The notes below the pieces were generated by a model. That model saw only the letters and a list, made by a program, of their open reading frames with translations, searched no databases and had not been told where the DNA came from. The translations under genes were made by a program, and so were the position numbers. A stretch of DNA of 64,000 bases. Source: Rhizobium album. Lineage in GTDB: Bacteria; Pseudomonadota; Alphaproteobacteria; Rhizobiales; Rhizobiaceae. Of this stretch, positions 1-64,000 are shown in pieces (the stretch's first letter is position 1; the number at the start of each line of letters is the position of its first letter). The DNA lies in assembly GCF_003122325.1 (NCBI RefSeq), contig NZ_QFBC01000001.1, positions 558,001 to 622,000 of the forward strand, read 5' to 3'.

Positions 1-77
1 CGCGGCAAGCGGTCGGCTTTTCAAGTCGCGCGGCTTCCTCTATTGCGGTTGCCATGCCGAACAGGAGGGCGTGAGCA

Positions 78-1079
78 ATGAGTCTGCCGAAGGATATGCG
101 TTACATCGATTTGCCGCAGTTTGGCGCGCCGGAGGTGATGGTGGTCGCCCGCGGTCCGCTGCCGCAGCCGCGCGAAGGTGAATTGCTCGTCCGCGTCGAG
201 GCTGCCGGTGTCAACCGCCCCGATGTCGCACAACGGCAGGGGTCCTATCCGCCGCCGAAGGATGCGAGCCCGGTGCTCGGGCTGGAGATCGCCGGCGAGG
301 TGGTCGGGCTCGGTGCCGGCGTGACCGGTTTTGCCATCGGCGACAAGGTCTGCGGCCTGACCAATGGCGGCGCCTATGCCGATTATTGCGTGCTGCCGGC
401 CGGCCAGGCGCTGCGGTTTCCGAAAGGGTACGACGCCGTGCGCGCGGCGGCGCTGCCGGAAACCTTCTTCACCGTCTGGGCCAATCTGTTCCAGATGGCC
501 GGGCTGATGGAAGGCGAAAGCGTGCTGATCCATGGCGGCACCAGCGGCATCGGCACGACGGCCATCCAGCTTGCCCGCGCCTTCGGCGCCACCGTCTATG
601 CCACGGCCGGGTCGCCGGAAAAATGTCAGGCCTGCGAAAAGCTCGGCGCCAAACGGGCGATCAATTATCGCACTGAGGATTTTGCCGCCGTCATCCGCGA
701 GGAGACGGACGGACGCGGCGTCGATGCGATCCTCGACATGATCGGCGCCGCCTATCTGGAGCGCAACCTCGCCTCGCTCGCCAAGGACGGCTGCCTGTCG
801 ATCATCGCCTTCCTCGGCGGCAACATGGCCGAGAAAGTCAACCTTGCGCCGATCATGGTCAAGCGCCTGACGGTGACCGGTTCGACGATGCGGCCACGCA
901 CGGCGGAAGAAAAACGCGGCATTCGCGACGAATTGCTGTCCCAGGTCTGGCCGCTGCTCGATGCCGGCGACCTGGCGCCGGTGATGCATAGCGTGCTTCC
1001 GTTCGAGGCGGTGGTGGAGGCGCATCGCCTGATGGAGAGCAGCGAGCATATCGGCAAGATCGTGCTGAAGCTTGCCTAA
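78..1079 (+). CDS. NAD(P)H:quinone oxidoreductase, zinc-free MDR (PIG3/zeta-crystallin-like)
   Basis: 333-aa medium-chain dehydrogenase/reductase lacking the structural-zinc cysteine cluster, as in quinone oxidoreductases of the TP53I3 (PIG3)/QOR group. The N-terminal GroES-like half carries the typical [12 protein letters not shown] and [11 protein letters not shown] blocks. The Rossmann half has the nucleotide loop [15 protein letters not shown]. It probably reduces quinones or enones with NADPH in the cytosol; the substrate is unknown. AGGAGG lies 9 nt before the ATG, fixing the start. It stands alone and converges on the diguanylate cyclase gene. The 77 bases upstream hold no recognisable gene. 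Confidence 0.9.
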
Positions 1080-1082
1080 CCG

Positions 1083-1132
1083 GAGCATTTCCAGCCGAAG
1101 CGGCATCGCTTCGGCGTCGGACAATGCGGCAA
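1083..1132 (+). repeat. Palindromic intergenic repeat, copy 1
   Basis: About 50 bp containing a perfect 9-bp hairpin (GCCGAAGCG at 1094-1102, its complement at 1107-1115) followed by CGGACAATGCGGCAA. A diverged copy in the same orientation sits at 2319-2368. Together they bracket the diguanylate cyclase gene. Rhizobial genomes carry many such intergenic palindromes. The hairpin lies between convergent genes and could end transcription from either side. Confidence 0.7.
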
Positions 1133-1187
1133 CACCAAGAGGATGGAGCAATCCTGTGAACCCGTGTTCACGGGAAATGCTGAGGGT

Positions 1188-2162
1188 TCAGCGGGCGGCT
1201 TCCGTGCGGTTCCGCCCGGCCTGCTTGGCGCGGTAGAGCGCCTTGTCGGCACGCTGGAACAGCTCTTCCGGGCATTCGCCGATGCATTCGGCAATGCCGG
1301 CCGACAGCGTGTAGGAGAGGTCGATGCCGGCGACCGGGGCCGAGCGGCTGACCGCCTCGCGAATACGCTCGACGATATCGACGGCGCGTTGCAGCCGGAC
1401 CCCCGGCATCAACAGCATGAATTCCTCGCCGCCGATGCGGGCGAGCGTGTCGGTATCGCGGATCTTCTGCTTGGCCAGTTCGGCGAAATGACAGAGAACC
1501 TTGTCGCCGGCCGCGTGGCCGAAGCGATCGTTGATGGTCTTGAAATGGTCGAGGTCGATGAGGGCGACGGAAAAGGCGGTGCCGCGTTCGCCGGCCTCCA
1601 GCGTCTTGTAGGAAAACACCGACATGACGTGGCGGCGATTGAGCAGGCCCGTCAGTGCATCGGTATCGGCCGCCTGCTGTGCGAGGTCGCGCGCCAGCCG
1701 CAGCAGGCTCTCGTTGGTCTTCAGCGGCGTGATGTCGGTGACGAACAGCAGCACCCAGCCGCCGTCATAGGTGGTTTCGCTCGACCAGAACCAGCTGCCG
1801 TCGACCATGTCGATCTCGAAGGAACGGTAAGGCGCGCTGCGGCGCTTCTGCCGCGCATTGGAAAGCCAGGTCTCGATGTCGACGGAAAAACGCGGGCCGG
1901 TGCGGGTGGCATGACAATGCCGCATGATGTCGTCGAAACTGGCGCAGCCCGGCTGGATATTGTAGATCCGCCGCATGCCCTCGGAGGTGAAGACCAGTCG
2001 GTCGGCCGGATCGAAGAGGGCAATCGCAGCGCCGCTGGCAGCAAAGCCCGCAAGCAGGGCATCCGGAAACGCGGAATGCGAGCCCGCCGTTTCCGGTGTT
2101 TCGGGCTCGCGTCGTTTCGTCGGATATGTGCTGGCAGCAATGATGCTCGAAGCCTTCGACAT
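1188..2162 (-). CDS. PAS-like sensor diguanylate cyclase (GGDEF)
   Basis: 324 aa from the ATG at 2162; a TTG at 2189 would add nine residues, and neither start has a strong ribosome binding site. The N-terminal ~150 residues resemble a PAS sensor. The C-terminal ~160 residues form a GGDEF domain with the active-site motif GGEEF and, five residues earlier, an RxxD inhibitory site (RDTD), so it should make c-di-GMP from two GTP with product feedback. There is no membrane segment or EAL domain. It is flanked by two copies of one intergenic repeat. Confidence 0.9.
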   Translation of the reverse strand: MSKASSIIAASTYPTKRREPETPETAGSHSAFPDALLAGFAASGAAIALFDPADRLVFTSEGMRRIYNIQPGCASFDDIMRHCHATRTGPRFSVDIETWLSNARQKRRSAPYRSFEIDMVDGSWFWSSETTYDGGWVLLFVTDITPLKTNESLLRLARDLAQQAADTDALTGLLNRRHVMSVFSYKTLEAGERGTAFSVALIDLDHFKTINDRFGHAAGDKVLCHFAELAKQKIRDTDTLARIGGEEFMLLMPGVRLQRAVDIVERIREAVSRSAPVAGIDLSYTLSAGIAECIGECPEELFQRADKALYRAKQAGRNRTEAAR

Positions 2163-2318
2163 GCCTTTGGGAAACTCTTTCGTGAGCAAATCTGTCTCTG
2201 ATCTTTATATTATACGATCGGTTTTGAAATTCCCTTAAAATCCGGCTGCAATCATTCGTCTACGTGATATCGTGTCAAGCACGCGTGCCGCTAGTTCGCC
2301 GCCGGCGCTTTCCTCCGA

Positions 2319-2368
2319 GAGCATGTCCAGCCGAAGCGTAGTCGCTTCTGTGCCGGACAATGCGGCAA
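2319..2368 (+). repeat. Palindromic intergenic repeat, copy 2
   Basis: Second, less symmetrical copy of the repeat at 1083-1132, sharing the TCCAGCCGAAGCG and CGGACAATGCGGCAA blocks but with a degraded right hairpin arm. It lies just past the stop of the MFS gene, where it may act as a terminator. Confidence 0.65.
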
Positions 2369-2381
2369 GAACACGGATATT

Positions 2382-3806
2382 CTAGGTATCGGTCGCGGTT
2401 TTCCGCAGGCTGATGCTGGCGACCAGCGCGACGAGGGCGGGCAGGGTGAACAGCGCAAAAAGCCAGGTCGCCGCCGAAATGTTGCCGGCGACGCCGCCCG
2501 GCGCGATCAGGCCGGTACTGTTCACCGTAACGCCGGCCATCGCCGCGCCGAAGGCGCTGCCGAGCGATTGCATCGTGGTGATACCGGCGGACGCCTTGTC
2601 CTTCTCGTCCTCGTCGGCGAGTTTCAACACATAGGTCACCAGATGCGCCCAGCCGAGGCCGACGCCGAACCCCATTCCGAACAGCAGCACGGTGTTGGCG
2701 ATCAGCAGCGTCAGGTCGGAATCGGGATTGTCGCGTGCCATGGTGAAGATCAGGAGGCCGGTGGCGATGGCTTCGAGCGCCGCGCCGCAGATGATCGCCA
2801 ATCGCATCGTCCTGCCCTTGAGATTGGCGCTGAAGAAAGCGCCGATCGTCCATCCGAGCGCGATCAGTGCGACGAGATAGCCGGAAATCAGCGGCGTCAC
2901 GTGATGGAGCACCTGCAGGAAATACGGAATATAGATGTCGCAGACCAGCGCCGCCAGAAGCATGAACATGGCGATATAGACACGTGAAATCGGTTTCTTC
3001 AGGTTGACGCCGCCGCGCGGCAGGAGCCGCACCGGCACGTTCCATTCGACGACGATCATGACCGCGATGGTCGCGACGGCGGCGACGACCAGCCACATGC
3101 GCAGGGATACGTTTTCCGTCGTGCCGGCAAAGCTCACCATCAGCACGGAGGCGATCAACAACACCATCTGGCGCACCGGTGCCTTGGTTTCCGTGCGGTC
3201 GTCGGCGCCTTCCGGCAGCAGCCACGGCGCCAGCGTGCCCATGGCGAGCGCGAAGGGGATGATGATGGCGAAGGCGTAGCGCCAGGCGCTGTCATGGGCG
3301 AAGAACCCGCCGACCGTCGGGCCGATGAAGGTCGAGATGCCCCAGATCGCCGCATAGAGCGTCGAGGCCTTGCCCCACAAGGGCTCCGGATAGGCGTAGC
3401 GGATGAAGGCGTAACCGAGCGTCGACAGCGTGCCGGCGCCGAAACCCTGGACGGCACGGCCGATCAGCACGATTTCCATCGTCGGGGCGAGCGCGCAGAT
3501 CAGGCTGCCGGCGAGAAACAGAAAGGCGCCGACCATGTAGGTGCGGTTGAGGCTCATGCCCCGCGGACGGATGGCGATGAAGATCGAACCGAGCACCGAA
3601 CAGGCGACGTAGAGCGTCGTCACCCAGGCAAACAGCGGCAGCCCGCCGATATCGCGCACCACCGACGGCATCACGGTCGCCGTTACATAGGTCTCGATGG
3701 CATAGAGCGAAATGCCGCCGGCGAGCATCAGGCTGGCGGCGAGGTGCGTGGGGGAAAAAAGGCTCCAGACGGAAGCGGAAGGTGCTGCGGAAGCGGGCGT
3801 CGACAT
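2382..3806 (-). CDS. MFS multidrug-type exporter (DHA2-like)
   Basis: 474-aa integral membrane protein with 12-14 predicted helices. N-terminal helices carry ISLYAIETYVTATVMPSVV (typical of DHA2 drug:H+ antiporters) and the motif C-like GRAVQGFGAGTLSTLGYAF. The substrate is unknown. It is transcribed divergently from the SufR-like regulator, with two palindromes in the 100-bp gap, so control by that regulator is likely. The end lies against repeat copy 2. Confidence 0.85.
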   Translation of the reverse strand: MSTPASAAPSASVWSLFSPTHLAASLMLAGGISLYAIETYVTATVMPSVVRDIGGLPLFAWVTTLYVACSVLGSIFIAIRPRGMSLNRTYMVGAFLFLAGSLICALAPTMEIVLIGRAVQGFGAGTLSTLGYAFIRYAYPEPLWGKASTLYAAIWGISTFIGPTVGGFFAHDSAWRYAFAIIIPFALAMGTLAPWLLPEGADDRTETKAPVRQMVLLIASVLMVSFAGTTENVSLRMWLVVAAVATIAVMIVVEWNVPVRLLPRGGVNLKKPISRVYIAMFMLLAALVCDIYIPYFLQVLHHVTPLISGYLVALIALGWTIGAFFSANLKGRTMRLAIICGAALEAIATGLLIFTMARDNPDSDLTLLIANTVLLFGMGFGVGLGWAHLVTYVLKLADEDEKDKASAGITTMQSLGSAFGAAMAGVTVNSTGLIAPGGVAGNISAATWLFALFTLPALVALVASISLRKTATDT

Positions 3807-3851
3807 CGGGTGTTTCCATTCCGCCGGTTGAAATCCGGCAGCTTTCTGTTA

Positions 3852-3892
3852 TTCCAAGTTATAAATTGGAAAATTGCATGGGCTATGCAATT
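3852..3892. promoter_or_regulatory. Two adjacent palindromes between divergent MFS and regulator genes
   Basis: TTCCAA(8 nt)TTGGAA at 3852-3871 is followed at once by AATTGCAT(5 nt)ATGCAATT at 3872-3892. Both are exact inverted repeats in an AT-rich divergent promoter region. They are the best candidate operators for the downstream Fe-S-type DeoR/ArsR-like regulator, controlling itself and the exporter. The binding is inferred. Confidence 0.6.
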
Positions 3893-3906
3893 AATCAAGG
3901 TGGAGC

Positions 3907-4548
3907 TTGGATAAATATATGCGGCAGTCGCCGGTCAACAAGATCCTGATTCTCATCAAGAAGGAAGGGCCTCAACTGGCCGCGACGATCGGCGAGGCGC
4001 TCGGCACGACGGGCGAGGCGGCGCGCCAGCAATTGGCCAAGCTTGCGGCAAAGGGGCTGGTCGAGGCGCGCAGCGAGGGCGATGGCGGCCGGGGCCGGCC
4101 GCGCCAGTTATGGCACCTGACGGCGGAAGGCCATCGCGTCTTTCCCGATGGTCACGCGGAGCTTGCCGCCGGCCTGATCGACATCCTGCGGCAGACGCTC
4201 GGGCCTGCGGCCCTGGAGGCGGTGATCGCCGCCCGGGAAAACCAGACGGCGGCGCATTATGCGGCTGCCTTGGCCGGCGAGGGGGATCTGCCCGACCGCG
4301 TCGCCCGGCTGGCGGCATTGCGCACGCAGGAGGGCTACATGGCCGACTGGTGGCGCGACGAGGACGGGTCGTGCATCCTTGTCGAGAACCATTGTCCGAT
4401 CTGCGCGGCGGCGACCGCCTGCAGCAATTTCTGCGTTTCCGAGCTTGCCGTCTTCCGCCGCATCCTCGACGCCGATGTCGAGCGCCTCGAGCATATCCTG
4501 CACGGCGCCCGCCGCTGCGCCTACCGCATCCGGCCTTTACATCCTTAA
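3907..4548 (+). CDS. SufR-like winged-helix regulator with C-terminal cysteine cluster
   Basis: 213 aa from TTG at 3907, which has AAGGTGGAG just upstream; ATG at 3919 is the alternative. An N-terminal winged helix (about residues 8-75) includes GTTGEAARQQLAKLAAKGLV and GRGRPRQLWHLT. The C-terminal half carries Cys156, 163, 166, 172, 176 and 204, the arrangement expected of SufR-type repressors that sense iron or oxidative stress through an Fe-S cluster. The ligand is inferred from the cysteines only. Its 3' end overlaps the convergent DUF3750 gene by 12 bp. Confidence 0.75.
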   Translation: MDKYMRQSPVNKILILIKKEGPQLAATIGEALGTTGEAARQQLAKLAAKGLVEARSEGDGGRGRPRQLWHLTAEGHRVFPDGHAELAAGLIDILRQTLGPAALEAVIAARENQTAAHYAAALAGEGDLPDRVARLAALRTQEGYMADWWRDEDGSCILVENHCPICAAATACSNFCVSELAVFRRILDADVERLEHILHGARRCAYRIRPLHP

Positions 4549-5274
4549 CGTGCCGACCGCCGGGATCTTTACCCCCGGCTCGACGACATCGAGACCGGCC
4601 ACCAGGCCGAGCAGATGCAGTTCGATGCCGCTGCGCAACCCGGCGGAGAAGCCGATGAGGCCGTAGAGCGAGGCGTGCATGTCGAGCCCGTCGTCGTCGA
4701 GCTGGAAGAATCGGCCGTCCGGTAGGTAGTCGCGGCCGACGGCATCCGGCGGCAGCACCGCGCCGATCGCCGGCACCGACCGCAGCACATGCGCCACGAA
4801 GGTATTGGAGTTGGGGCCGGGATAGAGCCGGTAGGAACCGGGTTTCGCATAAGGGTAGTCGCGGATCGCCGCCTCGACGGCGGGGATCAGCCGCTCGGCC
4901 TCTTTACCCCTGATGGCGCGCACCAGATGCGGCGTGTTGGAATACCAGTAGGCGTCCGCCGGATAGCCGTTGCGGCGGATCGGCGAACCCCAGCCGACCT
5001 TGTCGTAGCGCGTATAGCTTTGGTCACCCTTGCCCTTGGTAACGATCCACGAATGGCTGGAAACGGCGCCCTTCATTCCGCCGGTCGCTGCCGAGAAGAT
5101 GTAGATCGCCGCCGCCTTTTCCTCTTCCGGCTTGGGCAGCAGCCCGGCCGACGACCAGTCCGCCTCCCGCCAGCTGCGCGGCCTGTCCTTGATCGCCCAC
5201 CATCCGGCAGACGCCAGCGCCGGCAGCAGGTAGATGACGAGGAAGGCGATCGCCAGGCGTTTTGCGAGCTTCAT
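4537..5274 (-). CDS. DUF3750 family exported/membrane-anchored protein
   Basis: 245 aa starting at ATG 5274 with AAGGA 5 nt upstream. An N-terminal hydrophobic segment (about residues 7-27) is a signal peptide or anchor. The rest is a single periplasmic domain with AAIYIFSAATGGMKGAVSSH and PYAKPGSYRLYPGPNSNTF, typical of DUF3750. The function of the family is not known. The stop overlaps the 3' end of the convergent SufR-like gene. Confidence 0.8.
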   Translation of the reverse strand: MKLAKRLAIAFLVIYLLPALASAGWWAIKDRPRSWREADWSSAGLLPKPEEEKAAAIYIFSAATGGMKGAVSSHSWIVTKGKGDQSYTRYDKVGWGSPIRRNGYPADAYWYSNTPHLVRAIRGKEAERLIPAVEAAIRDYPYAKPGSYRLYPGPNSNTFVAHVLRSVPAIGAVLPPDAVGRDYLPDGRFFQLDDDGLDMHASLYGLIGFSAGLRSGIELHLLGLVAGLDVVEPGVKIPAVGTLRM

Positions 5275-5420
5275 GAAAGTCCTTCGGCGGTAACGGCGGA
5301 AGTGCAATGGCGGGACATTGCGATGAACATCATGCGATTATGGCATTTGAAAGCCGTTGGCACGGGCGCGGCGGCACGATATTGCTGCGCCCAGCATCTG
5401 GCATCCGGGAGAAAACAGCC

Positions 5421-6428
5421 ATGACGAACCCTGTCCTCGTAGACGTCACGCGTGGCGACCTGGTCGAAAGCCGGCATCGCGGCATGGTGGCCGTGGTGGA
5501 TGGCGACGGCAGCCTGGTCTTTTCGCTCGGAGACATCGACGCGACGGTATTCCCGCGCTCGGCCTGCAAGGCGATGCAGGCGCTGCCGCTGGTCGAGAGC
5601 GGCGCGGCGGACGCCTATGGTTTCGGCAATGCCGAACTGGCACTGTCGGCCGCGTCGCATTCCGGCGAGCCGGCGCATGCAACACTTGCTGCGGCGATGC
5701 TCGCCCGCGCCGGCCGCGACGAAACGGTGCTGGAGTGCGGCGCCCACTGGTCTTTCGAGCAGCCGGTGCTGATCGAGCAGGCCCGCAGCATGGAAAAGCC
5801 GTCGGCCCTGCACAACAACTGTTCGGGAAAACATGCCGGCTTCGTCTGCGCCGCCTGCCATTCCGGCACCGACCCCAAGGGCTACAGCAGCTATGATCAC
5901 CCGATCCAGGCGGAGATCCGCGGCATCATGGAAAGCCTGACGGGTGCGGCGCTCGGCCACGACAATTGCGGCACCGACGGCTGCTCCATCCCCACCTATG
6001 CCGTGCCGCTGCGTGGGCTGGCCCACGGTTTTGCGCGGATGGTCACCGGAACGGGGCTTGCCCCGCAACGGGCAAAAGCGTCCCGGCGCATCATCGACGC
6101 GTGCATGGCCGAACCGTTTTATGTCGCCGGCACCGGCCGGGCCTGTACCAAACTCATGCAGATCGCCCCCGGCCGCATCTTCGCCAAGACCGGTGCCGAA
6201 GGCGTGTTCTGCGCCGCCGTGCCGGAAAAGGGCATCGCCATCGCGCTCAAATGCGAGGACGGGGCGACGCGGGCGGCGGAAGCCATGGTCGCCGCCGTCC
6301 TGTCGCGCTTCTTCGACAAGGACACCCCGGAGCAAACAGGCCTGACGGCGATGGCCAACCGGGCGCTGCGCAACTGGAACGGCATGCATGTCGGCGCGGT
6401 CCATGCCGGCGCGTTGCTGACGCGCTAA
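5421..6428 (+). CDS. ansA: Rhizobium-type (class 3) L-asparaginase
   Basis: 335 aa from ATG 5421. It hydrolyses asparagine to aspartate and ammonia in the cytosol. It belongs to the R. etli ReAV/ReAIV family rather than the E. coli or plant types. The residues known from that family are all present: Ser47-x-x-Lys50 and Ser79 (nucleophile system), and Cys134, Lys137, Asp186 and Cys188 (zinc site). The start is set by alignment of these positions with the family numbering (one less each). It is monocistronic. Confidence 0.9.
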   Translation: MTNPVLVDVTRGDLVESRHRGMVAVVDGDGSLVFSLGDIDATVFPRSACKAMQALPLVESGAADAYGFGNAELALSAASHSGEPAHATLAAAMLARAGRDETVLECGAHWSFEQPVLIEQARSMEKPSALHNNCSGKHAGFVCAACHSGTDPKGYSSYDHPIQAEIRGIMESLTGAALGHDNCGTDGCSIPTYAVPLRGLAHGFARMVTGTGLAPQRAKASRRIIDACMAEPFYVAGTGRACTKLMQIAPGRIFAKTGAEGVFCAAVPEKGIAIALKCEDGATRAAEAMVAAVLSRFFDKDTPEQTGLTAMANRALRNWNGMHVGAVHAGALLTR

Positions 6429-6544
6429 TCGTGTATTCCCTGAGCTCTGCGGCAAAAGCTTCATGCAAGCCGCGGCGGTTTATACAGGGCTTCAGATGCG
6501 ACAGGGTGCCCCCTTGCGCGCTGCACGGAAGCGAGATCCCCGAT

Positions 6545-8473
6545 ATGAGCCAGACCTTGAAGAAAGCCTTGCAGACCTATCAGCAGGGCGATTTCCCGTC
6601 GGCACTGAAATTGACGGAACGGGTCATTTCCGCGGAGCGTGTCCGCAACCAGGATACCTATGCCCTGCTTGGGAATACGAACCTGAAGCTCGGCCGGATG
6701 CTCGACGCCGCCGATGCCTTCGCGGAAGCATCCAGTTTTTCCAGCCCGAAAAGCGCCATGCTGGCCAAGTTTGCCGTTACCCTTTACCACAACGCCGGCG
6801 CACGCGATAAAATCCTCGGTGTCGGCGAGAGGGCCGTCAAGCTCAATCCCGGCGATACCGACCTCGCCTTCACCTACGTCAACACACTGTTTTCCGAGGG
6901 ACGGTTTGGGGAAACCGCGCCGTATCTCGACAATCTCGACCGGACAAATCCGCAGCATATGGCGATGATCGTCAATTGCCACCGGTTGAACAACAATTTC
7001 GAAGTCCTGTTGCGCGAGTTGAAGCAGGCCTGCCGCCTCGACCCTGGCAACCTCCTGCTGCAGACTTCGAAATTCGTCGTCGGCCGCGAGGTCTGCGACG
7101 TCGAGATCCTCGCCGAATTCGAAGCGATCATGAAGGAGCCCGACGGTCCGCTGGCCACGAAGCTGCTGGCGAGCGAACCGGCGCTCGGCCGCGTCTTCTG
7201 GAACGACGACGAGGCGATCAGCCGCCGGCCGAATTCCGATTCGACCCGTGTCGCCGCCGTTCCGGCCGCGCCCGCCCGCCGGGCTTTTTCCGCCGCCGGC
7301 GGAAAGATCCGCATCGGCTACCTTTCCAACGATTTCTACGATCACCCGACGATGCGGCTGTTCGGCCAGGTGCTCGCCCTGCACGACCGGGATGCCTTCG
7401 ACGTCACCCTGTTCTGCCATTCGGACGGCCAGCATCGCGACTGGCAGGAGCGCCATTTTCCGCCGGTGGTGCGCAAGGCGATCGTGCCGGTGAAGGAGAT
7501 GAGCGACGGCGCCGCCGCAGATGCCATTTCGGCCCGCGATATCGACATCCTGGTCGATCTCAAGGGGCATACGATGAATGCCCGGCTGGGCATCGTCAAT
7601 CGCTCCGATGCGCCGGTGAAAGCCACCTACCTTGGTTACCCCGGCAGCGTCCACGGCGCCGATCTCGATTACGCCATCACCGACCGTTTCGTCACGCCGG
7701 ACGCCAGCAAGGCGTTCTTTACGGAAAAGCTCTGCCGCCTGCCGGAAAGCTACCAGGCCAACGACACGACGGGCCGGCCGCTGCCGCACGCCTCCAGCCG
7801 CGCCGAATGGAGCCTGCCGGAGGATGCCTTCGTCTTCGCCTCTTTCAATGCCGTGCCCAAGATCACGCCGCGCACCATCGCCTTGTGGGCGAATATCCTC
7901 GACCGCGTGCCCGGGTCGGTGCTCTGGATCCTCTGCGACCGACCGCTCGCCCGCGTCAACCTCCGCTCCGCCTTCGCCGAAGCCGGCATCGCCGGGGAGC
8001 GCATCCTGTTCACCGGCTCGGCCAATTATGCCGATCACCTTGCCCGGGTGCCGCTCGCCGATCTTGCTCTGGATACGTTCCCGTGCAACGGCCACACCAC
8101 GACATCGGATATGCTCTGGGCCGGTCTGCCGGTGCTTTCCAGCCGGGGCAACAGTTTTGCATCGCGGGTTTCCGAAAGCCTGCTGAATGCCATCGGCCTG
8201 TCCGAACTGGTCGCCCGCGACGACGAGGCCTTCTGCACCATGGCAACCGCCATCGCCCGCGCGCCGGGCAAGGTGGCGGAACTGAAGGAGCGCCTTGAGG
8301 AAAACCGTTTCTGTGCGCCGCTGTTCAACGGCGCGCGCATCACCGCGCATCTGGAGCGCGCTTATGGCCTGATGGCGGAGCGGGCAAGGGCCGGGCTTGC
8401 GCCCGACCATATCGACGTGCCCGCCCTGCCGGCGCTGGAGCGTCCCTTCGCCAGCCGCCAGCGCGGCGGTTGA
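6545..8473 (+). CDS. TPR/SPINDLY-type O-GlcNAc transferase-like protein (GT41)
   Basis: 642 aa from ATG 6545. The N-terminal ~230 residues form degenerate TPR helices. The C-terminal ~350 residues match GT41 transferases, with GYLSNDFYDHP, AYLGYPGSVHGADLDY-like and DTFPCNGHTTTSDMLWAGL blocks for UDP-sugar binding. Bacterial members glycosylate proteins in the cytosol; the target here is unknown. The last codons and the stop lie inside the first unit of a 26-bp tandem repeat. The gene is monocistronic. Confidence 0.8.
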   Translation: MSQTLKKALQTYQQGDFPSALKLTERVISAERVRNQDTYALLGNTNLKLGRMLDAADAFAEASSFSSPKSAMLAKFAVTLYHNAGARDKILGVGERAVKLNPGDTDLAFTYVNTLFSEGRFGETAPYLDNLDRTNPQHMAMIVNCHRLNNNFEVLLRELKQACRLDPGNLLLQTSKFVVGREVCDVEILAEFEAIMKEPDGPLATKLLASEPALGRVFWNDDEAISRRPNSDSTRVAAVPAAPARRAFSAAGGKIRIGYLSNDFYDHPTMRLFGQVLALHDRDAFDVTLFCHSDGQHRDWQERHFPPVVRKAIVPVKEMSDGAAADAISARDIDILVDLKGHTMNARLGIVNRSDAPVKATYLGYPGSVHGADLDYAITDRFVTPDASKAFFTEKLCRLPESYQANDTTGRPLPHASSRAEWSLPEDAFVFASFNAVPKITPRTIALWANILDRVPGSVLWILCDRPLARVNLRSAFAEAGIAGERILFTGSANYADHLARVPLADLALDTFPCNGHTTTSDMLWAGLPVLSSRGNSFASRVSESLLNAIGLSELVARDDEAFCTMATAIARAPGKVAELKERLEENRFCAPLFNGARITAHLERAYGLMAERARAGLAPDHIDVPALPALERPFASRQRGG

Positions 8474-8530
8474 ACCAAAGCCGCCAGCGCGGCGGTTGAA
8501 CCAAAGCCGCCAGCGCGGCGGTTGAACGAA
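8453..8530 (+). repeat. Three tandem 26-bp hairpin repeats spanning a stop codon
   Basis: Three head-to-tail units with a period of exactly 26 bp (8453, 8479, 8505). Each contains the hairpin core CCGCCAGCGCGGCGG followed by TTGAACCAAA; only one base differs (TTGAACGAAA in unit three). Unit one encodes the last residues and TGA of the glycosyltransferase. The array separates it from the convergent VOC gene and may work as a serial terminator. Confidence 0.9.
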
Positions 8531-8547
8531 AGGCGCGGGCGGGACGA

Positions 8548-9336
8548 TCAGCGCCCGCCGACCAGCGAGAAATAGGCGCCCTGCGGATCGGTGCACTGGA
8601 TCACCCAGGCATCGCCGGGCACTTCCATCGGCCCGTTCAGCACCCGGCCGCCGGCGGACGTAACCCGCTCCAGGGCGGCGTCGATGGAATCGACGCAGAA
8701 ATAGTAACCCCAGCACGGCACGGGGATATTGGGCTCCTTGGTCATGATGCCGCCGATCATCTTGCCGTTATGGGCGAACAGCAGGTATTTGCCGAGCGGA
8801 CCCATGTCCATCTCGCTGTCCTTCGTCCAGCCGAAGACCTTGGAATAGAACTCCAGCGCCTCGTCGGCGTCGCCGGCATAAAGCTCGTGCCAGCCGTTGG
8901 CGCCCGGCGTGCCCATCGGCAGGTCTTCCGGCGGTGCGCCGTCCATGGGCGCCGGCTTGAAGACGATGATGGCAGCGCCATGCAGGTCGGCGACGACCGC
9001 AAACCGGCCGACGCCGGGGATATCGGCCGCCGGCCGCCAGATCTTGCCGCCGAGCTCGACGAATTTTGCCGCCGTGGCATCGACGTCGTCGACCGCAACA
9101 TAACCGGTCCAGTTCGGCGGAATGCCCTGGGCCTTCATCTCGGCGGTGAGCGGCAGCATGCCGGCAATGCCGCGATCGTGGCTCGGCACCTCGAAGATGG
9201 TGTATTCGAAATCGACGCCGGACATGCCGGAGTCCTTGGCGTTCCAGCCGATGACGTCGTGGTAGAACTTCGCGGCTGCCGCGGTGTCGGGGGTCAGCAG
9301 TTCGTACCAGACGAATTTGCCATGCGTATCGGACAT
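8548..9336 (-). CDS. VOC family protein with two glyoxalase-like domains
   Basis: 262 aa from ATG 9336 (GGGAG upstream). Two tandem vicinal-oxygen-chelate modules begin at GKFVWYELLTPD and GANGWHELYAGD, each with the beta-alpha-beta-beta-beta pattern (AAAKFYHDVIGWN; ALEFYSKVFGWTK). Such proteins are often annotated as hydroxylase accessory or glyoxalase-like proteins; metal ligands and substrate cannot be assigned. It converges on the glycosyltransferase across the 26-bp repeat array. Confidence 0.85.
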   Translation of the reverse strand: MSDTHGKFVWYELLTPDTAAAAKFYHDVIGWNAKDSGMSGVDFEYTIFEVPSHDRGIAGMLPLTAEMKAQGIPPNWTGYVAVDDVDATAAKFVELGGKIWRPAADIPGVGRFAVVADLHGAAIIVFKPAPMDGAPPEDLPMGTPGANGWHELYAGDADEALEFYSKVFGWTKDSEMDMGPLGKYLLFAHNGKMIGGIMTKEPNIPVPCWGYYFCVDSIDAALERVTSAGGRVLNGPMEVPGDAWVIQCTDPQGAYFSLVGGR

Positions 9337-9502
9337 AAAACTCTCCCTTTTTGACAAATGGTGGTCGTGAGACGGGCCGATCCGGGACGGCCCGACTGTC
9401 TTTCCGGTGGCATCCGCCGGACCGTGCGATGACGATCATCGCGCCGGCGGATGACGGCGTGATAAAGGCAAGTAGAGTCGGGGTCGTGCCCGGAAAAGCT
9501 CG

Positions 9503-10231
9503 TCAATGGCAGCAGGCAGCGGCCTTGGGCTTGTCCTCGTATTCGTCGTGGCGCCGCATCCAGTCCATGATTTCCGTCTCGTTGCGGCCTTTCGGCGCGC
9601 GGTCGAGGATCATGTAGGTGCCGATCAGTTCTTCCGGACCGCGGGCGTAGCTCGAATAGGTGTGGAAGACGTCGCCGTTCTCGTCCTTGTAGAAGGCGCT
9701 GAGGCCGGGCAGTTCGTCATGGGCCTGCTCCGGCGGAATGGCGGTGAAGTTGTAGAAGACGTTTTCCCCCGCCAGGTCCTTTGGCGTGAACGACACGTGA
9801 TAGTCGAAGTTGAAATCGCTGTCTTCCGACGAGACCCAGGGAAAGTGCCAGCCCATGCGGCGCTTGTAGGCATCGATCTTGGCAAGCGGTGCGCGCGACA
9901 CGGCAACAAGCGTCACGTCGTGATGGTTGAGATGCGGCAGCGTGCCGTCGAGATGGTCCGCCAGGAAGGAGCAGCCGGGGCAACCTGCTTCCCACTGCGG
10001 ACCCAGCATGAAATGGTAGATCATCAACTGGCTGCGGCCGTCGAAAAGGTCGGCCAGCGTCTTGCGGCCGGCGGCGGTGTCGAAGGCATAGGCCTTGTCG
10101 ACCTTGACCCAGGGCAAAGCGAGCCGGGCCTCGTTGAGACGGTCGCGCTGCCGCGTCGCCTCCTTCTCTTGCACCAGAAGCGCACGGCGTGCTTCCAGCC
10201 ATTCTTCACGCGATACGACAGGATGGGGCAT
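9503..10231 (-). CDS. DUF899 thioredoxin-fold family protein
   Basis: 242 aa from ATG 10231 with GAGGAGAG upstream. It has a thioredoxin-like fold with the family block MLGPQWEAGCPGCSFLADHL; the C-x-x-C suggests a redox role. FNFDYHVSFT and DVFHTYSSYARG are also family-typical. It is transcribed divergently from a MarR regulator across a perfect 12-bp palindrome, so it is the likely MarR target. The catalytic role is not established. Confidence 0.85.
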   Translation of the reverse strand: MPHPVVSREEWLEARRALLVQEKEATRQRDRLNEARLALPWVKVDKAYAFDTAAGRKTLADLFDGRSQLMIYHFMLGPQWEAGCPGCSFLADHLDGTLPHLNHHDVTLVAVSRAPLAKIDAYKRRMGWHFPWVSSEDSDFNFDYHVSFTPKDLAGENVFYNFTAIPPEQAHDELPGLSAFYKDENGDVFHTYSSYARGPEELIGTYMILDRAPKGRNETEIMDWMRRHDEYEDKPKAAACCH

Positions 10232-10282
10232 GATAGGCACTCTCCTCAAAGTGTTCTCGTTTTCTTCTCCTTGACGGTATAG

Positions 10283-10294
10283 GTTGATATCAAC
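10283..10294. promoter_or_regulatory. Perfect 12-bp palindrome, probable MarR operator
   Basis: GTTGATATCAAC lies in the 74-bp gap between the divergent DUF899 and MarR genes, 11 bp before the MarR start codon. Position and symmetry fit a MarR-family dimer site that would control both promoters. Confidence 0.7.
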
Positions 10295-10305
10295 ATAAAT
10301 CGGAT

Positions 10306-10752
10306 ATGTCAAACCAGGACCTGATTCCTTTTTCGACGACGCTTTTCGTGCGTGACACTTGCCTCTGCCTGCATGCGCAGCGGGCGGCACGCGCCCTGGC
10401 GCGCCGGTTCGACGAGGTCTTGAAGCCGTACGGGCTGACGAACGGGCAGTTTTCGCTGCTGATGTCGCTCAACCGCCCCGAGCCGCCGCCGATGAAACCC
10501 GTCGCCGACCTGCTCGCCATGGACCGCACGACGCTGACGGCGATGCTGAAACCGCTGTCGCGCCGCGGCCTGGTCGAGATCGCCACAGACCCGAAGGACC
10601 GGCGCGGCAAACGCCTCAAGCTGACGGAAGAGGGCCGGGCGGCGCTGATCGGCGCCTTCCCGGTGTGGAAAAGCACGCATGAAGAGATCGAGGCCGGCCT
10701 TGCCGGCGGCGATGCCGAACGCCTGCGCCGGGACTTGCGGGATATCCGCTGA
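10306..10752 (+). CDS. MarR family transcriptional regulator
   Basis: 148 aa with a central winged helix: PVADLLAMDRTTLTAMLKPL (recognition helix region) and DPKDRRGKRLKLTEEG (wing). Cys18 and Cys20 (DTCLCLHAQR) near the N-terminus could sense redox state, as in OhrR-like MarR proteins, but this is only a possibility. It probably represses itself and the divergent DUF899 gene through the palindrome just upstream. Confidence 0.85.
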   Translation: MSNQDLIPFSTTLFVRDTCLCLHAQRAARALARRFDEVLKPYGLTNGQFSLLMSLNRPEPPPMKPVADLLAMDRTTLTAMLKPLSRRGLVEIATDPKDRRGKRLKLTEEGRAALIGAFPVWKSTHEEIEAGLAGGDAERLRRDLRDIR

Positions 10753-10797
10753 ACCGCATATTGCTACGCGGATGACGGGTCAGCGAGGAGGTGCGGC

Positions 10798-11391
10798 GTG
10801 TCCGAGCGCAAAACGAATCCCAAGATCGATACGGTTCTGGCCAGGGAGGAGAAATGGGGACGGGAATTCGAGGCGTTGCGCCGTTTCGCGCTCGACTGCG
10901 GTCTGTTCGAGGACCTGAAGTGGGGTTGCCCCTGTTATTCGCTGGGCAAGGGAAACGTCGTTCTCATCCATGGCTTCAAGGAGTATTGCGCCTATCTCTT
11001 CTTCAAGGGCGCGCTGATGACCGATCCCGACGGCATCCTTGTCCAGCAGACGGAAAACGTCCAGGCTGCCCGCCAGGTCCGCTTCACCGGCCTTGAGCAG
11101 ATCGCCGGCATGGAGGCCGTGCTCAAGGACTACATCCACCGGGCCATTGCCGTTGAAAAGGCCGGTCTGAAAGTGGAATTCAAGAAAACGGCCGATTTTG
11201 CCATGCCGGACGAGTTCCGCGACCGCCTTGCGGAAGACCCGGATCTGAGCGCCGCCTTCGATGCCCTGACGCCGGGCCGCCAAAAAGCCTACCTGCTGCA
11301 CTTCTCCTCGGCCAAGCAGGCCAAGACCCGCGAAACCCGCATCGACAAGGCGGCGCCGCGGATCCTGGAAGGCAAGGGGCTGGACGACTAA
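10798..11391 (+). CDS. YdeI/DUF1801 family protein
   Basis: 197 aa from a GTG with GAGGAGG upstream. The N-terminal DUF1801 domain (EDLKWGCPCYSLGKGNVVLI, KEYCAYLFFKGAL) is followed by the YdeI/OmpD-associated C-terminal segment ending in TPGRQKAYLLHFSSAKQAKT and TRIDKAAPRILEGKG. Its biochemical role is unknown; family members have been linked to bacteriocin or peptide tolerance. It lies 45 bp after marR in the same direction and may be cotranscribed. Confidence 0.8.
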   Translation: MSERKTNPKIDTVLAREEKWGREFEALRRFALDCGLFEDLKWGCPCYSLGKGNVVLIHGFKEYCAYLFFKGALMTDPDGILVQQTENVQAARQVRFTGLEQIAGMEAVLKDYIHRAIAVEKAGLKVEFKKTADFAMPDEFRDRLAEDPDLSAAFDALTPGRQKAYLLHFSSAKQAKTRETRIDKAAPRILEGKGLDD

Positions 11392-11422
11392 AAGACGTCG
11401 CGCGCTTTGACCTGACCGTGAA

Positions 11423-12113
11423 TCAGGGAACCGCCTGCACAGGCGCCGCCGACCAGCCGCTCGTCCACAATTCGCGCAAACCATTGCCTTCGCCGGGGAA
11501 AACTCGTCGAGCGGGACGCCGTCTTCCACCCGGTCGGCGCGGAAATTGCGGATGGCGGCGCGCAGCTCGCACCAGGCGACGATGACGGCGGCTGCCGAAT
11601 AATAGATCAGCGCCAGGGGCCGGATCTTGCGTTCGGTGGCGTTGCCCAGTTCGTCCCGGTAGTCGATCAGCAGCTTGCGTTCGTCGCGGATCGCCTGCCT
11701 GACGAGGCCGAGGTCGATGCCGTCGGGGGCGGGGGCGACGCTGCCCCAGGCGTGCAGGGCATTGCGGTGCAGCACCTGCCGTAGCGGGCCGGGCACGGCG
11801 GCGGCAATCTTGGCGTTGACGCCCTTCGCCGCCTGCTTCAACGCTTCGTCGGCCGTGCGCTCCAGAAGCGCCAGCGACAGCACGATCGCCTCCATCTCCT
11901 CGATCGAAAACATCAGCGGCGGCAGGTCGAAGCCGGGCCGCAGGATATAGCCGATGCCTCGATCGGCACCCGCATTGCCTGCAGCGCGGCGATGTCGCGG
12001 TAGATGGAGCGCGGTGTCACCTCCAGCGCGGCGCCGATCGCCGCCGCCGTCACCGGTTTTTTCGCCAGCCGCAGGATCTGGATGATCTCGAAGAGGCGGG
12101 ACGCCTTGCGCAT
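11423..12113 (-). pseudogene. Frameshifted YafY-type HTH/WYL regulator
   Basis: The start is clear (ATG 12113 with AAGGA): KASRLFEIIQILRLAKKPVT and RSIYRDIAAL form the HTH. The frame breaks near 11955, where about 10 bp of the usual link between VPIE and GIGYILRPGFDLPPLM are missing. The WYL part then continues in another frame. A second shift near 11510 restores a C-terminus ending in FPGEGNGLRELW and a stop at 11423-11425. Two independent frame breaks point to a real pseudogene. It is divergent from lysE across an inverted repeat. Confidence 0.8.
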
Positions 12114-12141
12114 CGGCTTTTCCTTGTCCGTCAGCCATCAC

Positions 12142-12163
12142 AACTGACACAGCCCTGTCAGTT
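12142..12163. promoter_or_regulatory. Inverted repeat upstream of lysE, likely operator of the decayed regulator
   Basis: AACTGACA and TGTCAGTT form exact 8-bp arms with a 6-bp spacer, 28 bp before the start of the WYL regulator pseudogene and 84 bp before lysE. YafY-type regulators commonly bind such sites. With the regulator broken, the site may be unoccupied and lysE constitutive (inference). Confidence 0.6.
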
Positions 12164-12246
12164 GCCCTTGCGTATAGAACCATCCAAGCAATTGAAAAAC
12201 AAGCGCGACGGAAAATTTCCGCGCCAGAAGATGGAAACTTACTGAC

Positions 12247-12888
12247 ATGGACTACATGGGCAACCTCTGGCTTTTCCTCGTTCTGCTCTTCGGCATCATC
12301 GTCGTGCCGGGTCTCGACATGCTGTTCGTCATGGCCAATGCGCTGACCAACGGCCGCAGCGCCGGTTTTGCGGCGACCGGCGGCATCATGGCCGGCGGCG
12401 CGGTGCATACGCTCTACGGCGCGCTCGGCGCCGGCCTGATCGCCCGGTGGCTGCCGTGGCTTTTCGTGCCGATGCTGGTCGCCGGCGCCGCCTACATGAT
12501 CTGGATCGGCTATACGCTGATGCGCAGCTCCATCACCGTCGACGCCGTCGGCCGCAGCGACAGCCGTTCGCTGCGCACCGCCTTCCGCCAGGGCGCGCTC
12601 ACCTGCCTGATCAATCCCAAGGCCTATATGTTCGTGCTCGCCGTCTATCCGCAGTTCGTCCGGCCGGAATACGGCCCGGTCTGGCAGCAGGCGCTGGTAA
12701 TGGGCGTGATGACGGCGCTGATGCAGTTGCTCGTCTACGGCGCCGTGGCGCTGGCCGCCGGCAGGAGCCGCGATGCGCTGATCGCCAATCCCGCCGCGAC
12801 CATCCTTGTCGGGCGCGGAGCCGGCCTGCTGCTCGTCGTCGTCGCCGCCGTCATGTTGTGGCAGAGCATCGGCAGCCATTTCGCCTGA
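12247..12888 (+). CDS. LysE/RhtB family amino-acid exporter
   Basis: 213 aa with about six membrane helices. The N-terminal family motif is VVPGLDMLFVMANALTNGR, where the usual PGP is PGL. The later block GALTCLINPKAYMFVLAVYP is typical. It exports small amino acids or analogues; the substrate is unknown. It was probably controlled by the neighbouring, now broken, WYL regulator. Confidence 0.85.
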   Translation: MDYMGNLWLFLVLLFGIIVVPGLDMLFVMANALTNGRSAGFAATGGIMAGGAVHTLYGALGAGLIARWLPWLFVPMLVAGAAYMIWIGYTLMRSSITVDAVGRSDSRSLRTAFRQGALTCLINPKAYMFVLAVYPQFVRPEYGPVWQQALVMGVMTALMQLLVYGAVALAAGRSRDALIANPAATILVGRGAGLLLVVVAAVMLWQSIGSHFA

Positions 12889-13103
12889 ACGGTGGGCGGC
12901 AGGCAGTGCAAACGAAAAAGTTGAAAGTAAAAATCATCTTTATAAAGCGCCTTTGGAAGCAATGTCCGCCGTGATGACCGGATGATGACGCATGGCGAAG
13001 AAAAAAATCACTCTTTTGTTACTCCCCTCGGTGCTATTTCCTGTAATCATACCCATCGCTAGACACGACTGGCCATCCAGGCCGGCGGCATGGGAGAAGA
13101 CAG

Positions 13104-13541
13104 ATGAAATTGAGACTGATCGCCACCGCGGCCATTCTTGCCACGTTCGGCCTGGGTTCGGCTTTTGCCGTCGGCACCCATGAAGATCGCGAAGCCATCA
13201 TGAAGAAGGTCGGCGGCGCCACCGGCGCGCTCGCCGCCATCGCCAAGGGCGAGAAGCCTTACGATGCCGAGGCGGTCAAGGCGGCACTGTCGACCATTTC
13301 CGAAAACGCCAAGGCCTTCCCGGACCAGTTCCCGCCGGGTTCGGAAACCGGCGACAAGGCCGCAAGCCCGAAGATCTGGGAGACTTTTGACGACTTCAAG
13401 GCGAAGTCGCTGAAGCTGTCGGCCGATGCCGACGCGGTGCTGGCGCAACTGCCGGCCGATGCCGCCGGTGTCGGCGCCGCCCTGAAAACCCTCGGCGCCA
13501 ATTGCGGCGGCTGTCATCAGGTCTATCGCATCAAGGAATGA
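13104..13541 (+). CDS. Cytochrome c' / c-556 (periplasmic, four-helix)
   Basis: 145 aa. A signal peptide (MKLRLIATAAILATFGLGSAFA) is followed by an all-helical domain with one C-terminal haem site, CGGCH, followed by QVYR. This single C-terminal CXXCH is the cytochrome c' arrangement. Role: periplasmic electron transfer or NO binding. It lies 85 bp before a dihaem cytochrome in the same direction, so they are probably one unit. The 215 bp upstream hold no gene. Confidence 0.9.
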   Translation: MKLRLIATAAILATFGLGSAFAVGTHEDREAIMKKVGGATGALAAIAKGEKPYDAEAVKAALSTISENAKAFPDQFPPGSETGDKAASPKIWETFDDFKAKSLKLSADADAVLAQLPADAAGVGAALKTLGANCGGCHQVYRIKE

Positions 13542-13626
13542 TCCCCGGCAATAGACCCACCCGACAAGATACGTTGGTCGCCAGCGGCTGGCGGCGCTTT
13601 TGCAACTGGAGACGAGGAGGAACGCC

Positions 13627-14544
13627 ATGTTCGCCAGACTGATCCGCATCCTGCTCTGTCTGATCGGCGTCGGCGTCATCGGCGCCGTGGCGTTTTACAT
13701 CGTCACTGCGCCGTCGCCGCAGCCGGACGAGCACTGGGCCGGGCTGGGCGACCCCGACCTTGCCAACGGCGAGCGGATCTTCTGGGCCGGCGGCTGTGTC
13801 AGTTGCCATGCCGCCAAGGGAGCGGAGGGCGAGGCGCAACTGGTGCTGTCCGGCGGGCTGCCGCTGGCCAGCCCCTTCGGCACCTTCCATGTGCCGAACA
13901 TCTCGCCGGACGAGACGGCCGGCATCGGCGGCTGGACGCTGGCGCAGTTCGGCAACGCCATGACCCGCGGTGTCGGCCGCAATGGCGAACATCTCTATCC
14001 TTCCTTTCCCTACGGCTCCTATGCCCGCATGACGGCGAAGGATATCAACGACCTCTACGGCTACATCCGCACCCTGCCGAAAAGCACCAATGTCGCGGCG
14101 CCGCACGATCTGCCGTTTCCGTTCAATATCCGCCTGTCGCTCGGCGGCTGGAAATTCCTCTATTTTACCGACGCGCCGCGCGTGACGCTGGCGTCGGCCG
14201 ACGACAAGGTGAAGCGCGGGCAATATCTGGTCGAGGGACCGGGCCATTGCGGCGAATGCCACACGCCGCGCAATGCGCTCGGCGGTTTCCTGGCCGACCA
14301 ATGGCTGGCCGGCGCACCCAATCCGGAAGGCAAGGGACGCATTCCCAACATCACCCCCGGCTCGAAGAGCATCGGCGAATGGAGCGAGGCCGACATCGCC
14401 ACCTATCTCGAAACCGGCTTCACCCCGGATTTCGATTCGGTCGGCGGTTCGATGGTCGAGGTGCAGAAGAACATGGCGCGCCTGCCGGCGGAGGATCGCG
14501 AGGCGATCGCCGCCTATCTCAAGGCGGTTCCGGCACGACAGTGA
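13627..14544 (+). CDS. Membrane-anchored dihaem cytochrome c
   Basis: 305 aa from ATG 13627 with GAGGAGG upstream. An N-terminal membrane anchor (about residues 5-25) precedes two c-type domains with haem motifs CVSCH and CGECH. The layout resembles the cytochrome subunit of alcohol/aldehyde or gluconate dehydrogenases, but no dehydrogenase gene is adjacent; the partner may be the preceding cytochrome c'. It faces the periplasm. Confidence 0.85.
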   Translation: MFARLIRILLCLIGVGVIGAVAFYIVTAPSPQPDEHWAGLGDPDLANGERIFWAGGCVSCHAAKGAEGEAQLVLSGGLPLASPFGTFHVPNISPDETAGIGGWTLAQFGNAMTRGVGRNGEHLYPSFPYGSYARMTAKDINDLYGYIRTLPKSTNVAAPHDLPFPFNIRLSLGGWKFLYFTDAPRVTLASADDKVKRGQYLVEGPGHCGECHTPRNALGGFLADQWLAGAPNPEGKGRIPNITPGSKSIGEWSEADIATYLETGFTPDFDSVGGSMVEVQKNMARLPAEDREAIAAYLKAVPARQ

Positions 14545-14579
14545 TTGCAAAGAACGATTGCAGATCGTAAGTTGCTTGC

Positions 14580-14793
14580 ATGAACAGCAAGCAGCGCAGA
14601 ACGCTCGATGCGATTTTCCGCCCTTCTGTCCCTCGGCTGCCGGTTGATCGAAGGCAGCGGCTCGCGGGTTCGTTTCGAAAAGGAAGGGCTGGTCGCCGCC
14701 TTCCATGGGCCGAATCCCGAGAGGCAAGCGAAACGCTATCAGGTCGGGGATGCGCGGGCCTATCTGCAGCAATTGGGAGTAACGAAGCCATGA
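14580..14793 (+). pseudogene. hicA: hicA toxin, internally deleted/frameshifted
   Basis: The first codons (MNSKQRRTLDAIF) match the start of long HicA toxins. The conserved core (LGCRLIEGSGSRVRFEKEG, RQAKRYQVGDARAYLQQLGV) continues in a different frame, with the middle helix missing. A 61-aa frame from ATG 14608 remains open but has no ribosome binding site. The stop overlaps the hicB ATG (ATGA). Most likely the toxin is inactive; a short functional form cannot be ruled out. Confidence 0.7.
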
Positions 14794-15119
14794 ACAGCCT
14801 GAGCTACAAGGGATATTCCGCCCGAATCGAGTTCGATGCCGAAGACGAGCTGTTTTTCGGCAGGCTGGCCGGCGTGTCGGATGTGGTGGGTTTCCACGGC
14901 GATAGCGTCGGAAACCTGAAACAGGCGTTCCACGAGGCGGTGGACGATTATATCGAGACCTGCCGCAAGCTCGGCAAGCCGCCGCAAAAGCCCTATTCCG
15001 GAAAGATGATGTTTCGGGTCGATCCCGATGTGCATGCGCGGGCGGCAAAGGCGGCGGATCTCGCCGGCAAGAGCCTCAACCAGTGGGCGGAGGACGTCCT
15101 TTCCAAGGCGGCCGGTTAG
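14790..15119 (+). CDS. hicB: HicB family antitoxin
   Basis: 109 aa from ATG 14790, overlapping the hicA stop. The N-terminal HicB fold (YKGYSARIEFDAEDELFFGR, VVGFHGDSVGNLKQAFHEAV) is followed by an Arc/CopG-type DNA-binding tail (MMFRVDPDVHARAAKAADLA, GKSLNQWAEDVL). It would neutralise HicA and repress the operon. The antitoxin is intact while the toxin looks broken. Confidence 0.9.
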   Translation: MNSLSYKGYSARIEFDAEDELFFGRLAGVSDVVGFHGDSVGNLKQAFHEAVDDYIETCRKLGKPPQKPYSGKMMFRVDPDVHARAAKAADLAGKSLNQWAEDVLSKAAG

Positions 15120-15187
15120 GGCGGCAGCCCGCGGCGCACGGTCCGGCGGGTGCCGGTGTCTTTCCACACTCCTTGCGTCCATCATAT

Positions 15188-15216
15188 TGACACGCCGCAC
15201 GGCGGCGGCGATAGTT
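15188..15216 (+). promoter_or_regulatory. Sigma-70-like promoter for the riboswitch-cbtBA transcript
   Basis: TTGACA at 15188-15193 and GATAGT at 15211-15216 are separated by 17 bp. This places the start of transcription at about 15222, directly before the cobalamin riboswitch. Confidence 0.6.
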
Positions 15217-15221
15217 GCCGC

Positions 15222-15410
15222 TCTTGATGGTTCCCTCAAGGCTAAGCCTCGGGGATGAAAAGGGAATGCGCTAGGGACGACCCAAAGGGGGCCCGAAGCG
15301 CGGCTGCCCCCGCAACTGTACGCGGCGAGTCGTGAATCGAAGAGGCCACTGGTGGGGACACCGGGAAGGCGAGGTTCAGGACAAAGACCTGCGAGCCAGG
15401 AGACCTGCCA
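15222..15410 (+). ncRNA. Cobalamin (AdoCbl) riboswitch
   Basis: All landmark elements occur in order: GAAAAGGGAAT (about 15257), GCCCCCGCAACTGTA (B12 box core, 15307-15321), GGCCACTGG with ACCGGGAAGG (15346-15369), and GAGCCAGGAGACCTGCC (15393-15409). It sits 200 nt upstream of cbtB. It should reduce expression of cbtB-cbtA when B12 is plentiful. The last segment could pair to expose or hide the downstream region, but no clear terminator was seen. Confidence 0.95.
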
Positions 15411-15609
15411 TCATGGAGATCCGAACCGGGCGGGGTGTCCCGAAATTGGAGTTGATGGTGTGGATGGCGTCACCGGAAGGGTCGCTGCCGCATATGGCTT
15501 CAGCTTTCCTGCCCCAAAACCGCTAGGATCGACATCGGTTCGCTTTGGCCGCGCGTCGCCGGCCGGGCATGGCTTTTATGCGACGCACGATATCGGAGAG
15601 GGTCGATAC

Positions 15610-15798
15610 ATGTCTGTTCAGCAAAACGCTTCCACCACGGTCGCAGCATCCGGCGCCCGGGCCGGCTCGGTCGTACAGTCGGCCATGGCCGTCTGCCTCG
15701 GCTTGTTCGTCGTCGGTTTCGTCGGCTTCTCGCATGTCGAGATCGTCCACAATGCGGCGCACGACACGCGCCACGCCAACGCATTTCCCTGCCATTGA
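15610..15798 (+). CDS. cbtB: CbtB, cobalt transporter small subunit
   Basis: 62 aa with one transmembrane helix (SAMAVCLGLFVVGFVGFSHV) and the C-terminal histidine-rich cobalt motif HNAAHDTRHANAFPCH. GAGAGGG lies 6 nt upstream. It partners with CbtA, the next gene, for cobalt uptake feeding B12 synthesis. Control is by the upstream cobalamin riboswitch. Confidence 0.95.
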   Translation: MSVQQNASTTVAASGARAGSVVQSAMAVCLGLFVVGFVGFSHVEIVHNAAHDTRHANAFPCH

Positions 15799-15813
15799 GG
15801 TAACGGTTTCATC

Positions 15814-16554
15814 ATGTCGGTTTTCCGATCCATTGTCTTTACCTCGGTGCTCACCGGGTTGATCGTCGGCGTCGCCGTCAGCGCCGTCCAGCATTTCGGC
15901 ACCACGCCGCTCATTCTCCAGGCCGAGACCTACGAGAACGCGGTGCCCGCCCATAACCATGAAGCCGCAACGCCCGAGGCCGGCCAGGAAGCGGCCGCCG
16001 CGGCGCCGGCAACCGCCGAGGCCGCACCGGCCGAGGAAGAAGCCTGGGGGCCGGCCGACGGCGCCGAACGCTTCCTCTATACGGCAGCAGCCAACATCCT
16101 GACAGCCATCGGTTATGCGCTGGTGCTGACGGGTCTCTTCAGCCTGCGGTCGAAGACGATCGGCTGGCGCGAAGGCCTGTTGTGGGGGCTTGGCGGTTTT
16201 GCCGCCGTCATGCTGGCGCCGATGCTCGGCCTGCCGCCGGAACTGCCCGGTACGCCGGCCGCACCGCTGTTCGATCGCCAGGTCTGGTGGATCGGCACGG
16301 TCGCTGCCACGGCTGCCGGCCTTGCCCTGATCGCCTTCCAGCGCAAGCCATGGGCTGCAGTGCTGGGGATCGTGCTGATCGTCGCGCCGCATGTCATCGG
16401 CGCACCGGCGATGCCTGAGGGCGAAACCGCTCTGGCGCCGGCCGTCCTGGAGCATCGCTTCATCGTCGCTGCCGTCGTTTCGAGCTTCATCTTCTGGGCG
16501 CTGCTCGGTTCCATCAGCGGCAGCCTCTATCGTCGCTTCGAGGCGTCGGCTTGA
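15814..16554 (+). CDS. cbtA: CbtA, cobalt transporter membrane subunit
   Basis: 246-aa protein with about five or six membrane helices. After helix 1 a periplasmic loop carries PAHNHEA, then an Ala/Glu-rich linker. It lies 15 bp after cbtB in the same riboswitch-controlled unit. The family is predicted to move cobalt and is found with B12 genes. A strong hairpin follows the stop. Confidence 0.9.
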   Translation: MSVFRSIVFTSVLTGLIVGVAVSAVQHFGTTPLILQAETYENAVPAHNHEAATPEAGQEAAAAAPATAEAAPAEEEAWGPADGAERFLYTAAANILTAIGYALVLTGLFSLRSKTIGWREGLLWGLGGFAAVMLAPMLGLPPELPGTPAAPLFDRQVWWIGTVAATAAGLALIAFQRKPWAAVLGIVLIVAPHVIGAPAMPEGETALAPAVLEHRFIVAAVVSSFIFWALLGSISGSLYRRFEASA

Positions 16555-16569
16555 CGGCAGGGCAATTTC

Positions 16570-16594
16570 TGCAAGGCCGCGAAACGGCCTTGCA
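16570..16594 (+). terminator. Hairpin after cbtA
   Basis: A perfect 10-bp stem (TGCAAGGCCG with its complement) encloses the loop CGAAA, starting 16 bp after the cbtA stop. It lacks a U tract, so it may stabilise the 3' end or terminate with Rho. Confidence 0.55.
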
Positions 16595-16616
16595 CCCACA
16601 ATTGCGTGAGGACGAC

Positions 16617-16904
16617 GTGCCGGAGCATTCTGCTCCGGCCGCCACCTGGCGGGGCGATATCGATGCCCTGCAATTTACCGCTGCCGATCATGGCGGCATC
16701 TGCCTGATCCACAGGCTCGCCTTCCGCAGCCTCGTCGGACGCATGCCGGAGCGTGCCGATTGTCTGGCCTATTTTTCAACGCATGCGGAAAATTTCGCAA
16801 CTGCCGCCCGGCAGAAGATCGCCGCCCAGGCCGTTCCGCCCGGCCGCAATTTCCATCTGAACAGCCGCGACATCCGCCGCGCGCTTGACGGGCCTTCATC
16901 CTGA
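16617..16904 (+). CDS. Small conserved protein, DUF1488-like (tentative)
   Basis: 95 aa from GTG 16617, which has GAGGA 5 nt upstream and lies after the cbtA hairpin; a TTG overlapping the cbtA stop is the alternative. The pattern (ATWRGDIDALQFTAADHGG, ICLIHRLAFRSLVGRMPE, NFHLNSRDIRRAL) resembles the short single-domain DUF1488 proteins, but I am not certain. No catalytic residues are evident. Confidence 0.5.
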   Translation: MPEHSAPAATWRGDIDALQFTAADHGGICLIHRLAFRSLVGRMPERADCLAYFSTHAENFATAARQKIAAQAVPPGRNFHLNSRDIRRALDGPSS

Positions 16905-16989
16905 GATTTTTGCCGGATCGGGACCCACGTTTCGTGCGTCTCCTATCGTGACGCGGCGTTGCGAGCCTATCGCCGCCTGCCAGCCGTGA

Positions 16990-17562
16990 TCAGTTCGCCC
17001 CATGCTCCCGGCCAAACAGTGCCAGATACTCCTCCATCTCCCGGCTGCCGCGCCCGAGGGCGCGAAAAATTTCGGCAGTGAAGGTGATCGGCGCCGTGCC
17101 GGGGGCGGTGATGATCATGCGGTCGCTGACGGCGGCCGGCTGGTCGCGGTAGAACGCCTGGCCGCGATAGGCCGGGCTGGTGGCAAGCAGGGCGGCTTCG
17201 TTGCTGGTATGGGTTACCTCGTCAAGCACGCCGGCCCGGGCAAGCGCCAGCGTGCCGGCGCAGATGCCGGCCACCAGCTTGCCCGCCTCGGCGAAAGCGC
17301 GGATGGTCGAGCCGAAATCCGGCGCCGCGTCCGTCTGCCAGATCTCGCCGCCGCAGACGACCAGGCCGGCGTGATCCTGCGGGTCGAGCCGCTCGACAGC
17401 TACCTCCGGCACCACCCTTATGCCGCCCATCGACTTCACGGGCCGGGCACCGGGCGATGCGACGGTAAAGTCGAGGCCGAAGGAGGAGCGCCCCTCGGCC
17501 ATCAGCAGCGCCACCTCCCAATCCGCATAGAATTCCGTCAGGGCGATCGCCAGTTTCGTCAT
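16990..17562 (-). CDS. DJ-1/PfpI family protein
   Basis: 190 aa from ATG 17562 with GGGAGG upstream. It has a class-I glutamine-amidotransferase-like fold with the nucleophile elbow GICAGTLALARAG; the Cys is the likely catalytic residue, preceded by LVVCGGEIWQTD. Members act as proteases, glyoxalases or stress chaperones; the role here is unknown. It is cotranscribed with, and 25 bp after, the GNAT gene. Confidence 0.85.
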   Translation of the reverse strand: MTKLAIALTEFYADWEVALLMAEGRSSFGLDFTVASPGARPVKSMGGIRVVPEVAVERLDPQDHAGLVVCGGEIWQTDAAPDFGSTIRAFAEAGKLVAGICAGTLALARAGVLDEVTHTSNEAALLATSPAYRGQAFYRDQPAAVSDRMIITAPGTAPITFTAEIFRALGRGSREMEEYLALFGREHGAN

Positions 17563-17587
17563 GGTCTTGCCTCCCGGAAATGACGAT

Positions 17588-18076
17588 TCAGGCCAGTGCC
17601 TGCAAAAAGCGCATGCCGGTCACCGGCTGCGGCTTGAAATCCATGTGTTCGTAGAAGCGATGGGCGACAAAATTGCCGGTCGCAGCCGCCACCGAAAGAT
17701 AGTCGCAGCCGGCATTGCGGGCGTGATCGCGGGCGCGGGCGACAAGATGTTCGCCGATGCCGTGGCCACGGTGGCCGTTGCGGACGAAGAGGTGGTGCAG
17801 GTCCATGCCGCGCTTGCCTTCCTGCGCCCTGTAGAGCGGCACGAGGATGGCGTATCCGATCAGCTCGCCGGCGGCTTCGGCCACCAGCGCGTGGATCCAG
17901 GGCAGGGGGCCGAACAGGTCGCGCTCCAGCCGGTCGGCGGTAATCTGCGCCGCATCGCCGTGATGGGCGGCCAGCAGGGTGATCATCTCGTTGAGTTCGG
18001 GCAGGTCGCGCGGCTTTGCGGCACGGATTGTAACGACGGCCGGTCGCGGAATGGTGAGGTCTATGTCTTCGGTCAT
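17588..18076 (-). CDS. GNAT family N-acetyltransferase
   Basis: 162 aa from ATG 18076 (AAGGAAG upstream). The acetyl-CoA site is RNGHRGHGIGEHLVARARDHA (motif A, R/Q-x-x-G-x-G), followed by GNFVAHRFYEHMDFKP (motif B). Its acceptor cannot be predicted. It is the first gene of a two-gene unit with the DJ-1 family gene. Confidence 0.85.
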   Translation of the reverse strand: MTEDIDLTIPRPAVVTIRAAKPRDLPELNEMITLLAAHHGDAAQITADRLERDLFGPLPWIHALVAEAAGELIGYAILVPLYRAQEGKRGMDLHHLFVRNGHRGHGIGEHLVARARDHARNAGCDYLSVAAATGNFVAHRFYEHMDFKPQPVTGMRFLQALA

Positions 18077-18134
18077 GGCTTCCTTCTTTCTTGCGGTTTG
18101 ACCGCCAGGACGCCGTTTCCCTAGAAAAACAAAA

Positions 18135-18151
18135 GCCGCCCTGGTGGCGGC
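18135..18151. terminator. Short GC hairpin between GNAT and MerR genes
   Basis: A GCCGCC/GGCGGC stem with a 5-nt loop, flanked by AAAA on the left and TGTTT on the right, about 140 bp past the merR stop. The symmetry suits a weak terminator for the leftward MerR transcript. Confidence 0.45.
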
Positions 18152-18292
18152 CTGTTTGACATGATCAATCAGCCGCTCCTATCGGAACAGCCAAAAATAC
18201 GAGCATACGTGGTGCGAGATCTTGATCATGGCGCAGAAGATTCCCCGAATCGCCTCGCTTGTCAAGCCGCCTTCTTTGCTGTCGCGCGGCGC

Positions 18293-18718
18293 TCAGGCTG
18301 GCGGGTGATCGCCGTCGCACAGGCCGTGGTCGGAAAGGGCGCGGATGACGTAGCAATCGCCGATCGTGTGGCCCTCGCAATGGGAGACGATGCGCTCCAG
18401 CTCCCGTTCCAGCTTCTGCAGCCGGGCGATGCGCTGGCGCACGGAGGCCAGATGGCTGGCGGCGATCCGGTCGGCGCCGTCGCAGGGCTGCTCGGGATGG
18501 CGGCTCAGGCGGATGAGCTCGCGGATCTCGTCGATCGACAGGCCGAGGTCGCGGGCATGGCGGATGAAGGCAAGGCGCTCGAGATCGGCCTTGCCGTAGC
18601 GCCGCTGGTTGCCCTCCGAACGCTCCGGCGCCGAAATCAGCGCCATCTGCTCATAGTAGCGGATGGTCGGCACCTTGACGCCGGTCCTGCGCGAGAGGTC
18701 GCCGATCGACAGGTTCAT
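18293..18718 (-). CDS. MerR family heavy-metal-type regulator
   Basis: 141 aa. The N-terminal MerR HTH is MNLSIGDLSRRTGVKVPTIR-YYEQ, with the wing RRYGKADLERLAFIRHARDL. The C-terminal helix carries Cys79, then a cysteine-containing tail (SHCEGHTIGDCYVIRALSDH, GLC), as in ZntR/CadR/PbrR-type metal sensors. The effector is inferred. No obvious target gene lies next to it; an operator overlaps its own ribosome binding site. Confidence 0.85.
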   Translation of the reverse strand: MNLSIGDLSRRTGVKVPTIRYYEQMALISAPERSEGNQRRYGKADLERLAFIRHARDLGLSIDEIRELIRLSRHPEQPCDGADRIAASHLASVRQRIARLQKLERELERIVSHCEGHTIGDCYVIRALSDHGLCDGDHPPA

Positions 18719-18724
18719 TCTCAG

Positions 18725-18749
18725 CCTCCAAAGCTATAGTTTCTGGAGG
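18725..18749 (-). promoter_or_regulatory. MerR-type operator overlapping the merR ribosome binding site
   Basis: CCTCCA and TGGAGG arms flank 13 bp centred on CTATAG. The arm nearest the gene doubles as the Shine-Dalgarno sequence (GGAGG, 7 nt before the ATG). The form matches MerR-family dyads, and the placement suggests autoregulation. Confidence 0.65.
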
Positions 18750-18779
18750 GATTAGATAATCGCTTCACGCCGGAAAGCA

Positions 18780-18810
18780 AGAGAGGCGACCGGATGCCGG
18801 CCGCCTCTCT
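18780..18810 (-). terminator. Hairpin after the 18835-19308 gene
   Basis: AGAGAGGCG and its complement form a 9-bp stem around a GC-rich 13-nt loop, 25 bp beyond the stop of the leftward hypothetical gene. There is no clear U run. Confidence 0.5.
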
Positions 18811-18834
18811 GGTCTCGGCAGGGAAGTAAAAGGG

Positions 18835-19308
18835 TCAGAGGCCGGCGCTGCTTTCCCGGGCGTTGCCGGTCTCCTCGATGCCGTTCTGTCGCAGGATCGC
18901 TTCGCGGATTTCCGCTTCGAGCGCCTCGCGTTCCTCGGCCGGCATGGCGGCAACGTCGTCTTCGGTCAGGCCACGATCATCGAGGAACTGGGCGCGGATC
19001 TTTTCTCCGAGGGTCATCGAGGCCCATTCATGCAATTCGTCGAACAGGGCATCGCGGGCGCTCGGCGTGTTGCTGCTGGCGGTCAGGGTGCCGGCGGCAT
19101 CGCCGTCGTCGCCGGATTCTTGGCTGCTCAGGTCCCAGAGCGCCTGCGACAGGGCCGGGGCGGGAACGGTGTCGCTGCCGGTGATCGAGGCGACGGACGA
19201 GCGTGAACGGCTCCCCCGGTTGTCGTCCTGCTGCGTGGACGGAGCGAGGAGGCTGTCGAGAGACAAGGCACGCGAATATGTCACGAGGCCGTTGTTCAAA
19301 ACCTTCAT
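18835..19308 (-). CDS. Hypothetical acidic protein
   Basis: 157 aa from ATG 19308 (AGGGA 8 nt upstream). I do not recognise the family. The N-terminus (MKVLNNGLVTYSRALSLDSL) precedes a Ser/Asp-rich low-complexity stretch. The C-terminal ~60 residues are helical and charged (TLGEKIRAQFLDDRGLTEDD, MPAEEREALEAEIREAIL). There is no signal peptide. It follows the 121-codon gene at 19423 in the same direction; both share an Ala/Ser-rich middle with an ALWxL motif, so they may be related and both under the CtrA box. Confidence 0.65.
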   Translation of the reverse strand: MKVLNNGLVTYSRALSLDSLLAPSTQQDDNRGSRSRSSVASITGSDTVPAPALSQALWDLSSQESGDDGDAAGTLTASSNTPSARDALFDELHEWASMTLGEKIRAQFLDDRGLTEDDVAAMPAEEREALEAEIREAILRQNGIEETGNARESSAGL

Positions 19309-19398
19309 GCTGAAAATCCCTGGATAAATGACTGTTGATTGCAAAAAAGCTGCGGCGTCATGCCGCCCGGCTGCGGGCGCCTGGTCCCGCAGACAAAT

Positions 19399-19419
19399 CA
19401 GCCGCCCGGAGGGCGGCTG
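19399..19419 (-). terminator. Terminator between the two hypothetical genes
   Basis: A 9-bp perfect stem (CAGCCGCCC/GGGCGGCTG) with a 3-nt loop starts 4 bp past the stop of the 19423-19770 gene. On the minus strand it is followed by a T-rich stretch (GATTTG). It should end most transcripts before the second gene. Confidence 0.65.
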
Positions 19420-19422
19420 GCA

Positions 19423-19770
19423 TCATGCGTAAAGCAGTTCGTGTTCGACCGTATCGTCGTCGTCGAGATAGAGCGCGTTGACGCGTGCCATCGTGTCGTG
19501 ACGGTCGGTGTCGACGTCGTCCGAGCCGTGCAGGCTTCCGGACGCGGCAAATCCGTTTGCGCCGGCCGGCTTGCGGCCGCCGTCGAGCGCCCACAGCGCG
19601 CCGGACAGGGTGGAGGAAAGCAGCGTGCTGCTTCCAACCTGCGGGGAAAAGGACGGGTTACGAACGGGCGCGGCATTCTGCGCCGGCGCGGCTTCATCCG
19701 CATCGACGACTGGCTTCTGAAACCTGCCCTGATCGTAGTAATAGCCCTGGAGGCCACTCTCGATTCGCAT
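19423..19770 (-). CDS. Hypothetical protein behind a CtrA box
   Basis: 115 aa from ATG 19770 (weak GCGAG upstream; ATG 19785 would add five residues). I do not recognise it. It begins MRIESGLQGYYYDQGRF, has a Ser/Ala-rich middle with LSSTLSGALWALDGG, and an acidic tail (DDVDTDRHDTMARVNALYLD). A consensus CtrA box lies 24 bp upstream, suggesting cell-cycle or motility-linked expression. Confidence 0.6.
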   Translation of the reverse strand: MRIESGLQGYYYDQGRFQKPVVDADEAAPAQNAAPVRNPSFSPQVGSSTLLSSTLSGALWALDGGRKPAGANGFAASGSLHGSDDVDTDRHDTMARVNALYLDDDDTVEHELLYA

Positions 19771-19794
19771 TGTTTTTCTCGCCATCAATAATGA

Positions 19795-19811
19795 TTAACG
19801 AAGTGTTAACC
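19795..19811 (-). promoter_or_regulatory. Consensus CtrA box
   Basis: TTAACGAAGTGTTAACC fits the full CtrA consensus TTAA-N7-TTAACC. It is directly upstream of the gene starting at 19770. CtrA is the alphaproteobacterial cell-cycle regulator; binding here is inferred. Confidence 0.65.
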
Positions 19812-20151
19812 ATTGAAGCTTGCGCGAAACTTGCGTCCTTGCATGAGGGCCGCTTGAAAACCCGTGGCTTTCGGGGGGGGGCGAAGGCGAATCGGTGGAT
19901 TGTTTCTCAAAAGCGTGTCGCGATCGTTCAGATCCGCCCGCATGCTTTGTCTTCGCAAAACCGCCGCTTATTTTTGCGGCGTGGGGAAGCGGCCGAGCCC
20001 CTGCCGCGTTTGCCATGCGCAAGCCGACCGCGAAAACGAGGTTCCCCGTCATTTTCGCGTTTGCCCGCCGGTCTGCAAGCCGCCGGTGCATGTCTGGCAA
20101 GAGCCGCAGGCGAAAGCGCCCGCGGCATGTGGGACAGCGTGGCCGAAGGCC
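19812..20151. other. 340-bp intergenic region without a convincing gene
   Basis: The region lies between the divergent CtrA-box gene and the end of ptrB. It contains a run of nine G at about 19873-19881. Frames in it show neither family motifs nor ribosome binding sites. Confidence 0.5.
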
Positions 20152-22260
20152 TTACATCCTGCCGGCCACCTTGATGGCGAAGGCATATTCGAAGGCGACT
20201 TCCTCCAGCCGCTGGAAGCGGCCGGCCGCGCCGCCATGGCCGGCATCCATGTTGGTGCGCAACAGGATCGGCGCCGTGCCGGTGGTCAGTTCGCGCAGCC
20301 GCGCCACCCATTTCGCCGGTTCCCAGTAGGTGACGCGCGGATCGGTAAGGCCGCCGAGCGCCAGGATTGGCGGATAGGGTTTGGCGCCGACGTTCTCGTA
20401 AGGGGAGTAGCTGGCGATCCAGCCGTATTCTTCCGTCGAGTCAATCGGGTTGCCCCATTCCGGCCATTCCGGCGGGGTGAGCGGCAGCGTGTCGTCCAGC
20501 ATGGTGTTGAGCACGTCGACGAAGGGCACGGCGGCGATGAAGGCGGCGAATTTTTCCGGCGCCATGTTGGCGACGGCCCCCATCAGCATGCCGCCCGCCG
20601 AACCGCCCTCGGCGATGATCCTGCCGTAGGACGTAAACTTCTGTTCGTGAAGGTAGTCGGCGGCGGCGACGAAGTCCTTGAAGGTGTTGGTCTTCTGCTT
20701 CATCTTGCCGTTTTCGTACCAGGCGAACCCCTTGTCCTTTCCGCCGCGGATATGGGCGATGGCATAGACGAAACCGCGGTCGGCCAGCGACAGGCAGTTG
20801 GTGTTGAACGAGGCGGGAATGGTGATGCCGTAGGCGCCGTAGCCGTAGAGCAGGCAGGGGGCGCTGCCGTCGAGCGGCGTATCCTTGCGATAGAGCAGCG
20901 TCACCGGCACGGTCTCGCCATCCCAGGCCGGGGCGAAGACGCGGCGGGTGACGTAGTCGTCGATATCGTGGCCGGACGGCACCTGCTGGGTCTTCAGCAA
21001 GGTTCGCTCGCGTGTCGCCATGTCGTAGTCGAACAGCTGCGACGGCGTCGTCATCGAGGAATAGGAGAAGCGGATGACGTCGGTGTCGTATTCGGCGGCC
21101 CCCTGCAGGCCGAGCGAATAGGCCTCCTCGGCAAAGGCGATGGCGTGTTCTTCGCCGGTCGCCCGGTCACGGATCATGATCTGCGGCAGGCCGTCCTTGC
21201 GCTCCAGCCAGACGAGGTGGCGGGCATAGGCCATGTGGCTGAGGATCAGCTTGCCGGGCGTATGCGGCACGACGTCCTTCCAGTTTTCCCGGCCGGGCGC
21301 CGTCACCGGCGCCTCGACGATCTTGAAGTCGCCGGCGCCGTCGGCATTGGTGAGGATGTAGAAGACGTCGCCGCCTTCCGTCATCGAATATTCCAGGCCC
21401 TCGACGCGTTCGGCGACAAGCTGCGGCTCGGCCGTCAGGTCCCTGGTCGACAGAAGCCGGTATTCGCTGGTCTCGTGGTCGTGGATGTCGATGTAGATGA
21501 AATCGTCGAGCAGCGAGCCGCCGACGCCCATGAAGAAGCCCGGATCTTCCTCCTCGTAGACCAGCCGGTCGGCCGATTGCGGCTCACCGACGATATGGTG
21601 GTAGATCTTCGAGGGCCGGTGGTTCTCGTCCTGCAGCGTGTAGAAGAAGCTCTTGCCGTCGGGCGCCCAGACCCCGCCGCCGCCGGTGTTCTCGATGACG
21701 TCGGCCAGGTCCTCGCCGGTTTCGAGGTTGCGGATGCGCAGGGTGAAATATTCCGAACCCTTGTCGTCGTAGCCCCACAGGCCGTGGCTGTGGTCGTTGC
21801 TGCTGTCGATGCCGGCGAGGCGGAAATAGGCCTTGCCTTCGGCTTCCTTGTCGCCGTCGAGCAGCACCTGCCGGCTGGCCTCGTCCTTGTGGTCGCCGTC
21901 GCGCGGAATGCGGAAATAGTGCGGCTGCTCGCCGCCGGTGACGTAGAAGGTGCCGTAGGCGAACGGGCCGTCCTTCACCGGCACGGAGGAATCGTCCTCC
22001 TTGATGCGGCCCTTCATTTCGGCAAACAGGAGCTTCTGCAGCTCGGCCGTATCGGCCATCGCCGCCTTCATATAGGTGTTTTCGGCCTCCAGATGCGTGC
22101 GGATCTCCGGATCGAGGATCGACGGGTCCTTGAACATCGCCTGCCAGTTGTCGGCGCGCAGCCAGGCGTAGTCGTCGGTGCGGGTGATGCCGTGGCGCGT
22201 ATCCTGCTTCGGCTTCTTCGGGGCGATCGGGGCAGGGGGAAGGGAGTTGAAAATCGACAA
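20152..22260 (-). CDS. ptrB: Oligopeptidase B (S9A prolyl oligopeptidase family)
   Basis: 702 aa from TTG 22260, which has GGAGAG 7 nt upstream. The N-terminal beta-propeller (about residues 75-420) precedes the alpha/beta-hydrolase domain. The catalytic triad is visible as Ser554 in GGSAGGM, Asp640 in LTDPRVTYWEP and His675 in NMDAGHGG. It cleaves short peptides after Arg/Lys in the cytosol. The length matches E. coli protease II (about 690 aa). Confidence 0.93.
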   Translation of the reverse strand: MSIFNSLPPAPIAPKKPKQDTRHGITRTDDYAWLRADNWQAMFKDPSILDPEIRTHLEAENTYMKAAMADTAELQKLLFAEMKGRIKEDDSSVPVKDGPFAYGTFYVTGGEQPHYFRIPRDGDHKDEASRQVLLDGDKEAEGKAYFRLAGIDSSNDHSHGLWGYDDKGSEYFTLRIRNLETGEDLADVIENTGGGGVWAPDGKSFFYTLQDENHRPSKIYHHIVGEPQSADRLVYEEEDPGFFMGVGGSLLDDFIYIDIHDHETSEYRLLSTRDLTAEPQLVAERVEGLEYSMTEGGDVFYILTNADGAGDFKIVEAPVTAPGRENWKDVVPHTPGKLILSHMAYARHLVWLERKDGLPQIMIRDRATGEEHAIAFAEEAYSLGLQGAAEYDTDVIRFSYSSMTTPSQLFDYDMATRERTLLKTQQVPSGHDIDDYVTRRVFAPAWDGETVPVTLLYRKDTPLDGSAPCLLYGYGAYGITIPASFNTNCLSLADRGFVYAIAHIRGGKDKGFAWYENGKMKQKTNTFKDFVAAADYLHEQKFTSYGRIIAEGGSAGGMLMGAVANMAPEKFAAFIAAVPFVDVLNTMLDDTLPLTPPEWPEWGNPIDSTEEYGWIASYSPYENVGAKPYPPILALGGLTDPRVTYWEPAKWVARLRELTTGTAPILLRTNMDAGHGGAAGRFQRLEEVAFEYAFAIKVAGRM

Positions 22261-22344
22261 ACGCGCTCTCCGGCAAATCGTTCTGGAATGATCAGCCAGA
22301 GATAGAGGCAGGCCCGGAAGGGATCAAGGGCGAGGCGAAAATGA

Positions 22345-22365
22345 CCGGCGCCGCAAAGGCGCCGG
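22345..22365 (-). terminator. Terminator after the DUF4214 gene
   Basis: The stem CCGGCGCC/GGCGCCGG has a 5-nt loop and lies 24 bp past the stop. On the minus strand it is followed by TCATTTTCG, a modest U-rich tail. Confidence 0.6.
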
Positions 22366-22388
22366 GGTTTCGCGTCGGCGGTTGCCGC

Positions 22389-23582
22389 TCAGCTGTACCA
22401 GATGCCCTCGGAAATCGCCGGGGCGACGCCGACGACGTTTTCCTGACTCTCGGAGAAGCCTGCCAGAACCTGCGCCCGCGAGGTGCCGTGCTGCAGCTCG
22501 CCCGTCCAGTAGGCGATGCCGGCGGTCTCGCCTTCGCGGCCGAGCACGTTCAGGTACAGGCGGCCGACGAAGTCCGTGTCGGTGGAGTCTGCCCCGTAGA
22601 TGCTCTGGAATTCCTGCGAGCCGACGAAGCCGGAAGCGACGTCGATCAGCTGCGTGCCGCCGTCCATCGATTTGATCCAGTAGGACAGGCCGGCGCTGTC
22701 GGGTGCCCGGTCGAAGGCGGCCTGGTAGATGCGGTAGGACTGGCCGGCATTGCCGTCGAGATCGAAGGCGAGCGTCCCCTGCAAGAGATCGACGCGCTCG
22801 ACCGAATTCAGTGTCAGGCGCTCGACATCGCCAAACTGGATGACCACGGTCGAGCCGGAAATTTCGACGAAGGAAATGTCGAACTTGGTGAAGGGCTTGG
22901 TGATGTGGTCGAGTGCGGCGCTGCCGTTGATCGTTTCGACCTTGCCTGGCAGGCTCGGATCACGGAACTGGTCGATGCTGGTGGCGCCCCAGAAGACACC
23001 GCTCGGCAGCGTGCCGGTGAAGGCCACCTGCCCGAAGGTCTGCGCCTCGATGTCGAATTCGACGACCGTCTTGTTGTAGAAGCCGAACAGGCTGTCGGAG
23101 GTCTTGGCCAGGCCGAAGAGGTTCGACGGAATATTGTTGAAGGCAACGGCCTCCGCGCCGTTCTGAAGGTTGATCGACAAGAGGTCCTCGGCATTCGTCG
23201 AGATCACCAACTCGTTGCGCTGGATATAGATGTCGCCGGCCGATGTGGAGTTGAAACTGTCGATGCGCGTCGTGGTCTGCGCGCCAATATCGATCTTGTA
23301 GACGCTGCTGCCGCCACCGGCATACAGGCTGCCGTCGGCGGCGAATTCGAGGGCGTTCATGCTGCCGGCGCTGAAGGAGAGAACCTTCTGTTCGGTCACG
23401 CTGCTGCCGGAGAGGTTGAGTTTATAAAGCGAATCGAACGTTACGGCATAAAGGTCGCCACTCTTGTTGATGGCGATGTCCGTATAGGTGTTTGCAGTTT
23501 TCGCGAGAACGCTGATCGTGCGATTTGAAAAATCCGCCAGCCCGAGTTCTCCCTGGCTCGTCACGAAGTAGGCGTTTGCCAT
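22389..23582 (-). CDS. DUF4214 domain protein, beta-propeller-like N-terminus
   Basis: 397 aa from ATG 23582. The first ~200 residues carry repeated strands of a WD/NHL-like propeller ([35 protein letters not shown]). The C-terminal part has the DUF4214 signature twice ([41 protein letters not shown]). There is no N-terminal signal peptide, and the acidic, aliphatic composition is typical of type I-secreted proteins. No ABC exporter genes are adjacent. Its role may be cell-surface or matrix-related (inference). Confidence 0.75.
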
Positions 23583-23784
23583 CCCAAAAATCCCTTCATA
23601 GATTACGACGAAAGCGACATAATGCTCCGGTCCGGCAAGACAATATGGTTGCCTTATTTTTGTCGAGACCACATTCTGACCATATTGGTTACCCAGTTCT
23701 TGCCCGCCAACCGGCCCGGCCCTGGAGCGGAACTGTCAGGAACGGCGTCAATTTGATGAATAAAATCAAAAAGTTGAGGTAATA

Positions 23785-24174
23785 ATGATCCGAATTCTCA
23801 CCCTCTCGTCGCAGATGATGCTCGTGGCTTTGCCTGCTTTTGCCGTCGATGCGCGGATTGCCAGGCAACTTGAAAAGCTCGATCCCAATACCCGGCTGGA
23901 GCAGGCCTGCGACACGGAGGCAATGAACCGGATTTCCGCGGACAAGAGCGATTTCAAGGCCGACAAGGTGATCGCCTACACCTTTGCCGAGCCTGTCCTG
24001 AAGGGGGATTCCATCTCGGCGCCGGGTGCGGTCTTCCGCAGCCGCGGTGAGTGGTATCGTCTCTCCTATACCTGTACCACCGGTCCGAAACGCGTCAACG
24101 TGCGATCCCTCGACTACAAGATCGGCAAGCTGGTGCCGCATTCCGCCTGGCGGGAACATTATCTTTACGACTGA
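23785..24174 (+). CDS. DUF930 family periplasmic protein
   Basis: 129 aa with a signal peptide (MIRILTLSSQMMLVALPAFA). The mature part carries LEKLDPNTRLEQACDTEAMN and GEWYRLSYTCTTGPKRVNVR, matching DUF930; its two Cys probably pair. The function is unknown. A short perfect hairpin (TGCCGCCGGGCGGCA, 24180-24194) follows the stop. Confidence 0.8.
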   Translation: MIRILTLSSQMMLVALPAFAVDARIARQLEKLDPNTRLEQACDTEAMNRISADKSDFKADKVIAYTFAEPVLKGDSISAPGAVFRSRGEWYRLSYTCTTGPKRVNVRSLDYKIGKLVPHSAWREHYLYD

Positions 24175-24265
24175 ACCATGCCGCCGGGCGGCATCAGGTC
24201 CCATCGCCATGTGTCGTATTTTCGGCTATGGCCAGTCCAGTCCGAAACCCTTTGGCAGTTTTTCC

Positions 24266-25003
24266 ATGCGCCTCGCCGTTCTTTCCCTGCCTTTCCTTCT
24301 TGCCGCAGCGCCGGCCGCATTTGCAGTAGAGCGCGGTGCGAATGCGCTGGTCGAGCCGCAGCTGCATCTCTCCAGCATGGCCGAGGCGGGCGCGCCGCGG
24401 GTGGCACTGACCTTCGATGCCTGCATGGGCAAGACGGATTTCCGCATTCTCTCGACGCTGATCGACGAAAAGATCCCGGCGACGCTGTTCGTCACCGCCC
24501 GCTGGCTGCGCCATAATCCCGAGGTGGTGGCGATGATCCGGCAGCACCCCGATCTGTTCGAGATCGAGAACCACGGCCGCAACCACGTGCCCGCCGTCGA
24601 CCGCCAGACGAAGATTTACGGCATTGCCGCCGCCGGGTCGCCGCAGGCGGTGGCCGACGAGGTGACGGGCGGCGAAGAGGCGATCGTGGCCACCGGCCTG
24701 GGAAAACCCCGCTGGTTCCGCGGGGCGACGGCGAAGTACACGCCGAGCGCCATCGCCGAGGTGCGCAAGATGGGCTACGAGATCGCCGGTTATTCGGTCA
24801 ATGGCGACGGCGGCTCGCTGTTCGGCGCGGCGCAGGCGGCCAAACGTATTGCCGCGGCCAGGGATGGCGACGTGGTGATCGCCCACATCAACCAGCCGAC
24901 CCATGCGGCCGGCGAAGGTGTGGTCAAGGGTATCCTGGCATTAAAAGCCCGCGGCGTGACCTTCGTGCGCCTGTCGGACGTAGCTGAAGTCGGCACCAAC
25001 TGA
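24266..25003 (+). CDS. Polysaccharide deacetylase (NodB-homology, exported)
   Basis: 245 aa from ATG 24266, chosen because it gives a clean signal peptide (MRLAVLSLPFLLAAAPAAFA). The NodB motif 1 is VALTFDACMGK (catalytic Asp), and motif 2 appears as ENHGRNH (His-x3-His metal ligands). HINQPTHAAGEGV carries the later catalytic His. The substrate, peptidoglycan or an exopolysaccharide, is not predictable. Confidence 0.85.
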   Translation: MRLAVLSLPFLLAAAPAAFAVERGANALVEPQLHLSSMAEAGAPRVALTFDACMGKTDFRILSTLIDEKIPATLFVTARWLRHNPEVVAMIRQHPDLFEIENHGRNHVPAVDRQTKIYGIAAAGSPQAVADEVTGGEEAIVATGLGKPRWFRGATAKYTPSAIAEVRKMGYEIAGYSVNGDGGSLFGAAQAAKRIAAARDGDVVIAHINQPTHAAGEGVVKGILALKARGVTFVRLSDVAEVGTN

Positions 25004-25004
25004 G

Positions 25005-25060
25005 CTTGCCCCCCTCATCCGACCCTTCGGGCCACCTTCTCCCCGGGGGAGAAGGGCAAG
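25005..25060 (+). repeat. Rhizobiales intergenic palindromic repeat (RIME-like)
   Basis: A nested palindrome: outer CTTGCCC...GGGCAAG arms enclose CATCCGACCCTTCGGGCCA and a perfect CCTTCTCCCC/GGGGAGAAGG hairpin. This mosaic occurs many times in Rhizobiales genomes. It lies between convergent genes, the deacetylase and the FAD oxidoreductase, and can serve as a bidirectional terminator. Confidence 0.8.
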
Positions 25061-25082
25061 GAAGCGAAAGCCCGCGCCGCTG

Positions 25083-26327
25083 TCAGGGTGCCGGCCTGTC
25101 CAGGGCAAAATCCTCGAACCATCCGGGTTCCTTGCCGGTGACGAAGGCGGCAGCCAGATGCGCCGCCATGTAGGAGAAGGTGATGCCGTTGCCGCCGTAT
25201 CCATAGGCGGCGAAGATGCGCCTCGTGCCGGGCACGCGGCCGATCAGCGGCAGTCCGTCCTCGGTTTCCCCGAAGGCGCCGCACCAGGCATGCGATATGG
25301 TCGGATCGGCCGATGGCCAGATGTCCAGCAGCTTTTGCCGCAGGATCTCGATCTTGCGCGGCAATTTGGCGTCGCGTTCCTGCGGGTCGGCGATGTCCTC
25401 GTCCTCACCGCCGATGATGATGCGGTTGTCGAACGTCGTGCGCAGGTAGAGATAGGGCTCGGTCGCTTCCCAGATCAGGGTGCGATCCGGCCAGAGGTGC
25501 TGCAGCGGCTGCGGCACGGTGGCGATCGCCCAGCTCGATGCCGTCGAATGCTGTTTCGGCATGACGAAATGCGGCATGACGTAACCGGTCGCCAAAAGCA
25601 CATGGCGGGCCTCGACCACATGCCGCCCGTCCGTCTCGATGACGGCCGTGCCGCCTTCCTCATGGAAATGTGTTGCGGTTGCCTCGACAAGCCGGGCGCC
25701 GCGCGAGCGGGCGACGTTCAGCAGCGCCCAGCACAACATCAGCGGATCGGCCTCGGCCGAGCCCGGGGAGAGCAATGCGGCCGGTCGGTCGATGCGAAAC
25801 TGCGATGCCAGTTCGTGGGCGCTCATATACCGGCTTGGAAGTTCGGCCCGGTGCCGCAGTTCGAATTCTTGCGCGAGGACATGCGGCTCCTGCTGCGGGC
25901 CGGCGACATAGAACGTCGAGCGCGGATGGAAATCGCAGGGGATGGACAGCGAGGCCGCAAGCTGCGACAGGCCGGAAACGGCGGCGAGGCTGCGCCTGTA
26001 GATCGCCGCTGCCCGGTCGAAACCGTAGAACCCTGCAAGTTCCGTCAGCGTGCAGTCGATTTCCCATTGCAGCATGGCGGTGCTGGCGGCGGTGCTGCCA
26101 AGGCCCGGCTGCTCGCGGTCGATCAGCGCGACGGTGAAGCCAAGCGCCGTCATCCGCTCGGCGGCCAGCGCGCCGGTAATGCCGCCGCCGACGATGGCGA
26201 CGTCGACGGCGAAGCTTTCCTGCAGCGGCGCGCCCGGCGGCCGCTGGAGCAGGCCGCCCCAGGGGGACTTGCCGCCGACGAGGTCGCGATGGGTCGTGTG
26301 CTCGAAACTAAGTTCCGCAGTGCTCAA
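25083..26327 (-). CDS. FAD-dependent oxidoreductase (DAO family)
   Basis: 414 aa from TTG 26327, with GGGAG 6 nt upstream. The dinucleotide fold VDVAIVGGGITGALAAERMT binds FAD; the C-terminal AYGYGGNGITFS and GLPLIGRVPGTRRIFAAYG blocks are typical of DadA/PuuB-like amine oxidases. It has no Rieske domain. The substrate is unknown. It is 33 bp after the AI-2E transporter stop region in the opposite order of coordinates, so the transporter and this gene are probably cotranscribed. Confidence 0.85.
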   Translation of the reverse strand: MSTAELSFEHTTHRDLVGGKSPWGGLLQRPPGAPLQESFAVDVAIVGGGITGALAAERMTALGFTVALIDREQPGLGSTAASTAMLQWEIDCTLTELAGFYGFDRAAAIYRRSLAAVSGLSQLAASLSIPCDFHPRSTFYVAGPQQEPHVLAQEFELRHRAELPSRYMSAHELASQFRIDRPAALLSPGSAEADPLMLCWALLNVARSRGARLVEATATHFHEEGGTAVIETDGRHVVEARHVLLATGYVMPHFVMPKQHSTASSWAIATVPQPLQHLWPDRTLIWEATEPYLYLRTTFDNRIIIGGEDEDIADPQERDAKLPRKIEILRQKLLDIWPSADPTISHAWCGAFGETEDGLPLIGRVPGTRRIFAAYGYGGNGITFSYMAAHLAAAFVTGKEPGWFEDFALDRPAP

Positions 26328-26360
26328 GGGCGTCTCCCGCTGATGGTCTGGTTTTCGGTT

Positions 26361-27497
26361 TTAACCCGGCAGGTTCGGTGTCGGCCGGTCTTCCGGCAGC
26401 ACTTCGTAAAGGATGGTCATGGCGATCAGCGACAGCGGCAGGGCCAGCATGGCGCCGACGGCACCCCACATCCACGTCCAGAAGATGATGGCGACGAAGA
26501 TGATGAAGGGATTGATTTCCAGCCGCTTGCCCATGATCGCCGGCACGACGATGTTTTCCATCACCAGGTGCACGATGAGGAAGGCGATGGCCGGCAGGAG
26601 GCCGGTCAGCAGGTCGTCATGGGTGAGGATGCCGGCGGCGGCGAGTGCCACGGTCATCAGCGAGAAACCGAGGAAGGGCACGAAGCTCGACAGGAAGGCG
26701 AAGACGCCCCAGAGCGCCGGCATGGCCAGCCCGCCGGCCCAGGCGATGATCGTGACGATGACGCCGAGCGCGGCATAGATCACCGACGCGGTGGCGAAGT
26801 AGAAGCCGAGGGCTTCCTCGATGGCGTTGAGGATGCGGATGGTCGTCAGGCGCTTCTCGCGGCGGCGGAAGGTCATGATCAGCGCCTTGCGCAGCTGCAG
26901 CCGCCCCAGCAGGAACAGCAGCAGCGCCGCAAAGAAGATCATCGCCTGGACCAGCGCCGGCGTCAGGCTGCCGGTGACGACCTGCAGCACGCTGCCGGTG
27001 TTTTCCAAGAGCTTGTCCATCGGCATCGAACCGCTCTGGAACGAGGCGCGCGAGATGTGCAGCCATTCGAACCGCTCGAGGAACGGCGTCACCCGCTCGA
27101 TGGCGCGCTCGATCATCTGCGGCGCCTCCTGGGCGAGCCGCGTCATCGGTTCGGCCAGCGCGTTGACGATGAAGAAGACGGCGGCGGCAAACAGGCCGGA
27201 AAGCGAAACGGCGCTCACCAGCGGCGAAACGCCGAGCTTGTGCAACTTGTCTGCGGCAAAGCCGAGAATGAGGCCGACGACCACGGCGAGCGTGATCGGC
27301 ATCAGCACCGCCGCCATGATGTAGACGACCGCCAGCGACAACAGCACGAAGATGCCGATGATCGACCAGGTCACCGCCAGGTCCAGCCCGTCCTTGGCGA
27401 TATGCACCTGGATCTGCGGCGGTGCGTCGCCCGTACCGCTGCGTGCGATCTCGGCCAGTTCCTGAACGTGGCCGGGACGGTCTATCTGATATGCCAT
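26361..27497 (-). CDS. AI-2E family transporter (PerM/TqsA-like)
   Basis: 378 aa from ATG 27497. About eight helices in the UPF0118 arrangement: paired N-terminal helices, a long soluble amphipathic segment (about residues 130-210), then LGFYFATASVIYAALGVIVT and the family block FLSSFVPFLGFSLMTVALAA. Members export autoinducer-2 or move small ions; the substrate is open. It is the first gene of a unit with the FAD oxidoreductase. Confidence 0.88.
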   Translation of the reverse strand: MAYQIDRPGHVQELAEIARSGTGDAPPQIQVHIAKDGLDLAVTWSIIGIFVLLSLAVVYIMAAVLMPITLAVVVGLILGFAADKLHKLGVSPLVSAVSLSGLFAAAVFFIVNALAEPMTRLAQEAPQMIERAIERVTPFLERFEWLHISRASFQSGSMPMDKLLENTGSVLQVVTGSLTPALVQAMIFFAALLLFLLGRLQLRKALIMTFRRREKRLTTIRILNAIEEALGFYFATASVIYAALGVIVTIIAWAGGLAMPALWGVFAFLSSFVPFLGFSLMTVALAAAGILTHDDLLTGLLPAIAFLIVHLVMENIVVPAIMGKRLEINPFIIFVAIIFWTWMWGAVGAMLALPLSLIAMTILYEVLPEDRPTPNLPG

Positions 27498-27588
27498 GGC
27501 TGAGCCCCCTGTCGTCGGCGTATAAACGCACGAAGCCCGTACCGGTTCCAGCACGGCTTCACGAGGGTCGTCCAGGCGAAAGCGGCGA

Positions 27589-28548
27589 TCAGGCGGCCAG
27601 TTTGAGGCCGATGCCCCACGGGTCCTTCAGCGACCAGACGCCGTCGTCCCGCGTTGCCTTGATCTCCAGCGCGTCCAGCCTGGCGACGGCCTTCTCAAGC
27701 GCTGCCGTATCGTTGAATTGCAGCGTGTAGTCGGAAAGGCCGGACATGGTGTCCGTGCGGGCCTGGGCGCCGCGGCTGTTCCAGATATTGGCGGCGACAT
27801 GGTGGTGATAGCCGCCGGTGGCGAAGAAGCTGGCACCCGGATAGGCCGCCATGATCTTTAGCCCGAGCACGTCGCGGTAGAAGCGGTCGGCTTCCGGGAT
27901 GTTGCCGACCTGCAGGTGGATATGGCCGATCGCCGTGCCGTCTGCCATGCCGAGCCACGCATCGGCGGGGGCGCTGTCGTAAAGCGCCTGCAGGTCGAGC
28001 CGGTTGGTCGCCATTTCGACGGTGCCGTCGGCATGGAAGGTCCACTCGCCGTGCGGCCGGTCGGCATAGATCTCGATGCCGTTGCCTTCCGGGTCGGAGA
28101 GATAGATGGCCTCGCTGACGATATGGTCGGAGGCGCCGTCGAGCTGGACGTTGTTGTGGGCGGCGTGGCGCAGCCAGCGGGCAAGCTCGGTGCGGTCGGG
28201 CATCAGGAAGGCGGTGTGGAACAGGCCGGGGGCGTTGCGCGGCGCGCGGCGGATGTCGCCGCCGGTGGTCAGCGTCAGGAACGGCCGGCCCTCGGTGCCG
28301 AGCACCTCGCCGCTGGCGGTCCTTTCCAGCACCTTCAGCCCCAGCATGGTCTGGTAGTAGGCCGAAACCGTCGGCAGGTCGGTGACGGCAAGATGCGAGT
28401 GGCCGACATAGGCCGGGCGGGTCAATGCATAGGACGGCGCGGTATCGGTCATGGATATGTCTCCTGCCTGTGCGGCCTTGCCGGCGCCGGCGGAAAACAT
28501 GCCGGCGGCTGCGAGGCCCAAGAAATTCCGCCTGTCGAGTTCGCTCAT
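27589..28548 (-). CDS. Tat-exported VOC protein, extradiol-dioxygenase-like
   Basis: 319 aa from ATG 28548, which has GGGGGA 7 nt upstream (an ATG abuts it at 28551). A twin-arginine signal (DRRNFLGLAAAGMFSAGAG) suggests export in folded form. Two VOC modules follow, with possible metal ligands in VGHSHLAV, GHIHLQV and GIEIYAD, as in CatE-type catechol 2,3-dioxygenases. A periplasmic ring-cleavage enzyme would be unusual, so the activity is uncertain. It is divergent from the FNR-box gene. Confidence 0.8.
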   Translation of the reverse strand: MSELDRRNFLGLAAAGMFSAGAGKAAQAGDISMTDTAPSYALTRPAYVGHSHLAVTDLPTVSAYYQTMLGLKVLERTASGEVLGTEGRPFLTLTTGGDIRRAPRNAPGLFHTAFLMPDRTELARWLRHAAHNNVQLDGASDHIVSEAIYLSDPEGNGIEIYADRPHGEWTFHADGTVEMATNRLDLQALYDSAPADAWLGMADGTAIGHIHLQVGNIPEADRFYRDVLGLKIMAAYPGASFFATGGYHHHVAANIWNSRGAQARTDTMSGLSDYTLQFNDTAALEKAVARLDALEIKATRDDGVWSLKDPWGIGLKLAA

Positions 28549-28662
28549 CATCTTTCCCCCGCTGGACGTGTCCTGCCCTATATGGACTGCCGACATTGTT
28601 CATGAAAGCCTCTGTTTTGGCGATTTACCGTCAACGTCACGTTTACAATCGCTCCGCCGATC

Positions 28663-28676
28663 TTGATCGAGATCAA
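28663..28676 (+). promoter_or_regulatory. FNR/FixK box
   Basis: TTGATCGAGATCAA is a perfect TTGAT-N4-ATCAA site. A -10-like ATAGGAT (28704-28710) begins about 35 bp downstream, roughly where a class II FNR/FixK promoter would place it. It should turn on the stress gene unit at low oxygen. Confidence 0.85.
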
Positions 28677-28741
28677 GGCAGGCCTTGTCACGCGGGCGCA
28701 TGGATAGGATGATCGAGAAACGATCGTAAGAAGGAGGCAGC

Positions 28742-29152
28742 ATGTACAAGAAAATCCTGGTGCCGGTGGATGTCAGCGTTCTTGAGCGCGGCGAAAAGAT
28801 CCTGCGGCTGGCATCGACGCTGGTGGAGGCCGGCGGCGACGTCGTTCTGCTTGGCGTCGTCGAGGGCCTGCCGAGCTACCTGACTATCGACATTCCGGTA
28901 CAGCTCATCGAGGCCGGCATCCGCGAGGTCAAGGAAAAGCTGACGCTTCTCCAGGAAAAGACGGCAGTCTCCGCGCGCATCGAGGTACGCTGCGGCGCGC
29001 CGGCGACGGAAATCCTCGCCGCCGCCAAGGAACATGGCGCCGACTTGATCGTCATCGCCTCGCACACGCCCGATTTCACCAATTATTTCATCGGCGCCAC
29101 GGCCGACAGGGTGGTGCGTCATGCCACCTGCTCGGTACTGGTCGACCGATAG
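28742..29152 (+). CDS. Universal stress protein (UspA family)
   Basis: 136 aa. The ATP-binding beta strand begins MYKKILVPVDVS, and the C-terminal nucleotide loop is seen in a variant form (FIGATADRVVRHATCSVLVD). AGGAGG lies 5 nt upstream. An FNR/FixK box precedes it. USP genes of this type commonly respond to oxygen limitation in rhizobia. It is cotranscribed with the zinc-finger gene 10 bp downstream. Confidence 0.9.
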   Translation: MYKKILVPVDVSVLERGEKILRLASTLVEAGGDVVLLGVVEGLPSYLTIDIPVQLIEAGIREVKEKLTLLQEKTAVSARIEVRCGAPATEILAAAKEHGADLIVIASHTPDFTNYFIGATADRVVRHATCSVLVDR

Positions 29153-29162
29153 GAGACAGCCG

Positions 29163-29483
29163 ATGAGCACGCCCGACTACGAGCAGATCCTGCGCCGGCG
29201 CCAGCGCGAACTCTACAGCCGCCTGCACCGGATCGAAGAGGATTTCGAAACGCCGCGCAATCCCGACGACGACGACCGCGCCTTGGAGCGCAGCAACGAC
29301 GAGGTGCTGGAGGAACTGGGGCAGGCCGGCCAGACGGAACTCCGCGCCATCGACGCGGCTCTCACCCGCATATCCGAGGGCCGCTTCGGCACCTGCACGC
29401 GCTGCGGCCAGCCGATCTCGCCGGCGCGGCTGGCGGCGGTGCCCTACACGCCGTTCTGCGAGGCGTGCAGCCGGGAGATCTGA
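29163..29483 (+). CDS. TraR/DksA family zinc-finger protein
   Basis: 106 aa from ATG 29163 (AGGAGACAGCCG upstream). An N-terminal coiled coil (YEQILRRRQRELYSRLHRIE) precedes a four-cysteine zinc finger CTRCGQPISPARLAAVPYTP-FCEAC. Such proteins bind the RNA polymerase secondary channel. It is second in the FNR-box unit with the universal stress protein, so it may adjust transcription under low oxygen. Confidence 0.88.
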   Translation: MSTPDYEQILRRRQRELYSRLHRIEEDFETPRNPDDDDRALERSNDEVLEELGQAGQTELRAIDAALTRISEGRFGTCTRCGQPISPARLAAVPYTPFCEACSREI

Positions 29484-29500
29484 TCCCGCTCCGTGCCGGT

Positions 29501-30871
29501 TTATTCGGCCTCGCTTTCGGTGGCATTGTCGCTATTGAAAGCCTGGTCGATCGCCGTCATCGTATCGAGACCGAACGTGCCGTCGGCGGTGCCGGCAAAC
29601 TCGCCGCCTTCCTTCAGCCGCCGCTGCATATCGACACGGAATTCTTTCGGCCAGTCGATGGTCGGCTTGGCCAGTTCGTCCTTGGCGGCCTGTTCGCCGG
29701 CCCGCAGCGCCGTCATCATCAGTTCGGCCGCCTTGACGCCGTCGAGCGGCACGCCGTGGCCTTCGGCATACAGGAAGGCCAGGTTGAAATGGGCCAGCGC
29801 CAGGCCTTTGGCGATCGCCTGCTGGTAATAATCGACGGCCTTGGCGTAATCGAGCGGCACGCCGGTGCCGAGATCGTACATCGCGCCCATGTTGTTCAGG
29901 GCTTCGGAATCGCCGAGTTCAGCCGCCTTGCGATACCATTTGAGCGCTTCGTCGACGTTCTTCTCCAGGCCTTGGCCTTCGTCATAGGCATAACCGATGG
30001 CATTCATCGACGAGGCGTCACCTGCATCGGCCGCTTTCTGGTGCCATTCGATCGACTTTTTCAGATTGTCGCCGACATCCTTCTTGTCGCCGAGCGCAAA
30101 GGCGAGGTGGCCCATGGCGGGGACATAACCCTTTTCCGCCGCCGCCTGGTACCAGCGGATTGCCTCGTCGTCGTTCTCCTCGACGAGATTGCCTTGATCG
30201 TAGATGTCGCCGAGTTCGTCCATGATCTTCGGATCGCCGAAGCCGGCGGCCGTGCGCAAAAGGGAAACCGCGGTGTTGTTGTCCTGCTGGACGCCGGCGC
30301 CGTCGCGATAGGCGAGCGCCAGCGCGTAGATCGCCGGCGGATATTTGGCGTTGGCGGCGATCTGGAAGTTTTCCACCGCCTTGACCGGGTCCGCCGCGGT
30401 GCCGAGCCCGTCGCGATAGGCGACGCCGAGATTGTAGCTGGCAACCGGCAGGCCGGTCTTCGCCGCGGCGTCATAGAGCTTCATTGCCCGGCTAAGGTCG
30501 GGAGACATGCCGGCCGACAGCAATTCGCCCAGCTGGTTGCTGGCGATCGCATACCCGCCGTCCGATGCCCTGGTGAAAGCGCTCACGGCATCGCCGACCC
30601 GCCTGGCGGCGAAATAGGCGCGGCCGAGCTGGAAGTGGTAGCGCATCTCCGCGGATGCGGACTTGATGGCCGCCTCGCAGGCCGGCACCGCCTTCTTCGC
30701 ATCGATGACCTCGGTTTCGACGCCGACGATGCCGGCGGGTTTTTTCGGATCGAGATCGCTGGCGGCATAACGGTCGCAATCAGCACCGTCATCGGCGGCG
30801 ATTGCTGGCAGGCTGGTGCCGAGGGCAAGCAGCAGGGCAAGGCTGGAGGTGGAAAGCGACGGCCGGCGCAT
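29501..30871 (-). CDS. Exported Sel1-like repeat protein
   Basis: 456 aa with a signal peptide (SLALLLALGTSLPAIA). It has about eight Sel1/TPR-like repeats of ~36 residues, e.g. AIRWYQAAAEKGYVPAMGHL and ALKWYRKAAELGDSEALNNM. The tail (GTADGTFGLDTMTAIDQAF) looks like half of a peptidoglycan-binding repeat. It is probably a periplasmic scaffold. It is longer than rhizobial ExoR (about 270 aa) and should not be equated with it. Confidence 0.85.
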   Translation of the reverse strand: MRRPSLSTSSLALLLALGTSLPAIAADDGADCDRYAASDLDPKKPAGIVGVETEVIDAKKAVPACEAAIKSASAEMRYHFQLGRAYFAARRVGDAVSAFTRASDGGYAIASNQLGELLSAGMSPDLSRAMKLYDAAAKTGLPVASYNLGVAYRDGLGTAADPVKAVENFQIAANAKYPPAIYALALAYRDGAGVQQDNNTAVSLLRTAAGFGDPKIMDELGDIYDQGNLVEENDDEAIRWYQAAAEKGYVPAMGHLAFALGDKKDVGDNLKKSIEWHQKAADAGDASSMNAIGYAYDEGQGLEKNVDEALKWYRKAAELGDSEALNNMGAMYDLGTGVPLDYAKAVDYYQQAIAKGLALAHFNLAFLYAEGHGVPLDGVKAAELMMTALRAGEQAAKDELAKPTIDWPKEFRVDMQRRLKEGGEFAGTADGTFGLDTMTAIDQAFNSDNATESEAE

Positions 30872-31025
30872 GACTGTTCCTTTGTGTTCGGAGAGACCGA
30901 TCTATTCCTAGAACGCGGCAATGGCCGGTTTTATTCGGCGCTCGCTCCTGGCAGGAGAAGCCCTCTCTTGCCTTCACCGGCCCGCCGGGTTCATGATACC
31001 GGCGAATAATGCCGGAGTGAACGGA

Positions 31026-31679
31026 ATGGCCGAGTTCTTCAATGTCAGCCGCATGTACGACCGCGCCGAGATCATCGCCGACGGCATCGTCCACGGTGTC
31101 GGCATCGTTCTTGCGCTGATCGGCGCCACGGTGCTGATCTTCTACGCCACCGTCTGGAGCAGCCACGGGGAACTGGCGGCGGCCTGGATCTACGGCATCG
31201 GCCTTGTGCTGGCGCTGTCGATATCCTTCACCTACAATATCTGGCCTGTCTCGCGCACCAAATGGCTACTGCGCCGGATGGACCATTCCGCCATCTTCCT
31301 GCTGATCGCCGCCACCTACACGCCTTTCCTGCAGCGCGGCGCCGGCGATCCCGTCGTCTTCGGGATGCTGGTGGCGATCTGGGCCTTCGCGCTGGTCGGC
31401 ATCGTGCTGAAATGCGCCTTCCCCGGCCGTTACGACCGGCTGGCGATCCTGCTTTATCTCGCCATGGGCTGGAGCGGCGTCTTCATCGCCGGGCCGGTCA
31501 CCGCAAGGTTGCCGGTGGCGGCAATCGTCCTGATCATCGTCGGCGGCTGCATCTATTCCGCCGGCGTCGTCTTCCATGTCTGGGAAAGGCTGCGGTTCCA
31601 GAATGCCATCTGGCACGGTTTCGTCGTCGCGGCGGCGGCGGTGCATTATTCCGCCGTCATGACCTGCTTCAGCCTGTGA
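31026..31679 (+). CDS. Hemolysin III / YqfA family membrane protein
   Basis: 217 aa from ATG 31026 (GGAG 8 nt upstream) with seven helices, the PAQR-like topology. Family residues include IIADGIVHGVG, the S-x3-H region (MDHSAIFLLIAATYTPF) and the C-terminal H-x-x-x-H-like FHVWERLRFQNAIWHGFVV. It probably acts on membrane lipid homeostasis; the haemolysin name is historical. The stop abuts the stop of the convergent next gene with no spacer. Confidence 0.9.
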   Translation: MAEFFNVSRMYDRAEIIADGIVHGVGIVLALIGATVLIFYATVWSSHGELAAAWIYGIGLVLALSISFTYNIWPVSRTKWLLRRMDHSAIFLLIAATYTPFLQRGAGDPVVFGMLVAIWAFALVGIVLKCAFPGRYDRLAILLYLAMGWSGVFIAGPVTARLPVAAIVLIIVGGCIYSAGVVFHVWERLRFQNAIWHGFVVAAAAVHYSAVMTCFSL

Positions 31680-32210
31680 TCACTGCTGCGCGGGCGGCGG
31701 GGCGTTGTTGTCGGCGGCGCAGCCTTCGGACGGGTGCAGGGTCCTGACCAGCTGCCTGACCAGCGGATCGTGCTTCTTCAACGCCGCCTTGTCATATTCC
31801 AGCCAGGCAAAACCCGCTGCCCCGTCGCACAGCGCCACGGCGCGGACATAGACGATCCGCCCGTCCCGCGAGCCGGAGAAACTGGCCGAACCCGGGCCGA
31901 TCTTCTTGTAGGAAATCTGCCAGCCGTTCTTCTCCTCCATGTCGATCCGCTGGCGGATTTCCTCTTCCAGGCTGTTGTCGAGCAGGTTGGTGCCGAATAC
32001 CGACAGGGTCGTCTTGCGATCGGGAGAGGCAAGCCGCATGCCGTCGCCGTTGTCGGCGGAGTTGATGACGACATAGTCGGAGGGCAGGGCGACACCGAAG
32101 CTGAAGCGGCTGTTGACATAGTCCTGCCGCTCCCCGGCCAGCGCCGGCATGGCGAGCAGGAGGGCGGCGAGCGCCATGTTTGCGACTATCGTCATTTTCG
32201 TTTTCTGCAT
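31680..32210 (-). CDS. Hypothetical exported protein
   Basis: 176 aa from ATG 32210. A signal peptide (MTIVANMALAALLLAMPALA) is followed by a compact domain (FGVALPSDYVVINSADNGDG, TLSVFGTNLLDNSLEEEIRQ, SEGC tail) and a Pro/Gln end. I do not recognise a named family; similar short exported proteins are common in rhizobia. Its stop codon directly touches that of hemolysin III. Confidence 0.65.
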   Translation of the reverse strand: MQKTKMTIVANMALAALLLAMPALAGERQDYVNSRFSFGVALPSDYVVINSADNGDGMRLASPDRKTTLSVFGTNLLDNSLEEEIRQRIDMEEKNGWQISYKKIGPGSASFSGSRDGRIVYVRAVALCDGAAGFAWLEYDKAALKKHDPLVRQLVRTLHPSEGCAADNNAPPPAQQ

Positions 32211-32284
32211 GGTCGGACCCAAAAACACATGACGTCAAAGCCGAAGCGCTTCCAGCCAGCCTCATTTATTCAGGCGTTGCAAAA

Positions 32285-32323
32285 GGAAAAAGCCGCCGCA
32301 TCATGGCTTGGGCGGCTTTTTCC
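32285..32323 (-). terminator. Strong terminator after msrB
   Basis: A perfect 13-bp stem (GGAAAAAGCCGCC and complement) with a 13-nt loop has U-rich arms on both strands. It lies 20 bp past the msrB stop. Confidence 0.85.
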
Positions 32324-32343
32324 CTATTGGCCGAGTGAAGGCA

Positions 32344-32751
32344 CTACCCGGCCCGCATCACCATCGCATGGCCGTTCATGCAGTAGCGCAGGCCGGTGGG
32401 CGGCGGGCCGTCGGGGAAGACGTGGCCGAGATGGCCGTCGCAACTGGCGCAACGGATTTCCGTGCGGACCATGCCGTGCGAGGTGTCGCGCAGTTCCCTG
32501 ACCGCATGCGGCGAAACCGCCTGGAAGAAGCTCGGCCAGCCGCAGCCGGCGTCGAACTTGGTGTCGGAGATAAACAGCGGCGCATCGCAGGCGGCGCAGT
32601 GGTAGACGCCCCTTTCGAACGTATCCCAGTAGGGACCGGAGAAGGCGCGCTCCGTGCCGTGCTCGCGCATGATCTTGAATTGCGTCGGCGTCAGCTGCTC
32701 GCGCCATTCCGCTTCGGTCTTCTGAACTTTCGGGGTCATGGTATCCGCCAT
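32344..32751 (-). CDS. msrB: Peptide-methionine (R)-S-oxide reductase MsrB
   Basis: 135 aa from ATG 32751 (AGAGGA upstream). It reduces methionine-R-sulfoxide in proteins. The zinc cysteines CAAC and CASC, the active-site Cys in [11 protein letters not shown] and the substrate block GCGWPSFF are all present. It has no signal peptide, so it is cytosolic. It is a single gene with a strong terminator. Confidence 0.95.
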
Positions 32752-32921
32752 GGCTTCGTCCTCTCTGTCTGGTGCGCAATAGATAGGCATTGTTAACTGG
32801 CAGGACAATATGGACGCGGCGTGGCGCCGGTGCCGAAAATCCTTGAGGCGCCGGTTCGTTTGGCCTAAATCACATCCTTTCCGAAGGACCGGCACGGGTC
32901 CGTACTGCGAATGGAGAGGCA

Positions 32922-35255
32922 ATGATTGCCGGTGCCGCCGACCTGACCTTCCTTGCCCTGTCGTTGCCTTTCGTCGCAGCCTGTCTTGCCCCGGTTCTCT
33001 TCCGGCTGTTCGGCCATCGCGCCGCCTGGCTGCTGGCATTGGCGCCGGCGGTTTCCTTCCTGCATCTCGCCGGTTTCATCGCCGAGGTCGCCCGCGGCGA
33101 GACGGTGACCGGCGGTTATGCCTGGGTGCCGAGCTACAATCTTTCCTTCTCCTGGTATATCGACGGCCTGGCGCTGGTCTTTGGCCTGCTGATCACCGGC
33201 ATCGGCGTCCTTGTCGTGCTTTACGCCGGCGGTTACCTGAAGGGCCATCCGCAGCAGGGGCGGTTCTTCTCCTTCCTCATGATGTTCATGGGCGCCATGC
33301 TCGGCCTCGTGGTGTCCGACAGCTTCCTGATGCTGTTCGTCTTCTGGGAACTGACCTCGATCACCTCGTTCCTGCTGATCGGCTTCGACCATGAAAGGCC
33401 GGCGGCGCGGCGGGCGGCGCTGCAGGCGCTGCTGGTGACCGGCGGCGGCGGGCTGTTCCTGCTCGCCGGCCTGCTGATGATCTGGAACATCGCCGACGTC
33501 ACCCAGATGTCGCTGCTCCTGTCCTACGGCGAGGTGGTGAAGGCGAGCCCCTATTACCTGGCGGCGCTGCTGCTCGTGCTGGTCGGCGCCTTCACCAAGT
33601 CGGCGCAGTTTCCCTTCCATGTCTGGCTGCCGAACGCCATGGAAGCACCGACGCCTGTTTCCGCCTACCTGCATTCGGCGACGATGGTCAAAGCCGGCGT
33701 CTATCTGCTGATGCGGCTTTATCCCGCCATGGGCGGCACACCGGTCTGGGAAATCCTGCTGCCCGTCTTCGGCGGCGGCACGCTGCTGACGGGGGCGCTG
33801 ATGGCGCTGCGCCAGACCGACCTGAAGCTGATGCTTGCCTATACCACCGTCGCCTCGCTCGGGCTGCTGGTGCTGCTGGTCGGCTTCGGGTCGCCTTATG
33901 CGATCGAGGCGGCGGTGCTTTATCTGGTCGGTCATTCCCTGTTCAAGGGTGCGCTGTTCATGGTCGCCGGCGCCATCGACCACGGGACGGGCACCCGCGA
34001 TCTCACCCGCCTCGGCGGCCTGCGGCGGGCCATGCCGGTCACCTTCGCCGCCGCCCTGCTGGCAGCCCTGTCTATGGCCGGCCTGCCGCCGTTTTTCGGT
34101 TTCCTCGCCAAGGAAGAAATCTACCTGGCGCTCGCTGCCGGCAATCTCCGGTCCATTCTTTTCACCATCGTAGCGGTCGCCGGCAATGCGCTGATGTTTG
34201 CCGCGGCCTTTGCCGTGGCGCTAAAACCTTTCCTCGGCGAAAGCCGGCAAACGCTCAAGCATCCGCATGAAGCGCCGGCCCTGATGTGGATCGGACCGCT
34301 GGTGCTGGCGCTCGCGGGACTGGCGGCGGCGCTGGTGTCGACGGCCTTCCATGCCGCGATCTCCTCGCCGATGGCGAGCGCGGTGAGGGGTGAGGCGACG
34401 GCGATCGCGGTCGGCCCGATGCCGCATGTCGGCCTGCCGCTTGCCCTGTCGGCGGCGACCATCCTGCTCGGGCTTGCCGCCTATCGGCTGCTCGACCGGC
34501 TGCGGGACGCGCTGGCGCGGTTTTTCCAGGCGCTCGGGCCGGGACCGGACCAGGGGTTCGACGAGGTGCTCGAGGCGCTGGTCGCATGTGCGGTGAAGGT
34601 GACGCGGTTCGTCCAGCCGGGCCGGCTGGATATCTACCTGTCCGTCACCTTCGCGGCGGTGGCGGCGGTGCTGCTGCTGCCGCTTTTCCTGTGGGGCGAG
34701 GCGCCGTCCGAGCCGGCATTCGCCTGGCCGTCGCTGTCCGAGCTCGCCATGCTGCTGATCGCGGTGATCGGGCTCGCCGCCGTGCTGGTGGCCGTCGACC
34801 GGCTGACGGCGATCGTGGCGCTCGGCATCCAGGGTTTTGCCGTCGCCGTGCTTTTCCTGCTGTTCGGCGCGCCGGATCTCGCCTTCACCCAGTTCATGAT
34901 CGAGACGCTGTCGGTGGTCATCCTGGCGCTGGTGATGACGCGGCTCAGGCTGCACGCCTCCGACCGCCGGCCGGCCGGACAGCGGCTGGCCGATGGCGCC
35001 GTCGCCCTCGGCTGCGGCCTCGGCCTCACCCTGCTGTTGCTGAAGGCGACCGAAGGGGTGTTCGACACGGCGCTCGGCGATTTCTTCGGCAGCTATTCCA
35101 AGGTGATCGCCCACGGCGCCAATGTCGTCAACGTCATCATTGTCGATTTCCGCGGCACCGACACGCTGGGCGAGATCGCCGTCGTGCTTGCCGCCGGCAT
35201 GGCGATCCTGGCGCTGATCCGCCTGGGTAAGACGCAAAAGCAAAGCGGCAAGTGA
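32922..35255 (+). CDS. mnhA: Na+/H+ antiporter subunit A (MnhA/MrpA)
   Basis: 777 aa, about 20 helices. The NuoL-like core includes [20 protein letters not shown], the proton-path block [20 protein letters not shown] and [13 protein letters not shown]. The C-terminal ~200 residues hold the DUF4040/MbhD segment ([40 protein letters not shown]). It is the first gene of a seven-gene unit. Together the subunits exchange Na+ or K+ for H+; rhizobial homologues are called pha. Confidence 0.95.
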
Positions 35256-35259
35256 CATC

Positions 35260-35679
35260 ATGAACAGTCCGATCTTCAGAACCGTCGCCCCCTTCCTCAC
35301 CAGCCTGATGCTGCTCTTTTCGCTGTTCGTGCTGCTGCGCGGGCACAATGCGCCGGGCGGCGGCTTCATCGGCGGCCTCGTCGCCGTCGCGGCGCTGGCG
35401 ATCCATGGCGCCGCCTGGGGTGTCGAGACGGTGCGGCGGGCGATTGTCTTTCATCCGCTGTCGATTGCCGCCTTCGGGCTGTTCCTGTCCTGCATCGCCG
35501 GTTTTGCCTCGGCTGCGGCCGGCGTGCCGTTCATGACCGGCCTGTGGGTGACCGTACATGTGCTCGGCAGCGCGGTGGCGCTTTCCAGCGTCATGCTGTT
35601 CGATCTCGGCGTCTATCTGGTGGTCGTCGGCGCGCTGCTTGCCATCGTCCTGGCGCTCGAGGAAGAGGAGGGCGTGTGA
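35260..35679 (+). CDS. mnhB: Na+/H+ antiporter subunit B (MnhB/MrpB)
   Basis: 139 aa with four helices. The MnhB signature [20 protein letters not shown] lies after helix 1. It begins 4 bp after mnhA. Its TGA overlaps the mnhC ATG. Confidence 0.95.
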
Positions 35680-36056
35680 TGGAGGCCTGGTTCAGCCTGC
35701 TGGCCGGGCTCTTCTTCGCCGCTGCGGTCTATCTCATCCTGTCGAAACATCTCATCCGGACGCTCATCGGCATCGTGTTGCTCGGCAACGCCGTCAACCT
35801 GACGCTGCTCGTGGCCGGGCGGCTGACGCGGGAAGTGCCGCCGATCATCGCCGACGGGCTCGATCGCCTGCCGGGCAATGCCGCCAATCCCCTGCCGCAG
35901 GCGCTGATCCTGACGGCGATCGTCATCTCGTTTTCGCTCTTCGCCTTCCTGCTGGTGCTGGCCTATCGCGCCTACCGGGTGCTCGGCACCGACGATACCG
36001 ACAGGATGCGGTTTGCCGAACCGGTCGATGAACCGGCGCCGCCGAAAGGGTATTGA
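35679..36056 (+). CDS. mnhC: Na+/H+ antiporter subunit C (MnhC/MrpC, NuoK-like)
   Basis: 125 aa from ATG 35679, whose A is shared with the mnhB stop. It has three helices; the block LIGIVLLGNAVNLTLLVAGR and the later NPLPQALILTAIVISFSLFA are the NuoK-type signatures. It forms part of the ion-translocating module with A and D. Confidence 0.93.
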   Translation: MEAWFSLLAGLFFAAAVYLILSKHLIRTLIGIVLLGNAVNLTLLVAGRLTREVPPIIADGLDRLPGNAANPLPQALILTAIVISFSLFAFLLVLAYRAYRVLGTDDTDRMRFAEPVDEPAPPKGY

Positions 36057-36059
36057 CGC

Positions 36060-37613
36060 ATGGCGGCATCTTCCGTGATCGATGTTTCTGCAGCCCTTGC
36101 GGCCGGCCCGGCGACGGCGGCGCAATGGCTCGTCGTGCTCCCCGCCGCCTCTTGCCTGCTGCTGTCGGCGGTGCTGGTCATGCTGTGGCGCCAGCCGCGG
36201 CTGCAACAGCTGCTTGCCGTTGCAGGCCTCGCCTTTCTCGTGCTGGTCGACCTCCTGCTGTTGCGGCAGGTGCTGGCGACGGGGCCGGTGACGATGGTGA
36301 TGGGCCGCTGGCTGCCGCCCTTCGGCATCGCCTTTACCGCCGATCTCACCGGCGTGCTGATGGCGCTTGCCGCCGCGCTCGTCGCCTTCGTTGTCTGCCT
36401 GTCCGCGGCGGGCGAGCGTGAAACCTCCGGCCGCGGCGACGGCTTCTACCCGATGCTGCTGATGCTGATGGCCGGCGTTTCCGGCGCCTTCCTCACCGGC
36501 GACATCTTCAATCTCTACGTCTGGTTCGAAGTGCTGCTGATCGCCTCCTTCGGGCTGATCGCGCTTGGACCGGAGCGGGCGCAGATCGACGGGGCGCTGA
36601 AATATGCGGTGCTGAACCTCGTCGCCACGACGCTTTTCCTCATCGCCGTCGGCATCCTCTATGCCGTCTTCGGCACGCTCAACATGGCCGATATCGTCAT
36701 GAAGGCGCCGGATCTGCGCGAGACGGCGCCGCTGGTGACGCTGACGGCGCTGTTCTTGCTTGCCTTCGGCATGAAGGCGGCGGCTTTCCCGGTGAATTTC
36801 TGGCTGCCGGCCGCCTATCATACGCCGCGCCCGGCGGTGGCGGCGCTGTTTGCCGGGCTTCTGACCAAGGTCGGCATCTACGCGCTGCTGCGTGTCACCG
36901 TCATGCTGTTTCCGCCGGAGCGCGAACAGCTGGAGCCGCTGATCGCCACCGTCGCCGTCGCCACCATGCTGACGGGCGGGCTCGGCGCGCTGGCGCAGAA
37001 CGACATCCGCCGCATGCTCGGTTTCGTGGTCATCGCCGGCATCGGCACCGTGCTGGCGGGCCTTTCGCTCGGCGGTCCCGGCGGCATCGGCGGCGCGCTG
37101 TTTTACGCGCTGCATTCCATGGTGCTGATGACGGCGCTGTACCTCGCCATCGGCGAAGCCGGGCGGATTGGCGGCAGTTTTTCGCTTGCGGCCCTCGGCG
37201 GGCTGTATGGGCGGCATGCCGGCTTTGCCGGACTTTGCCTGTGCCTGTTCTTCGCGGCATCCGGCCTGCCGCCGTTTTCCGGCTTCTGGCCGAAGGCGAT
37301 GCTGGTCAAGGCGGCGCTGGATGTCGGCGCCTGGTGGCTGGCGGGTGCCATGCTGCTGTCGGGTTTCCTGCTGACCATCGCTTTCGGCCGCGTCTTCCTC
37401 ATGGCTTTCTGGCGTCCGGCGAAGGAGACGGCACCGCCGGTGCTGGCACTGCGCTGGCAGGCAATAGGCCCGCTGCTGCTGCTGGCGGCGCTGGTCGTCG
37501 GTTTCGGCGCCTTTCCCGAACTATTGCTGCGCACCGTGCAGGATGCGGAGATTACGCTGGACAATCCGCAGGCCTATCTCGGCTCCGTCTTCCCGCAGGG
37601 GGCCGCGCCATGA
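36060..37613 (+). CDS. mnhD: Na+/H+ antiporter subunit D (MnhD/MrpD, NuoN/M-like)
   Basis: 517 aa, about 14 helices. It is homologous to complex I proton-pumping subunits: GDIFNLYVWFEVLLIASFGL, the Lys/Glu path around FGMKAAAFPVNFWLPAAYHT and TKVGIYALLRV. It lies 3 bp after mnhC, and its stop overlaps the mnhE start. Confidence 0.95.
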   Translation: MAASSVIDVSAALAAGPATAAQWLVVLPAASCLLLSAVLVMLWRQPRLQQLLAVAGLAFLVLVDLLLLRQVLATGPVTMVMGRWLPPFGIAFTADLTGVLMALAAALVAFVVCLSAAGERETSGRGDGFYPMLLMLMAGVSGAFLTGDIFNLYVWFEVLLIASFGLIALGPERAQIDGALKYAVLNLVATTLFLIAVGILYAVFGTLNMADIVMKAPDLRETAPLVTLTALFLLAFGMKAAAFPVNFWLPAAYHTPRPAVAALFAGLLTKVGIYALLRVTVMLFPPEREQLEPLIATVAVATMLTGGLGALAQNDIRRMLGFVVIAGIGTVLAGLSLGGPGGIGGALFYALHSMVLMTALYLAIGEAGRIGGSFSLAALGGLYGRHAGFAGLCLCLFFAASGLPPFSGFWPKAMLVKAALDVGAWWLAGAMLLSGFLLTIAFGRVFLMAFWRPAKETAPPVLALRWQAIGPLLLLAALVVGFGAFPELLLRTVQDAEITLDNPQAYLGSVFPQGAAP

Positions 37614-38083
37614 GACGCCTTGCGGCTTCGCTCATCCTTGCCGTCGTCTGGGCCGTGGTCACCGGCAGCGCCGCGCCGGCCAACCTGCTGCTCGGCCTCC
37701 TGCTGGCGATCCTCTGCCTCGGCGTCACCCGGCGGCATCGCGGCCGCGGCACGATCGCCGTCCGCCCGGTGGCGCTCCTGCTGCTCGGCCTGGTCTTCCT
37801 GCGCGAACTGGCGCTGTCGGCCTGGTCCGTCGCCATTGCCGTGCTGCGGCCGCGGCTCGACATCCGGCCCGCCATGGTCGCCTTTCCGCTGCGCCTCAAG
37901 CGCGACTTCGAGATCGCGCTCCTGGCCAACTGCATCACGCTGACGCCGGGGACGCTTTCGGTCGATGTCTCCGAGGATCGGCGGTTTCTCCACGTTCACG
38001 CGCTCGACTGCCGTGATCCGCAAGACCTTTGCCGCGGCATCGCCGAAACCTTTGAACGCCGGATCATGGAGGCCTTCCCCTGA
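37610..38083 (+). CDS. mnhE: Na+/H+ antiporter subunit E (MnhE/MrpE)
   Basis: 157 aa. Two to three N-terminal helices precede a soluble C-terminal ferredoxin-like part with the MnhE signature [24 protein letters not shown] overlap with mnhD; its TGA overlaps the mnhF ATG. Confidence 0.93.
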
Positions 38084-38451
38084 TGGCGCAGAACATCCTT
38101 TCCGCCGCGATCATTCTCTCGCTCGGCCTCCTGACGCTGGCACTGCTGCTGACGGTGCTAAGGGTGGTGCGCGGCCCGACGCTTCCCGACCGCGTCGTGG
38201 CGCTCGACATGCTGGTTGCCGTGGCGATCGGCCTGATCGCCGTCATCGCCGTGAAGACGGGGTTCTTCCTCTATATCGACATCGCCATCGCTCTGGGCCT
38301 CGTCGGCTTCCTGGCGACGGTGGCCTTTGCGCGCTTCATTATGTCGCATCGGTATCGGGCCGCCACGGAGACCGCCGCGAAACCGCCGCCGGAAGCCGTG
38401 CACCGGGGAAACGCGCGACGAAACCGCCGGCCGCGGAGGCCACGGCGATGA
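38083..38451 (+). CDS. mnhF: Na+/H+ antiporter subunit F (MnhF/MrpF)
   Basis: 122 aa with three helices and the MnhF block [20 protein letters not shown]. It is longer than the usual ~90 aa because of a C-terminal Pro/Arg-rich tail ([12 protein letters not shown]). The tail is encoded where the message also contains the mnhG ribosome binding site, so it may be a by-product of that overlap. Confidence 0.92.
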
Positions 38452-38786
38452 TGGCCGATGCGCTCGCGCTGCTGTGCGCTTTCCTGCTGGTCGCCGGGTC
38501 CGCCTTCGCGCTGACGGCGGCGATCGGCATCAACCGCTTTCCGGATCTTTTCACGCGCATGCATGCGGCCTCGAAAGCCGGCACGGTCGGTTCGAGCCTG
38601 CTGCTTCTCGCGGCCGGCCTTTATTCGTGGGACTTCGCGGTGTTCCTGAGGGCGCTCGCCGGCATCGCCTTCCTGATCCTGACGGCGCCGGTCGCCGCCC
38701 ATCTCCTGGCGCGCGCAGCAAAAGGATCCGGATATCGAATCAGCACGTTATCGGTGCGCGCCACTCACCGGGACAACAAGAAATAA
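38448..38786 (+). CDS. mnhG: Na+/H+ antiporter subunit G (MnhG/MrpG)
   Basis: 112 aa from ATG 38448, with GGAGG 8 nt upstream; a second ATG follows at 38451. It has three helices and the signature [20 protein letters not shown]. It is the last gene of mnhABCDEFG, overlapping mnhF by 4 bp. Confidence 0.93.
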
Positions 38787-39254
38787 GTATAATTCCGGCT
38801 TTTTCGGCCTTGCCGATTTGCAAGAATTGTTCTGTTTAGCTATTGCGCCAAGTTTGTGTTTTAAAACTTGATGCTTGCAACAATCGAGCAATGCTTAAAA
38901 CTGGGATGGTAGATTTTGCAATTGGACTTTTCTGCAAATGATGATAATTCAAAAAAAATCGGAGTTCCGGTATTGATTTAGTTTTGTCCGCTTTCACCGA
39001 TGGCCTTATCCGAGGGAAAGTCATGGATATGCAGGAGTTGGCGATGCCCAATCGTGGTGCATATTGTGGGGACAGCTTTAAAACAGTGCCGGGCGGCGAG
39101 ACAGCCGGCTGTCGTTGAAGCCTAGGGGTGGGTTTCGGTGCAACATCTTGGTGTGTGCACCTGGCAGGCGGCTTTTTGTTGCGTATCCGAACTGATGGCG
39201 CTGCGTTTTGTGAAGAAGCGGGTGCTGGGCAAGGTTTTGAACAGGAGAATGAAA
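38787..39254 (+). promoter_or_regulatory. 468-bp AT-rich leader upstream of mucR
   Basis: No gene is visible. The stretch 38820-39000 is far more AT-rich than its surroundings, with A/T runs. MucR/Ros proteins bind AT-rich DNA and repress their own genes, so this is the likely autoregulatory region. Two short hairpins (AGCCGGCT near 39107 and GGTG-x-CACC near 39155) lie in the transcribed leader. Confidence 0.5.
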
Positions 39255-39683
39255 ATGACAGACTCGGCTTATGACAGCAGCCCGGAATTGTTGGTGGAAC
39301 TGACCGCCGACATCGTGGCTGCCTATGTCAGCAATCACGTGGTGCCGGTCGGAGAGCTTTCGAATCTCATTTCCGACGTGCATTCCGCCTTGAGCAACAC
39401 CACGGCGCCGGCACCCGCCGTGACCGTGGTCGAAAAACAGAAGCCTGCGGTTTCGGTCCGCAAGTCGGTCCAGGACGACCAGATCACCTGCCTTGAATGT
39501 GGCGGTTCGTTCAAGTCGCTGAAGCGGCACCTGATGACCCATCACAACCTGTCTCCCGAAGAGTATCGCGAAAAATGGGATCTCGCGCCCGATTATCCGA
39601 TGGTCGCGCCGGCCTATGCCGAAGCGCGCTCGCGACTCGCCAAGGAAATGGGCCTCGGCCAGCGCCGCAAGCGCGGTAAGTAA
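39255..39683 (+). CDS. mucR: MucR/Ros family zinc-finger transcriptional regulator
   Basis: 142 aa from ATG 39255, 7 nt after AGGAG. The C-terminal single zinc finger is [19 protein letters not shown] (Cys2His2-type, nine-residue spacing). It is followed by [20 protein letters not shown] and a basic tail, all diagnostic for MucR/Ros/RosR. These are global repressors of exopolysaccharide, motility and symbiosis or virulence genes. Strong terminator downstream. Confidence 0.95.
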
Positions 39684-39709
39684 TCCGCCGCGCCATGGCA
39701 TGACACCGA

Positions 39710-39733
39710 CCGGGCCTTTCGGCCCGGTTTTTT
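39710..39733 (+). terminator. Rho-independent terminator after mucR
   Basis: Stem CCGGGCC/GGCCCGG with loop TTTC, followed by six T. Confidence 0.92.
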
Positions 39734-39892
39734 GTTGCCTGGGGATAAAGTGAGGAAAAAAATCCCAAAATCCTTTTGAAATTCATAAATTTTTAAACAA
39801 AAACAACGGATGGTTGTGGCGGGATGATTTCTTCCATCCCCGCATCTGCGTTAGGGTGTATGAATAAATTCCTATTTATGGGAGTTCGCCTG

Positions 39893-40327
39893 ATGCCACA
39901 TGAAAAAACGATCGACCTGATGACCTTGCCCGGAACCGGTGGGAACGGGGACGATGCGCCTGCCGGGCCGGGACAGGTGCCGGCGTTGCGCCCGGCGGCC
40001 CTGCCGGTCCGCACCATATGCCGTATCGTCCGGCAGGTGGCCGCGGAAATGCTGATGCTCGCTTCCGACCGGGTGCAAATGCGTCGCGACCGCCGCCGTG
40101 CCAACTGCCATGTTCGCCAGATCGCCATGTATGTCTGCCATGTGGCGCTCGGCATTTCGCTGAGCGATATCGGCCAGGCCTTCGGCCGCGACCGGACGAC
40201 GGTCAGCCATGCCTGCGGCGTGGTGGAGGACAGGCGCGACGATCCGGCCTTCGACGATTTCGTCTCGGCGCTGGAGCGTATTTCCACCTCGGTGTTCATC
40301 CAGTCCGGAGCCATCGCCCATGAGTGA
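39893..40327 (+). CDS. DnaA domain IV-like HTH protein
   Basis: 144 aa from ATG 39893 (GGGAG 8 nt upstream). The C-terminal half reproduces the DnaA DNA-binding domain: RQIAMYVCHVALGISLSDIG followed by FGRDRTTVSHACGVVEDRR, including the DnaA-box recognition residues DRTTVSHA. There is no AAA+ domain. It may bind DnaA boxes and affect initiation or act as a plain regulator. It overlaps the DUF6456 gene by 8 bp, so the two are translationally coupled. Confidence 0.8.
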   Translation: MPHEKTIDLMTLPGTGGNGDDAPAGPGQVPALRPAALPVRTICRIVRQVAAEMLMLASDRVQMRRDRRRANCHVRQIAMYVCHVALGISLSDIGQAFGRDRTTVSHACGVVEDRRDDPAFDDFVSALERISTSVFIQSGAIAHE

Positions 40328-41132
40328 TCTGTTGCCCGATGCCGCGGAGCGGAAAGATATCGTCCGGCTGTTGCGTTTCATTGGCCGCCAGCGGGCGGAT
40401 ATCGGCGCGGCTGCCTCCGCCGCCGAGGCCCTGCTGCGGCGCGAGGACGGCACCGAGCGCGTCTTCGGTAGCGATGTGTTGCGCCAGGCGGCGGCGCTCG
40501 GGCTTGTCCGCCGCGAAGGCTTGCGGCTCGCGGCCACCGGCGATGCCCGGACGTTCCTGCGGCGGTCGATGGCGGAAGGGGAAGAGGTGTTTCTCGAGCA
40601 GCATCGCGATGTTTCCGTCGCGACGACGCAGGTGGAGGGCGTGCGCCAGCCGGTGCGCATCAACCATGCGGAATCGCCGCTCGGCCTGCTGGCGCGCCTG
40701 AAGGGGCGGCAGGGAGAGGCGTTCCTGCCGCCGGAAGCCATAAGCGCCGGCGAGCGACTGCATGCCGATTTTACCCGCGGGCAGCTGCAGCCGAAGATCA
40801 CCGCCTGCTGGGAGCCGCGATTGGCAAGCCGAAGCCGCGGGGATCGTGGCGGGGCGACGGAGTTGGGCGACAGCGCGCTGGCCGCGCGCACGCGTGTGGC
40901 CCGCGCCGTCGAGGCCATGGGGCCGGAACTGTCGGGCGTGGCGCTCGATGCCTGCTGCTTTTCCAAGGGGCTGGAACTGATCGAACGCGAACGGCAATGG
41001 CCGGCGCGCTCGGCCAAGCTGATGTTGCGCACGGCGCTTCTGGCGCTGGCCCGCCACTACCAGCCGCCGCGGCGGAAAACCCATGCCGGCATCGGGCATT
41101 GGGGCGCGGAGGACTATCGCCCCGAACTATGA
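40320..41132 (+). CDS. DUF6456 domain protein
   Basis: 270 aa starting inside the end of the DnaA-like gene. The C-terminal region (RTRVARAVEAMGPELSGVAL, DACCFSKGLELIERERQWPA, RSAKLMLRTALLALARHY) is the DUF6456 signature, a helical domain common in alphaproteobacteria. The N-terminal ~90 residues look like a winged helix (VLRQAAALGLVRREGLRLAA). The function is unknown; pairing with the DnaA-like HTH suggests DNA binding. Confidence 0.75.
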   Translation: MSDLLPDAAERKDIVRLLRFIGRQRADIGAAASAAEALLRREDGTERVFGSDVLRQAAALGLVRREGLRLAATGDARTFLRRSMAEGEEVFLEQHRDVSVATTQVEGVRQPVRINHAESPLGLLARLKGRQGEAFLPPEAISAGERLHADFTRGQLQPKITACWEPRLASRSRGDRGGATELGDSALAARTRVARAVEAMGPELSGVALDACCFSKGLELIERERQWPARSAKLMLRTALLALARHYQPPRRKTHAGIGHWGAEDYRPEL

Positions 41133-41136
41133 CCGC

Positions 41137-41556
41137 TCAGGCGGCGCGGATGCGGGCTTCCTCGCGGATGCGGTTGACCATCGAGCGCAGGCCGTTGGCA
41201 CGCTGCGAGGACAGGTGTTCTACCAGGCCGATCTTGTTGAAGACGTCGATGGCATCGAGCCCAACGATCTCGGAGGCATGCTTGCCGGAATAGGTGGCGA
41301 GCACGATCGCCACCAGCCCCCGGACGATATGGGCATCGGAATCGCCCTCGAAGGTCAGCACCGGATCGCTGCCGCCGTCTTCTGCATGGGTGACGAGCCA
41401 GACCTGGCTGGCGCAGCCCTGCACCTTGTTGGCCGCGATGCGCTTGTCGTCGGGCAGGTCGGGCAGCGCCTTGCCGAGTTCGATGACATAGCGATAGCGA
41501 TCTTCCCAGTCGTCCAGAAAGGCGAAGTCGTCAATGATCTGGTCAAGCTGGGTCAT
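41137..41556 (-). CDS. sufE: SufE family cysteine desulfuration protein
   Basis: 139 aa. It accepts sulfur from SufS on the Cys in NKVQGCASQVWLV. DDWEDRYRYVIELGKALPDL and LVAIVLATYSGKHASEI are typical. It is not next to the other suf genes. Convergent with DUF6456 (4 bp between stops). Confidence 0.93.
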   Translation of the reverse strand: MTQLDQIIDDFAFLDDWEDRYRYVIELGKALPDLPDDKRIAANKVQGCASQVWLVTHAEDGGSDPVLTFEGDSDAHIVRGLVAIVLATYSGKHASEIVGLDAIDVFNKIGLVEHLSSQRANGLRSMVNRIREEARIRAA

Positions 41557-41630
41557 CTGCGGTTCCGTTCGTGGCGTCTTGCCTCCGCATATAAGGGATG
41601 GGTCGGAAGAAATGAAGTTTTGAATGAATC

Positions 41631-41673
41631 AAAAAAAATGCGCCGCGGGGAAGGGACAGGACCCACGCGGCGC
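41631..41673 (-). terminator. Terminator after the DUF5330 gene
   Basis: GCGCCGCG/CGCGGCGC stem followed on the minus strand by eight T after one A. It lies 65 bp past the DUF5330 stop and upstream of sufE in the same direction. Confidence 0.85.
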
Positions 41674-41737
41674 TTAGTCAGGACAGGTAATGTCGGTCGC
41701 TTCGAACGGGTCGGCCGGACCGGCGGCAATGCTTCAA

Positions 41738-42160
41738 TCAGGAATGCGGCGGCTTCTTCTTCGGCAGCGGGATGACCGTGCCGGTCATGACGTCGTCGTC
41801 TATGCTCGGCATGGCCTGATCCAGGGCGGAAGCCTCGTTGGTGTCGGTGGCGAGCGAAGCGGTCTTCTCGTTGCCGTCGTCGCGAAAACGGTTGTCGAGG
41901 AATTCGTAGGCGATGCGGGCGCCTTCCCTCGCACGGTATCCCAGGGCGGTGAAGGTTTCCGATCCCTTGGCGCAGACCTCGGGTTTTTCGGTGCACAGGG
42001 CACTGACATATTCATAGGCGCCGCTGGCGGCGGACAGGGCGTCGGTTATCTCCACTTGCGGGGCGCCCTGCAGCTTCGTCGCCGTCTCCTTGTCGAAGAT
42101 CGGCAGGAGCACGAGCACCAGCGAGAACCAGAACGTCCCTTTGATCGCAAACCACATCAT
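41738..42160 (-). CDS. DUF5330 family membrane-anchored protein
   Basis: 140 aa. One N-terminal helix (MMWFAIKGTFWFSLVLVLLP) anchors a domain with EITDALSAASGAYEYVSALC and TEKPEVCAKGSETFTALGYR (two Cys), then a Pro/Lys tail (PLPKKKPPHS). This is the DUF5330 pattern of Rhizobiales. No known activity. Confidence 0.8.
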   Translation of the reverse strand: MMWFAIKGTFWFSLVLVLLPIFDKETATKLQGAPQVEITDALSAASGAYEYVSALCTEKPEVCAKGSETFTALGYRAREGARIAYEFLDNRFRDDGNEKTASLATDTNEASALDQAMPSIDDDVMTGTVIPLPKKKPPHS

Positions 42161-42605
42161 ATCGTTTTCCCTGCCTTCCCCGGTCTTTGCGCCGGATTGT
42201 TCCTGGGCGATTTCTTGATCCCGACATTAGGGACGGGATGACAAGATCGCTTTGCAAAAGCCATTCGGGTTTTCGCAAAATTTGCCTCAAATCCCGTCTT
42301 TTCCATTTTGAACCGTATTTGAGCGGCATTTTAATGGCTGCCGTTAAGCATCTGGGCAGCCGCCTCCAGCAAACGCCTAGGTTTGCGGCGCAATCGACTG
42401 CCACAATCGTTAACGCGAAAGGTGAAAATCGAAAAAACGCTTTGCTTACCGTGTGTTAACCACGAAAGACAAAGGGCCTCCGCAATGTCTGAAAACGGGA
42501 TTTTCGCCGGTTTTCGGCCGGTTCCGGCGCTTTTGCTTTATCCTTTCCTTAAGTGCACGAAGCCTATTGTCGGGGCCGTTGAGACACCCTTTTCAAGGTT
42601 TTGGT
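42161..42605. other. 445-bp intergenic region, divergent promoters
   Basis: It separates the DUF5330 gene from the histidine kinase. No coding frame is credible. It holds CtrA-like half sites TTAAC at 42409 and TTAACC near 42456 but no correctly spaced pair. Confidence 0.4.
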
Positions 42606-44127
<1,522 letters not shown>

Positions 44128-44156
<29 letters not shown>

Positions 44157-45015
44157 CAAGAGGAAGCCCGTCCGCCGCCCTCCAGGGCTTGCATCGCGGG
44201 CCTTCGACGGCGTGCTGCACCTGATCGGCCGCAATCCCGCCCTGGTCGGCGGGACGGCGGCCTTCATCGTCATCTTTTCCTTCGTTTCCGCCAATGCGCT
44301 CTGGTACCAGCACGGCGAGCATCCCTCGCCGTTCTTCCGCACGCGCAATCCCGACGAACCGAACGCCTTTTCCGGCCAGCGCACCGAACCGCGCACCGAA
44401 ACCGGCGAGGTGACCACCTTCAAGATCGAGCGGCCGGACCAGACGGAAACCGCCAGCATCGAGGATGTCATCGCCGCCTCCGGCGAAGCGGTGCCGGCGC
44501 AGTCCTCCGTCTCGACGCTGGTGCGCGACGTGCAGACGGAGCTGATCGGCCGCGGCCTCTACAACGGTGCGGCCGACGGTGTCAGCGGCCCGCGCACGGC
44601 CGCCGCCATCCTCGCTTTCGAGATCCGCGCCGGCCTGCCGCAGAACGGCGAAGCCACGCCGGAACTGCTGGCGGCGCTGCGAACGGCGGCGAGCGGCGAC
44701 AAGGTTCTGCCGAAGGAGCGCCCTGCGGAGGATGTTGCCTCCAGCGCATCGGAAATCGATCCGGTGGCCGCCGCCATCCGCGATGCCGAGACCCGGAAAC
44801 AGAAGCCGGCGGTGGCCATCGCCGATCCGGAACTGGTGATGAAGATCCAGAAGGGGCTGAGCAACCTCGCTTATGCCGATATCCGCGTCGACGGTGTCGC
44901 CGGTGCCCAGACCCGCGACGCGATCCGCCATTTCGAAAAGCATTACCGTCTTCCCCAGACCGGCGAGCCCAGCCAGGCCGTGCTCAAGAAGATGAAGGAA
45001 ATCGGCGCGTTGTAA
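44128..45015 (+). CDS. Peptidoglycan-binding domain protein, membrane-anchored
   Basis: 295 aa from ATG 44128 (GAGGA 7 nt upstream), overlapping the kinase gene by 29 bp. A basic N-terminus and one helix (ALVGGTAAFIVIFSFVSANA) put the rest in the periplasm. Two PG_binding_1 modules follow: LVRDVQTELIGRGLYNGAAD-G and KIQKGLSNLAYADIRVDGVA-G. Coupling to the kinase suggests cell-envelope sensing or cell-cycle signalling. Confidence 0.8.
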
Positions 45016-45126
45016 GCCATGGTGTCGGGTGCGCCGTTCGAATTGCACCCGGACCGTCGGCTTCCATGTCGCGGAGACGTGCCTTGAGCCATTGCCGGCC
45101 GGCGCCGGCAGCGTTATGAAACCCGC

Positions 45127-45480
45127 ATGCGTTTGAAATCGGACATCTTCGTTGCCGCGCTGACACGGCGGGTTTTCGGCCTCGGCGGTTTTGCCGCCGT
45201 CGAGCGGCACGGCGCGGCGGAAGCCGGCGCCATCTTCGTGCGCCAGCGCTTTCGCGACGGGCTGGAAAGCCTTTATGCCCCGGCACCGCAATATGCCTTC
45301 GGTGAGGACGATGCAGGCGGACGGCTGTTCGAGCGCCGGCTCGCCCGGGTCGAACCGGCTGATGTCGCCGCACTTCTCGCCCGCGAGAGCAGGTTCGATT
45401 CCGACCTCTGGGTGGTGGAAGTGGAAATCGACGACATCGGCGACCTGCTTCCTGTCGCCGACGAGGGCAAGGGTTCCTGA
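45127..45480 (+). CDS. DUF1491 family protein
   Basis: 117 aa. MRLKSDIFVAALTRRVFGLG, GAIFVRQRF, LYAPAPQYAF and ESRFDSDLWVVEVEIDD match DUF1491, a small soluble alphaproteobacterial family of unknown role. It lies 111 bp after the peptidoglycan-binding gene. Confidence 0.85.
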   Translation: MRLKSDIFVAALTRRVFGLGGFAAVERHGAAEAGAIFVRQRFRDGLESLYAPAPQYAFGEDDAGGRLFERRLARVEPADVAALLARESRFDSDLWVVEVEIDDIGDLLPVADEGKGS

Positions 45481-45483
45481 CGG

Positions 45484-46560
45484 TCAGCGACGGCCGAAGA
45501 TGCGCAGATCCCTGTCCGGGCGCAGTTGTTGGGCGCCACGGTTCTGGGCGGCCGCCGGTGCCCGGTCGTCGCCCGAGCCGCGCTGGCCGTTGCCGAAGGT
45601 GTAGCTGTCGGCGCGGCGCCAGGCTTCGACGCGGACGTCGCATTCTGCCGGATCGAGACCCTGCAGCAAGGCTTCCGCCCGCGTCGTATCGCCGATGCGT
45701 TCGGCCAGGTGCGGATAGAAGCGGGTCAGGACGAGTGCGGTGTCCGTGTCGCTGAGGTTGAGGCTGACGAGCGTGGTGGCGAGTTGCAGCCCGGAGATAT
45801 CCAGCATGATGCGTTCGGCAAGCCAGCGGCTGGCGGACAGGCTGTCGGCAAGCGTCGTGGCGAAATGCTCCGCCTCGCGGGTGCGGGCGAAACGCACCAG
45901 CAGCGCTTCCTGCATCTCGGTGGCGGTGCGCAGGCCGAGCCGGTCTTCCTTCGGGTGCGAAAGGTGGCGCACGAGACCCTTCAATTCCTGGCGGATGGCC
46001 TCTTCGCGGTTGACGACAGGCGTCTCCGCGGGGGCGGCCGGCTCGGCGGTGACGTCCGGCGGCGCAAAGAGCGGCGTGGGCGAGACCGGCGTGGCGAGAA
46101 GGGGGGCCGGCACGGGCTGCGGCTGATCGGCGGCGCCCCTGATCGGATAGGCCTGGCGGACGTCGACGAGGGCGTCGATGACCATCGGCGAGAGGTTTTC
46201 GCGGCGGGTGATCGCATGGGCATGCGCCGACCCTTGCGTGCGGGCGATGGTGATCAGCGTTTCGTCGCTGATCGACTGGGAGCAGGTGAGGAAGATCGCC
46301 GAAACGCCGATCGGCTGGCTGCCGATGAACAGCGCCACGGCCTGCGGCACCTGCGGGCATTGCGACAGGGCGGCGACCGCCTGCCGCCTGGCTTCGTCCG
46401 AGGAGGCCTTGAACAGTGGCGCAAACAGTTCCGCGAACTGCCGCAGTTCCGACTTTGTCGGAAACTGAAGGTTCTCGAAACTCGACACGGTGGCCATCAA
46501 CACGACATCCTTCTTCCTCTTGGCCAGGGGACTTTCAAGTTCTCGAAACCGATCGCTCAC
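45484..46560 (-). CDS. DUF2336 domain protein
   Basis: 358 aa from GTG 46560, which gives the family N-terminus SDRFRELES; GTG 46572 is an alternative. Helical HEAT-like repeats (residues 30-130) precede a Pro-rich linker (about 140-185) and a second helical part. The last 50 residues are Arg/Gln-rich. DUF2336 proteins are alphaproteobacterial and without known function. A near-CtrA box lies about 50 bp upstream. Confidence 0.8.
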   Translation of the reverse strand: MSDRFRELESPLAKRKKDVVLMATVSSFENLQFPTKSELRQFAELFAPLFKASSDEARRQAVAALSQCPQVPQAVALFIGSQPIGVSAIFLTCSQSISDETLITIARTQGSAHAHAITRRENLSPMVIDALVDVRQAYPIRGAADQPQPVPAPLLATPVSPTPLFAPPDVTAEPAAPAETPVVNREEAIRQELKGLVRHLSHPKEDRLGLRTATEMQEALLVRFARTREAEHFATTLADSLSASRWLAERIMLDISGLQLATTLVSLNLSDTDTALVLTRFYPHLAERIGDTTRAEALLQGLDPAECDVRVEAWRRADSYTFGNGQRGSGDDRAPAAAQNRGAQQLRPDRDLRIFGRR

Positions 46561-46610
46561 GGGCTTACTCACTACAACGCAAAGGATCCGTTCAAATTAG
46601 AACAAATGTG

Positions 46611-46626
46611 TTAGCGGCCTATTAAC
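46611..46626 (-). promoter_or_regulatory. Near-consensus CtrA box before the DUF2336 gene
   Basis: TTAG-N7-TTAAC, one mismatch from TTAA-N7-TTAAC, 51 bp upstream of the GTG start. The rest of the gap to 47052 has no credible gene. Confidence 0.4.
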
Positions 46627-47052
46627 TATCGGCACCCTGATTCGAATGACGAAGAGTTGCGGTTGCGGCGGCAATGGCCGTTCGCCTGTGCCGGAATGAT
46701 ACAAAGGGCCGCTCTTGCCGGGTTTCGGGCCAAAACGGGGCTGTATTGTGGCTTCAGCGCCACGAAAGCCCGCTCTATTACTTTGTATTAGTAAGTGTTG
46801 TTATTCGTTTTAAGGCTTCGTTAACCGGGGCCATAGATCAATGGAATTGCAAGGGGCCGGCCTCGGACGTCAACCTGTCCCGTGCGAAACAGCAGATCCG
46901 GCGCGTTCATGCGAGAACAGGAACAGGCCGGATATGTGAGAACGGTGCAGATGACTTCGGGAATTGACCGGAGATGCATCGGCCCCCTCAAGGGCAGGGT
47001 GAAATCCATACCCTCTTCATCCGTCTCAGACTTCGAACCTTTGGAGATGAGA

Positions 47053-47223
47053 ATGGCAGATGTAGTACGTATATGGGACAGGCTTGAACGCCTGCCGCGG
47101 CAACCGCAGACGAAGAAATTCGATGCGCAGATCCTGCTGTTTACCGGTGTCCGGTATGAGCGTCGTGATCTCGCCGTCACCACGCAGGACGCAAAGAGCG
47201 CGCAGCCGGCGAACCAGCACTGA
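47053..47223 (+). CDS. Small conserved alphaproteobacterial protein
   Basis: 56 aa from ATG 47053 with GGAG 6 nt upstream. The motif FDAQILLFTGVRYERRD resembles a short conserved pattern (ILFFTGVRYER) recalled from many small Rhizobiales proteins. There is no membrane segment. Function unknown. It stands alone between two leftward genes. Confidence 0.55.
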   Translation: MADVVRIWDRLERLPRQPQTKKFDAQILLFTGVRYERRDLAVTTQDAKSAQPANQH

Positions 47224-47325
47224 GGCCGTGCCGGCGCATTTCCGTTTTCTCGCCGAATGCGGCAAGGCTCCGATACGGTCTGAATTCCGGACACAAAACC
47301 GCGGCACATTTTTGCCGGCGTGGGT

Positions 47326-47874
47326 TTAGCGGCCGGTGAAATCCTGGCAGCTCGCCTCCTGGAGGAAGGCCTGGGCGGCCTGATCGAAGCTTCTGCGCGG
47401 CGCGAGCGTGCGCACCACGGCGTAACCGTCCGGTCTCGGCACTTCGACCAGGATGGACTGCGCCAATTGCTCCGGCAGCGCCTTGCGCAGCGCCGTGAGC
47501 TGGATCGGCGAGGCGATGACGACATCCAGCCCGCCGCCGACCGACGTCCGGTCGTTCATGCTGAAAATCTCGTTCGAGGCGCTGTCGAAGATGGCGAGCG
47601 ACCAGAAGGGCACGCTGCCGCGCGCCTGCAGCCTCAGCGGCACGGCATCGACATCGAAGCTGCAGACCGCAACATGCATGAACGGATCGGCGACCGACAG
47701 GCCGGCCTTATCAGGCTTTGCCGACAGCAGATGAAAACGATTGAGATCGCCGCGCGCCAGAATGCGCGTATAGGCATCGAGGCCGGTGAAATGCGGCAGC
47801 GACAGGATGATGATCAGGTGCAGCAGCACCGCGCCGACCAATCCCACGACGATGGCGAGCAGGATCTTAAGCAT
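47326..47874 (-). CDS. DUF1254 domain protein
   Basis: 182 aa with an N-terminal helix (MLKILLAIVVGLVGAVLLHL). The body (ADPFMHVAVCSFDVDAVPLR, VPFWSLAIFDSASNEIFSMN-DR) is the DUF1254 part of a protein often found fused to DUF1214. Its start overlaps the end of the DUF1214 gene by 8 bp, so they form one unit that probably works as one envelope protein. Confidence 0.85.
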   Translation of the reverse strand: MLKILLAIVVGLVGAVLLHLIIILSLPHFTGLDAYTRILARGDLNRFHLLSAKPDKAGLSVADPFMHVAVCSFDVDAVPLRLQARGSVPFWSLAIFDSASNEIFSMNDRTSVGGGLDVVIASPIQLTALRKALPEQLAQSILVEVPRPDGYAVVRTLAPRRSFDQAAQAFLQEASCQDFTGR

Positions 47875-48457
47875 CGCCGCACCCGAGCAGGCTGACCTTG
47901 GGCATGGAGAGGTCGATAAGCCCGGAGCTGCCGGCCGTCGGCGTATCGAGCAGCGTCAGCGTCAGCCGGAAGGGCACGTTGCCTGTCGGCAGCGGCAGCC
48001 AGTTTCCGGGCTGCGCCCTGGCGGAAACCGTGATCGTGAAGCTGCTGTCGGTTTCGCGCACCACCGTCCAGGAATTGAGGCCGGCGGGCAGCGCAGGGTT
48101 GACGGCAAAGGGCTGGCCGCCGGTGTTGCCGGCATACAGCGTCCACAGGCGGGCATGCGGCGTCTGGCCCGAGACCGCATAGCTGCAGCCGCTGACGAGC
48201 CTGCCGCCGGCATCGTCGACCGATGCGCTGAAGGCGAGACCTTCGGCATTGCCGTAGAGAAGGTTGCCGGCGCGGGCGCGGTGGGATTTGGCATAGGGAT
48301 CGGCCGCCGCGGTCTGCGCATTCGGAAAAGCCTCCCACGCGCCGAGCCGGATCGCCCCGAAACCGGTCGTCACGTTCAGCGCGTAAAGCGTTGAAACGAT
48401 GCCGCCGCCGAAAGCAATGCTGAGTGCGAGCGCGATGAGGAGGGGAACCCGGAACAC
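47867..48457 (-). CDS. DUF1214 domain protein
   Basis: 196 aa with an N-terminal anchor (VPLLIALALSIAFGGGIVST). DPYAKSHRARAGNLLYGNAE and SSFTITVSARAQPGNWLPLP are DUF1214 signatures. It is first in a two-gene overlap with the DUF1254 gene. Activity unknown. Confidence 0.85.
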   Translation of the reverse strand: MFRVPLLIALALSIAFGGGIVSTLYALNVTTGFGAIRLGAWEAFPNAQTAAADPYAKSHRARAGNLLYGNAEGLAFSASVDDAGGRLVSGCSYAVSGQTPHARLWTLYAGNTGGQPFAVNPALPAGLNSWTVVRETDSSFTITVSARAQPGNWLPLPTGNVPFRLTLTLLDTPTAGSSGLIDLSMPKVSLLGCGDA

Positions 48458-48647
48458 GTCTATGGCAAGCCTTTGATCACAAGGGTTCGAGGGTTAGCAT
48501 TGATTCTGCCGGGGGGAAATGGGCAGGGTGTATCGGAATGGCACGGCATCGGCTGTGCTTGCACCGGGAACGCGGGGCAAGGCGGTTGCAAGGTCCGCTC
48601 CGGCACCGCTCCCGGCTGATTGCCTATTGTTGCACCTTTTCGCCGCT

Positions 48648-50801
48648 TCACTCGGCGCTTGCGACCTTCTGGGTGCCGAGCGGCGGTGCGTTCTTCAGCT
48701 TGTCGCCGACGTCGCGCAGCAGGCGGGTGACGTCGATGGAGAGCGAGCGCGGGCGGATGAGCGGCGGCAGGCCGGTTTCGGAGCCTTTTTCGGTGGTTTT
48801 CGCCACCAGGGCAGGACCGACATGGTTGCCGCTCGGGAAGGGATTCTCGATGCCGGGAATGGCCTTCAGCTCGATGCCCTGGTGGGCGTAATCCATCAGC
48901 CGCTTGAAGGTCATCGCCGGCAGAGAGCCGCCGGTCATGTTGTTGGTCGAGGTATAGTCGTCGTTGCCGAACCAGACGGCGCAGGTGTAGTTGCCGGTGA
49001 AACCGACGAACCAGGCGTCGCGATAGGCCTGCGTCGTGCCGGTCTTGCCGGCGGTGACGATGCCGCCGTCGAGCGCCGCCTTGCGGGCGGTGCCGGACAC
49101 CGGGATCTGCGACAGCATGTAGTTCATCGAGGCGGTCGCCTGTTCCGACAGCACCCGATGCGGCGGCGGCTCGTCACGGTCGAAATCGTAGAGGATGCGG
49201 CCGTCGTAGCTGATGATCTGGCTGAGGCCGTGGCGGCGCGATTGCAGGCCGCCGGCGGGGAAGACGGAGTAGCCGGTGGCCTGGTCGAGCACGGTGAGTT
49301 CCGACGTGCCGAGCGGAATGGTCTTGTCGGAGCGGATCGGCGTTTCGACGCCGAAATCCTTGGTGGTCTTGACGATGGTGTCGATGCCGAGAACGTCCTT
49401 GGCAAGCCGGACGGGGACGGTGTTGATCGATTTCGCCAGCGCCACCGCCAGCGTCACCCGACCGGCATAGGAGCGGCCGTAATTCTGCGGCGACCAGCCG
49501 CGCCAGGTGATCGGCCCGTCGGAGATGACCGTCTGCGGCGTCATGCCCTTTTCCATCGCCGCCGCATAGGTATAGACCTTGAACGAGGAGCCCGGCTGGC
49601 GCAGCGCCTTGGTGGCGCGGTTGAACTGGCTCTCGCCGTAATCCCGCCCGCCGACCATGGCGCGCACGGCGCCGCCGTTCTCGATCATCACGAGGGCCCC
49701 CTGCTTGACGCGGTAGGGCTCGCCATATTCGCGCAGGCTGGTCTCGACCGAATCTTCCGCCGCCTTCTGCAGGCCCATGTCGATGGTGGTGCGCACCACC
49801 AGGGAATGTTCGGGGAAACGGCTGGACAGACGCTGCACCTCGTCGAAGGCCCAGTCGAGGAAGAAATCGGGAGCTTCCATCTCGTTACGGTCGATGACCG
49901 TCGCCGGGTTGCGGCGGGCGGCGATCACCTGGCCTTCGGTCATCATGCCGCTCTGCACCAGGTTGCTCAGGACCTCGTTGGCGCGGGCGCGGGCGGCCGG
50001 CAGGTTGACGTGCGGCGCATATTTCGCCGGGGCCTTGAACAGGCCGGCGAGGATCGCGGCTTCGGCAAGATCGACCTCGGTGATCGACTTGCCGAAATAG
50101 AACTGCGCCGCCGCCGCCGCGCCGAAGGTGCCGCCGCCCATATAGGCGCGGTCGAGATAGGTGCGCAGGATCTCCTTCTTGGAGAGGTTGGCTTCCAGCC
50201 ACAGGGCAAGGAAGGCTTCCTTGATCTTGCGTTCGAGCGAGCGCTCGTTGGTGAGGAACAGGTTCTTGGCGAGCTGCTGCGTCAGCGTCGAGCCGCCCTG
50301 CACGACGCCGCCGGCGCGGGCGTTTTCGCTCATGGCGCGGGCGAGGCCAATGAAATCGATGCCGAAATGATCGAAGAAACGGCGGTCTTCGGTGGCGAGC
50401 ACGGCCTTGACGAAATAATCCGGCAGGTCGTCGATGGCGACGGAATCCTCATGGATGATGCCGCGGTGGCCGATGACGTTGCCGTAGCGATCGAGGAAGG
50501 TGACGGCGAAATCGCCGTGGTTGCGCCAGTCGTCCTTGGTTTCCTCGAAGGCGGGCTGGGCGAGCGTCAGCATCACCACGGCGCCGGCGGTGCCGAGGGT
50601 GGCGGCCTCGCCGACGACTTCGAACACCGCCCGTTTCCAGCCGCGGACGCGAAAACGGCGGAAGAAGATCGTGACGTCTTCCCAGATCTCGGCAAAACGA
50701 AAGCCGGCATTCCAGACGGTGGAATCGATCCAGGAATCGATGCGCAACAGGAGATGGCGCTTCCTGCGGGGGCGGTTTTCGGGGGAGAAAGGGTCCTGCA
50801 C
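48648..50801 (-). CDS. Penicillin-binding protein 1A-type (transglycosylase/transpeptidase)
   Basis: 717 aa from GTG 50801. A basic N-terminus and one helix (about residues 62-82) are followed by GT51, with catalytic Glu138 in ATEDRRFFDHFG and GGSTLTQQLAKNLFLT. The transpeptidase has Ser405-x-x-Lys408 (SSFK), SIN at 458-460 and KTG at 586-588. It builds and crosslinks peptidoglycan in the periplasm. It is a single gene. Confidence 0.95.
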   Translation of the reverse strand: MQDPFSPENRPRRKRHLLLRIDSWIDSTVWNAGFRFAEIWEDVTIFFRRFRVRGWKRAVFEVVGEAATLGTAGAVVMLTLAQPAFEETKDDWRNHGDFAVTFLDRYGNVIGHRGIIHEDSVAIDDLPDYFVKAVLATEDRRFFDHFGIDFIGLARAMSENARAGGVVQGGSTLTQQLAKNLFLTNERSLERKIKEAFLALWLEANLSKKEILRTYLDRAYMGGGTFGAAAAAQFYFGKSITEVDLAEAAILAGLFKAPAKYAPHVNLPAARARANEVLSNLVQSGMMTEGQVIAARRNPATVIDRNEMEAPDFFLDWAFDEVQRLSSRFPEHSLVVRTTIDMGLQKAAEDSVETSLREYGEPYRVKQGALVMIENGGAVRAMVGGRDYGESQFNRATKALRQPGSSFKVYTYAAAMEKGMTPQTVISDGPITWRGWSPQNYGRSYAGRVTLAVALAKSINTVPVRLAKDVLGIDTIVKTTKDFGVETPIRSDKTIPLGTSELTVLDQATGYSVFPAGGLQSRRHGLSQIISYDGRILYDFDRDEPPPHRVLSEQATASMNYMLSQIPVSGTARKAALDGGIVTAGKTGTTQAYRDAWFVGFTGNYTCAVWFGNDDYTSTNNMTGGSLPAMTFKRLMDYAHQGIELKAIPGIENPFPSGNHVGPALVAKTTEKGSETGLPPLIRPRSLSIDVTRLLRDVGDKLKNAPPLGTQKVASAE

Positions 50802-50995
50802 CTGAATTCAAATTCCCGCTGAATGGCGCTTCAGCCTTGACGTGGCCACATCGAGCCGCCAGAGCATGAAGCCATACCGATACGCTCGTTTGGTTAAAGA
50901 ACCGATATGGGGCAATTTTTGGTCGATTTGCTGGAAAAGAACAAGGCGGTGCCGGCGGAATTCCAAACCGCGGGCGGCGGGTATGGAAAGATGCG

Positions 50996-51463
50996 ATGAC
51001 GGACGGCGAGCCCTTCTGGAAAAACAAGAGCCTGGACCAGATGAACCAGGCGGAATGGGAAAGCCTCTGCGACGGCTGCGGGCTCTGTTGCCTCAACAAG
51101 CTGGAGGACTGGGACACCGGCGAGGTGGTGTTCACCTCCGTCGCCTGCCGGCTGCTCGACGGCGAGAGCTGTCGGTGCTCCGACTACCCGAACCGCCAGG
51201 CGACCGTGCCGGACTGCATCCAGCTGACGCCGAAGACCGTCCGCGACATCACCTGGCTGCCGCCGACCTGCGGCTACCGGCTGGTGCGCGACGGCGAGGA
51301 CCTCTACTGGTGGCACCCGCTGGTTTCGGGCGATCCGGAGACGGTGCACCAGGCGGGCATTTCCGCGCAGGGCCGGACGGTGAGCGAAGAGGAGGTGGAT
51401 GTCGAGGATTTCGAGGACTATGTCGTTGAATGGCCGCTGACCGTGGGTGAGGGGCGGGAATGA
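50996..51463 (+). CDS. YcgN family cysteine-cluster protein (UPF0260)
   Basis: 155 aa. The N-terminal cluster [14 protein letters not shown] with later [14 protein letters not shown] and DCIQLT cysteines is the YkgJ/YcgN-type metal or Fe-S motif. Function unknown. Its TGA overlaps the ATG of the LysE gene. Confidence 0.9.
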
Positions 51464-52083
51464 TCGAGGGACTGCCGCCCGAACTCTGGACCTTCGTGCT
51501 GGCATCCTTTCTCATCGAGCTGACGCCGGGGCCGAACATGACCTGGCTGGCGATGCTGGCCGTCGTGGAAGGACGATTGCGGGGTTACGCCGCCGTTGCC
51601 GGCATCGGGCTGGGGCTGGGATTGCTGGGGGCGGCCGCCGCGATCGGCCTTGCCGAACTGGTGCAGGCCTCCGCCGTCCTCTACCAGACGCTGCGCTGGG
51701 CGGGTGTCGCCTTCCTGCTCTACCTGGCCTATGACGGATGGCGCGGGGAACCGGCGGCGGGGCCGCAGGATCTCACCATCAATCTGCGCCGCGCCTTTCT
51801 GCGCGGGCTGACGACCAATCTGCTCAATCCCAAGGCGGCGATCTTCTACATCGCCGTGTTGCCGACCTTCGTCGCCCCCGGGCCACCGCCGGGCGGGCAG
51901 ATCGCAACGCTGACGGCTGCCTATGTGGCGGTCGCCACGCTGGTGCATGCCGCCATCGTCACCCTGTGCGGCACCTTCACGAGCCTTGTCGGCAAGAGCG
52001 GGCGCGAGACGGCGGTGCGGCGGGCGCTTTCCGTCGGCCTGGCGCTGGTGGCGCTGTGGTTTGCCTGGACGACGGCGAAATGA
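51460..52083 (+). CDS. LysE/RhtB family amino-acid exporter
   Basis: 207 aa, six helices. [19 protein letters not shown] holds the canonical PGP motif, and [20 protein letters not shown] the second signature. It overlaps ycgN by 4 bp. It is only distantly similar to the LysE at 12247. Confidence 0.88.
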
Positions 52084-52110
52084 GAAAATCCGCGAATAGG
52101 AAAATAATCC

Positions 52111-52139
52111 TTGACGGCGTGACGGTGGTCTGATAGGGT
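52111..52139 (+). promoter_or_regulatory. Promoter of the phage/GTA-like packaging genes
   Basis: TTGACG (52111-52116), 17-bp spacer, TAGGGT (52134-52139). It lies between lysE and the first packaging gene, followed by a ~100-nt leader ending in AGGTGGGTGGC before the ATG at 52249. Confidence 0.6.
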
Positions 52140-52248
52140 TTTGGCATAGTCGGAAAGTTGCGGCCGGATGGGGCGCGGCGGATCGGGGACGAAGCGGCAG
52201 CGCGAAAGCGCGGGCCGCTTTTTTGTTGGCTTTTTTCAGGTGGGTGGC

Positions 52249-52842
52249 ATGGCGGCGGTGGTGGAATTCGATGCCGGACTGTTCGGGACCTGGCCGGCGG
52301 CGCCGGTCTATGACGGCCGGTCGACGGCGGAGCGCGAGGCGGAAGACGGCCTGCAGGCGGCGGCGCGGCGGGTGGTGCTGGAGGTGAAGTCGCGCGAGGA
52401 CGGCGGCGAGGACCTGCGGCTGCTGCTCAACGACATGACCCGCGAGATGCGGGCGCAATTCGATTATTTTCGCCAGCTTCGCGGCGCTGCCGAACGGCTG
52501 ACGGACGGCGAGGCCGACGAGGCGGCGGCGAAGGCGGCGCGGGCGGATGTGAAGGCTGCGACGGATGCGATGTCGCTGATCGTGCGCACGCTGGAAAAGG
52601 TCGATGCGCTGCAGCGGCAGCTTGCCCATGATCGGGCCATGGAGGCGGAACGCCATGTCGATACGGCCGGACTGGCGGATGCCAGGACGTATTTCCTGTC
52701 TCTCATCGACAGCCGCGCCGCCGAGGAAGCCGGACGGCGTTTCGAACAGTTCAAGCGCGACTGGCTTGCAGCGCGTGCTCCGCCCGGAGCCGATGACGGT
52801 GGCGGGCAATCGCAAGACTCGGCGGGTGCTGGAGGCGGTTGA
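52249..52842 (+). CDS. Terminase small-subunit-like / first packaging-cluster protein
   Basis: 197 aa from ATG 52249 (AGGTGG upstream). It is mostly helical: LLLNDMTREMRAQFDYFRQL, AKAARADVKAATDAMSLIVR, TLEKVDALQRQLAHDRAME. It shows no database-style motif I can name, but the position directly before a large terminase, with overlapping frames, fits the TerS-like first gene of rhizobial gene transfer agent clusters. The tail is Gly/Asp-rich. Confidence 0.55.
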   Translation: MAAVVEFDAGLFGTWPAAPVYDGRSTAEREAEDGLQAAARRVVLEVKSREDGGEDLRLLLNDMTREMRAQFDYFRQLRGAAERLTDGEADEAAAKAARADVKAATDAMSLIVRTLEKVDALQRQLAHDRAMEAERHVDTAGLADARTYFLSLIDSRAAEEAGRRFEQFKRDWLAARAPPGADDGGGQSQDSAGAGGG

Positions 52843-53626
52843 GCGCCGGGCCGGCGAGGTTTTGCAACGGCATGCGGGCGAGATGGCGGTGATCGGCGAC
52901 GGACGCAAGGTTTTGACGCCGCTGGCCATGGCGGCCGCGGCGGCGGTTTGGGCTGGACGGCGGGTGGCGGCGGAGACCCAAGGCGTCGGTGTCACGGCGT
53001 ATGCCGGAGATGGTGGCGAAGCGAATGGGGCGCCCGGTGAAGGCAAGGCGGTTATCGTGACGTCGAAAGCGGCGACGACGTGTCGGGAAGATGCGAAAGT
53101 CTCTACGCAACGGCCCGGCGGTGACGATTTTGCGGGGCGCGGGGATGGTTTGCGGGGCGCAGCGGCGGTGATGTCGCCTTCGGAGAGGCGGGGATCGGAC
53201 ATCCGGCAGGATCTGGCCGCGCATCTGCTGCACGAATGGTGTTTTCAGGGACGCCGCGAACAGCAGGCGCCCGAAGGTGACTGGCGCAATTGGCTGATCT
53301 TGGGCGGGCGCGGTTCGGGCAAGACGCGGGCCGGCGCCGAATGGGTGCATGGGCTGGCGACGGGACATCCCCTGGCGGGCGAGTTGCGGATCGCACTGGT
53401 GGCGGAGACGCTGGGCGATGCCCGCGAGGTGATGATCGACGGGGTATCCGGCATCTGCCGGATCGCCCGGCGGATGCGGCCATCCTTCGAGGCGTCGCGG
53501 CGGCGGCTCGTCTGGCCGAACGGGGCGATGGCGCAGATCTTTTCCTCCGAGGACCCGGAGAGTTTGCGCGGGCCGCAATTCCACTTTGCCTGGTGCGACG
53601 AGCTGGACTTTATGAAAAGCGGATAA
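52793..53626 (+). pseudogene. Large terminase (GTA/prophage DNA packaging), truncated by an island
   Basis: 277 codons from ATG 52793 (GGAG upstream), overlapping the previous gene by 50 bp. The ATPase start is clear: WLILGGRGSGKTRAGAEWV (Walker A), IALVAETLGDAREVMIDG, RRRLVWPNGAMAQIFSSEDP and FHFAWCDEL (Walker B). After DEL (53605) the protein ends in six unrelated residues and TAA. The rest of the ATPase and the whole nuclease domain are missing. The first ~125 residues are an unusual extension. The break coincides with a sharp fall in GC. Confidence 0.85.
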
Positions 53627-54230
53627 GCCAGCGATACTCCTTCCGTTGCATTTATTGAAAAATGACGTGGCCGCTTCTAGGTGCAAAGGTGCGCACGACC
53701 GCTTTCATTCGAACCTCCACGTCTAAAAGCTCCATCGAAAAGGCGTGTGTTAAATGTCGACTCACCGCGTTAGGTTCGGATCTAATTGTTTTTGGGAAGC
53801 GAACGAAGTGCGCTTTCTAAGCTTGCTCCAACACAACAAGCCAGAAATATTGTTTGTCTCAGAAGCCTGTTGATATTTCATCTGTTTCTAATTTTTAATT
53901 TAAAAACCCATGGTGCCAAATCTCTGTTGGGCGCAACTTTATCGTGACAACCAGTCTTGGCTGAAACAGCGTAGGCAGGTTGCGATAGGTTAATTTAACG
54001 TTAACAAACGTTGAAAAATATCAACTAATTTCAGCCAGTTACAAAGTTTTTTCGCGTTAAAATGCGTTAATGTCGATTGACATCATATTAACCTTCTCGC
54101 TAAGAATTAATCATTCAAGACGAATCGACTTCAGGTTGATTTCTTCTTTTCGCGTAACCGAAGACATAAAGACTTCGTCGTCTCGCCAAACGGGCATTTT
54201 CGTTAAAAATCAATTCTATAGGTGGCCTCG
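53627..54230 (+). promoter_or_regulatory. 600-bp AT-rich region upstream of the flagellin gene
   Basis: No gene is visible. It contains a consensus CtrA box (53990-54005) and several further TTAA-rich stretches between 54055 and 54115. A strong ribosome binding site (AGGTGG) precedes the flagellin ATG. Confidence 0.5.
53990..54005 (+). promoter_or_regulatory. CtrA-type box upstream of the island flagellin
   Basis: TTAATTTAACGTTAAC equals TTAA-N7-TTAAC. In this AT-rich DNA a chance match is more likely than in the backbone, so the call is cautious; flagellar genes are frequent CtrA targets. Confidence 0.45.
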
Positions 54231-56255
54231 ATGACAAGCATCCTGACCAACGGCGCAGCTATATCCGCGCTTGATACACTCCGTTCAATCAACAATCACT
54301 TGGAGGCGACCCAGCAGCGGATCAGTTCGGGTCTGCGAGTCAGAACGGCTTCGGATAATGCTGCTTACTGGTCGATTTCGACGACCATGCGATCCGACAA
54401 CATGGCACTTTCAACAGTTGCAGACGCATTAGGTTTAGGTGCTGCAAAAATTGACACCACCTATACAGGGCTTGAATCCACGGTCGATATTTTGAGTGAA
54501 TTTCGCGCCAAATTGGTTGCCGCTAAAGAGCCTGGAATTGACAAAAGCAAAATTCAGAAAGAATTGAATCAATTCAAGGAGCAACTAAAATCGATTGCAG
54601 CTTCATCCAGCTTTAGCGGTGTCAATTGGCTTGAGACTAATGTACCACAAAATCTGCGGCATTTGCCGAGTTTACCCACTGATATTGTTTCCTCATTTAT
54701 TCGTTCGTCTGATGGCTCCGTTAGGGTTGGCACTACAACAATTGACGTCGCTGAGATTAGTCTTTTCAATTTAGGTGGAGGCGGGTCTCTGCAAAAATCT
54801 CCAGGCTCCCTGGGTACCATAGGAGGCTTTCGAACTGCTTCTCTTAATGCAGTCGGAGTTGGCGGAACTGACATACGAGCTACAACCGGTTTTCCATTTG
54901 CTCTTACGAGTTCCGATGTCATCAGCTTTGATGTTGCTGTGGACGGGTTGATCTCACAAACAGTTACGATAGACAAAACCCTAGTGGATGCAACTCTCGG
55001 CATTGCAAATGGCAATATCGCAACGCATGCTGCATTCGCAACTGTACTAAATCAAGCACTGGTTGCGGCTGGCGTTGATTCCTATGTTTATGCCGATCTC
55101 ACGGGTTCTCAACTGACGTTTATCAGCAAGGGTAATACTGGAGCGCCAACATCGAGTGTTGTCGTCGATAACATTACTCGCAACCCACCTGGTCCTACCG
55201 GTTTCTCTTCGGGGTATGAACAACGTGCAACAACTGGACTGCCGCTGGTTCTCTCTGTTGGTGAACAGATAAACCTAGATATCAGCGTCGATGGTCTAGC
55301 TTCACAAACGCTCACAATTGATGATTCTCTTATCAACTCCTCGCTTGGCGTAGTTAATGGAACCATCAATGACGCAGATGACTACGTTGCAGTGTTAACG
55401 CAGGCATTGATCAATGCAGGAGCCGGTAGCAATATTCAGGTCATGAAGGTATTTGGCTCATCAATACGTTTCACAAGCACTGAATCATCCGGCGGTTCTT
55501 TTAGTGGCGTAACGCTAAGCAATATTGTCAGGACGCCATCAGGAGCAAGTGGTTTAGCAGGTGGTGGTTCAATTGGAAGTGCGGCTTATGTAAGGGCAAA
55601 TGGATATTACGCGCAGGCACAATACACTTTTACAACGCCGTTTACTGTTACGTCTGGTTCTCTCATTAGCTTCGATGTTAAAGTGGGGACGGGGACTCAG
55701 ACAACAATAAACATCGACCGTAACCTTGTAGATGCCGCCCTTGGTACATCGGATGGCCTTGTGAACTCCGCAGCAGCCATGGCGACCGTTCTAAGCCAAG
55801 CTCTAACGGGACAGGATGTAACTGTGACTTCCAGCGGTTCGCAGGTTATTTTTGATATCGATCCAGCACAAGGATTTAGCGCTAATTTCCTCATCAGTGA
55901 TGTAAGTGACAACGTCAAGTATCGTGGTGCGGATTTTGACATTGTGGATGTCGATATTACTGATCCTGTGAATGATCTCGACAACTACATTGACGGGGTT
56001 GATGCCATGCTTGAGCGGGTGGTGAATTCGGCTGCAGCGTTGGGTGCAATCAAAACCCGCGTTGATATCCAAACGGATTTTGCACATACCCTCATGGACA
56101 CATTGGATAAGGGAATTGGTCGATTAGTCGATGCTGAAATGGGTGAGGCTTCAACCCGTTTGAAAGCTTTGCAAACTCAGCAACAATTGGGGATTCAAGC
56201 ATTGCAGATTGCAAACAGCAACGCCGAAAACATTCTGCAGCTGTTTAACCAATAA
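54231..56255 (+). CDS. Oversized flagellin with three homologous central inserts
   Basis: 674 aa from ATG 54231, which gives the rhizobial N-terminus MTSILTNGAAISALDTLRSI. N-terminal D0/D1 (about residues 1-145; RISSGLRVRTASDNAAYWSI) and C-terminal D1/D0 (about 570-674; GEASTRLKALQTQQQLGIQA, LQIANSNAENILQLF) are intact. Between them three related ~115-residue modules begin near nt 54870, 55216 and 55576, each with xxVxIDxxLVDxxLG and a xxVLxQAL helix. Rhizobial flagellins are usually 300-430 aa. Codon use is AT-rich. No other flagellar genes are nearby. Confidence 0.92.
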   Translation: MTSILTNGAAISALDTLRSINNHLEATQQRISSGLRVRTASDNAAYWSISTTMRSDNMALSTVADALGLGAAKIDTTYTGLESTVDILSEFRAKLVAAKEPGIDKSKIQKELNQFKEQLKSIAASSSFSGVNWLETNVPQNLRHLPSLPTDIVSSFIRSSDGSVRVGTTTIDVAEISLFNLGGGGSLQKSPGSLGTIGGFRTASLNAVGVGGTDIRATTGFPFALTSSDVISFDVAVDGLISQTVTIDKTLVDATLGIANGNIATHAAFATVLNQALVAAGVDSYVYADLTGSQLTFISKGNTGAPTSSVVVDNITRNPPGPTGFSSGYEQRATTGLPLVLSVGEQINLDISVDGLASQTLTIDDSLINSSLGVVNGTINDADDYVAVLTQALINAGAGSNIQVMKVFGSSIRFTSTESSGGSFSGVTLSNIVRTPSGASGLAGGGSIGSAAYVRANGYYAQAQYTFTTPFTVTSGSLISFDVKVGTGTQTTINIDRNLVDAALGTSDGLVNSAAAMATVLSQALTGQDVTVTSSGSQVIFDIDPAQGFSANFLISDVSDNVKYRGADFDIVDVDITDPVNDLDNYIDGVDAMLERVVNSAAALGAIKTRVDIQTDFAHTLMDTLDKGIGRLVDAEMGEASTRLKALQTQQQLGIQALQIANSNAENILQLFNQ

Positions 56256-56337
56256 ATCACCGTAGGAAATACGGGATTTAAATACTGCATGAATCAGGTA
56301 ATTATGACTCGACCTTTCCTGAATAAGCTGTATATCT

Positions 56338-56820
56338 ATGGATATCAAAGAATATTCAGGAAAGGATTTTCGCATTTCACACCTAAAATCTCTAAAATTC
56401 GCTTCTGTTGCTTCGATTAATACGAATATCGATCCGATTCAAAAGGATCGAGAAAAAATGATCTCTGCTTTGACTGAACAGAAACGGATGGTGGAAGCAA
56501 AAATCACCGGTCAGACTTTCGCTCCAACTCATATCATTCGTCGTAAAAATGACGAAGGAAAGCTCGTCAAGGTCGAAGTTCCGAAACGATTGCGTCAAGG
56601 TTGGTTCAATGATGCAAGTGGCAAGCTATTCTTCTCTGTGCGTTATGCTGGTAAGATTATCGAGTTTGCGAAGGACAAGAACGCCATCGAGGTCGGTGAG
56701 TTTTCCAATCTTCCGGGTGTCCTAGACACACTGATGGAAGCTGTTCGTGCCGGTGAACTCGATACGCATCTCACAACTGCAACTGCTGAACGTCGCAAGC
56801 TTTTGCGCAAAGCCGGATAA
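56338..56820 (+). CDS. DUF6641 family protein
   Basis: 160 codons from ATG 56338, which lacks a ribosome binding site. Homologues, as I recall them, start at a point equivalent to ISHLKSLKF, where AAGGA stands 7 nt before an ATT codon at 56374, so ATT may be the true start. FAPTHIIRRKNDEGKLVKVE, RLRQGWFNDASGKLFFSVRY and AVRAGELDTHL are the family blocks. DUF6641 genes occur on plasmids and phages; the function is unknown. Confidence 0.65.
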   Translation: MDIKEYSGKDFRISHLKSLKFASVASINTNIDPIQKDREKMISALTEQKRMVEAKITGQTFAPTHIIRRKNDEGKLVKVEVPKRLRQGWFNDASGKLFFSVRYAGKIIEFAKDKNAIEVGEFSNLPGVLDTLMEAVRAGELDTHLTTATAERRKLLRKAG

Positions 56821-56842
56821 TCGCCTCGAGCATTGTCAACTG

Positions 56843-56876
56843 AAAAAGGACACGGATTACATGTCCGTGTCTTTTC
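56843..56876 (+). terminator. Rho-independent terminator after the DUF6641 gene
   Basis: The 8-bp stem GACACGGA/TCCGTGTC (loop 7) is flanked by AAAAA and TTTT, so it can work in both directions. Confidence 0.85.
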
Positions 56877-57304
56877 ACGTTTGTGGGGTAGGGGAACCTA
56901 AAGGCTTCATACGCAAGTTCCTTTGTTTTTTGGCGGTCGGCCATCCGGTCATTCCCGATTCATTTGCTAACCCCTGCGATACCCCACTAGGGCATTTTCA
57001 AAACTTCCCCCATGGAAAGGGACATTCTACGATTGCCAATTCAGAATCCGAAGCTACCGATCGTGCTTTGCTTCTTATGCATGAACTGCTGATTGACGGG
57101 CTTCCTCTGCATCACCCAAGTCGAGGGAGAAAAATCCCTTCTGGGTCCGTTACGAGATGGATCAACAAACCAAGGAAGAGCCCTTTTCAGTTCTGACTTT
57201 TCAGTTCTGACTTGGCGAGCAAGTATGCAGTTTGAGATTGAAGACGGAAAGACAATTACCATACGAAATTGAGGAGAAGGAGGGGAAACTAACGGATTGC
57301 GAAT
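56877..57304. other. 430-bp intergenic stretch of the island
   Basis: Open frames of ~110 codons exist on both strands but have no ribosome binding site, family motif or clear codon bias. I see no supported gene. The only structure is a 14-bp direct repeat at 57184-57211. Confidence 0.45.
57184..57211 (+). repeat. 14-bp tandem duplication
   Basis: TTTTCAGTTCTGAC occurs twice head to tail (57184-57197 and 57198-57211) in non-coding island DNA. Confidence 0.9.
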
Positions 57305-57338
57305 GACATTTCCCGAACGATGCGAATTCGGGAATGTC
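57305..57338 (-). terminator. Terminator of the IS-interrupted gene
   Basis: Arms GACATTTCCCGAA and TTCGGGAATGTC (one bulged base) enclose 9 nt, 16 bp past the ancestral stop codon at 57354-57356 on the minus strand. Confidence 0.65.
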
Positions 57339-57472
57339 GTGTTACACGAAAAGTTAGGCTGCTTGCTGTGGCATTGCAGAAAGTGCAGTGGTTTTGTTGT
57401 TAGGAGTTGCTGGAGGATCGGCTTCCTTTGCATTTTCGGGTTTTCCAATCCAGGCAAAGAAGGCATTGAGAA

Positions 57473-57480
57473 CGCTTTTG
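57473..57480 (+). repeat. Target site duplication, left copy
   Basis: CGCTTTTG directly before the IS left end. An identical copy follows the right end. Confidence 0.95.
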
Positions 57481-57505
57481 CGGAATTATGTAGCAACTGC
57501 CACCA
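57481..57505 (+). repeat. IS left terminal inverted repeat
   Basis: Reads CGGAATTA, T, then GTAGCAACTGCCACCA. The right end differs only at the ninth base (T versus G). Confidence 0.95.
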
Positions 57506-57521
57506 AGTCCGTTGATGACGT

Positions 57522-58517
57522 TTAGAAGACGACCTGGCGAAGCATCGGCCACTCTTCACCACTCTTACGAATGAAGGCTCGCAGCTCAGGCTGATCCTCC
57601 TCGTAATCGGGTTTCCTGGAAAACGTAGTGATCAAGTGAACAGACGACAGTCCTGCGCGGTCTGAGCACAGATCCACGTCGGTATCACTTGTGTCGATGT
57701 CGCAGATCAAAAAGTCGAGTTTTGCGTTGTTGATCTTGTCAACGAGACCTTTCGAGGGGAAGGTACTGTCGCTTACATGGTTTTTGTTAAGGGGCGGTTT
57801 GAAATAATTAATCAAGCTGGCTTCAAACAGTTCAGTGTACCAGTCGGTGTCATTAACAAGCTCATTCGGCGCTTCCACATTCAAATTCCTGTATAGAATG
57901 TTTGGGTCAATTCTCATCAACACCAGACATACCTCGTGGCCGTGCCGCACCATGTTCATAGCTCTCGGCAACTGCTTGTGCCCGCCGAGTGACCTATCAA
58001 GGGAGCCATCGGAATAGGTGGATCCATTCCCCTTCCCGATGTAAAGAACTTTCATCGACCGAGCTTCTCTCACGCCATGTCGAGAACATAGGGTTCGAAC
58101 ATGCACCCGGATCTGGTGCGTTGGACTGAAGACGCTAAGAAATTCTCTTCGATCCTCGATGACGACACTATGGCTCCGGCTCTTGATGGTTCCGTCGCTC
58201 AGGTCGCTGATTTTCCGTCGCGCACGAAATAGGGAGCCATCGACCAGTGATCTTACTGTCGCAATCAACAGCCTTCCACCTTGTGACACGCGAGCTCTGA
58301 CATACTCGAAGCGGGCTGCTTCGCACATCGCGTAGATCGTTGTGTCTTCTACTCGGGTGCCGTCGTGAAAGTCCGCGAAAGCATCGCGTGGATTGTCGTG
58401 ATCGAAAAGCTTGCTGATCGGGGAGGCATAGACCTTATCGGAGTAGAGGATGCACGTTTTCGCGACAAGATCGGCGTCTAACTCACCGTCAGACTTATAC
58501 ATTTTCTGATAAAGCAT
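57522..58517 (-). CDS. IS passenger protein with a GIY-YIG-like region
   Basis: 331 aa from ATG 58517 (GGAG 6 nt upstream). The middle (MKVLYIGKGNGSTYSDGS, LGGHKQLPRAMNMVRHGHEV, then FEASLINYFKPPLNKN) follows the GIY-YIG nuclease pattern: YIGKG, a downstream His, and E-x-x-LI-x-x-x-x-P-x-x-N. The first ~150 residues are not recognised. It ends 41 bp from the IS left end. It may be a nuclease that aids or guards the element; this is inference. Confidence 0.6.
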   Translation of the reverse strand: MLYQKMYKSDGELDADLVAKTCILYSDKVYASPISKLFDHDNPRDAFADFHDGTRVEDTTIYAMCEAARFEYVRARVSQGGRLLIATVRSLVDGSLFRARRKISDLSDGTIKSRSHSVVIEDRREFLSVFSPTHQIRVHVRTLCSRHGVREARSMKVLYIGKGNGSTYSDGSLDRSLGGHKQLPRAMNMVRHGHEVCLVLMRIDPNILYRNLNVEAPNELVNDTDWYTELFEASLINYFKPPLNKNHVSDSTFPSKGLVDKINNAKLDFLICDIDTSDTDVDLCSDRAGLSSVHLITTFSRKPDYEEDQPELRAFIRKSGEEWPMLRQVVF

Positions 58518-58719
58518 CATAAACTCCACGCAACATCTAAGCGTGGAAGGACCGCTCAGCCGGCGCAACGTGGGCGTTCAAGATTCCGATCGACTCTTCG
58601 TCGGGACGTTGGTAAGGTCCGCGGTATGTTCAGGCCCATAGACATACGACAACGCTGATTTTCTGCCCGCCGACCCCGGCGGCGCCCTGTCGTATCGCGT
58701 AGTCATCAAGGGACCGAAC

Positions 58720-59830
58720 ATGCCGATCAACCTTCCCGCCACCAGTCCGTCGCAGCCCTCCATCTCCTCTGAACTGGAGGCACTTCGGAGGGTAGAAATA
58801 TTGGGGCAACCAGCACTTCCTGCTGTCGCCCTACTGCCGCACCTTCACGATTAAGAACCTCAGGACGTTCGACGAGGACAAGGCCTACAAGGTCTTTTGC
58901 TTCCTTCGGTGGCCGGACAGCCACGGGAAGCCGGAGTGCGTGCGCTGCGGCCACAGGAGCTGCTGGGAGATCCGTCGCAAGCGCTTCAAGTGCCAGGCAT
59001 GCCGCCGGGAATTCTCGGTCACCACCGGGACGGTCTTCGCCTTCCGGAAGATGCCTTTTCTCGACATCCTGACAGCGCTGTGGTTCTCGGTGAACTCGGT
59101 CAAGGGCAAGAGCGCCCTGCAGCTCTCTCGCGAACTGGGCGTCCAGTACAAGACGGCCTGGGTCATTCTCATGAAAATGCGCGAGGCGATCTCGTCTAGG
59201 CGCTTGGACATGATGCTCGAGGGCGAGATTCATATCGACGGCAAATACGCGGGCGGCCACATCAAGCCGGAGAACCGAAAGGAAGATCGCGTCGATCGAC
59301 GACGAGCCGAGAACCAGAACAACAAGCGCCTGACAATCCTGACGATGCGCGAGAAGTCGCCGTTCGGCCGCGGCAGAGAGCGGACGCTGACGCGCGTCAT
59401 CCGGAGCGAGGATTCCAACGAGGCATGGGAGATGGTCAGGAAGCACGTCCGCAAGGGGTCTCGCCTGCACGCGGACGAGCACTTCAGTTACGACGATCTC
59501 GAAGGTCTTCAGGAACTCCACCGCGTCAACCACAGCGAGGAATATCAGGCGAAGGGCGGGGTCAACACGAACCACGTCGAGAGCTTCTTCAGCCGCATCC
59601 AGCGCGCCTACGTGGGCATCCACCATCGCTTTTCGGTCAGATACTTCGACTGGTACGCGGCTGAGATGGCCTGGCGCGAGGACAATCGCCGCGTCGACAA
59701 CGGCATGCTGCTCTGGGGCATGATCTACAAGGGGCTGTCGAGGCCGACGTCGAGAAACCTATGCGGATACTGGCAGGGGAACCATCCGCCGGATCTGGTT
59801 TGGAAAGGCGGCGAAAGCCCTGACGCATAG
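58720..59830 (+). pseudogene. IS1595-family (ISXO2-like) transposase, +1 frame break near the 5' end
   Basis: The ATG at 58720 (AGGGA upstream) opens MPINLPATSPSQPS... and runs to RRVE at 58797. One extra A at 58798 shifts the frame. The rest (YWGNQHFLLSPYCRTFTI, CVRCG...CQAC zinc ribbon, transposase domain with DGKYAGGH, LHADEHFSYD, TNHVESFFSRIQRA) reads in the next frame to 59830. Joined, it is 369 aa. Internal starts give a 296-aa protein that loses one zinc Cys. Either a mutation or recoding. Confidence 0.8.
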
Positions 59831-59835
59831 CAGGG

Positions 59836-60291
59836 CTAGGCCGCGACCTCCCACTGGTAGCGGCGGCCGTCGATCATTCCGGCCCGCCTGATGCGGTTGG
59901 CCTTCGCGAGCTGATCAAGAACCTGGGAGAAGCGGCTACCGATCTGACCCAGTCTGGCGTCGTCTTCTGGAAGGCCCGTTTCGGTCGCGAAGACGCGAGC
60001 GAAGTCTGCTGTAGACATCGGGCTTTCAGCCTTGCGGAGAGTTCTGAGGACAAAGCTTCGGCGGTCAAAGCCCTTGAAAAGCTGGGTAATGCTGTTGGGA
60101 CTGGGAGCCGCCCGCTTCGAGCGGCGAACTGTGCCTGATGCATCTGGCATGTAGTCGGGTTCGTAGGTTCGAATGACGAGATCGAAAGCGATCTGCTGCT
60201 GCTCCAGCGCGGCAATCTGGATTCGCAGCCCTTCAATCTGCTCGCCGAGCTTCGCCCGCTTTCTCTTCAATTCATCCGCGACAAGAACCAT
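59836..60291 (-). CDS. IS passenger: coiled-coil plus winged-helix protein
   Basis: 151 aa from ATG 60291 (AGGAG 9 nt upstream; TTG 60297 alternative). A coiled coil (ADELKRKRAKLGEQIEGLRI-QIAALEQQQ) precedes a basic linker and a winged-helix-like half (FVLRTLRKAESPMSTADFAR, FSQVLDQLAKANRIRRAGMI). It is probably DNA-binding. A perfect palindrome abuts its ribosome binding site, suggesting self-control. Its stop is 5 bp from the transposase stop. Confidence 0.65.
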   Translation of the reverse strand: MVLVADELKRKRAKLGEQIEGLRIQIAALEQQQIAFDLVIRTYEPDYMPDASGTVRRSKRAAPSPNSITQLFKGFDRRSFVLRTLRKAESPMSTADFARVFATETGLPEDDARLGQIGSRFSQVLDQLAKANRIRRAGMIDGRRYQWEVAA

Positions 60292-60305
60292 ACGCAACCA
60301 CTCCT

Positions 60306-60326
60306 TTAGGATCGCGTCGATCCTAA
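60306..60326 (-). promoter_or_regulatory. Perfect palindrome abutting a ribosome binding site inside the IS
   Basis: TTAGGATCG-3 nt-CGATCCTAA; on the minus strand AGGAG of the passenger gene follows directly. It could be an operator for the wHTH protein or an RNA hairpin limiting its translation. Confidence 0.65.
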
Positions 60327-60346
60327 GAGTTCAGTGGCAGAGAGTC

Positions 60347-60371
60347 TGGTGGCAGTTGCTACCTAATTCCG
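60347..60371 (-). repeat. IS right terminal inverted repeat
   Basis: Inverted copy of 57481-57505 with a single mismatch. Confidence 0.95.
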
Positions 60372-60379
60372 CGCTTTTG
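60372..60379 (+). repeat. Target site duplication, right copy
   Basis: CGCTTTTG, identical to 57473-57480. Confidence 0.95.
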
Positions 60380-60980
60380 TCGTTCAATGCGTAAAAAACA
60401 TCATGACCTCTTTCAGGGTTCTTTCGACATAAAAGCACCGAAAACCCTTCGTCATCAAGGGGGATTTCGAAGTTCATTTCGGCAGATATGGTGTATTTTA
60501 CAGCCGTCTCTGATCTTGCAATGGATCGTCCATTTTGGGCCTTTGAGATGTTCTTTGCCCTCTGCTTATTGAGACGAATGCGTTCAATTCCGCCGTTCTT
60601 TTTGATCCAATCAGGCACCTCTTCGGCTGTTAGCTTTTGAGCCTTGGCTGCTTTCAACACCTTGGAGATAGCGCTGTTGCGTTTGGTGTCTTCATTGCCA
60701 AAAACAAGTTTGGCCGCAAGAAGCGCACCTGTGGTGGCTTTCGTGACTTTGATCTTCCCTTTTGCAGCAACGGCCTTAATATCTGCAAGCGTTGCACCGT
60801 CATACAGCTTATAGGTTCTGGCGATGATTTGGTATAGTCGTTCATGAGCGGCTTTTTGCTCGTTAGATTCCCATTCAATTCGCTCCTTTTCTAGTTCCGC
60901 AAATTTATTAATCATGGAGGTTCTAGAAGTATTTCTTACGATAGCATTCATTTCAATATCACCTTTCATTTTTGGATAAG

Positions 60981-61001
60981 GCTGAGAAATATATTCTCAG
61001 C
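60981..61001 (-). promoter_or_regulatory. Inverted repeat upstream of the interrupted gene
   Basis: GCTGAGAA-ATATA-TTCTCAGC, 8-bp exact arms, 30 bp before the start codon at 60951. Possible operator or leader hairpin. The remaining 415 bp up to 61415 are AT-rich with no supported gene. Confidence 0.55.
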
Positions 61002-61415
61002 TAAACAGCAGATTATTTGATCTCTCCAGTTACGACGATTTATGATTTTCCGAAGCCAAGAACATCGCGACCAAGTGGTGAGAACAAACTTTCAATCTCA
61101 CGTTTCCTAAATTGCACAACAAAAAGCGATTGCAATAGTTAATCATTTTTTAAAATATTATCGAAAAATGGAATAAAATTCGAAGAATGTTTTCGTTACT
61201 TGTCAGAGCAGGTGCGAAAATGCAGTGCGCACTCCCGAATATTCCCTCCTTTCAAAAAGTCAGCTTTTCATGAAATTGGATGGAAATTCAGGAATAAGTA
61301 AGCAGTCTTCGTCAAATCGTCACAGAATCTGAGAAGAGGAAATCACCAAACGACCGTTTTTGGGCAGATTAGATGCTGCTGTCCAAAATATAGATTGACT
61401 GATTTCTGAACGGAG

Positions 61416-61437
61416 CGATGTTGTGGACATCGTTTTT
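61416..61437 (+). terminator. Terminator-like hairpin directly upstream of the recombinase gene
   Basis: CGATGT-TGTGG-ACATCG followed by TTTTT, ending 17 nt before the ATG at 61455. It would block read-through into the recombinase or act as an attenuator. Confidence 0.65.
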
Positions 61438-61454
61438 GTGCAAAAAGGAAATCG

Positions 61455-62036
61455 ATGTCACGCATCTTTGCATATGTCCGCGTTTCAACGTTCGTTCAAA
61501 CAACTGAAAACCAGTTGCTCGAGATTGCAGCAGCAGGCTTTCAAATCGAACCGCATCGGATTGTAACCGAAACTGTTTCCGGTAGCACGCCCACTTCGCA
61601 ACGAAAGGGATTCTCACGCCTGCTCGATAAGCTTGAGCGGAATGATGTTTTGATCGTCACGAAACTCGACCGTTTGGGGCGAGACGCAATCGACGTAACG
61701 ACAACGGTTGGCCGACTCGAAAAGCTTGGCGTCCGAGTCCATTGCTTAGCTTTGGGAGGAGTCGATTTGGCGAGTCCAGCAGGTCGAATGACAATGCAAT
61801 TGCTGAATGCTGTTGCGCAGTTTGAACGCGACCTTCTGATCGAACGAACGCAATCGGGACTTCGACGTGCACGTGCCGAAGGACAAATTCTTGGAAGACC
61901 ACCAAGGCTTACTGAAGATCAAAAGCAGCAGGTTCGATCCCGACTTACTGGTGGAGCAAGCATATCGCTTTTGGCGAAAACCTTTCGCGTGAGCAGGCAA
62001 ACGATCATGCGAACAAGAGAAGTGCATCAAGCATGA
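61455..62036 (+). CDS. Serine recombinase, resolvase/DNA-invertase family
   Basis: 193 aa (AAGGA 6 nt upstream). The catalytic Ser is in IFAYVRVSTFVQTTENQL; the active-site Arg block is VTKLDRLGRDAIDVTTTVGR and the later VAQFERDLLIERTQSGLRRA. The C-terminal HTH is GASISLLAKTFRVSRQTIMR. The size is that of Tn3 resolvases and Hin/Gin invertases, so it could resolve or invert island DNA. No res or hix site pair was confirmed. Confidence 0.92.
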   Translation: MSRIFAYVRVSTFVQTTENQLLEIAAAGFQIEPHRIVTETVSGSTPTSQRKGFSRLLDKLERNDVLIVTKLDRLGRDAIDVTTTVGRLEKLGVRVHCLALGGVDLASPAGRMTMQLLNAVAQFERDLLIERTQSGLRRARAEGQILGRPPRLTEDQKQQVRSRLTGGASISLLAKTFRVSRQTIMRTREVHQA

Positions 62037-62152
62037 TCTGCAATTATAAATTGCGGTTCACGAACCAGCCATGATATAAATAAGGCTGAACTCAAACGTT
62101 GTCGGCAGCGAATGAGATTTGTTCGCGTCGATTGTCAAGTTCGCCTCCACAT

Positions 62153-62191
62153 GAAGAGCCTCTTGCTGACCGACAACAGCAGGGGCTCTTC
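62153..62191 (+). terminator. Hairpin 120 bp after the recombinase
   Basis: GAAGAGCC/GGCTCTTC closing stem with inner TGCTG/CAGCA pairing, followed by CCTTTAT. Probable terminator or stable leader structure. Confidence 0.5.
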
Positions 62192-62269
62192 CTTTATGCG
62201 GGTCAAAAAGACTCGCGATTCCTGAAATCGAAGGTCTCCGAAACCGTTCACCAGAAAGGAACGAAGCGA

Positions 62270-62395
62270 ATGCGCGTCGTCCATTTGAAGGTTGGAAGAA
62301 ATGCAACGGCAGCAGAAGGTCTTCGTCGGATAGCCACGATACAAGATGCTGCCTACACCAATTACCAATGGCAATCCTTCCGGGTCGCCATATGA
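62270..62395 (+). CDS. Possible 41-aa small protein
   Basis: ATG 62270 with AAAGGA 9 nt upstream; MRVVHLKVGRNATAAEGLRR and IATIQDAAYTNYQWQSF follow. The strong ribosome binding site is the main support. It lies 30 bp before the HUH gene and could be a leader peptide or a coupled small ORF. No family recognised. Confidence 0.35.
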   Translation: MRVVHLKVGRNATAAEGLRRIATIQDAAYTNYQWQSFRVAI

Positions 62396-62425
62396 TTATG
62401 TATTACCTAATGTAAAGATATACTA

Positions 62426-63124
62426 ATGATTAAACCAACAGACATTACCCATGCATACATTGAAATGACGACTGATCGAATCGAGAAAGGATTCAAACCA
62501 TTCATTCTCACCTTCATGTTCAACCAATTATCTGGTGGAGATGAAGGTGTTCGAAAGCAAATGATCGACTCTATGCATGGCATATACGGTCATCTTCTTT
62601 CCCGCATCACAAGGCGTCCATCCAAGGATCTTGCTGATTTACCGCTGTGGGTCTTTTGCCAAGATTGGCCGGTTCCAAAAGACTCGAAAACGACCCTTTC
62701 TCAGGCATCAATCAATGATGGTTGTCACGTGCACGCGTTTGTTCTTTTGCCACCGAAAACACGCGGAGACTTTGACCTCGTTCGATATGTCGAGGAGGAG
62801 CAGCAGAAACTTATTGCCTTGGATGCCGGCAAACCAATCGAAAGAATCCATGCTGTTGAGGTAACGGAAACACCAGAACGAGCAGCCGAATACGTCATCA
62901 AATCAGTTGATCGCAAACGGATCGGCATTGACGGTATTGAATGCTTCCCATTGGCGAGAAGCGAAATGACGACGCTTTCGAATGCTGAAAGACGTGACCG
63001 TGCTGCAAAATTCAACGCGGACAAAATCGTGTCTGCAGCAGAAAACGACAATGCCCCATCCGTTCTACTGCGCGAGTCCCAGATCAAGCTTCATGCACTC
63101 CAACGGCGCCTCCGGAGGGGATAG
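62426..63124 (+). CDS. HUH-type Rep/relaxase-like protein
   Basis: 232 aa from ATG 62426 (weak TAAAGA upstream). The three HUH motifs appear in order: KPFILTFMFNQLSG (motif 1-like), DGCHVHAFVLLPP (His-x-His metal site) and ERAAEYVIKSVDR (Tyr-x-x-Lys catalytic). This suits a rolling-circle replication initiator or a related nicking protein such as inoviral Gp2-like Reps. The residual ~60 C-terminal residues are basic. It may replicate or nick the excised island. Confidence 0.6.
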   Translation: MIKPTDITHAYIEMTTDRIEKGFKPFILTFMFNQLSGGDEGVRKQMIDSMHGIYGHLLSRITRRPSKDLADLPLWVFCQDWPVPKDSKTTLSQASINDGCHVHAFVLLPPKTRGDFDLVRYVEEEQQKLIALDAGKPIERIHAVEVTETPERAAEYVIKSVDRKRIGIDGIECFPLARSEMTTLSNAERRDRAAKFNADKIVSAAENDNAPSVLLRESQIKLHALQRRLRRG

Positions 63125-63137
63125 GCACGTCAGTGCT

Positions 63138-64000
63138 TCAGCGCGAACGTACAGGCTGAAGGCGTCTTGCTGTGAACGACGTATAGAAGCGATGATCTTG
63201 CCGCTCAGCAGCTTCAACGAGTTTCTTGTTGGCTTCAATTGCCAGATCAATTTTTTGAGCCGACAGTCCCATTTCACGAAGGATGGAAACAAACCTCTCT
63301 CGATTGAAAGTCGGCGTGATGTCGCGATTGGGCTTCACCATTTTCACTGTTCCATCAGAGTTTTTGATAGCGAATGGTCTGCGACCAAGATTTCGGAATG
63401 CGTCCACTAGATTGACGCTACCTATTAATTTTCCTTTTCGGTCAAATCTATAAGCTTTTGTGAAGCCCGCGATCCAAACCGTTGCTTCAAGTTCAGAAAA
63501 GTCTATCTGAACGAGTGAAATGTATTGAGAGAGCATTTCAGAAACGCGAGCACGGGATTGAAAAACTTTGTTATCGTCAGAGCAGGTTTCCCAATTTTTT
63601 CGTTCTATAAAGATATTTTCGATAAGATCGGAGAAGTGCTTTCCATCGCTAGATAGCTCTCGACTTTCGTTCTCGAGGCGAGATATTATAGATCTGTTCT
63701 CTTCAATTTTTCCTCTTAACTGATTGGCTTGATCAGCTATAGCTTGTCGATCTTCGATGCTTTCGAGCATGGGGGCCATAGAAAGTGTGTTTTTGCGCTC
63801 TGTCTCGTGCTTCTCAATCGCTGCTTTACGGGAGTCTATTTCGCGTTCGATTGAAGTCTTGGAAAGTCGGTTTGCTGAGTGCAAATCCAGTGCTGCATGG
63901 TGGAAATCAGGTAGGCAGGCTAGAACGGCGGATTCTAAAACTTCGTACCGATAAAACTGACGCGGACAGGTGCTTTTTGAATTTGTGATCTTGTCGGAGC
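63138..64000 (-). CDS. Large serine recombinase, C-terminal part (5' end beyond the window)
   Basis: The frame is open to the window edge. The first readable residues contain a likely half zinc-ribbon with STCPRQFYRYEVLESAVLAC (the C-x(n)-RY-x-x-LE-x-x-L pattern that ends the recombinase zinc domain). A long coiled coil follows (about 63600-63850; IEREIDSRKAAIEKHETERK, NQLRGKIEENRSIISRLENE), then a C-terminal domain. Large serine integrases have this layout. It converges on the HUH gene and is the best candidate for the island integrase. Confidence 0.65.
   Translation of the reverse strand, partial: SDKITNSKSTCPRQFYRYEVLESAVLACLPDFHHAALDLHSANRLSKTSIEREIDSRKAAIEKHETERKNTLSMAPMLESIEDRQAIADQANQLRGKIEENRSIISRLENESRELSSDGKHFSDLIENIFIERKNWETCSDDNKVFQSRARVSEMLSQYISLVQIDFSELEATVWIAGFTKAYRFDRKGKLIGSVNLVDAFRNLGRRPFAIKNSDGTVKMVKPNRDITPTFNRERFVSILREMGLSAQKIDLAIEANKKLVEAAERQDHRFYTSFTARRLQPVRSR

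Follow-up and report, generated by a model that had tools for sequence, protein, structure and literature searches.

A flagellin gene in AT-rich DNA, far from the flagellar cluster

Why does a single large flagellin gene reside in AT-rich DNA, far away from the flagellar genes of its host? In the window, that is the whole analysed stretch of 64,000 nucleotides from Rhizobium album (genome G000, contig C1), a flagellin of 674 amino acids is encoded on the forward strand at positions 54231–56255, with an ATG start codon at 54231 that follows the ribosome-binding site AGGTGG at a distance of 5 nt, and with the last letter of the stop codon at 56255. The Pfam families Flagellin_N (3.3e-31, covering 1–136 of 139) and Flagellin_C (1.2e-13, covering 1–86 of 86) match the two ends near full length, which bears out the position and the intact D0/D1 ends given for this open reading frame in a previous sequence-only reading. 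The term ‘giant’ used there is relative at 674 amino acids, as published usage, going by the available part of the source, refers to more than 1,000 (PMC6248924). An AlphaFold model (mean pLDDT 79.5, pTM 0.52, weak termini) has a flagellin fold with long D0/D1 helices, and its outer region consists of three repeated domains of ~115 amino acids each. The top PDB match of the model is the Sinorhizobium meliloti filament (7sn9, E 2.6e-16), with a low TM-score on the query of 0.30.

As had been proposed, the open reading frames beside the island that carries this gene are non-flagellar when read by eye, and host flagellins are encoded in the backbone motility cluster: four lie in tandem at ~170–215 kb of C1, ~400 kb apart from the island at 612 kb (gene names of this cluster other than flagellin were assigned by eye). 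The D0/D1 ends of the island flagellin are 54–63% identical to those of the four cluster flagellins.

An integrative island splits a GTA terminase gene

The GC content drops from ~0.64 to mostly 0.45–0.49 across ~53.6–65.1 kb, with the exception of a GC-richer transposon at 58–60 kb. The limits of the island (~11.5 kb) follow from this drop, from its att junctions and from the unoccupied site of the congener G106: it begins at 53602, fills the window to 64000 and continues to 65105 in window numbering (G000:C1:623105). The attL site (53598–53606) comprises 9 nt (ACGAGCTGG) common to attR, whose core at 65104–65105 in window numbering lies beyond the start of the large serine integrase (LSI) gene. 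The probable crossover dinucleotide is GA at 53600–53601, which by eye is common to all three islands read. The LSI, a protein of 628 amino acids, is encoded on the reverse strand at the right end of the island, with its start at 65024 in window numbering and its C-terminal part within the window (63138–64000). It matches the integrase family phrog_95 (1.1e-61), and its homologue in the congener G178 has Resolvase, Recombinase and zinc-ribbon domains. An integrase of known type, clear-cut junctions and the unoccupied site of a relative mark the island as a site-specific integrative element, and its mobility is strongly supported.

Apart from flagellin and LSI, the island encodes a DUF6641 protein (phrog_31551; 56338–56820, forward), which related elements also encode whether or not they have a flagellin, an unknown protein (60331–60969, reverse) with relatives in the L017, L034 and G219 islands and the G181 element, a small serine recombinase of the resolvase/invertase type (61455–62036, forward), and an HUH-endonuclease-like protein (62426–63124, forward), for which HxH and Y..K motifs were seen by eye and no profile match was found. 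The last two have counterparts in an island of G178, at 55% and 33% identity, respectively. Inside the island sits an IS1595-type transposon (57481–60371) with inverted repeats of 25–26 bp and, by eye, an 8-bp target duplication (CGCTTTTG). It harbours an IS1595/ISXO2-type transposase (58940–59830, forward; profile match 4.5e-43) and two reverse-strand passengers, one GIY-YIG-like by eye only and with no convincing profile match (57525–58568), the other with no assigned function (59836–60297). The gene was previously described as lying in acquired AT-rich DNA between recombinase genes; the AT-rich DNA is confirmed, and recombinases are found at the right side, namely resolvase/invertase and LSI, in addition to the IS1595-type transposon. 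Phage structural or packaging genes were not found on the island, the PHROG matches of eight proteins being limited to recombinase/DNA-binding or unknown-function families, and the genes of the gene-transfer agent (GTA) are located outside the att sites. A Hin-like phase switch was considered and rejected: the flagellin gene is not bordered by long inverted repeats, and the strongest pair (26 nt, 96%) is that of the transposon.

The insertion site was overlooked in the earlier reading. The island splits the gene for the large subunit of a GTA terminase at the Walker-B glutamate codon, leaving two halves that are in frame. The 5' part (53183–53601, forward; true start not fixed) ends in the Walker-B codons ...AWCDE, matches Terminase_6N (9.6e-19) and corresponds to the intact terminase of G106. 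Apparently, the LSI recombined within the glutamate codon itself. Downstream of the terminase, the order of open reading frames is that of an RcGTA-type cluster, with what we take to be portal, protease, capsid and tail genes. Terminase, portal and two downstream open reading frames match G106, in which the terminase is intact and no large flagellin was found at the threshold used.

A second island occupies the same terminase codon in G178. In this 7-kb island, integrase, resolvase, HUH-like protein and a 672-amino-acid flagellin are recognisable, and the flagellin is the sole recognisable cargo beyond the recombinases and the HUH-like protein. Island proteins are 33–57% identical between the window and G178, as compared to 84% for the flanking C-terminal half of the terminase, which indicates that the two islands were acquired independently; dS is 0.78 for the terminase and saturated for the flagellin. 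A third island, with a related integrase, is present at this codon in G307, where a large flagellin was not found in an assembly that lacks the middle of the island. The terminase is interrupted at least three times among the matches listed, which are a subset of the 285 matching genomes. Short terminase frames in G153 and G328 were also considered and rejected as islands, reflecting a break without insert and a contig end, respectively. Among more distant serine integrases (12 other loci, and a separate set of seven including our own), the fetched flanks contained a GTA terminase only at our own locus.

Related islands target tRNA genes

In other genera, islands with a tyrosine integrase at tRNA-Arg or tRNA-Phe genes bear flagellins of the same large family. 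These islands (L017, G157, G219 and G215/G268) have a backbone of tyrosine integrase, HUH Rep, AAA, DUF6626 and DUF6641 proteins. The window island stands outside this family, having in common only LSI, flagellin, DUF6641, one unknown gene and perhaps the HUH-like protein, and at the thresholds used G000 contained neither a tyrosine integrase nor an HUH protein of the tRNA-island type. When non-flagellin probes were used, a large flagellin was located within 4.5 kb of four of seven tyrosine-integrase loci (257 genomes) and beside four of seven HUH hits (394 genomes), small numbers obtained with probes that are not free of bias because both were taken from flagellin islands. Elements without flagellin exist as well, namely in G294, G115 and G181, at two places in G084 and at one in G255. 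The earlier suggestion that flagellin, DUF6641 and HUH protein might travel as a unit did not hold, as DUF6641 is encoded in the flagellin-less elements of G294 and G181 and was not found in the G178 island.

Large flagellins branch apart and often follow a CtrA-type box

In a tree of D0/D1 regions, one branch with support of 100/98, present in all 200 bootstrap trees, separates 31 large from 43 ordinary flagellins, placing the four cluster flagellins of the host on the ordinary side and the island flagellin opposite. For this tree, the rows L111 and C1:111 kb were left out and the host’s four cluster flagellins as well as further ordinary ones were added. In the first tree, the ordinary rows together with the Aureimonas plasmid flagellin L111 were separated at only 86/95, with a host flagellin on a long branch (C1:111 kb) placed outside, so that this first tree did not prove the large flagellins to be one clade. 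Six of the seven labelled island rows belong to one 8-row clade (100/99).

A CtrA-type box (TTAA-N7-TTAAC; 53990–54005, forward) precedes the start of the flagellin gene by 241 nt. The exact box was detected upstream of 12 of 38 large flagellins and of five of 475 other genes, shuffled sequences yielding a mean of 0.23 and a maximum of two in 200 shuffles. Alignment of the whole upstream regions revealed no alignable promoter. As the test for TTAA-N7-TTAA was devised after reading the leader alignment, a later set served as check; here, the exact box was present in 13 of 29 rows, and in 11 of the 22 not previously seen. The presence of such a box does not establish control by CtrA (PMC3692519).

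A candidate element for flagellar conversion

The explanation that we favour, and consider probable, is a mobile element for ‘flagellar conversion’, by which the filament of the host is coated with a bulky triple-domain flagellin and the GTA is kept off until excision. That is, the flagellin gene would be transcribed alongside the host motility genes via the CtrA-type box, and the product would be exported by the flagellar machine of the host and enter its filament by virtue of the intact D0/D1 ends, where the three stacked outer domains would generate a thicker and different coat. In each new host, the element would thereby convert the surface of the flagellum, and the gain would likely lie in phage escape, motility or adhesion. 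Changes in phage sensitivity, adhesion or antigenicity, as proposed in the earlier reading, would be possible effects. GTA production would be held off during integration, and excision would rejoin the terminase halves. We infer both assembly of the flagellin into the filament and a benefit. Silencing of the host flagellins by a TldR-like system was rejected for the guide types visible to our searches: there was no Rfam match at gathering score, the longest match of the island to host flagellin loci has 14 nt and is not guide-like, and a TnpB-like family is absent among the island profile matches. Since the island revealed no repressor of host flagellins, its own flagellin may be a minor subunit. 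Only tentatively do we extend the favoured reading to a recurrent rhizobial class, in which islands would spread a dedicated bulky-flagellin clade tied to the CtrA motility programme of the host, and in which insertion into and excision from the catalytic terminase codon would switch the GTA off and on in one lineage as the flagellar coat changes.

Selection could specifically favour escape from phages that bind the flagellum, with the filament receptor hidden or replaced by the bulky outer domains, which is possible although we rather doubt it. In agreement with this idea, sibling islands have matches to defence-type genes (in G219 to GmrSD type IV restriction and RmrT, in G157 to PDC-S02), the outer part of the flagellin is 45% identical between the window and G178 as compared to 77–80% for the ends, and phage 7-7-1 of Agrobacterium sp. 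H13-3 is described, in the part of the report available, as a flagellotropic phage from the same bacterial group (PMC3517404). However, PADLOC gave no match among the five window-island proteins scanned, and the available text of an Enterobacter study states that none of 1,144 phages screened was flagellotropic and judges phage resistance an unlikely main driver (PMC13418256). Phages as carriers of such flagellins were also searched for: a tblastn search with the protein returned nothing from 50,697 phage records, a profile search of viral contigs yielded five relatives of the flagellin, and neither a relative of the LSI nor DUF6641 was found in viral contigs. One of the five, L199, belongs to a prophage fragment in which terminase, portal and head genes surround a large flagellin of 42% identity.

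Alternatively, the gene may encode an ordinary supernumerary flagellin, carried along by an island that spreads for other reasons; rhizobia often retain additional flagellin genes away from the main cluster. Of 394 genomes of the family, 47 (12%) have a large flagellin, and in at least eight of these 47 a recognisable island surrounds the gene, a small count among the contexts read that speaks against our own explanation. Among the best 36 loci (L015–L050), integrase or DUF6641 probes were found only in L015, L017 and L034; four annotated plasmid copies (L108–L111) as well as L134 are surrounded by unrelated genes, and solitary large flagellins without nearby island genes are common in rhizobia. 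Nevertheless, this alternative is unlikely given the cargo of the G178 island, the recurrence of the flagellin on islands that differ in integrase type and target site, and the well-supported branch between large and ordinary flagellins.

Still less likely, the island could mainly silence the GTA, its insertion stopping GTA production and the accompanying lysis, with the flagellin being incidental. Three islands with related integrases indeed share one catalytic codon, and dN/dS relative to G106 (NG86) is 0.16–0.17 for the terminase halves of the host and 0.21 for the portal, values that are expected if the interruption is recent or reversible. On the other hand, a conserved codon by itself also makes a good attachment site for a broad host range, and other flagellin islands target tRNA genes rather than the GTA. 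RcGTA packages about 4.5 kb, less than the 11.5 kb of the island. For GTAs, the available part of PMC9632790 gives 5–15 kb, on which count the island might itself be carried.

A silent or decaying passenger, whose gene is unexpressed or whose product is not assembled, is highly improbable. The AT-rich acquired DNA would fit, but the islands read all have full-length flagellin frames (window, G178, L017, L034/G268, G215, G157, G219 and G349), the window gene has both CtrA-type box and ribosome-binding site, and, judged from one pair (G157 versus G219, dN/dS 0.068), large flagellins evolve under purifying selection. Finally, relocation of a host cluster flagellin by recombination was rejected and has next to no probability, as the host retains its four tandem copies, the 100/98 branch separates these from the island flagellin, and in G106 the site is unoccupied and no large flagellin passed the threshold. 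The core of the sequence-only reading, a single flagellin gene carried by a mobile island, is thus upheld by att junctions, empty site, a second island at the same codon, tRNA-targeted relatives and the tree, and the same flagellin was not seen in the flagellar cluster of a relative.

Significance and comparison with known systems

Related mobile elements with similar flagellins in other bacteria suggest that mobile DNA can re-coat flagella. Few known proteins vary as strongly as the outer domains of flagellins. Cross-phylum transfer of flagellins has been inferred, and the resident flagellin is said, in the available part of that work, not to be replaceable by a new one from a distance (PMC7018530). 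Small islands bearing a complete flagellin gene with its own upstream region would provide a direct, non-phage route of transfer. Insertion into the terminase moreover connects two mobile systems within one cell, and predicts that island-positive strains release no GTA before the island is excised.

The comK prophage and the skin element are likewise serine-recombinase elements that interrupt a conserved gene of the host, which their excision could make whole again; here, the interrupted gene is a GTA terminase and excision is predicted. RcGTA-type GTAs (PMC6854486, as far as available) resemble the target: the gene interrupted here encodes the large terminase, and portal and other structural genes come after it in a GTA-like cluster. 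A literature search based on partial texts brought up no GTA terminase with a mobile island in it.

Flagellin genes outside the flagellar cluster are also known from Rhizobium leguminosarum. According to the accessible part of that study, flaE is plasmid-borne and flaG and flaH are chromosomal, FlaE and FlaG were detected in filaments of strain VF39SM, whose single mutants showed no significant change in motility, and flaE and flaH mutants of strain 3841 had shorter filaments and swam less (PMC2936354). This precedent supports the supernumerary alternative; however, these flagellins have 302–337 amino acids and no description as island cargo was found in that part, whereas the island flagellin has 674 and is placed across the tree from the cluster flagellins. 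The giant flagellins of marine gamma-proteobacteria are similarly enlarged and, by the title of the report, form thick filaments, but they exceed 1,000 amino acids and the available portion does not mention mobile-element cargo (PMC6248924).

The closest precedent is FliCP, the flagellin of the FR-phi prophage, which is likewise mobile-element-encoded and divergent with larger outer domains, and which, according to the available text, remodels the filament of its Enterobacter host (PMC13418256). FR-phi is a siphovirus prophage with the RNA-guided repressor TldR, in contrast to the small island described here, on which neither phage structural genes nor a TldR-like repressor were found. An element-borne flagellin is already known from FR-phi, and what is new here is an island inside a GTA terminase, together with similar flagellin islands at tRNA genes.

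A complete flagellin in AT-rich DNA within a split terminase gene

The sequence-only reading had described an intact-ended flagellin in AT-rich DNA, and this was borne out: the gene at 54231-56255 is a complete ORF for 674 aa with both conserved ends present, an AGGTGG ribosome-binding site lies immediately 5' of its ATG at 54231, and GC around it is mostly 45-49% as compared to about 64% in the surrounding genome region. The same reading expected host flagellins in the backbone motility cluster. The 6.86-Mb host genome (G000) has four own flagellins in tandem at C1:194.8-199.5 kb, ~400 kb from the island at C1:612 kb, and others at C1:111 kb and on contigs C4 and C12; the ORFs at C1:170-215 kb around the tandem genes we take, by eye, to encode MotA/MotB, FlhB, FlgE, FlgL and the like. 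Elsewhere in the window, the AT skew is strong across ~6 kb (33000-39000; -0.27 to -0.35), at 65-68% GC.

Left of the island, an open frame that ends ...FAWCDE encodes a phage-type terminase as far as its N-terminal half (Terminase_6N, 9.6e-19); right of it, past the window, the frame resumes LAKWKYG... as the C-terminal half, after which come the portal and other genes of a cluster resembling RcGTA, for which part of the names are presumptive. Both island junctions have ACGAGCTGG in common, and in the congener G106 the terminase sequence runs uninterrupted as ...GCCTGGTGCGACGAACTGGCGAAGTGG.... By eye, GA is the sole dinucleotide common to the junction pairs of this and two further islands (in genomes G178 and G307); it falls within the glutamate codon at the insertion site, in what is presumably the Walker-B motif. 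With GA as crossover point, the insert measures ~11.5 kb. A large serine integrase of 628 aa (PHROG integrase family, 1.1e-61) has its start 80 bp inside the right junction, and its G178 relative has Resolvase, Recombinase and zinc-ribbon domains in a profile scan. The island also contains a 2.9-kb IS1595-type transposon (57481-60371) that has two passenger ORFs and is bounded by a perfect 8-bp target duplication, CGCTTTTG; it inserted later, so that the island earlier measured ~8.6 kb. At the level of sequence, insertion and acquisition of the island are demonstrated.

The modelled flagellin (mean pLDDT 79.5, pTM 0.52, both ends weak) is predicted to contain the D0/D1 helices and three alike beta-alpha-beta outer units. 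Since these units are pairwise 31-39% identical over 110-115 aa, the size of the protein stems from repeated outer domains. Among solved structures, the S. meliloti filament (7sn9) matches best; the TM-score is low (0.30 on the query) and the rmsd high, both of which are to be expected where domains are added and their arrangement is uncertain. An inverted-repeat search found no long inverted repeats of the sort belonging to an invertible flagellin switch.

Further islands at the same terminase codon

The terminase C-terminal half is matched in 285 of 394 family genomes (E <= 1e-50), and short terminase frames among the matches listed led to G178, G307, G153 and G328. In G178 and G307, a related integrase abuts the terminase at the same place as in the window. 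The other two were rejected as terminase islands: the short frame of G328 reflects a contig end, and the terminase of G153 (L122, 3618-5345) is broken into two frames close to that position but has no insert there.

The G178 island (locus L015), from an uncultured Rhizobium MAG, spans ~7 kb, and its recognisable genes are those of a resolvase, HUH-like protein, 672-aa flagellin and integrase. Identities to the window island are 57% for the flagellin, 55% for the resolvase, 48% for the integrase and 33% for the HUH-like protein, whereas the flanking terminase C-halves are 84% identical; likewise, synonymous sites are saturated in the flagellin, as compared to a dS of 0.78 in the terminase C-half. 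Because of these differences, the two islands most likely arrived separately. The G307 island is interrupted by contig ends, and a large flagellin was not found in that genome. Across the three hosts compared, dN/dS (NG86) is 0.08-0.17 for the terminase halves and 0.10-0.21 for the portal; given these low values, the interruption looks recent or reversible.

Large flagellins are a distinct group that recurs on islands

Large flagellins occur at E <= 1e-120 in 47 of 394 family genomes and 26 of 109 genera; in the host genus, G000 and G178 have one and G106 has none at this threshold. Fifteen plasmid records match at least 80% of the query. In a D0/D1 tree, one branch (support 100/98, present in 200/200 bootstrap trees) separates 31 large from 43 ordinary flagellins, with the host's four cluster flagellins on the ordinary side. 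This tree omits two long-branched rows, an Aureimonas plasmid flagellin and the host C1:111-kb flagellin, with which an earlier tree had blurred the split (86/95).

Flagellin islands lie next to tRNA-Arg in an Agrobacterium MAG (L017), G157, G219 and G349, and next to tRNA-Phe in G215 and G268. G268 has the same genes as locus L034, and the islands of G215 and G268 are nearly identical, so that the pair is to be counted once. In G211, the large flagellin and a related tyrosine integrase are 474 bp apart. Together with G000 and G178, the numbered genomes place the gene on a recognisable island in at least 8 of the 47, a lower bound because contexts were read for some genomes only. In the first search, the integrase or DUF6641 probes were found in only three (L015, L017, L034) of the 36 best loci (L015-L050); thus, many large flagellins are not on such islands. 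A clade of eight (100/99) takes in six of seven labelled island rows, the near-identical G268 row being unlabelled, and the tRNA-Phe type is a separate capture.

Several neighbourhoods deserve mention. The 57-kb mobilizable Aureimonas plasmid pAU20e (L111), source of the long-branched flagellin omitted from the tree, has the gene for this 600-aa protein in the neighbourhood of one for a TraA relaxase. A prophage fragment (L199, IMGVR_UViG_2896540771_000002, 725-9607) with terminase, head decoration, capsid/protease and portal genes has a 42% identical large flagellin adjoining a transposase-like gene, possibly carried by a rhizobial prophage. A regulator-like gene family is common to eight large-flagellin loci (L020, L023, L036, L038, L043, L049, L110, L133), and the flagellin of L110 adjoins a gene annotated as LuxR family. 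A ~220-aa protein encoded just upstream of the large flagellin in L016, L019, L045, L108 and L176, including the G349 island, may mark the region that the flagellin was captured from. In the G219 island (L185, 11663-13448 and 17316-19355), an HTH-M78 peptidase gene and an RmrT-type gene directly adjoin the flagellin, and a GmrSD restriction gene lies between serine and tyrosine integrases.

Flagellin as frequent cargo

Two non-flagellin probes, both drawn from flagellin islands, were used. The HUH protein of tRNA-type islands matches in 7 of 394 genomes, the best four (G219, G268, G215, G157) with flagellin; reading around the matches in G294, G115 and G181 turned up none. The tyrosine integrase matches seven places in 6 of 257 genomes, four of them (G219, G157, G215, G211) within 4.5 kb of a large flagellin, and neither G084 place nor the G255 place has one within that distance. 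Four of seven is well above the 12% genome frequency of large flagellins, the numbers being small. Flagellin is, on these counts, a frequent and not an obligatory island cargo. Flagellin, DUF6641 and HUH, whose joint travel the sequence-only reading proposed to check, do not form a fixed unit: the G294 and G181 elements, in whose stretches read no flagellin was found, have DUF6641 too, which is therefore not a flagellin-specific partner.

Signs of function and a CtrA-type box

Between the G157 and G219 flagellins, dN/dS is 0.068 over 559 aa, about equal in core and outer parts. Upstream of the window flagellin, TTAATTTAACGTTAAC at 53990 has the form TTAA-N7-TTAAC, given as a CtrA form in PMC3692519, according to which CtrA-type sites need not be functional. 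Exact TTAA-N7-TTAA occurs within 350 nt upstream of 12/38 large flagellins, as against 5/475 other genes in the same loci; 200 shuffles gave 0.23 on average and never more than 2. A later set of 30 flagellins, one without a start found, yielded 13/29, and 11/22 among those not seen before; of the host's own flagellin genes, six were inspected and three have the box. Most boxes are at about -88 or about -225 to -244, and CtrA may control the large flagellins.

Proposed mechanism and comparison with a known system

Most likely, the element would enter the cell and integrate in a codon conserved by GTA terminases, and its flagellin would join the host motility programme; we infer excision, CtrA regulation, export, assembly and benefit. 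Among the open-access papers listed for these subjects, we found no report of flagellin as island or plasmid cargo of this kind, nor of islands in GTA terminases.

Sibling islands carry defence-type genes, namely GmrSD and RmrT in G219 and a relative of PDC-S02 in G157, which speaks for an anti-phage reading. Five window-island proteins scanned gave no defence-type match, and in work on the flagellin of the Enterobacter prophage FR-phi, the authors screened 1,144 phages and found none to be flagellotropic (PMC13418256). For these reasons, we hold surface conversion in general with more confidence than any single benefit. The FR-phi flagellin is the one tested precedent, and the effects reported for it were instead on motility and immune recognition (PMC13418256).
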